Virus record (IMG/VR): IMGVR_UViG_3300030117_002723
Span: 1 to 21,920 of that record
Direction: 5' to 3' (one strand)
Origin: a virus
DNA: 21,920 bases
Shown: piece by piece, positions 1 through 21,920 of the stretch
Layout: each line of letters starts with the position of its first letter
Position numbering within the stretch: position 1 is the first letter of the stretch
Program-made: the position numbers and the translations under genes
Notes under the pieces: generated by a model
Databases searched by the model: none
The model's input: the letters and a program-made list of their open reading frames with translations, nothing else
Told to the model about the DNA's origin: nothing

Positions 1-975
1 ACAGATTTTACTAGCACTGGTTCAGGTTCAATAGTTTTAGAAGACCAGATAGAAGGTATTAAAAGTTTCCGTAATGAGTTATTTATATTTTGTACAAACA
101 GTATATTTAAATTAATAAATATAAATGATTCAAGTAATATTGCAATTGTACCGGTTACTAAAAACGTAGGTTGTTTAAGTGGCTACAGTATTCAAGAGAT
201 TGGTGGTGACTTAATATTTTTAGCACCAGATGGATTAAGAACCGTAGCAGGTACAGCAAGAATTGGTGATGTTGAGTTAGGAACTATTAGTCAAGCTATT
301 CAACCAATTGTAACTTCTCTAGCTGAATCAGTAGATAGTTTTGTTATTTCAAGTGTTGTACTTAGAGAAAAATCACAGTACAGATTATTTTACACTGATA
401 CTGGAGCATCTAATTCAGCACAACGAGGAATTATAGGCACGTTAAGACCAGATGGTTTTCAATGGTCTGAAACAAGAGGTTTAGAAGTTACTGGTATTGG
501 TTCAGGTTTTGATAATAATAATATTGAACAATACTATCATGGCGATACAAATGGTTTTGTTTATCAACATGACATAGGAAATAGTTTTGATGGCACTGAT
601 ATTTTAGCAAGATTTGAAACACCTAATTATGATTATGGAGATTTAGGTACATTAAAAACTTTACACTATATAAGAGTTTCAGCAAGTTCAGAAGGTATTG
701 TTGAACCAGATGTTCAAGTTCGATTTGATTATGGAAATACAGAAGTTCCACAGCCGGGAAGTTTATTTGATATTGGAATAATAAATCCACCTTCAAAATT
801 TGGAGACGCAGTTTTTAATACAAACGTATTTGGTGGAGGCGATAATCCACTAATTAGAGTTCCTTTACAAGGTAGTGGAACAAGTAACAATTTTACTTTT
901 TTAAGTGAAGACAGTAAAGCACCATATACTATAAATGGTTTTTATGTAGATTTTATACCTTCAGGTAGGAGATAA
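1..975 (+). CDS. Tail tube/nozzle-like virion protein, 3' part
   Basis: This open frame enters from the left edge and ends at tandem stops TAA TAA (973-978), so only the last 324 residues are present. It is rich in short beta-strand-like stretches; near its start are FRNELFIFCTNSIFKL and, further on, GDLIFLAPDGLRTVAGT followed by IGDVELGTIS. It ends in a PSGRR tail. Blade-like beta repeats just before the fibre gene resemble the tail tubular protein B / nozzle proteins of T7-like and related podoviruses, which form the end of the short tail. That role is inferred from position and style; there is no catalytic motif to confirm it. The fibre gene begins 3 bases after the stop, so the two are surely co-transcribed. 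It could instead be another tail-associated beta-propeller protein. Confidence 0.6.
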   Translation, partial: TDFTSTGSGSIVLEDQIEGIKSFRNELFIFCTNSIFKLININDSSNIAIVPVTKNVGCLSGYSIQEIGGDLIFLAPDGLRTVAGTARIGDVELGTISQAIQPIVTSLAESVDSFVISSVVLREKSQYRLFYTDTGASNSAQRGIIGTLRPDGFQWSETRGLEVTGIGSGFDNNNIEQYYHGDTNGFVYQHDIGNSFDGTDILARFETPNYDYGDLGTLKTLHYIRVSASSEGIVEPDVQVRFDYGNTEVPQPGSLFDIGIINPPSKFGDAVFNTNVFGGGDNPLIRVPLQGSGTSNNFTFLSEDSKAPYTINGFYVDFIPSGRR

Positions 976-978
976 TAA

Positions 979-3900
979 ATGGCACAAACATATACAAGAC
1001 AAAGTTCTTTTATTGATGGTGATACTATCACCGCAGCATTATTTAATGATGAATATAATCAGTTAGTAAATGCATTTGCATATTCATCTACAAGTGCTAC
1101 TAATACTGGACACAGACACGATGGTACTGCTGGACAAGGTGGTAATATATTTAAAATTGGTGACTTAGACTTTTTAAATAAAGTAGAAATTGATAGCACT
1201 AATAATAGAGTAGGATTTTATGTAGAAGTTTCTTCTGCAGCCGTAGAACAGCTAAGAATACAAGATGGTGCTTTAGTTCCTGTTACAGATAATGATATAG
1301 ATTTAGGAACAAGCTCTTTAGAATTTAAAGATGCTTTCTTTGATGGCACAGTAACTACCGATGCCTTAGTAGCTGATACTGCAGACATTGATGGTGCAAC
1401 TATCGGAGCTAACTCAGCTTCTACTGGTGCATTTACTTCAGTCACTACTACAGGTAATGTTGATGTCGGGGGTAATCTAACAGTTACAGGTACTACTACA
1501 TTTAATGGTGGTACATTAACATTAGGTGATGCAGCAGACGATAATGTAGTCTTTGGTGCAGATGTTAACTCAAACATTATTCCTAATACAGACAATGCAT
1601 ACGATTTAGGAAGTTCTTCTCAAGAGTGGAAAGACTTATATGTTGATGGTATAGCTTATCTAGATGGTATTAATTTTAATGGTACAGCAATTACTTCAAC
1701 TGCTGCTGAACTTAACATTTTAGATGGAGTAACAAGCACTGCAGCAGAATTAAATTTACTTGATGGAGTTACAAGTACAACTGCAGAACTTAATATACTT
1801 GATGGAGTTACATCAAGCACAGCAGAACTTAATATTCTTGATGGTGTTACTTCAACTACAGCCGAACTAAACATTCTTGATGGAGTTACTTCAACTGCAG
1901 CAGAATTAAATATTTTAGACGGTGTTACTAGCACTGCAGCAGAATTAAATATTCTTGACGGAGTTACTTCAACTGCTACAGAATTAAATTTACTTGATGG
2001 GGTTACTGCAACTACAACTGAATTAAACTATGTTGATGTAACTACAGCAGGAACTGTAGAAGCTTCTAAAGCTGTTGTTGCTGATAGTAATGCAGATGTT
2101 TTATTTAGTGATAATGATAAATTAAAATTTGGAACAGATTCAGATTTACAAATCTACCATGATGGTTCTAGTTCTTTTATACAAGATGCAGGTACTGGTG
2201 ATTTAGAAATTAAAGGAGAAAACAATGTCCGAATAAAAACAAATACAGGTGGCGAAAACATGGCTGCTTTTACAGCAAATGGAGCTGTCAGTTTATTTCA
2301 TGATAATTCAGAAAAATTTTCTACAACTTCATCTGGAGTAAATATTACAGGAACAGTTGTCGCAGATGGTTTGACTGTTGATTCTGGAACGACAAACACA
2401 GTTGCTACCTTTACCTCTACTGATGCAGGAGCAGCTATACAACTAACTGATACAACAGGAAATTCAAAGTTAGAGACTTCTGGAGCTAATCTTAGAGTTA
2501 GTGTTGATGACGAAGGAGCTGTGGCTAGTTCAGCAATACAGTTCAGAGTTGATGGCTCTACAAAAGCTACTATAAATGATAGTGGAGTTTTAGATGTTGA
2601 TGGTGGTATTACTGTTGATAACATAACAATAGATGGCACAGAGATAGATTTATCTTCTGGCGACCTAACGCTTGATGTAGCAGGGAATATTGTTCTCAAT
2701 GCTGATGGTGGCGGAATACAGTTCTATGATGATAGTGCTTATATTGGTTCTCTTGGAAACTCAAGTGGGGACTTTTCTATCATGTCCAGAACAGATGATG
2801 AAGATATTGTTTTCAAAGGTATTGATGGTGGTTCAACAATAACTGCCCTTACCCTTGATATGTCTGCAGGAGGAACAGCAAGTTTTAGTCACGATATAGA
2901 AATGGTAGATAACGGACTCTTGCGTATGGGTGCAGGAGGAGACTTGATACTTTCTTCAGACGGAACTAACGGAAGTATATTTGCAAATAATGGAGCTTTA
3001 ATTTTAGATGCTGATAGTGACATTCATCTTGATGCTAATGGTGCTGACATACTATTAAAAGATGGAGGCACTACTTTTGGTGAACTTACAAACTCATCAA
3101 CAGACTTCGTTATCAAATCACACACTTCAGATAAAGACATTATTTTTAAAGGAAATGACGGTGGCTCTGAAATAACTGCCTTAACTTTAGATATGTCTAA
3201 TTCAGGTGCAGCTACATTTAATGGTAATGTAACTATTAATGGTGTAGATGTAACCATTCCTTCAAATATAATTCATGCAGGAGATTCAGATACTTTTTTT
3301 GGATTTAATGATGCAGATACATTTAGAATTGTTACTGGTGGTTCTGAAGCATTAAGAGTAGATTCATCGCAACGAGTTGGAATTGGCACCAGCTCACCTT
3401 CTACAAGTCATAAACTTACTGTTAGTGGCGATACTAAGTTTACTGGTCAGCTATCCATACTTGATAATCAATTAATTAAAATGGGAGATGGTGAGGATTT
3501 TGCTCTTTACCATGACACTACTGTTGGTAATGTAATAAAAAGTGCCACTTCTGATATGGATATTTCAATACTCGGAAATGATGGTGGCTCTACGATTACA
3601 GCTCTTAAATTTGATATGTCTGCTGCAGGTCGTGCAGTATTTAATGCAGGAGCTAATTTTTCTGACCATGTAAATTTTGATGACAATGCTAAAGCAGTGT
3701 TTGGTGGTGGAGATGATTTACAAATTTATCATGACGGCTCTAACTCTATTATTAAAGATGCTGGTACTGGTAACTTACAAATTAATGCAGCTTCTTTTGT
3801 AGTAAATAATGCTGCTAATAGCGCTAGTATAATTGTTGGAGAGGATGGTGGCTCAATTGAGCTATATGAAAATGGCTCTAAAAAAATAGAAACAACTTCA

Positions 3901-5532
3901 AGCGGTGCAACTGTTACAGGTACTTTAGTATCTGATGGCTTAACAGTAGATACATCTACTTTAGTTGTAGATGCTACTAATAATAGAGTAGGTATTGGTA
4001 ATGCTTCTCCAGATGTAAGTTTAGATATAGGAAGCCTTACAGATGCTATTCATGTACCAGTAGGTACTACAGCTCAAAGACCTACTGGAGCTGCAGGTTA
4101 CTTTAGATATAATTCAGAAACCGGTAAATTTGAAGGTTTTACAAATGAATGGGGTGCTATAGCTGGTGGTGGTTCAGGTACAAACATGGATACCAACATC
4201 TTTGCAGGTGATGGTAGTGATACAACCTTTACACTAAGCACAGCACCAGATAGTGAAAATAACTTAATGGTATTTATTGATGGTGTATTTCAAGCTCAAA
4301 ATGTTTACTCAGTATCAGGAACTACACTAACTTTTGCAACTGCTCCGGCTAATGGTAGAGTTATAACAGTCTATCACAGCACAACAACTGTTGGTGGTTC
4401 TAATAACTCAATAGCTACAATGACTGGTGATGGTAGTGATACAACACTAACATTATCTACTGCACCAGTACATGAGAACAACGTATCAGTATTCTTTGAT
4501 GGTGTTTATCAAAGCAAATCAAACTACAGTATATCTGGTACAACTCTTACATTCTCTACAGCACCTCCAAGTGGTGTAGCTGTAGAAGCTATTACTGCAA
4601 CTAATACAAGTATTACAACTGCTACTCAGCTTTCTGATGCAGATGGCGATACACTAATACAGACTGAAGAAAGCTCTGACGAAGATAAAATACGTTTTGA
4701 TACTGGTGGTACTGAACGTATGATTATTGATGACTCTGGAAATGTAGGTATAGGAGAAACTTCACCTTTAGCTACCCTTCACATCAAACAAGGAGATAGT
4801 GGATTAAGCTCACTTAATGCAGCAGCACATCATTTATTTTTAGAAGATACTGGTGCTAATGGACCGGGAATTACTTTAGCATCTGGAACAACTTCTAACT
4901 GTAGTTTGGTTTTTGGTGATTCTGATTCTAATTATCAAGGCTTTATCCTTTATGATAATTCAGCAGATGCCATGAAGTTTGGAACAAATGGTGGTTCAGA
5001 AAGAATGCGAATTCTATCTGGTGGAAATGTTTTATTAAATCAAACAGCTACAGCAGACTCAGGTGTTGCCGATGGAAGATTGGAAATAACCAGAGGTAGT
5101 CAACATTGCATTAACTGTCATGTTACTGGTACAGGTAATTCTACTTTAGTTGCTTTTATAAATGATAATGGTTTTGTCGGTGGTATAAACACTAATGGCT
5201 CTGCTACTGCTTTTAACACATCATCAGACGCTAGATTAAAAAATGTTTTAGGAGAGGCTAAAGGTCTTGAAATTGTAAATGCTTTGAATCCTGTAAACTT
5301 TGAATGGAAAAGTGACGGTAAGATACAAGATGGACTCATAGCACAAGAGGTAGAAAAAGTGTTTCCTGAAGCTGTTTCAGAACCAGAATTAGAGGGAGAG
5401 TGGTATTCAGTGGATTATTCTAAACTGGTAACACCTCTAATAAAAGCTATGCAAGAACAACAAGAACTAATAGAAACTCAACAAACCACTATTAATGATT
5501 TAAAAACTAGAATAGAAACATTAGAAAGTTAA
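979..5532 (+). CDS. Tail fibre with C-terminal intramolecular chaperone (Peptidase_S74)
   Basis: A 1517-residue fibre. The N-terminal part (about 1-60) has an LFNDEYNQLVNAF segment and a GHRHDGT motif (His45, His47) of the kind seen at the virion-attachment end of marine phage fibres. Residues 239-354 are a tandem array of 13-residue units with the core AELNILDGV. The shaft holds repeated motifs: DLQIYHDGS at about 389 and 913; FKG-x-DGGS-x-ITALTLDMS at about 612 and 723, with a diverged copy near 865; and a duplicated GDGSDTT...STAP domain at about 1077-1140 and 1150-1210. From Ser1416 the sequence SDARLKNVLGEAKGLEIVNA followed by GLIAQEVEKVFPEAV is the Peptidase_S74 chaperone. In that family the domain drives trimer folding and is then cut off just before the SD-x-RLK motif. 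The end (about 1480-1517) is a predicted coiled coil. The receptor is unknown. Confidence 0.93.
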   Translation: MAQTYTRQSSFIDGDTITAALFNDEYNQLVNAFAYSSTSATNTGHRHDGTAGQGGNIFKIGDLDFLNKVEIDSTNNRVGFYVEVSSAAVEQLRIQDGALVPVTDNDIDLGTSSLEFKDAFFDGTVTTDALVADTADIDGATIGANSASTGAFTSVTTTGNVDVGGNLTVTGTTTFNGGTLTLGDAADDNVVFGADVNSNIIPNTDNAYDLGSSSQEWKDLYVDGIAYLDGINFNGTAITSTAAELNILDGVTSTAAELNLLDGVTSTTAELNILDGVTSSTAELNILDGVTSTTAELNILDGVTSTAAELNILDGVTSTAAELNILDGVTSTATELNLLDGVTATTTELNYVDVTTAGTVEASKAVVADSNADVLFSDNDKLKFGTDSDLQIYHDGSSSFIQDAGTGDLEIKGENNVRIKTNTGGENMAAFTANGAVSLFHDNSEKFSTTSSGVNITGTVVADGLTVDSGTTNTVATFTSTDAGAAIQLTDTTGNSKLETSGANLRVSVDDEGAVASSAIQFRVDGSTKATINDSGVLDVDGGITVDNITIDGTEIDLSSGDLTLDVAGNIVLNADGGGIQFYDDSAYIGSLGNSSGDFSIMSRTDDEDIVFKGIDGGSTITALTLDMSAGGTASFSHDIEMVDNGLLRMGAGGDLILSSDGTNGSIFANNGALILDADSDIHLDANGADILLKDGGTTFGELTNSSTDFVIKSHTSDKDIIFKGNDGGSEITALTLDMSNSGAATFNGNVTINGVDVTIPSNIIHAGDSDTFFGFNDADTFRIVTGGSEALRVDSSQRVGIGTSSPSTSHKLTVSGDTKFTGQLSILDNQLIKMGDGEDFALYHDTTVGNVIKSATSDMDISILGNDGGSTITALKFDMSAAGRAVFNAGANFSDHVNFDDNAKAVFGGGDDLQIYHDGSNSIIKDAGTGNLQINAASFVVNNAANSASIIVGEDGGSIELYENGSKKIETTSSGATVTGTLVSDGLTVDTSTLVVDATNNRVGIGNASPDVSLDIGSLTDAIHVPVGTTAQRPTGAAGYFRYNSETGKFEGFTNEWGAIAGGGSGTNMDTNIFAGDGSDTTFTLSTAPDSENNLMVFIDGVFQAQNVYSVSGTTLTFATAPANGRVITVYHSTTTVGGSNNSIATMTGDGSDTTLTLSTAPVHENNVSVFFDGVYQSKSNYSISGTTLTFSTAPPSGVAVEAITATNTSITTATQLSDADGDTLIQTEESSDEDKIRFDTGGTERMIIDDSGNVGIGETSPLATLHIKQGDSGLSSLNAAAHHLFLEDTGANGPGITLASGTTSNCSLVFGDSDSNYQGFILYDNSADAMKFGTNGGSERMRILSGGNVLLNQTATADSGVADGRLEITRGSQHCINCHVTGTGNSTLVAFINDNGFVGGINTNGSATAFNTSSDARLKNVLGEAKGLEIVNALNPVNFEWKSDGKIQDGLIAQEVEKVFPEAVSEPELEGEWYSVDYSKLVTPLIKAMQEQQELIETQQTTINDLKTRIETLES
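1693..2040 (+). repeat. Tandem 39-bp coding repeat (LDGV units) in the fibre
   Basis: Eight consecutive 39-base units encode variants of TSTAAELNILDGV, followed by a ninth, shortened and diverged unit (TATTTELNYVDV, 2005-2040). Units begin at 1693, 1732, 1771, 1810, 1849, 1888, 1927 and 1966. The protein repeat is almost invariant, while the DNA differs at many third positions (GAT/GAC, GGA/GGT/GGG, TTA/CTT), so the array is old or has been selected at the protein level. Such arrays probably form repetitive beta structure in the fibre shaft. Confidence 0.9.
4207..4600 (+). repeat. Duplicated beta domain in the fibre
   Basis: Two copies of a domain of about 60 residues. Both begin GDGSDTT-[FL]-TLSTAP and continue with EN-x(2)-[MV]-x-F-[IF]-DGV-[FY]-Q, a tyrosine, SxSGTTLTF and a second AP motif. 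The first copy begins at 4207 and the second at 4426. This points to an internal duplication; similar beta domains are common in marine phage fibres. Confidence 0.8.
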
Positions 5533-5533
5533 T

Positions 5534-5776
5534 ATGGAAATATCTACATATTTATTATGGAATGCTTTTATAACTTTAATATTAGCTCCAATACTTTACA
5601 ACATTCGACAGAACACTCAAGAAAATAAACGTATTGATATTTTATTAAATAAAACTAGAGAGGAAATCGCAAGGGAGTATGTCACTAAAGCTGAGTTAAA
5701 AGATGACATGGATAACCTTATGGATAGACTAGAAAAGTTAGACGAAAAACTTGACAGACTCATAGAAAATAGGTAA
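5534..5776 (+). CDS. Small membrane-anchored coiled-coil protein
   Basis: An 80-residue protein whose ATG lies one base after the fibre stop codon. Residues about 6-23 (LLWNAFITLILAPILY) form a single hydrophobic segment. Residues 25-80 are strongly charged and heptad-like (LMDRLEKLDEKLDRL), consistent with a coiled coil. There is no lipobox, so it is not an obvious o-spanin. The role is unknown: it could be a lysis accessory, a virion assembly factor or a membrane-tethered partner of the ejection proteins. Its translation is probably coupled to that of the fibre. Confidence 0.8.
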   Translation: MEISTYLLWNAFITLILAPILYNIRQNTQENKRIDILLNKTREEIAREYVTKAELKDDMDNLMDRLEKLDEKLDRLIENR

Positions 5777-5781
5777 ACTAT

Positions 5782-7866
5782 ATGAGTAATAAAAATAAAA
5801 ACAGAAGAGCTGGTATTAGCTCTGTACGTCAAGACTATCGTTCTGGTGGTCTAGTATCCAAAGAAGGTAATCGACTTAAAGCATTTCAAGGTTATGCTGA
5901 ACCATATCTTGATATTGAAGATTTTAGATTTGGAATCGGCACTCCCGGTTTACCTATACCCGGTTTACCCGGTGGAGGAGGTGGCGGAGGCAGTAATGAC
6001 TCTAACAACAATGAAACATTTACAGGAGACGTACCAATGTCAGAAGATGTAGAAGCAACTAGAAAAAAATTAGAAGAACAAGCAGCAGGAAAAGGCACTG
6101 TATTACCTAAACCTGATTTTAAAACTGTAGAAGAAGCAGTAGGTAAGGATGCTGTTGAAGCTGGAAATATAAAAGCTGGTACTGGAGATATTACACAAAC
6201 TATTGAAGCTCAAGAATTTACTGCTGCAGCTCCAAGAAAAGAAAATGTAGTCGAAGCTACTACTGCACCGGCAGTCGAAGCTCCTGTTGTTGCTCCTACT
6301 GCAACTATGACTGCTGCAACTACTACTGCTGCAGACGTAACAGCAGCTAAAGGAGAAGTAAGTGATGCTGCTCAAGTCGGAGAAGTAGATATAGAAAAAA
6401 TAACTCCTATTGAGGGAGTTAATGTTACTCCAGTAGAAGGAGCTGTTGCTAAAAGAGTTGTAGCTCAAATGTCTCCAGATGCAGTTGCTCAAGCTGCAGA
6501 AGTTAGCGGTTTAGATGTTAGAAGAGTTACTAGAGCAAAAGAAGAATTACGAACAGCCGGTGTAGATGATTTAACAATTGCACAATTAGGTAATGACCCT
6601 AAAGCTCTTGAAGCGGAGTTAATGAATTTAACTGACGAGCAAAGAGGTTTAGTAGAAGGATTACCTCAAGAAGCTTTAGTAAGTAATCAAATGGATGCCT
6701 TACTAAAAGGTATTGAAGATGGTTCAATTCCTGCATGGGCAAGACCAGCAGTTGCAGCAGTTGACCAAGCATTAGCCGCTAGAGGTTTAGAAGCTTCAAC
6801 AGTTGGTAGGGATGCATTATTAAATACTATTATTAGAAATGCATTACCACTAGCCCAACAAAATGCTCAAGCTATTCAAGCTAGTATAGCTCAAGAAAGA
6901 GGCATTGAAGCTCAAGTAGCGATAGAAGAAGCTAGGTTTTCGCAACAAACTGCATTACAAAATGCTAATAATGTTTTTCAATTAAACTTAGCTCAGTTTA
7001 GTGCTGACCAACAACGAGAAATAGCAAATAGTAAATTTTTACAAACTGTCTCATTAACAAATGCTAATAATGACCAACAAGCAGCTATTCAGAATGCAGT
7101 TTTATTATCGCAAGTAAATTTAGCTCAAGCAAATATTGACCAACAAAGACAAGTTACGAATGCTAAAGCATTTTTGTCAATGGACCTTGCTAATTTAACT
7201 AACGAGCAACAAGCTAACATTTTAACTGCTCAACAACAGCAACAAGTTTTATTGAGTAATCAAGCAGCAGAAAATGCAGCAAGACAGTTTAATGCTACAA
7301 GTGAAAATCAAAGAAATCAGTTTATGGCAACTTTGGCTGTTGATGTAAGTAAATTTAATGCAAATCAAATGAATTTAATTAGTCAGTTTAATGCCACACA
7401 AAAGAATGCTGCAGAAGCTAGAAATGTTCAAAGAGAAATAGATGTAGAAAAATTTAATACAACAACAAGAAATCAAATAGAGCAATTTAATACAGCTATT
7501 GAAAGTAATAGAGCAGAATTTAATGCAAAAAATGCAATGGTTATTGCTCAATCAAACGCTGCATGGCGAAGACAAATAAATACTGCAGATACTGCTGCAG
7601 CTAATGCTGCTACTGAAATTGCTGCAAAACAAGCTTTTGATTTAACAGCTCAAGCTCAAGCAAATCTATGGCAAGACATGAGAGACCAAGCAGGTTATTT
7701 ATATGATAAAAGCTTACAAGACCAGAACATCGCTGCAAAATTAACTGCAGAGTTTTTAGCTGGTCAGTATACAGACAACAAAGCACTGTCAAATAGTTTT
7801 AAGGTAATGAAAGATATGATTGCAAACTTAACAGGTTTTTCAGTAAGCAATACCTTAAATGTATAA
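5782..7866 (+). CDS. Gln/Asn-rich virion structural protein
   Basis: A 694-residue protein beginning 5 bases after the previous gene. The basic N-terminus (1-40) is followed by a Pro/Gly linker (about 55-70) containing seven glycines in a row, then an Ala/Thr/Glu-rich low-complexity region (about 80-225). A helical part (about 225-350) follows. From about 350 to 650 there is a long Gln/Asn/Ala-rich helical region with spaced NANN and QFNAT-like motifs (LAQFSADQQ, RQFNATSENQ, SQFNATQKN, EQFNTAIESN, AEFNAKNAM). The regular spacing of Phe-Asn pairs suggests a long repetitive helical or coiled-coil rod. No signal peptide or transmembrane segment is present. Its place between the fibre and the ejection proteins makes it a likely virion component, but the exact position in the particle is not known. 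Confidence 0.75.
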   Translation: MSNKNKNRRAGISSVRQDYRSGGLVSKEGNRLKAFQGYAEPYLDIEDFRFGIGTPGLPIPGLPGGGGGGGSNDSNNNETFTGDVPMSEDVEATRKKLEEQAAGKGTVLPKPDFKTVEEAVGKDAVEAGNIKAGTGDITQTIEAQEFTAAAPRKENVVEATTAPAVEAPVVAPTATMTAATTTAADVTAAKGEVSDAAQVGEVDIEKITPIEGVNVTPVEGAVAKRVVAQMSPDAVAQAAEVSGLDVRRVTRAKEELRTAGVDDLTIAQLGNDPKALEAELMNLTDEQRGLVEGLPQEALVSNQMDALLKGIEDGSIPAWARPAVAAVDQALAARGLEASTVGRDALLNTIIRNALPLAQQNAQAIQASIAQERGIEAQVAIEEARFSQQTALQNANNVFQLNLAQFSADQQREIANSKFLQTVSLTNANNDQQAAIQNAVLLSQVNLAQANIDQQRQVTNAKAFLSMDLANLTNEQQANILTAQQQQQVLLSNQAAENAARQFNATSENQRNQFMATLAVDVSKFNANQMNLISQFNATQKNAAEARNVQREIDVEKFNTTTRNQIEQFNTAIESNRAEFNAKNAMVIAQSNAAWRRQINTADTAAANAATEIAAKQAFDLTAQAQANLWQDMRDQAGYLYDKSLQDQNIAAKLTAEFLAGQYTDNKALSNSFKVMKDMIANLTGFSVSNTLNV

Positions 7867-7908
7867 ATATGAAAATTTTAAAAATAATAACAAAGCAAAG
7901 TAAATTGT

Positions 7909-7914
7909 AGGAGG
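7909..7914 (+). promoter_or_regulatory. Strong Shine-Dalgarno (AGGAGG) that fixes the start of the next gene
   Basis: A perfect AGGAGG stands 9 bases before ATA 7924. No ATG, GTG or TTG in the reading frame of the gene ending at 8907 occurs between the upstream in-frame stop (7888-7890) and ATG 8044. The site is 129 bases before that ATG, too far to serve it. Confidence 0.7.
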
Positions 7915-7923
7915 TGCGACTTC

Positions 7924-8907
7924 ATAAAGAAAATATTTAAAGGAATAGGAAAAGCCGTTAAAAAGGTTGTTAAAGGTGTTAAGAAAGTTGTTAAAAAAGT
8001 AGCTAGAGGAATTAAAAAACTTGCTAAAAACAAGTTTGTCCGTATGGCTGCTTTAATAACTGCTGGTATCTTTCTGCCCCCGGTGTTTATGGCAGGTGGA
8101 GCTGCCGGATTAACTTTAGGTAGTGTAGCAGCAGGTGCTTTATCTGGTGCTGTAGCTTCTGGTGGATTAAGTATTTTAGCTGGAGAAAAACCTAAAGACT
8201 TCTTAAAGTCTGCAGCTTTAGGTGCTGCAATGGGTGCTCTTGGTGGTAAATTACAACAAGGTAAATTTGAAGCTAAAGCTTTTGCAAGAGATGCGAAACT
8301 TGTGGCTGGAGGTCAAACTGCGACAGCAACTGTACCTGTATCAGGTTCTCCCGGAACATTTACTCCCGCAACTGCTGCTGATTATGCTGTAGGTTCTGCT
8401 AATTATAATACATTAGCTCAATCATATGGGGCTACTATAGTTGATGGTACACCAGTGTTTAGTGGTGGTTTTACACCCACTTTGAATGAAGCAGGAACTG
8501 CTGTTACTGGTACTGAAAGACTTGTTGCAGGAAGTTCGTTAGCTCAGAGTGCTGCTAATGAAGGAATAACTGCTTCAAGTAAATTTGGTGATTATGCAAC
8601 TCAAGCAGCTATTAGTGCCGGTGTCAACACAGGTATGAATCTTTTGACAACTCAAATTACTCAAGAAGACCCACCGGTTAAATTTGGTGGCAGTGCTGGG
8701 CAGTATTATCAAGGTGTTCGAAATGCTGTAGCAAACCTAACTAGAAATTATATTTCTTCTGGAAGTCCTTCAGGGGATAGTACAGCAGCAATATATGCTA
8801 GTATGGCTAATAACCTAAGTTATGGAACTGGTAGTATTGATTATAATCAACATGCTAGTCTTGGATTAATGAGAGGTATTAACGTTCCAAGCTTACAATA
8901 CACGTAA
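7924..8907 (+). CDS. Cationic membrane-active internal/ejection-type protein, probable ATA start
   Basis: With ATA 7924 as start the protein has 327 residues; from the first ATG (8044) it would have 287. The extra 40 residues are clearly coding: KKIFKGIGKAVKKVV and its continuation have 15 Lys and 2 Arg, no acidic residue, and the hydrophobic spacing of an amphipathic helix. Right after it comes a Gly/Ala-rich hydrophobic region (about 41-75, ITAGIFLPPVFMAGG), a second small-residue stretch (about 93-105, AALGAAMGALGG) and then a polar Ser/Thr/Gly-rich remainder. A cationic helix plus a hydrophobic hairpin, located upstream of large internal proteins, fits a membrane-inserting ejection protein analogous in place to T7 gp14. 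That is inferred from layout, not from recognised homology. The 57-base gap before it is among the largest in the + block. Confidence 0.72.
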   Translation: MKKIFKGIGKAVKKVVKGVKKVVKKVARGIKKLAKNKFVRMAALITAGIFLPPVFMAGGAAGLTLGSVAAGALSGAVASGGLSILAGEKPKDFLKSAALGAAMGALGGKLQQGKFEAKAFARDAKLVAGGQTATATVPVSGSPGTFTPATAADYAVGSANYNTLAQSYGATIVDGTPVFSGGFTPTLNEAGTAVTGTERLVAGSSLAQSAANEGITASSKFGDYATQAAISAGVNTGMNLLTTQITQEDPPVKFGGSAGQYYQGVRNAVANLTRNYISSGSPSGDSTAAIYASMANNLSYGTGSIDYNQHASLGLMRGINVPSLQYT

Positions 8908-8911
8908 TATT

Positions 8912-9715
8912 ATGGCAGAAGAAAAGAAAATAAGACCGATAATAGCTACCTCGCCTAGTGAGGCAGCTTTACAGACTATTGATGAATTGAATGCTAAAGA
9001 TATTTCACTTGAGGAATTTTTAGGTCCTGATTTAGCTAAAACTATTGATGAACCTAAAGTTCCTTTAAGTGAAAAATCTAGCGAAGTTAATCAGTCTGAA
9101 AACTTAGAAGAAATTGTTAAACACTTATCAGATAAACAAGAAGTGCCCGGGAGTTCATTAACAAGAAGTCCAGACACTGCTTTTCCTTGGGAAAGCCCTC
9201 CAACATTTGCTAGTCCGAGAGAAGCTCAAGATGCTATGTTTGGCATGTTGTCTACCCCCGAAGTAACTGAAAATATTTTAAAAGGTTTAAGTATGGGAAT
9301 GCCTGTTACAGATTTAACAAGTATTTTAGTATTTAAAGGTTTTATTGATGGAGCTTATAATCCAGATGTAGCTTTACTTATTAGTGAGCCAGTAGCATTT
9401 TTTATTATGGCTTTAGGAGAAAAAGCTAATATTGATTACAAAATAGAAAGCGATGACTCAGACTTAGATGACTTAGAGAGAACTTCAATAGACGATAGAG
9501 CTTTAGAAGAACTTGAAAAAGCTGGTGGCATTGGACAGATTCAAAAAGCTATAAAAGAAAAAGAAGTATCAAAACGTAATATTCCAGTAGATATTGTTAA
9601 AGAAGTAGAACAACGAGTAACACCAAGTTTACTAGCACCTTCTACAGATACGACAGTTGAAGCAGAACCAGAACAAACAGAAGATAAAACAGAAAGTTTA
9701 TTAAGTAGGACATAA
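8912..9715 (+). CDS. Conserved phage structural-module protein, function unknown
   Basis: A 267-residue acidic protein starting 4 bases after the preceding stop. The polar N-terminus (about 1-78) leads into a compact core (about 78-175) with PGSSLTRSPDTAFPWESPP, then a helical part containing AMFGMLSTPEVTENILKGL and a hydrophobic stretch LLISEPVAFFIMALGEKANI. The C-terminus (about 180-267) is Glu/Asp/Lys-rich and probably disordered. The core gives the impression of a conserved domain met in structural modules of marine phages, but I cannot name a family. It is likely a minor virion or assembly protein, judged from its neighbours only. Confidence 0.68.
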   Translation: MAEEKKIRPIIATSPSEAALQTIDELNAKDISLEEFLGPDLAKTIDEPKVPLSEKSSEVNQSENLEEIVKHLSDKQEVPGSSLTRSPDTAFPWESPPTFASPREAQDAMFGMLSTPEVTENILKGLSMGMPVTDLTSILVFKGFIDGAYNPDVALLISEPVAFFIMALGEKANIDYKIESDDSDLDDLERTSIDDRALEELEKAGGIGQIQKAIKEKEVSKRNIPVDIVKEVEQRVTPSLLAPSTDTTVEAEPEQTEDKTESLLSRT

Positions 9716-9717
9716 TC

Positions 9718-11553
9718 ATGGCAGAAGATAAAGAATTAAATCTAGACTCGTTGTTAGCAGCAAAGCAATACGAAACATCATCTAGAAAAAAAAGAGAAGA
9801 TAAACAATACATTAAAGAAGTTGTAGCTGATTTCGGTAGTAGATTTATGAGTTCTTTATTAATTGACCAACCGGCTGCTTTACGTAAAGACTATATACAA
9901 GCTAATTTACAAGATGCTAAATTCCAAGCAGCTATTGAAAGAGAAAAAATAAAACATAAAACAGCTTATGTAGCAGAAAGAAAAGAAGACTTAGATTTTG
10001 TTAACTCATTTTCTAATCCAGATATTGGATTTTATAAGTTAGCAGAAAAAAACTTTTTAGCTAGTGAAGAAGGTAAAAAATATATTGAGTTAGGTGCAGA
10101 TGATGCTTATTTAGATTTTCCTACAGAAGTTACTGACAGTATTATAAAAAGTAAAAAAGATTTTTTAACAAGTGAAGGTGAAAGACTAAAGAATTTATAT
10201 CAACCATATATTGATAACCCTGATTTAATTATTGAACAATTAACTGCTCCAGACAGATTAAGTAGACAAGTAAGAGATTCATTGTATGCTAAGACTTATG
10301 CAGATGCAGAGGCTCAGTTTGGAACTTTTAATTTTATTAAAAATTTATTTGGAGCAAACGTTGCTACACATTCTAGATATGCTTATTTACAAGATGAAAT
10401 TGAAGCAAGAATAGAAGCTGAAACTCAAAAAATTAAAGAGATAGCAGACTTTAATACTTTTGCTAATGGTAAAAAAGCAAGTGAGACAACATTAACTTCT
10501 CCGTTTGCATTAGGAGCTTCGTACAAAAACAGATTTACTAAAATGAATACTGCTTTTAAAGATATGAGTACAAAAAATGCTCAACAAAGAGCTAAAGAAC
10601 TTTTTACAGTACCACCAAAAAGAATACTGGTACTAGAAGACTCAGCTCAAGCAGATGGAGAGTTAATCTCTGGTGCTTTATTAACATCTGAACAAAGAAC
10701 TAAACTTAGAGAAGATAATAAAACTAATCAGTTACCGCAAAACATATTTTTTGAATCAACTACTCCGGGTTATATTTATGGAACATATGATGGAGATGAG
10801 TTAAGAAAACGTAAAAGTGTAGAGTTAGGTCTTAATCCTGATTTAGACCCAACACAACAAGTTAAAGTTAGGGCAAAGACTGTAGACAAAGATGGTAATA
10901 TTCGTTTTGTAGAACAAAATATTGGTCTGAATGAAGCTTTAATAGCAGACGTTACTTTAGGAGCAGAATTTTTTAGACATAAAGATTTAACAGAAACTAA
11001 GGATATGACCCTAGTTCAACAGAATGATGTTGGCTTTAATTACGAAAGACAATATGTAAAATTCTTAGTAGAGTCTGGTAATATCTGGTATGACCGTAAT
11101 GGAGTATTACATTATGACCGACCTTCATTAGCTAGAGATTTAACTCAAGCCAATGATGTCTCTAAAGGTTTTAATGAAGCAGATGTTATAAATGCTAGAT
11201 TAATGAGTCAATTAGACAAAGAATCTTTAACAACTGAAGACTTTTTTAATCAAAGTATTGATATAAAAATTAACACTATTAGAAATTCTAATATGCCACC
11301 AGATTTACTAGAAGAAAAACTTGGTCAACTTGAAAATTTAAATACCGAAAAAGATAAACAACAAGAGTTTTTAATTAATCTTGTTATGCCACCAAAAGAT
11401 TTAAGAGGCACAATTGTAAAATATAGTAATCATTATTTCTCAGCCGGTGAATTAACTGATGCACAAAAAGAAGCCTTATACAATCGTTTTATAATGGACT
11501 TTAATGACAATGAAGACTTTCCATTATTAAAAACTATTTTTCAAATTAAATGA
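9718..11553 (+). CDS. Large helical internal virion protein (gp15-like position)
   Basis: A 611-residue, charged, mostly helical protein starting 2 bases after the previous stop and overlapping the next gene by 4 bases (ATGA). There is no signal peptide or clear transmembrane segment. The N-terminal third is Lys/Glu/Ala-rich (KFQAAIEREKIKHKTAY); a region near 200-220 contains FGTFNFIKNLFGANV; the middle (about 330-400) looks more beta-rich. It sits between the putative membrane-active protein and the 1331-residue lysozyme-bearing protein, the slot occupied by the middle ejection protein (gp15) of T7. The role as part of the DNA-ejection conduit is inferred from order and size; no sequence motif proves it. 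Confidence 0.65.
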   Translation: MAEDKELNLDSLLAAKQYETSSRKKREDKQYIKEVVADFGSRFMSSLLIDQPAALRKDYIQANLQDAKFQAAIEREKIKHKTAYVAERKEDLDFVNSFSNPDIGFYKLAEKNFLASEEGKKYIELGADDAYLDFPTEVTDSIIKSKKDFLTSEGERLKNLYQPYIDNPDLIIEQLTAPDRLSRQVRDSLYAKTYADAEAQFGTFNFIKNLFGANVATHSRYAYLQDEIEARIEAETQKIKEIADFNTFANGKKASETTLTSPFALGASYKNRFTKMNTAFKDMSTKNAQQRAKELFTVPPKRILVLEDSAQADGELISGALLTSEQRTKLREDNKTNQLPQNIFFESTTPGYIYGTYDGDELRKRKSVELGLNPDLDPTQQVKVRAKTVDKDGNIRFVEQNIGLNEALIADVTLGAEFFRHKDLTETKDMTLVQQNDVGFNYERQYVKFLVESGNIWYDRNGVLHYDRPSLARDLTQANDVSKGFNEADVINARLMSQLDKESLTTEDFFNQSIDIKINTIRNSNMPPDLLEEKLGQLENLNTEKDKQQEFLINLVMPPKDLRGTIVKYSNHYFSAGELTDAQKEALYNRFIMDFNDNEDFPLLKTIFQIK

Positions 11554-14500
11554 ACAGATACACTATAGAAGAACCTGATTTTTTTTCTATTGCTGAAACT
11601 CCTACTTCTGAAGAAGTTAAAGAAGAAAAAATAGCAATAGATAATAAACCATACAGATATAGAATTGACGACAGGGCAGACATTGATTTATTCGGCTCTA
11701 ATGTAAAATCAAAACCTCGTCAAACTTTTCAAAGCGTATATGAGTTTGAAAATGATGAAGATGTTTTAAAAGATTGGGATATTGTTGCTAATGCTATTAA
11801 TGAAAATGGCGAAGGTATAGCTGAGACTTTAAGAGACACAGACTTTAATTTAACATCAGCTATGGTAAGAGCTGGTCAAACAAATCAATTTACTCAGCAA
11901 GAAAAAGATGCTTACAATCGATTACGAACTAAATTTGCTAATACAAAATTAAAAGGCTTTTACGAATATTTTGAATTAATAGGTAATGCAACTGTTGATA
12001 CTGTACTCGACCCCTTTACCTTAGTAGCTTTAGTAGCAGCCCCTTTTACTGGAGGAACTTCTTTAGCAGCCAAACAAGCAGCAGCTACAGCAGTTTTACA
12101 AGGTTCGAAAAGATATGCATTAGCTAAATCTATTCAAGCAACAGCAACTAAACCTGTTACTTATACAACTCTTGAAGGAGCAGCTTGGAATGGACTTCAC
12201 AACTATTACAATCAAGATATAGATGTTGATTTAGGTAATCGAGACAATATTGATTGGAAAGAAGTTGGAACATCTTCAGCAATAGGAGGAGGAGTTGGTC
12301 TTGGTCTTGGAGCTGGTGTTGGCTTATATAGTGGAGCAAAATATTATAATAGATTGCAACGTTATCATAATGAAGATTCGATTTTAAAATATATAGATGG
12401 TTTAGATAAAGAAGCTGTTAAAAGTGTAGACGAAGTTACCGGAGCTAACAAAAAGTTTTATGAAGGCAAAAAAAGTATTGGAGGTAAAACAGCTTCAGAG
12501 TGGGTAGATTATACAATATCTAGATTACCTATGTTTGGTAAAGCTACCACTGAATTTTTATCTTTAGCAAAAGGTGCAGACAGTGTTAAAGATTTTATTT
12601 TAAAACTTAGATACGATGGCACAAGAACTATCTTTGGTACAAAACAAGCTGGTGATTCAGTTGGAGCATTATCTTATTTTGAAAATTTAGCAAACTATAA
12701 TGGTAAATATGCTGGTATAGGTATTAATCGAGCATTTAATCATATTGGTTATGGTCCGGGAAGAAAATTAACTGCTAAAGATAATAATGCTTTACATCAA
12801 TTAATGTTAGATGATAACACTAAAAAGTTTATACATACTGATGGTGTTGAATATGACATACCTAAAGAAGTACAAGAAGCTTATTTTGGTAAAAAAGAAA
12901 TAGGTTTAGTAGGTATCAAAGATATTATGGATGATATTTTTGAAGAGGGAGTTAAATTAGGCGAGTTTACTCCGGGTCAAAAAGTTCTTAATTATTTTCC
13001 AAGAGTATTTAATTACGGAGCACTTTCTAAAAATCAACCTAGATTTAAAAAATTATTAAAGAAATACGGTACAACCGATGAAACTACTGGAAAGTTTACT
13101 CCTTATGCTGCTACCGATGCAGATGCCGATGCAATTGTAAAAGACATGTTAGACTTGAGATATAGTCAATTTGATGTTAAACCAAAAGGCAGTGGTACTA
13201 GAAGCTTTCAACAACATCGAGTATTTAGTGAAATACCTGATGAAGAGTTAGGTTTCTTTTTAGATAACACTGGCAGCTCTTTTGTTAGCAATAATGTGAT
13301 GGAAGTTCTAAGTGAGTACGTAGGCAGTGTTGCACAATTATATGCTCGTAAAAAAACTTTTGGAGTTAGAAATATAGAACAGTTTGAAAATACTACATTA
13401 AAAAATATTAAAGACGAATTAAAACTGTTAGGTGCAAGTGATGAACAAATAGCTACTACTGCTAATGGAATTACAAAGTTATTTGGAGAAGTTACAGGAC
13501 TATCTGGAAAAGGATTAGCACCCGAAGGACCATTAGGCAGAGCTGCAAACATTGCTTCTGAATCTGTTAGATTACTTCAACAAGCTGCTCACTTAACCTT
13601 TGCAGTGCCTTCAAGTATTACTGAGCCTTTATTAATGTTTCAAAGAGTTGGGCTTAGAGATTATCCTAGAGTAGTGCATAATATTGCTCAAGGTATTTGG
13701 AAAGAAATAACAAAAAATACTGACCAACTTTATCAACTAGGTAAAGCTAGACTAGGACTAGGTAAAGCTAAGTTCAAAGATTTAGATGATGAATACTGGC
13801 AAGAATTATATGCTGGTGGAATGGCTATTGAAAACAATATTCTTGAAGGTTTAGATAGATTAGCAAGTGGTGAAAGATTTTATAATAAAGGTTTAAGGGC
13901 TACTTCTGATGCCTTTTTTAAAATGAATTTATTAACACAGTGGACTAGAGCTGTGCAAGGTGCAGCCTTTACTTCCGGAAAACTTTTAATTAGAAGAAAC
14001 CTACAAAAACTTTACGACCACAAATTAGGAGTTGCAAAATTAACTGAAGGTGACTTTAGAGGTCTAGGTATGAACAAAAAAGAATACTTAGAAAAGCAAC
14101 TACAAGAGTTAGGTATTGACCCTGAAGAAGGCATGGCTTGGTATCGAAGTTCATTAGATGACAATTTAGACTTTAATGTAAATAAATCTGAGCAATCTCC
14201 TTTTTATAAAGAAAAGTATTTAGAAGGGGCTAAGAGATTTACTAATGAAACTATTTTAAACCCTAATAGAGCAGCAGCAGCTAAATCAATATTAATGCAA
14301 AGTGGTTGGGGTAAACTTGCATTTCAATTTATGAGTTACCCAACTTTATTTAATAATGTAGTAATAAAAAGAATGTTAAATGAACTTAGAGAATATCCAG
14401 TGCAGACTTCACCTAAACTTTTAATTACAGGATTTTTAATGACTTCTATTGCTATGCAAATGAATTTACTTAGGAATCCAGAAAGACATACTAAAATGTC

Positions 14501-15545
14501 TGATGAAGAAAATATTTTAGAAGCAGCAGAAAGATGGGGTGCGTTAGCTCAAGGTTCAATGGTTAAAAGAACTGCAGAGGCTGCTAAATACGGTTCAGGA
14601 TTTACAGGCTCTTTAACAAGAGGAGTCTTTGGTCCATCTGTAGGTGATGCTTTAGATTCTATTGAATATAAATTAGGTCCAACTTCTATTGTTGCTCGAA
14701 ATGTACCTTTTTCGCAAGTTATAAAAAGATTAGAACCAGAAAAATATAAAGAGTTTCAAACATGGGCTAAAGAAATGGATGAAAGTTATTTTGGTTTAAT
14801 TGATGATGAAACTTCTTATCAAGAATATAGCTCATATAGAACAGGAGGTTTAGTAACAAATGTGCCTAATGCTTCTCCAGAACCAGAAAAAAGAGTTAAT
14901 AAAATGACTGGTGTGCCTTATGATATTGAAGCTGGTCCATCAGCACAGCCAGAAAAAACCAGAGCAGGTTTGAGTGAGGAAGGTAAGTTACTAGCTACAT
15001 TAGCTCGTAGACAAAAGCTTAGTGAAGGAGGACAACCTCAAAGTTATCAAGATATTTTGTTTAATTTTATCGCACAAGCCGAAGATGCTAAATTATATGA
15101 ACGTATGTTAAAAGGAGAAAATCCTGAATTAACAGCATATTTACCAACTCCCAATGATGTACAGACTATTGGGTTTGGTAGAACTAGAGGTGTAACTAAA
15201 GACACAAAAAGCACTTTAGAAGAAGAAAAAAATAAATTAAGAGAAGAACTTGAATTATTTGAAAGAGAAACAATTAAGAGTATTGGTCAAAAAAGATTTG
15301 ATAGTTTAAATAATAATCAAAAAGCAGCAGTAGTAAGTTTAATTTTTAATGTTGGTCGAAGTGCATTTGATGGAACAAACGCACAAAAAGCAATAAAAGC
15401 TGGAGATTTGGATACATTTATGAAAGAAGCATTTGACCCGCAACTAGGCTTTACAAAACAAAGAAATGCTGATGGACAACTAGAAATTTTAGAAGGCTTA
15501 CAAAATAGAAGACAAGCAGAGAAAGATTTATTTTTAAGAAACTAA
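11550..15545 (+). CDS. Giant internal/ejection protein with C-terminal GH24-like lysozyme domain
   Basis: A 1331-residue protein, the size of the largest internal proteins of podoviruses (T7 gp16 class). Hydrophobic or glycine-rich segments occur at about 150-180 (FTLVALVAAPF), 242-265 (AIGGGVGLGLGAGVGLYSG), 922-935 (LAFQFMSYPTLFNN) and 957-974. The last 160 residues resemble a T4-lysozyme-like GH24 muramidase: candidate catalytic Glu1178 in FIAQAED, then AYLPTPNDVQTIGFGRTRGV (TIGFG at 1206-1210), then SLNNNQKAAVVSLIFNVG (1252-1269), AIKAGD and GLQNRRQAEKDLF at the end. It would cut peptidoglycan while DNA crosses the envelope, or at lysis. T7 gp16 carries its lytic transglycosylase at the N-terminus, so the C-terminal location here differs. 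Translation is coupled to the upstream gene through ATGA and to the downstream gene through TAATG. Confidence 0.85.
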   Translation: MNRYTIEEPDFFSIAETPTSEEVKEEKIAIDNKPYRYRIDDRADIDLFGSNVKSKPRQTFQSVYEFENDEDVLKDWDIVANAINENGEGIAETLRDTDFNLTSAMVRAGQTNQFTQQEKDAYNRLRTKFANTKLKGFYEYFELIGNATVDTVLDPFTLVALVAAPFTGGTSLAAKQAAATAVLQGSKRYALAKSIQATATKPVTYTTLEGAAWNGLHNYYNQDIDVDLGNRDNIDWKEVGTSSAIGGGVGLGLGAGVGLYSGAKYYNRLQRYHNEDSILKYIDGLDKEAVKSVDEVTGANKKFYEGKKSIGGKTASEWVDYTISRLPMFGKATTEFLSLAKGADSVKDFILKLRYDGTRTIFGTKQAGDSVGALSYFENLANYNGKYAGIGINRAFNHIGYGPGRKLTAKDNNALHQLMLDDNTKKFIHTDGVEYDIPKEVQEAYFGKKEIGLVGIKDIMDDIFEEGVKLGEFTPGQKVLNYFPRVFNYGALSKNQPRFKKLLKKYGTTDETTGKFTPYAATDADADAIVKDMLDLRYSQFDVKPKGSGTRSFQQHRVFSEIPDEELGFFLDNTGSSFVSNNVMEVLSEYVGSVAQLYARKKTFGVRNIEQFENTTLKNIKDELKLLGASDEQIATTANGITKLFGEVTGLSGKGLAPEGPLGRAANIASESVRLLQQAAHLTFAVPSSITEPLLMFQRVGLRDYPRVVHNIAQGIWKEITKNTDQLYQLGKARLGLGKAKFKDLDDEYWQELYAGGMAIENNILEGLDRLASGERFYNKGLRATSDAFFKMNLLTQWTRAVQGAAFTSGKLLIRRNLQKLYDHKLGVAKLTEGDFRGLGMNKKEYLEKQLQELGIDPEEGMAWYRSSLDDNLDFNVNKSEQSPFYKEKYLEGAKRFTNETILNPNRAAAAKSILMQSGWGKLAFQFMSYPTLFNNVVIKRMLNELREYPVQTSPKLLITGFLMTSIAMQMNLLRNPERHTKMSDEENILEAAERWGALAQGSMVKRTAEAAKYGSGFTGSLTRGVFGPSVGDALDSIEYKLGPTSIVARNVPFSQVIKRLEPEKYKEFQTWAKEMDESYFGLIDDETSYQEYSSYRTGGLVTNVPNASPEPEKRVNKMTGVPYDIEAGPSAQPEKTRAGLSEEGKLLATLARRQKLSEGGQPQSYQDILFNFIAQAEDAKLYERMLKGENPELTAYLPTPNDVQTIGFGRTRGVTKDTKSTLEEEKNKLREELELFERETIKSIGQKRFDSLNNNQKAAVVSLIFNVGRSAFDGTNAQKAIKAGDLDTFMKEAFDPQLGFTKQRNADGQLEILEGLQNRRQAEKDLFLRN

Positions 15546-15787
15546 TGTTATTGTATACAGAAAAACAACTAGATAGAGCTTATCAGATAGACTGTAAAGC
15601 TCGTACTCGCAACAATACTCCTTGGATAAAGAGAGAAGAGTTTAGAGATATTTACGAAGATTTGATGGAAATCTATATGTTGCAGTTAGACAAACATCAT
15701 GCATTAGACCCTGATGCTCCAGATTTTATTTTAGATTCATTGAACGAAATAATAGGACAAAGTTTGCATTTTGAACCGGAGGATTAA
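15545..15787 (+). CDS. Small acidic protein in the lysis segment, unknown function
   Basis: An 80-residue protein whose ATG overlaps the preceding stop and whose stop overlaps the next ATG (TAATG on both sides), so its translation depends on its neighbours. It is helical and charged (EEFRDIYEDLMEIYMLQLD), with a basic N-terminal third and an acidic end (HFEPED). There is no transmembrane segment or cysteine motif. It lies between the lysozyme-bearing protein and the holin candidate, so a role in lysis timing or virion completion is possible. I do not recognise the family. Confidence 0.78.
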   Translation: MLLYTEKQLDRAYQIDCKARTRNNTPWIKREEFRDIYEDLMEIYMLQLDKHHALDPDAPDFILDSLNEIIGQSLHFEPED

Positions 15788-16221
15788 TGGGTTTTCCGTT
15801 TGAGATTATAACAATGCTAGGCTCTACCGTATTGGGTGGGGTCATGAGTATATGGGCAGAGAATAGAAAAGCTAAAGCCGAAGAACAAAGACTTCTTATT
15901 ACAAGAGGCGAGTTTGAAATGAAAGCAGTAAAAGCTGCTAGAGATAATAAAGATGTAGGCTTTCAATGGACTCGTAGAATTATCGCACTAACTGCAGTTT
16001 TTGCAATTATTGTTTTACCTAAACTTGTAGCAATATTTGCTCCAGATGTTTTAGTAACTGTTGGGTATACACAATTTAAACCCGGATTTTTATTTTTTAC
16101 TAAAGATGTAGAAATATTTAAATGGGTTACATTTGAAGGATTAGTAATTACGCAGTTAGATACTAATTTAGTATCAGCTATTATAGGAATGTATTTTGGT
16201 GGGAGTCTAGTCAAGAAATAA
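15787..16221 (+). CDS. Holin-like membrane protein (three-segment type)
   Basis: A 144-residue protein. Segment 1 is at about 5-23 (FEIITMLGSTVLGGVMSIW), followed by a charged helix (about 25-60) rich in Lys, Arg and Glu. Segment 2 is at about 64-86 (IIALTAVFAIIVLPKLVAIF), preceded by GFQWTRR. A weaker third hydrophobic stretch near 126-141 (NLVSAIIGMYFGGS) ends in a short Lys tail. This layout resembles the three-segment holin family of gene transfer agents and some alphaproteobacterial phages, in which a Trp-Arg motif precedes the second segment. It would permeabilise the inner membrane at lysis. The start overlaps the upstream stop (TAATG). Another small membrane protein with no lysis role is the alternative. 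Confidence 0.65.
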   Translation: MGFPFEIITMLGSTVLGGVMSIWAENRKAKAEEQRLLITRGEFEMKAVKAARDNKDVGFQWTRRIIALTAVFAIIVLPKLVAIFAPDVLVTVGYTQFKPGFLFFTKDVEIFKWVTFEGLVITQLDTNLVSAIIGMYFGGSLVKK

Positions 16222-16234
16222 AAAAGGAGTAAAA

Positions 16235-17257
16235 ATGAAAAGAGGGCTAATTGTTGGGGCGATATTATTATTTGCATTAAATGTGCAATCAGACCAGACA
16301 GGGGACTGTACTGCTGGTACGCAATATTGTGAGCAAAATAGTTTAAATACCACGAATACTACTACTACAAATAATACTAACACAAATACTAATACCAATA
16401 ATAATACTAATACCAACACAAATACCAATACTAATACTAATACTAACACTAATAATAATACGAATGTAAATACAAATACTTCTACAAATACAAATGTAAA
16501 TACAAATACGTCAACAAATACTAATAATAATAATAACGTAAATACTAATACTAATACTTCTACTTCTAATTCAACTGTTAATTCAACAGTTAATCAAAAC
16601 GTTAATAACAACAACACTAGTAATTCGACAAATACTAATAATAATACAAACACTAATAATACGACATCTGATAATACTAATAAAAATTACAATGAATCTA
16701 ATTCAAACTCAAATGTAAATACTAATAATACAAACACTAATAATTCTACAGCTAATAATACTAATAATAATTATAATAAATCAGAGTCTACACAAACAAT
16801 AAATCAAAATATAAATCAAAAAGCTCCTCCAGCTTCTGCAATTGCACCAAGTATTATGTCTTACTCACAAGACCTTTGTACTACTGGAGTTTCTGGAGCT
16901 TTTCAAGGTCAAATATTTGGTTTTTCTGGTGGTAAAGCAGTACGAGATGAAAACTGTGAAAGGTTAAAACTTTCAAAATATTTATATGATACTGGCATGA
17001 AAGTAGCAGCAGTGTCTATTCTTTGTCAAGACCCTAGAGTATTTAAAGCTATGGGAAATGCTGGAACTCCTTGTCCATACAAAGGTAAAATAGGAGACGA
17101 AGCTAAAGTTGCTTGGGCAGCAAACGTAGAAGAAACTCCAACATACAAAGAAGATTTAAAAAATTACATTGCTAAGTGTAAAAAAACTAAAAATCCAAAA
17201 GGTATAAAAAAATCTGGTAGCACTTGTCGTAAAGAATTTCATGCACAAAGTAGCTAG
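16235..17257 (+). CDS. Exported Asn/Thr-repeat protein with C-terminal six-cysteine domain
   Basis: A 340-residue protein with its own ribosome site (AAGGAG, 16224-16229) 5 bases before the ATG. Residues 1-19 are a signal peptide (MKRGLIVGAILLFALNVQS, likely cut after Ser19). A short mature start holds Cys25 and Cys32. Residues 38-181 are nearly pure Asn/Thr with some Ser and Val (NTNTNTNTN runs). A Pro-Ala linker follows at about 199-206. The C-terminal domain (about 208-340) has six cysteines (215, 241, 264, 280, 315, 331), with the motif CERLKLSKYLYDTGMKVAA followed by ILCQDPRVFKAMG. Eight cysteines in total suit disulphides in the periplasm or outside the cell. The function is unknown. 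The stop overlaps the GTG of the next gene (TAGTG), so the two exported proteins are probably made together. Confidence 0.82.
   Translation: MKRGLIVGAILLFALNVQSDQTGDCTAGTQYCEQNSLNTTNTTTTNNTNTNTNTNNNTNTNTNTNTNTNTNTNNNTNVNTNTSTNTNVNTNTSTNTNNNNNVNTNTNTSTSNSTVNSTVNQNVNNNNTSNSTNTNNNTNTNNTTSDNTNKNYNESNSNSNVNTNNTNTNNSTANNTNNNYNKSESTQTINQNINQKAPPASAIAPSIMSYSQDLCTTGVSGAFQGQIFGFSGGKAVRDENCERLKLSKYLYDTGMKVAAVSILCQDPRVFKAMGNAGTPCPYKGKIGDEAKVAWAANVEETPTYKEDLKNYIAKCKKTKNPKGIKKSGSTCRKEFHAQSS
16346..16777 (+). repeat. Asn/Thr codon repeat, almost free of G on the + strand
   Basis: This 432-base tract encodes residues 38-181 of the exported protein. It is built mainly from AAY and ACN codons (AATACT-like hexamers), with short islands encoding Val, Ser, Lys, Tyr or Asp. 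All four Thr codons and both Asn codons are mixed, so runs of identical hexamers stay short. The + strand is markedly poor in G across the tract. Confidence 0.9.
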
Positions 17258-19404
17258 TGAAAAGATTAGGATTAATTTTTTTACTGGTAATTAGTGCAAA
17301 TATATCTGCTCAGTATATTTACGAAGCTAATCAAAACTTATTTGATTTAACTAATCAATCTAATACAACAAATTTAAATAGCGGTGATGACCAACTATCT
17401 GCTGCTTTTAATTTAGATTTTACGTTTCAGTTGTATGATAATTCTTATACATCTGCACGTATGGCAACTAATGGTTGTTTACATTTTGGGTTAGGAACTG
17501 GCAATATAAATTTTAATAATTACTGCGGTGACTATACCCCTGACCCACTGCCTCAATACACTAATACACTGTTTCCTTTTTGGACTGACTTAATACGAGA
17601 TGGTGGGTCAAAAATGTTAGCTAAGAATTTTAGCGATAAATCTGTATTTGGTTGGTATGATTTACGAGAATATAATCGTGCTAATTCAGATAATAGTTTT
17701 GAAGTTATACTTTGGACTAATAACACTTTTGAGTTTCGTTATGGTGAATTAGATATTATAAACCATGATGTCTTGATAGGTGAACAAGGTAATTCATCTC
17801 AGATTTATATGTACCTTTTTCATGACGAGTGTTCTACAGGTACAACAAATGTTGCAGGTACATGTGTCAATATTAATTGGAACAATACCGTTGCTAATAG
17901 TTTATTAGAAAACGGTGGGTCATTGTATGGTAGTAATCTAGATTGTAGTGACCCTTTAAATGATTCGGCATGTCCGGGCTATTGGGAAGCTTTTGATGAT
18001 TTACAATGTGATTTAGACCCGCAGTATGCACCCTCTTGTCCGGGCTACAGGTTTGAAAATGATATTGGTTACTTTGCGTTAGAAGAAGATTTTGGTTATA
18101 CCGAAGAATACGAACAAAGTCAGTTAGGTTATGACGAAGATTATGAAATAGAACAGTTTGGATATTCTGATGACTGGCTTGAAGATGATGGTCAATTTTT
18201 AGGACCACAATTAATTGAAGAGTGGCTTGAACCTGAAACTATATTTATTGAAGAAGGTCTTGTAGTTTTAGAAGAATATGATAGTATGAGTGAAGAAGTC
18301 TACATAGACTTTGATATTCAACCTTTCGATAACGAGCCTATGTTAATAGCTTTACCATCGATTGAGTATGACCCATTACAACGTTTAAATGTTCTTGATA
18401 CTAGAGAATTAGTAGACTTGTATGACTTTGAAACAATAATTAGAGATGAGATATTAAATGAAGAAGAAATTAATGACGTGGATTTTGAAGACTTCGAAGA
18501 AATTGAAGAATGGTTTGAAGAAGAGTTGGAAACAATTTCACAAGATGATGAAGTCATCGAGATTGTCCAAAATAGTGAACAACCTCTATCCGAAATCGAA
18601 GAAGAACAAGAAGTCATAGAAGAGATAGCCGAAGCCGACCCCGCAATCAGAGAGGAAGGAGGTCGAAGTAACATGGATATGAATGTTGCTATGTCTATTG
18701 TGGCTAATACTATAACAACTGCTGTTAACAGTATGAGTGGAACTACTGCCGGAAACTCCATTCATGCTTCTGGAAATACAGTTAGTTCAGGAAGTATTAG
18801 TAGTGCTATCAATGGTGGTAGCAGTGTAGATTTTAGCTCTGGTAGTATCTCTAATTCTTTTGCTAACTCTTCTATGCAAACACAACAGGTTTTAAATAGC
18901 TCTGTTGATACTGGTAGTATGACTACAAACACTACTGACACAACTGTAAGCTCTGTTGAGTCTGGTCCAACTGTTAATACTTCTAATACTATTGCTTCTA
19001 ATACAGGAGGAAATGGAACTAGTGAGACTAGTGCTACAGATTCTATGTCAACCATGACAACAAGCTCAGAGGCGGATGCGATTGCAGAGAATGTTGTTGC
19101 TCAAAATTTAAAAGAACAACAAGAAGAACTAAAAGAACAACAAGAGTCTGGTGAGTATGGGGAAGAAGCTGGACTTGTAGCAGTTATGGGATTTAATCCT
19201 AATTTTGTAGGGTATTATGACCGCACTTTACCTGATAATAATTCTTGGTACGAGTCTAAAAATATATATACAACTGTTACATTAAATGATAATATACAAG
19301 GTTTCTATGCTATGGCAGGTAAAAGTTTAGATGTCATAACTGAGTTAGTGAACTCTCAACCAATGTTAAGTGGAGGCAGATACAATGAATTGGTTTCAAA
19401 CTAA
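17257..19404 (+). CDS. Exported nidogen-like (NIDO) protein with CPGY and acidic repeats
   Basis: A 715-residue protein starting at GTG, which overlaps the previous stop (TAGTG). The GTG is preferred because it gives an intact signal peptide (about 1-18, KRLGLIFLLVISANISA). Residues about 50-195 resemble a NIDO domain: beta-rich, with MATNGCLHFG, LFPFWTDL and VFGWYDLREY followed by SFEVILWTNNTFEFRYGELD. Two cysteine repeats follow, C230 to CPGY (239-242) and C251 to CPGY (261-264). Residues 265-465 are strongly acidic and include three GY-[TDS]-[ED](2)-[YW] repeats at 280-312. Residues about 470-605 are Ser/Thr/Asn-rich low complexity, then comes a Gln/Glu coil (614-632). The end (about 636-700) is a separate small domain, LVAVMGFNPNFVGYYDRTL followed by SWYESKNIYTTV. 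The role is unknown; adhesion or cell-envelope interaction is a reasonable guess from the domain types. Confidence 0.8.
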   Translation: MKRLGLIFLLVISANISAQYIYEANQNLFDLTNQSNTTNLNSGDDQLSAAFNLDFTFQLYDNSYTSARMATNGCLHFGLGTGNINFNNYCGDYTPDPLPQYTNTLFPFWTDLIRDGGSKMLAKNFSDKSVFGWYDLREYNRANSDNSFEVILWTNNTFEFRYGELDIINHDVLIGEQGNSSQIYMYLFHDECSTGTTNVAGTCVNINWNNTVANSLLENGGSLYGSNLDCSDPLNDSACPGYWEAFDDLQCDLDPQYAPSCPGYRFENDIGYFALEEDFGYTEEYEQSQLGYDEDYEIEQFGYSDDWLEDDGQFLGPQLIEEWLEPETIFIEEGLVVLEEYDSMSEEVYIDFDIQPFDNEPMLIALPSIEYDPLQRLNVLDTRELVDLYDFETIIRDEILNEEEINDVDFEDFEEIEEWFEEELETISQDDEVIEIVQNSEQPLSEIEEEQEVIEEIAEADPAIREEGGRSNMDMNVAMSIVANTITTAVNSMSGTTAGNSIHASGNTVSSGSISSAINGGSSVDFSSGSISNSFANSSMQTQQVLNSSVDTGSMTTNTTDTTVSSVESGPTVNTSNTIASNTGGNGTSETSATDSMSTMTTSSEADAIAENVVAQNLKEQQEELKEQQESGEYGEEAGLVAVMGFNPNFVGYYDRTLPDNNSWYESKNIYTTVTLNDNIQGFYAMAGKSLDVITELVNSQPMLSGGRYNELVSN
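17944..18192 (+). repeat. Cys-Pro-Gly-Tyr repeats and 11-residue acidic repeats
   Basis: Bases 17944-18048 hold two cysteine units of about 21 residues, each a Cys, eight or nine residues, then CPGY. Bases 18094-18192 hold three units of 11 residues beginning GY followed by acidic and aromatic residues (GYTEEYEQSQL, GYDEDYEIEQF, GYSDDWLEDDG). The two sets lie 45 bases apart inside the nidogen-like protein. Confidence 0.75.
19372..19376 (+). promoter_or_regulatory. Shine-Dalgarno (GGAGG) inside the preceding gene
   Basis: GGAGG lies 8 bases before ATG 19385 and within the last codons of the nidogen-like gene. It decides the start of the downstream membrane protein and would be lost inside the coding part if GTG 19370 were used. 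Confidence 0.75.
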
Positions 19405-19735
19405 AACAACACAATTAATAGCTTTAGTTTCTATCGTGGGAACTTTAGCAGGATTTGGATATACTGGAGCTACATATATTAATAGATTAGAAAATCTTGA
19501 AGCAAAGATAGGAAAGTTAGGAGCTACAGAACAAGCTCAACAAGCTATCGAAGAAAGATTTGCTGGAATCGAAGCATCAGTAGATTACATTAATAAATCT
19601 TTAGAGGATAAAGATACAACAAAAGATATTGTTGAATTGAAAACTTCAATGGCAACAATTCAAACAGAGGTAAAATCTCTGGAGGGAAAGGTTCAAGAAT
19701 TAGTTAATAGTTCAAAGAACCCATTAGCACAATAA
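19385..19735 (+). CDS. Membrane-anchored coiled-coil protein
   Basis: A 116-residue protein. The ATG at 19385 is chosen over the in-frame GTG at 19370 because a perfect GGAGG (19372-19376) stands 8 bases before it. The gene overlaps the end of the nidogen-like gene by 20 bases in another frame. Residues about 10-31 are hydrophobic (LIALVSIVGTLAGFGYTGA), and residues 32-108 are a predicted coiled coil (INRLENLEAKIGKLG; TSMATIQTEVKSLEGKVQEL). There is no lipobox. The overall plan matches that of the small protein at 5534-5776. The function is unknown; a spanin-like or envelope-tethering role is possible but not demonstrated. Confidence 0.8.
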   Translation: MNWFQTKTTQLIALVSIVGTLAGFGYTGATYINRLENLEAKIGKLGATEQAQQAIEERFAGIEASVDYINKSLEDKDTTKDIVELKTSMATIQTEVKSLEGKVQELVNSSKNPLAQ

Positions 19736-19760
19736 CCTATTTCACATATGGAGGTAAAAC

Positions 19761-19844
19761 GTGAACCGAGAAGAATTATGCATTATGTGCTTTTTCTTTT
19801 GGATAACAGTTTCGATGTTTGTCGCAACTTTTAATATATTTTAA
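19761..19844 (+). CDS. 27-residue hydrophobic micro-protein
   Basis: A short frame starting at GTG 19761 with a perfect GGAGG (19750-19754) 6 bases upstream; it ends at TAA 19842. The product begins MNREELCIMCFFFW and continues as one hydrophobic stretch to the end, so it would be a single-span membrane peptide with two cysteines near the membrane face. It is the last + strand gene before the convergent block, 25 bases after the previous stop. The ribosome site and gene-sized fit favour a real gene; the small size leaves doubt. A lysis regulator or small membrane toxin-like peptide is possible, without direct evidence. Confidence 0.5.
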   Translation: MNREELCIMCFFFWITVSMFVATFNIF

Positions 19845-19849
19845 AATTA

Positions 19850-20083
19850 TTATTTAGAGTTCATAACTCGAGCATTTAGACATGACTCAATATGATTATG
19901 AATCTCATCCATTTTTTGACTAGCTTCTCTTATTATAACCTTTAGAGTTTCATACTCTTCAAGGGTCATGAACTTCTGTAACTTTGTTATGTCAACTTTG
20001 CTACGTTCAGTAATAAGATTACCACTCTTGTCATATAATAATCGGTAAGCTAATAATTGTGCTTCATTTCGTTTCGTCTTCAT
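19850..20083 (-). CDS. Small protein of unknown function downstream of nrdB
   Basis: A 77-residue protein read leftward, whose start overlaps the end of nrdB by 20 bases in another frame; AGGA stands 8 bases before its ATG. It begins MKTKRNEAQLLAYRLLYDKS and is helical in its second half (LEEYETLKVIIREASQKMDE). There is no membrane segment, and its single cysteine is not part of a metal-binding motif. The close link to the reductase genes implies co-expression, but no function can be assigned. Its stop is 5 bases from the stop of the convergent micro-ORF. Confidence 0.75.
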   Translation of the reverse strand: MKTKRNEAQLLAYRLLYDKSGNLITERSKVDITKLQKFMTLEEYETLKVIIREASQKMDEIHNHIESCLNARVMNSK

Positions 20084-21056
20084 TGTTTAGTCCTGCAAAG
20101 GTCAATTGTCCATAATCGCCTCTAAGTCCTGCTTTCTGATATGAAGTAGCTCTGCCTTCAAAAAAGTTTTGATGCTCTACTCCCAATACATCATCTAACC
20201 AAGTCAGGGGATTATCCTTTTGCTTGTAATTTGGTTTTAGCCCTAACTGTAATAGTCTTCTGTCTGCAATATATTTATTGTAGGCATACATCTCCTCTTT
20301 GGTTAAACCTTCTAGATTACCCATTTCAAACACTAAGTCTAAAAACTTTTCTTCAAGTTTAACCATCTCTCTACATATTTGATAGATTTCTTTTTTAAAG
20401 TCATCTGTCCAAATATCTAAATTCTCTTTTATAAATTCTCTAAATAATTTAGTCATTGCTTCAACATGTAAGCTTTCATCTTTGATTGAGTAAGCTACTA
20501 TCTGACACATACCTTTCATCTTACCAAACCTTTGAAAGTTCATCAGGATTGCAAAGCTACTAAATAATTGTAACCCCTCAGTAAATGCTGAGTAGACTGC
20601 TAAAGTTTTAGCTATAGTTTTCTTATCAGATTTAAGAGGTTTAAAATTACCAACATAGTCATGCTTGTCTGCCATCTCCTCGTATTCAGCAAAAGCTTTA
20701 TATTCTAATTCTGGCATTCCTACTGTATCCAATAGTAAACTGTAAGCATGTTGATGAATAGCTTCCATATTAGCAAACGAAGACATCATCATTCTTGCTT
20801 CTGGTTTTTTAAAGATAGGCATATATTTATCTATATATCCCCCGGCAACATCTACATCTGACTGAGTAAATAATCTAAATATTTGCACTAATAAATTTTT
20901 TTCATTAGCAGTTAGCTTTTCGTTCCAGTCTTTTACATCAGTATGCAAAGGTACAGACATAGGATGCCAATGCATTCTGTTTTGTAAATCATAATATTCA
21001 AACATCCATGCGTAATCAAATGGTTTGTAATGCTCTCTCGTAGCTAGTAATGTCAT
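20064..21056 (-). CDS. nrdB: Ribonucleotide reductase class I, beta (small) subunit
   Basis: A 330-residue radical-bearing subunit of aerobic ribonucleotide reductase, which makes deoxyribonucleotides with NrdA. All expected di-iron ligands are visible: Asp67 (SDVD), Glu98 and His101 (MEAIHQHAY), Glu160 (FTEGLQLF), and Glu194 and His197 (KDESLH). Spacings 67-98 (31) and 160-194 (34) match the E. coli D84-E115 and E204-E238 pairs. Tyr105 is at the place of the radical Tyr122, so it should be a standard tyrosyl-radical enzyme. It is shorter than the 376 residues of E. coli NrdB, mainly between Glu98 and Glu160. Its ATG overlaps the stop of the small gene upstream (TAATG). Carriage on the strand opposite the virion genes suggests separate, probably earlier, expression. 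Confidence 0.97.
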   Translation of the reverse strand: MTLLATREHYKPFDYAWMFEYYDLQNRMHWHPMSVPLHTDVKDWNEKLTANEKNLLVQIFRLFTQSDVDVAGGYIDKYMPIFKKPEARMMMSSFANMEAIHQHAYSLLLDTVGMPELEYKAFAEYEEMADKHDYVGNFKPLKSDKKTIAKTLAVYSAFTEGLQLFSSFAILMNFQRFGKMKGMCQIVAYSIKDESLHVEAMTKLFREFIKENLDIWTDDFKKEIYQICREMVKLEEKFLDLVFEMGNLEGLTKEEMYAYNKYIADRRLLQLGLKPNYKQKDNPLTWLDDVLGVEHQNFFEGRATSYQKAGLRGDYGQLTFAGLNNEDETK

Positions 21057-21265
21057 TAAAACTTCTCCTCTAATGTTTTTAATTTTTCATCTGCGTTTAC
21101 ATATTGGTCCATAAGCTTATCCATTGATTCAACAACATTTGGATGCTCAGCCACTCCTACTTTGTTTTCAAAATATATTTGAAGGTTGGCTTTAGCTTCT
21201 GCTTTTTCTGCTTTGTATTTTGTTTCTAGAGCTTTATACAATAGTGCTCCTGAATATTTAGTCAT
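21056..21265 (-). CDS. Small helical protein between nrdA and nrdB
   Basis: A 69-residue, charged, Lys/Glu/Ala-rich protein (ALETKYKAEKAEAKANLQIY; DKLMDQYVNADEKLKTLEEK), likely two helices or a coiled coil. It has no cysteine and no membrane segment. Its start overlaps the end of the zinc-ribbon gene by 8 bases (ATGACTAA) and its stop overlaps the nrdB start (TAATG), so it is locked into the reductase operon. It could assist the reductase or merely travel with it. The family is not recognised. Confidence 0.75.
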   Translation of the reverse strand: MTKYSGALLYKALETKYKAEKAEAKANLQIYFENKVGVAEHPNVVESMDKLMDQYVNADEKLKTLEEKF

Positions 21266-21419
21266 AATAATTTTCTCCTCTAGGTAAATAAACTAAAACA
21301 AAAGTCCTACAATTTGGACAACTTAAATTTGTTTCCATAATGTACTCTTCGTTTTCATCTTTTTCAATATCGTGGTCTCCACCCCAAATTAATTCTGTAT
21401 TACAGTGCCAACATTTCAT
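21258..21419 (-). CDS. Mini zinc-ribbon protein in the reductase operon
   Basis: A 53-residue frame. The start codon (21417-21419) is 2 bases after the nrdA stop (21421-21423), with GAGGG 5 bases upstream inside the end of nrdA. The protein begins MKCWHCNTELIW and has a second pair in SCPNCRTF: Cys3, Cys6, Cys34 and Cys37, two CxxC knuckles about 27 residues apart, a typical zinc ribbon. The loop between is acidic (about residues 15-29). Such mini-proteins may bind nucleic acid or protein partners. Its place directly behind nrdA, where some phages carry glutaredoxin, is notable, but CxxC pairs arranged this way favour zinc binding over redox activity. Confidence 0.82.
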   Translation of the reverse strand: MKCWHCNTELIWGGDHDIEKDENEEYIMETNLSCPNCRTFVLVYLPRGENYYD

Positions 21420-21420
21420 A

Positions 21421-21920
21421 TCAGCCCTCACAAGCTATACAGTCCACCTCATCTAATTTTATTCGGGGAACTTTAATGTTAACATTCTCTGCTGCTTTAG
21501 CTGCATCAGACCTAAAATAATAAAGTGATTTTAATTTGTTTGCACCATACCAATGAACATCGCTTACGTATTGTAAATACTCATTATGCTGTTCTTGATT
21601 CTGAGAGGAATCCGGTAAGATAAAAAATAAATTGACACTTTGACTTTGACAAACAAACTCTTGTCTTTTGTAGGCATGTTCAACTACCCAGACCTGATTG
21701 ATTTCATCAGCAGTTTTAAATAATTCTTTTTCTTCTTTAGTAAATATTCTTATGTTCTGAATAGAACCTCTGTTATCACTAATCTGTTGCCAAAGTTTTT
21801 TTCTTTTGTTTACTTCTGGAACTTTTTTATTTATTAATTTTTCTAAATTTTTATTTTTAACTTTGTAGCTACCGGATAAAGTCTTGTGCGTATAGACGTT
21901 AGCACGGTATGGCTCAATAC
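21421..21920 (-). CDS. nrdA: Ribonucleotide reductase class I, alpha (large) subunit, 3' part
   Basis: The last 166 residues are present; the gene runs off the right edge. Diagnostic family sequence is visible: IEPYRANVYTHKTLSGSY near the cut edge, then EINQVWVVEHAYKRQEFVCQ, QSVNLFF, a VHWYGANKLKSLYYFRSDAA segment and the C-terminus KLDEVDCIACEG. The final CxxC (Cys-Ile-Ala-Cys) is the pair that shuttles electrons from thioredoxin or glutaredoxin to the active site in this family. Tyr residues in the SLYYF stretch fit the radical-transfer pair of class I enzymes. It would act with NrdB in the cytoplasm to reduce ribonucleotides. The active-site cysteines and the regulatory N-terminal region lie outside the window. 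Confidence 0.95.
   Translation of the reverse strand, partial: IEPYRANVYTHKTLSGSYKVKNKNLEKLINKKVPEVNKRKKLWQQISDNRGSIQNIRIFTKEEKELFKTADEINQVWVVEHAYKRQEFVCQSQSVNLFFILPDSSQNQEQHNEYLQYVSDVHWYGANKLKSLYYFRSDAAKAAENVNIKVPRIKLDEVDCIACEG

Follow-up and report, generated by a model that had tools for sequence, protein, structure and literature searches.

The gene at positions 7921–8907 of the viral sequence studied here (328 codons and a stop; plus strand, as are its parts and the neighboring genes at 5782–7866, 8912–9715, and 11550–15545) probably starts at UUC 7921–7923, with initiation enabled by an extended Shine–Dalgarno (SD) sequence and held low by weak pairing; comparison of related sequences favors this reading. 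The window, that is, the whole stretch of DNA analyzed, is the 21,920-base IMG/VR virus record IMGVR_UViG_3300030117_002723. At this gene, the SD and the TTC are conserved, a standard start codon is absent, the N-terminal helix is selected as protein, and a strong SD accompanies the missing ATG.

Source and genomic context

BLAST matches and gene order group the window with the HMO-2011-type marine podoviruses; comparison phages were the Pelagibacter phages HTVC103P, HTVC104P, and HTVC115P, the Roseobacter CRP phages, and HMO-2011. The homologous genes on either side are ordered as in the isolates: upstream, a gene for a 694-aa, Ala/Gln-rich protein (5782–7866), in the same order in HMO-2011-type phages; downstream, a gene (8912–9715) that served as bait for relatives and as the basis of the tree described below. 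Contigs of this group have a G+C content of 0.32–0.34, similar to values for SAR11-linked subgroups in PMC9038755; on this basis, SAR11 would be a guess at the host.

The tail-fibre genes of the window (979–5532) and of a distant relative, L006 (4993–9075), look nearly identical at their ends and differ in the middle, and the leaders of both the tail-fibre gene and the 694-aa gene are identical between the two (16 of 16 nt). This pattern of sequence identity suggests recombination in this region, where the downstream neighbors are only about 40–50% alike. Elsewhere in the window, positions 16235–17257 encode a 340-aa protein that begins like a signal peptide and carries a long repeat of Asn and Thr (NTNTN...). 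The 715-aa protein of positions 17257–19404, whose start is also signal-like, has a Glu/Asp-rich stretch and a Ser/Thr/Asn-rich region and looks exported or surface-exposed.

Structure of the start region

The open frame spans 7891–8907. A preliminary description of this DNA had placed a perfect AGGAGG nine bases before ATA 7924, taken as the probable start, and had found no standard start in the stretch. This is correct: AGGAGG occupies 7909–7914, the nine bases are 7915–7923, the ATA is 7924–7926, and ATG, GTG, and TTG are absent before ATG 8044; what was missed is that AGGAGG belongs to an extended SD, AGGAGGTG (7909–7916), and that, after the spacer CGAC (7917–7920), a conserved TTC (7921–7923) stands before the ATA, 6 nt from AGGAGG. 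The ATA is then codon 2, and the first in-frame ATG is codon 42 (counting TTC as 1), at the head of a hydrophobic Gly/Ala-rich segment (8044–8187). AGGAGG alone is not rare in the window (10 occurrences vs. 5.4 expected); the longer AGGAGGTGCGACTTCATA is unique there even with three mismatches allowed (0 expected). A 13-codon mini-ORF (MKILKIITKQSKL) occupies 7869–7910, its TAG overlapping the SD; it is not a general feature, as its ATG is missing in L003.

Distribution among relatives

Eighty loci were fetched from viral contigs using the downstream gene as bait. An ATG stands before the Lys-rich helix in 52 of these, a TTC in 18, and a TTG in one (L035); four have no upstream ORF, and five are truncated where the contig ends. 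Scanning viral contigs for the motif returned 78 stretches, 18 of which are this gene and 60 unrelated, and added two contigs (L164 and L169). A second bait search yielded 79 loci, 75 of which were examined, the other four lying on contigs already examined. No further TTC- or TTG-type member appeared among these 75 (57 flagged as ATG, 13 as basic before the first ATG, three without an ORF, two cut); the 13 flagged as basic comprise nine known members, two GTG starts, and two false flags with ATG.

In total, the form without ATG occurs in 22 contigs (the window and 21 further IMG/VR contigs) representing 17 distinct gene sequences. The start position reads TTC in 16 of these, TTG in one, and ATG in none, and the next standard in-frame start falls at codon 35–97. 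Protein identity to the window is 91% and 86% for L002 and L003, respectively, and 39% for the distant L006; TAGGAGGTGCGACTTCATAAAGAAA is identical in all four. Because the window and L006 also have identical leaders at two other genes, this pair alone proves little, and the case rests on the comparison of seven lineages. A tblastn search with three proteins recovered no TTC form in named isolates, and the bacterial genome contigs searched gave no match.

A search of eight contigs for long reading frames with no start close by picked out this gene in all eight; the other frames flagged have the look of spurious or contig-edge ORFs, with one possible exception on G018 (3300046171_000140). There, an ORF on the minus strand (15207–16322, reverse coordinates) begins without a start codon; it resembles a piece of a ribonucleotide reductase large subunit, possibly reflecting an intron, an intein, or a split gene.

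Conservation at the start

Seven divergent lineages, not including the TTG row L035, were aligned from −30 to +23. The invariant positions are AGGAGGTG (−12 to −5), TTC (0 to +2), and single A's at +5, +9, and +20. The spacer varies among members (CGAC, TGAC, or TATT), and AGGAGGTG is present in 16 of the 17 distinct sequences, L035 having AGGAGGTT instead. Of 20 contigs, 18 contain the pattern AGGAGGTKYGACTT exactly once; it is missing from those of L036 and L044, in which the spacer is TATT and the TTC is still present. In the contigs scanned, the pattern occurs at this gene alone.

No ATG stands at the gene's start in the 22 contigs, whereas the ATG of other relatives aligns with the TTC: FGFIKK in L036 and L044 and LGFLKK in L035 correspond to MGFLRK or MGLFKS. 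The codons are TTC GGA TTT ATT AAA AAA in L036 (with GGG in L044) and TTG GGA TTC TTA AAG AAA in L035. In nine contigs, Phe codons are TTT in 90–95% of cases and TTC in 5–10% (233 TTT and 17 TTC in the window); despite this preference, the proposed start codon is never TTT. With so strong a bias, retention of TTC in all lineages would be rare for an ordinary Phe codon. A single codon separates an in-frame stop from AGG AGG in L034, L035, L036, L042, and L164, which rules out a start further upstream.

In the tree built from the downstream protein, L034 (TTC with AGGAGGTG) and L035 (TTG with AGGAGGTT) are nearest neighbors. The distribution of ATG and non-ATG forms on this tree implies at least two changes, with long branches leaving the deeper placement of L045, L046, and L164 unsure.

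Shine–Dalgarno strength and RNA folding

Pairing energies were predicted with an E. coli-type 16S tail, which may not be the anti-SD of the hosts. Under this assumption, the 15 TTC rows tested all score −13.9 to −14.2 kcal/mol, and the TTG row L035 has a weaker site at −11.4 kcal/mol. The ATG relatives (43 distinct) have a mean of −5.7 kcal/mol, with AGGAGG in one and AGGAGGTG in none. In six contigs, the SD of this gene is the strongest or second strongest, equaled by at most one other gene when ordinary genes are scored by their best candidate site. Pairing of the spacer with another part of the 16S rRNA was considered and dropped, as members with TGTATT do not fit.

The SD may also pair with the UUC in a small GGAG/CUUC hairpin (7910–7923; −3.5 kcal/mol), which could itself explain the conservation of TTC. 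On this reading, the TTC is kept as part of a translational operator or switch, and initiation occurs at some ill-defined nearby codon. The hairpin reaches −3.5 to −4.1 kcal/mol in nine of the 12 members folded, is kept in the TGYGAC types, and has a fold z-score of −2.0 as a 19-mer. However, it is nearly lost in L036, L044, and L035; in the first two, where its energy is down to −0.4 kcal/mol, TTC is retained. Moreover, 56-nt segments show no stability beyond that of shuffles (z = −0.23, −0.10, and +0.16), and the start codon itself would stay unexplained. The window contains no Rfam match to a known RNA element. The retention of TTC without the hairpin in these two sequences favors the codon reading and does not settle the question; we consider conservation for the hairpin unlikely.

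Alternative start codons and initiators

Initiation at AUA 7924 could apply within the window's subgroup if each subgroup uses its own weak codon at that place. AUA matches the fMet anticodon more closely than UUC does, and PMC13009471 gives AUA as the start of S. aureus infC, ccpN, and citZ, with an extended SD for infC and ccpN. Within this gene family, ATA is kept just in the window, L002, L003, and L006. In other members with the same leader, however, the position reads TTA, TTT, GGA, GGG, or AAA, of which AAA and GGA are not near-cognate, while the codon preceding it is TTC in 16 of the 17 distinct sequences. AUA thus fails as a general start, and its use in one subgroup appears quite unlikely.

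UUC might instead be read by a dedicated initiator, such as a phage or host tRNA with a Phe-type anticodon, or with the help of a phage factor that disables IF3 discrimination. Either would fit the third-position C being kept against the strong TTT preference. ARAGORN, however, detected tRNA genes neither in the window nor in the full contigs G001, G003, G005, G008, and G018, a result that argues against a special initiator carried by the phage but does not bear on one from the host, and the pattern is found at this gene alone in each contig. We regard a dedicated initiator as distinctly improbable.

Alternatively, the upstream gene could supply the start through frameshift, readthrough, or bypass. 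Its stop TAG overlaps or abuts TAGGAGG in L006, L034–L042, and L164, which would leave a ribosome nearby. Yet the frame and distance of the upstream stop vary (in the window, it is in frame with TTC and 54 nt before it), the stop is doubled in L006 and L043, and the upstream sequence of L045–L048 is unrelated, all of which make this route very improbable. A +1 frameshift from the GTG within AGGAGGTG was also rejected: L035 has no such GTG, and TGA directly follows the GTG in L034, L042, and L046.

The cationic helix and the encoded protein

The 40 codons at 7924–8043 had been described as a Lys-rich amphipathic helix without acidic residues, followed by a hydrophobic segment, and the present analysis bears this out. 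The stretch has 17 K/R and no D/E, and its mean hydrophobic moment (18-residue windows) is 0.80 vs. 0.28 for shuffles, with none of 2000 as high. Of 9156 open 40-codon stretches in the window, nine, which may include the helix itself, have at least 15 K/R and no acidic residue. The hydrophobic segment directly follows Met 8044.

Repeats make the alignment of the helix stretch uncertain; with this limit, dN/dS is 0.11–0.28 in eight of the 17 pairs, including those with the highest dS but one (e.g., 0.11 for L006–L034, 0.15 for L006–L043, 0.17 for L043–L044, and 0.28 for L006–window). Six pairs give 0.42–0.86, one (L045–L164) gives 1.17, and two are undefined; these nine carry little information or point in the opposite direction. 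Between many members, most substitutions in the helix are synonymous; it is under purifying selection and evolves as protein between distant members, and it is part of the product, as the preliminary description had assumed.

A similar cationic N-terminal helix lies behind an ordinary ATG in relatives and in the isolates HTVC103P (gp58), HTVC104P (gp60), HTVC115P (gp45), and Slicky01 (WGH49920), where the Lys-rich gene holds the same place between homologous genes, either adjacent to them or separated by a few small genes. The site preceding the ATG is AGGAGG in Slicky01 and shorter in the three pelagiphages. In HTVC115P, gp46 (L004 6735–7184), annotated as a toxin-activating lysine-acyltransferase, directly precedes the Lys-rich gene, an arrangement that makes acylation of the Lys-rich protein conceivable.

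Translation from Met 8044, leaving the Lys-rich stretch untranslated, would accord with the ATG kept there in the window, L002, and L003. However, L006 has no Met at this position (its first ATG is codon 94), the first ATG of L043 is codon 220, no SD precedes 8044, and the helix both evolves as protein and recurs behind ATG in relatives and isolates; a start at Met 8044 is therefore extremely improbable. A sequencing error or a G-to-A mutation at an ATG, which had also been suggested, has a negligible chance of being correct: the leader is common to independent contigs from different metagenomes, and all 21 further contigs agree in having no ATG, which excludes sequence error.

The protein of 7921–8907 matched no PHROG or Pfam family, those of ejection proteins included. 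The AlphaFold2 model is poor (mean pLDDT 40.7), with the helix present in this low-confidence model. Three genes downstream lies a gene for a 1331-aa protein with an endolysin-like C-terminal region (11550–15545), a context that fits an ejection module; from these neighbor genes, we infer a role as an ejection protein.

Comparison with known initiation systems

The closest parallel appears to be Streptomyces sigR, which, according to PMC5472188, has the same AGGAGGTG, an inner GTG wrongly annotated as the start, and a real start at GTC that is repressed by IF3; the codon is conserved across species, with GTT in two of 34 genomes. The two genes have in common the eight-base SD with its misleading internal GTG, an NTC codon that is not a normal start, and rare variation of this codon. 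In the phage gene, the codon is likewise conserved across seven lineages, a standard start is absent in 16 of the 17 distinct sequences (with TTG in the 17th), and an unusually strong SD stands at a working distance (6 nt). The two differ in the codon (GTC vs. TTC) and in its distance from AGGAGG, which is 8 nt in sigR, taking GGT CCG as preceding GTC, vs. 6 nt here. Furthermore, sigR encodes a bacterial sigma factor and is backed by evidence from protein and IF3 experiments, whereas the evidence for the phage gene comes from sequence.

S. aureus infC, ccpN, cvfC1, and citZ likewise combine a weak start with low output and, in three of them, an extended SD; in poor medium, their AUA and AUU starts gave about 10% of the output seen with AUG (PMC13009471). 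Unlike UUC, these are near-cognates of AUG, and their use was shown by ribosome profiling and reporters in the same account. UUC itself has been studied in an artificial setting, with the same codon in the P site and initiator tRNA: PMC7907450 reports no initiation complexes on UUC without drug when all factors are present, for which IF3 is held responsible, and 70S complexes forming at AUG-like rates without IF3. These analogies indicate that UUC initiation is possible and would be expected to be weak. The literature searched, with subscription journals mostly outside it, names no natural UUC or TTC start; PMC7907450 is in vitro only.

Proposed mechanism and significance

Under the preferred UUC reading, the eight-base SD AGGAGGUG, 6 nt upstream of UUC (from AGGAGG), would hold the 30S subunit, and ordinary fMet-tRNA would initiate on UUC. 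That UUC pairs with the fMet anticodon at the middle base alone counts against this reading; since only this base pair is shared, output would be low, and it would likely be sensitive to IF3. The predicted product has 328 residues, with an N-terminal Met or formyl-Met followed by IKKIFKGIGKAVKK..., the cationic amphipathic helix, and then the hydrophobic Gly/Ala-rich segment. This protein is probably membrane-active and belongs to the ejection module in low copy, and low output would suit a basic protein of this kind; keeping the product low, a purpose the preliminary description had attached to ATA, is the likely purpose of the start codon choice here as well. There is also a small chance of a bolder version, in which a natural, long-conserved UUC start is specifically read, through infection-altered IF3 fidelity or another initiator of the host, and the gene is on only late in infection.

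These sequence comparisons suggest that a group of ocean phages begins a protein at a codon that laboratories treat as a non-start. Gene finders, which assume ATG, GTG, or TTG, would cut 34–96 residues from this protein or overlook where it really begins. Confirmation of UUC would extend natural start codons beyond near-cognates and would bring the rescue of very weak starts by an extended SD, as in sigR and S. aureus, to viruses. ATG, TTG, and TTC at one position, each with matching SD strength, also form a natural series on the initiation needs of the ribosome.

What the first reader, a model, noticed from the sequence alone, without database searches (positions are those of the whole stretch)
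16235..19404. Coupled pair of exported proteins of unknown role just after the holin
Two adjacent genes, linked by a TAGTG overlap, both begin with clear signal peptides. One has a 144-residue Asn/Thr tract and a six-cysteine domain; the other has a NIDO-like domain, CPGY repeats, a long acidic region and a distinct C-terminal domain. Together they take over 3.1 kb of a compact genome, so they should matter. Signal peptides are unusual for virion proteins, so these may act in the host periplasm or outside it: cell-surface modification, superinfection exclusion, host aggregation, or a matrix released at lysis. The signal peptides and repeats are seen directly; the roles are inference.
Basis: partly seen in the sequence, partly recalled or inferred. 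Interest (0 to 1): 0.68.

Follow-up and report, generated by a model that had tools for sequence, protein, structure and literature searches.

The report
Exported three-gene module beside phage lysis genes
Two secreted proteins of a marine phage turn out, with a third membrane-anchored one, to be a conserved but undescribed three-gene set that many unrelated ocean phages keep together, often next to cell-bursting genes; what it does is untested, but a role in opening the host's outer envelope fits best.

Summary
Genes A (16235-17257) and B (17257-19404) share TAGTG and both start with signal-peptide-like sequences. In relatives from podoviruses, a myovirus, pelagiphages and roseophages, a strict C follows A in 174 of 182 loci (0.03 expected per locus). 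All 19 B-first loci with upstream room carry A. B's N-terminal domain is exchanged between lineages (NIDO-like, CBM-like, helical). A's 149-residue Asn/Thr tract keeps strict two-residue alternation and is under strong purifying selection against close relatives (dN/dS 0.04), so it is not slippage debris. The module often lies beside holin-like, lysozyme or M15-peptidase genes. Roseophages carry a short lipoprotein-like gene sharing A's core just upstream. Best explanation (about 0.4): a late, envelope-spanning complex acting at lysis. It is not a canonical spanin: A and B have no lipobox, and one phage contig carries an Rz/Rz1-like pair beside the module. It is not curli. Receptor masking, adhesion and other roles are not excluded. 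I found no paper describing it.

The parts
15787..16221 (+). holin-like membrane protein (144 aa) immediately upstream
   Evidence: phrog_38283 unknown E 2e-9; no Pfam holin match; profile link to family 19 and from it to GTA_holin_3TM-type proteins (hhalign prob 84%); genuine GTA_holin_3TM proteins lie just upstream of A in Mosig and two genes upstream in L126
16235..17257 (+). gene A: exported protein, 340 aa (phrog_20531 family, unknown function)
   Evidence: (E 1.4e-14)
16235..16291 (+). A signal peptide (residues 1-19)
16346..16792 (+). A Asn/Thr tract (residues 38-186), strict two-residue alternation, dN/dS 0.03-0.04 against the two closest relatives tested
16871..17134 (+). A conserved core (residues 213-300): Gly-rich strand pair between two Cys, then helices; Cys215, 241, 264 and 280 invariant
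   Evidence: helical part pLDDT about 92
17257..19404 (+). gene B: exported protein, 715 aa, GTG start overlapping the stop of A
17257..17310 (+). B signal peptide (residues 1-18)
17311..17871 (+). B N-terminal NIDO-like beta-sandwich (residues 19-205)
   Evidence: pLDDT 73-95 in most blocks, lower around 80-90; NIDO best E 4.4e-7 among relatives; 72% identical to the window across 40 relatives
17872..18081 (+). B CPGY/Cys repeats (residues 206-275)
18082..18696 (+). B acidic, predicted disordered linker (residues 276-480)
19072..19401 (+). B C-terminal region (residues 606-715) with WYxxxxIY motif
19385..19735 (+). gene C: 116 aa, N-terminal TM helix, coiled coil, C-terminal NPL; third member of the module (ATG 19385, SD ggagg)

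Best explanation
A, B and C form one phage-made complex in the host cell envelope, produced with the late/lysis genes. C sits in the inner membrane and sends a coiled coil with a docking tail (NPL) into the periplasm. A and B are exported by Sec. A's disulfide-stabilised core works at or near the outer membrane, held by a long stiff Asn/Thr spacer. B binds an envelope component through an exchangeable N-terminal binding domain and reaches across on a long acidic tether. The complex most likely helps open or destabilise the outer layers once holin and endolysin have acted, i.e. it works like, but is not, a spanin. Shown: three genes, signal peptides by sequence heuristics, conserved linkage, selection, and recurrent lysis-gene neighbourhood in part of the family. 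Inferred: complex formation, location of A and the lysis-stage role.
For: Strict C follows A in 174/182 loci against 0.033 expected per locus. A-B linkage: 19 of 19 B-first loci with upstream room. The same order occurs in HTVC202P, 023P, 033P and Baldr, in HTVC115P with fam7 directly after B, in myovirus Mosig, an Autographiviridae genome and roseophages. Lysis context among loci with at least three genes each side: 44/57 NT-type and 26/48 HTVC-type loci have holin-like, lysozyme or M15-peptidase genes within five genes. Pfam GTA_holin_3TM proteins lie directly upstream of A in Mosig, and two genes upstream in L126 with lysozyme next to them. C has i-spanin-like topology, and weak Rz-like hits (phrog_739) in several records fall on C itself, though that model also rings in all 14 control genomes. 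A roseophage protein upstream of A, with a lipobox in CRP-207 and CRP-810, carries A's core motif (hhalign prob 94%, E 1e-7; phrog_20531 E 0.004-0.007), linking the A core to a membrane-anchored protein.
Against: L131, a large phage contig, has an Rz-like/Rz1-like pair beside the module, so the module is not simply the missing spanin there. No lipobox protein was found in the window (a strict pattern that also misses some true lipoproteins), and A and B have no lipid anchor. No direct evidence that A, B and C touch each other. In 50/59 roseophage loci and 6/8 isolate loci no typed holin/endolysin family was seen within five genes, and in Mosig the module also adjoins primase/RNR genes. Six NT loci of one subclade lack C (L024, L026, L028, L029, L031, L032). 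NIDO and CBM-like domains are usually binding/adhesion domains rather than lysis parts. No expression or knockout data.
Confidence: 0.4

Rival explanations
1. Receptor or surface masking: B (glycan-binding N-domain) and A occupy outer-membrane receptors or LPS from the inside, preventing superinfection or loss of new virions on cell debris, functionally like phage T5 Llp (recalled, not tested).
For: Exchangeable binding-type N-domains (NIDO-like; weak CBM_4_9 hit in L008); exported; a roseophage lipoprotein carries A's core.
Against: B's N-domain is highly conserved within the NT group (72% identity over 40 relatives) rather than diversifying as for variable receptors; the membrane-anchored C is unexplained; no lipobox in A/B; no PADLOC defence match beyond weak coiled-coil/low-complexity hits.
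Confidence: 0.2
2. Extracellular fibre or matrix: the alternating Asn/Thr tract forms beta/amyloid-like fibres that aggregate cells, the 'sibling capture' idea proposed for pelagiphage curli.
For: 149-residue strictly alternating N/T tract under strong purifying selection; curli modules are known in pelagiphages (PMC9599517, PMC7029224).
Against: No CsgG/CsgF/curlin match in A, B or C; no secretion pore seen beside the genes; nearly constant membrane-anchored partner C; the long tract is limited to the NT subfamily (far shorter in others); a curli-carrying phage culture showed no clumping (PMC9004378).
Confidence: 0.1
3. Virion-associated proteins: A and B decorate particles in the periplasm or after lysis.
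For: Module follows the virion structural genes in the window; adhesion-type domains.
Against: Sec signal peptides, inner-membrane partner C, no virion or tail PHROG match.
Confidence: 0.1
4. Another periplasmic role during infection (nutrient capture, sensing, or lysis timing by an antiholin-like periplasmic sensor).
For: T4 RI shows that an exported phage protein can gate lysis (PMC8385771, abstract seen); proximity to holin genes in part of the family.
Against: No family match to RI or to transport proteins in Pfam, PHROGs or NCBIfam; size and three-part architecture.
Confidence: 0.2

Closest known systems
Two-component spanins (Rz/Rz1, PseT.3/PseT.2)
   Same: C has N-terminal TM plus periplasmic coiled coil like an i-spanin; exported partners in the adjacent genes; lysis-gene neighbourhood in many loci
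   Different: No outer-membrane lipoprotein among A-B-C; B is far larger with a folded binding domain; an Rz/Rz1-like pair coexists with the module in L131
Pelagiphage curli/T8SS module (CsgG, CsgF, CsgA/B)
   Same: Multi-gene exported cassette shared across pelagiphage families
   Different: No family match to CsgG/F or curlin repeats; different gene order and partners
phrog_20531 (unknown function)
   Same: A is a member by profile (E 1.4e-14)
   Different: Family has no assigned function; here linked to B and C and described as a module
NIDO (PF06119) extracellular domain proteins
   Same: B N-domain in some relatives matches (best E 4.4e-7)
   Different: Window protein below threshold; architecture with acidic linker and phage context not seen in the families searched

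Membership tests
Two-component spanin | i-spanin: N-terminal TM with periplasmic coiled coil | tested here: met
   C sequence and alignment; weak phrog_739 hits on C in several phages (that model also rings in all 14 controls)
Two-component spanin | o-spanin: outer-membrane lipoprotein (lipobox) | tested here: not met
   No lipobox in A or B, none elsewhere in the window by strict pattern scan; no phrog_812 in the 10 isolate/complete phage genomes
Two-component spanin | Outer-membrane disruption at lysis | not testable with these tools
   needs expression/knockout
Curli / type VIII secretion | CsgG pore, CsgF, curlin repeats | tested here: not met
   Pfam scan to E 1
NIDO domain proteins | Match to PF06119 above curated cut-off | tested here: inconclusive
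   Window 12.5 bits vs 25; 2 of 51 members at E<=0.01, best 4.4e-7; PDB fold search gave nothing, related predicted phage folds only
phrog_20531 | Profile match of the Cys core | tested here: met
   E 1.4e-14 window, 1e-8 to 4e-10 roseophages
GTA_holin_3TM (window 15787-16221) | Pfam PF11351 match | tested here: not met
   No match for the window protein; met for Mosig_00203 and L126
Known anti-phage defence proteins | PADLOC match | tested here: not met
   Only coiled-coil/low-complexity chance hits

The most novel reading that the evidence does not exclude
A new, widespread class of phage envelope machine: a three-part complex (inner-membrane coiled coil, large exported tether with swappable binding head, Cys-stabilised outer component with a rigid alternating Asn/Thr strand) that opens or remodels the outer envelope of SAR11, roseobacter and other marine bacteria by a mechanism different from spanins.
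Probability: 0.3. Interest if true: 0.82.

Novelty: new variant of a known kind. Interest (0 to 1): 0.58.

Why it matters
How phages of SAR11, the most abundant ocean bacteria, breach or alter the outer envelope is largely unknown; only one of the 15 records searched here (L131, not an isolate) gave a recognisable o-spanin-type (phrog_812) match. A conserved module shared across podo- and myoviruses, with a parts list and defined conserved residues, makes that question directly testable. The Asn/Thr tract is also an unusual case of a low-complexity sequence under stronger purifying selection than the folded domain beside it in the closest comparisons.

Tried and rejected
Curli/T8SS origin: rejected, no CsgG/F/curlin match. 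Tract as slippage junk: rejected; AATACT-like repeats exist at DNA level (TRF, 71% match) but codons vary synonymously (50 syn vs 12 nonsyn against L098) and the two-residue parity persists to lag 30; against the more distant L016 dN/dS of the tract is 0.26. Canonical spanin: rejected as membership (no lipobox; Rz/Rz1-like pair coexists in L131). Homology of B C-terminal regions across the three B types: suggestive motifs only, hhalign probability 0.1-6%, not claimed. HTVC027P gp14 as an A homologue: rejected (hhalign prob 0.1%). PDB fold searches for A and B: no hit. Sequence search of PDB: none for A, coiled-coil or acidic chance hits for B and C. Rfam on window: none. Bacterial hits in GTDB contigs: L129 and L131 clearly phage sequence in MAGs, L132 spurious, the rest not classified. 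HTVC027P transcriptome (PMC12753301) could not time A-B-C because the A query did not find A in that phage. My first B/C calling script gave wrong neighbours and was replaced.

Full report
Observation. The two ORFs are exactly as described: A 16235-17257 (340 aa) and B 17257-19404 (715 aa, GTG) share TAGTG. Both start with a typical signal-peptide sequence (heuristic only). Comparative support: against relatives the first 18-19 residues are only 29% identical while the residues right after the predicted cut are 86% (A head) and 72% (B domain) identical. The Asn/Thr tract spans residues 38-186.

A third gene. C (19385-19735) begins at ATG with its own ribosome site (ggagg), overlaps the end of B, and encodes a TM helix, a coiled coil and NPLAQ. 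In gene-order analysis C belongs to one connected family. With a strict definition (TM in the first 75 residues, NPL within the last 8), C occurs within 5.5 kb after A in 174 of 182 loci that have room, against 0.033 expected per locus. Of the 31 loci found with B as query, the 12 without A have their match starting within about 250 bases of the contig end, so A would lie off the contig; the other 19 all have A. Loci are not independent: many are close relatives, so the counts measure consistency, not independent events.

Breadth. The module is found in pelagiphages HTVC202P, 115P, 033P, 023P and Baldr, the 141-kb myovirus Mosig, an Autographiviridae fosmid and roseophages CRP-207 and CRP-810. 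B exists in three types with unrelated N-domains: NIDO-like (101 loci), a 'NGNFETGNASGW' domain with weak CBM_4_9 similarity in one member (75 ORFs), and a helical roseophage form (71 loci). In many HTVC-type loci two more envelope genes (fam7 = phrog_20984, TM plus coiled coil; fam9 = phrog_24646, small, hydrophobic N-terminus) sit between A and B. fam7 was found in 45 phage records, 40 of them Pelagibacter phages; in HTVC027P fam7 and fam9 precede an M15 peptidase.

Lysis context. Among loci with at least three genes on each side, 44/57 NT-type and 26/48 HTVC-type loci have a holin-like, lysozyme or M15 gene within five genes; for roseophage loci it is only 9/59 with the families I could type. 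In Mosig the gene just before A is a Pfam GTA_holin_3TM protein (25.8 bits, cut-off 24.8); in L126 lysozyme and GTA_holin (43.2 bits) precede A with one small gene between. L131, a phage contig in a Porticoccaceae MAG, has the order Rz-like, Rz1-like, fam7, fam9, a further TM protein, A, B, C. Hence the module often lies in an envelope/lysis island but is not simply a replacement for spanins.

A in detail. The core (residues 213-300) has four invariant Cys and the motif NCERxKLxxxL..GMKVAAVxxLCQDxRVFxAMxxAGTPCP. AlphaFold2 models the C-terminal helical part at pLDDT about 92 and the tract below 50; Foldseek finds no PDB relative. In roseophages a short protein just upstream of A carries the same motif (hhalign 94%, E 1e-7). 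In CRP-207 and CRP-810 it has a clear lipobox (LLAGC, LLSAC); in 13 of 47 upstream paralogue ORFs a lipobox pattern fell within the first 40 residues as called, the others having uncertain starts. The tract: N and T alternate with a period of two that does not decay for T out to 30 residues, in 65 distinct sequences. Against L098, 50 synonymous and 12 nonsynonymous changes give dN/dS 0.039, lower than the core (0.088) and the NIDO domain (0.091); against L014 it is 0.028, but against the more distant L016 it is 0.26. Nei-Gojobori values in simple sequence are approximate, but A has the same length in L098, so alignment slippage is an unlikely cause there.

B in detail. Residues 19-265 form a mostly confident beta-rich domain in the model; the rest is mainly disordered with short helices. 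Foldseek matches only predicted proteins of uncultured phages (A0A6J5P7T5 E 2.8e-14). The N-domain is conserved (72% over 40 relatives) and the acidic linker is not (33%).

Mechanism. The nearly constant presence of an inner-membrane-anchored coiled-coil partner, two exported partners, an A-core lipoprotein in roseophages and the frequent lysis neighbourhood are best explained by a late envelope-spanning complex that helps breach or remodel the outer layers. Complex formation and lysis function are inference. Known spanins require an outer-membrane lipoprotein, and 91 of 677 surveyed phages had no recognisable spanin (PMC6139136), so undiscovered alternatives are expected.

Noticed in passing
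window 11550-15545: A 1331-aa protein next to the virion genes ends in a Phage_lysozyme domain (Pfam E 5e-17), so a muramidase is fused to a large, probably virion-associated protein.
   Followed up: no
window 19761-19844: A 27-residue hydrophobic mini-ORF with its own ggagg site (VNREELCIMCFFFWITVSMFVATFNIF) directly after C, possibly a further small membrane peptide.
   Followed up: no
window 20064-21918 (minus strand): Ribonucleotide reductase small and large subunit genes converge on the module.
   Followed up: no
L300 4471-6107 (HTVC027P); L182; L301: Two pelagiphage-wide unknown genes (phrog_20984 TM/coiled coil and phrog_24646 small, hydrophobic N-terminus) next to or near M15 peptidase genes: candidate general lysis/envelope pair of SAR11 phages.
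   Followed up: partly
L009 1725-1940; L010 5558-5818; L216-L238: Roseophage short protein upstream of A, with a lipobox in CRP-207 and CRP-810, carrying a mini copy of A's Cys-helix core.
   Followed up: yes
L131 3595-4378: Overlapping Rz-like/Rz1-like spanin pair, the second related to proteins in HTVC008M and Vibrio and Sinorhizobium phages, annotated there only as hypothetical.
   Followed up: partly
L024, L026, L028, L029, L031, L032: Six NT-type loci have A and B but no C downstream, and several of their B ORFs have a longer N-terminus before the hydrophobic stretch.
   Followed up: no
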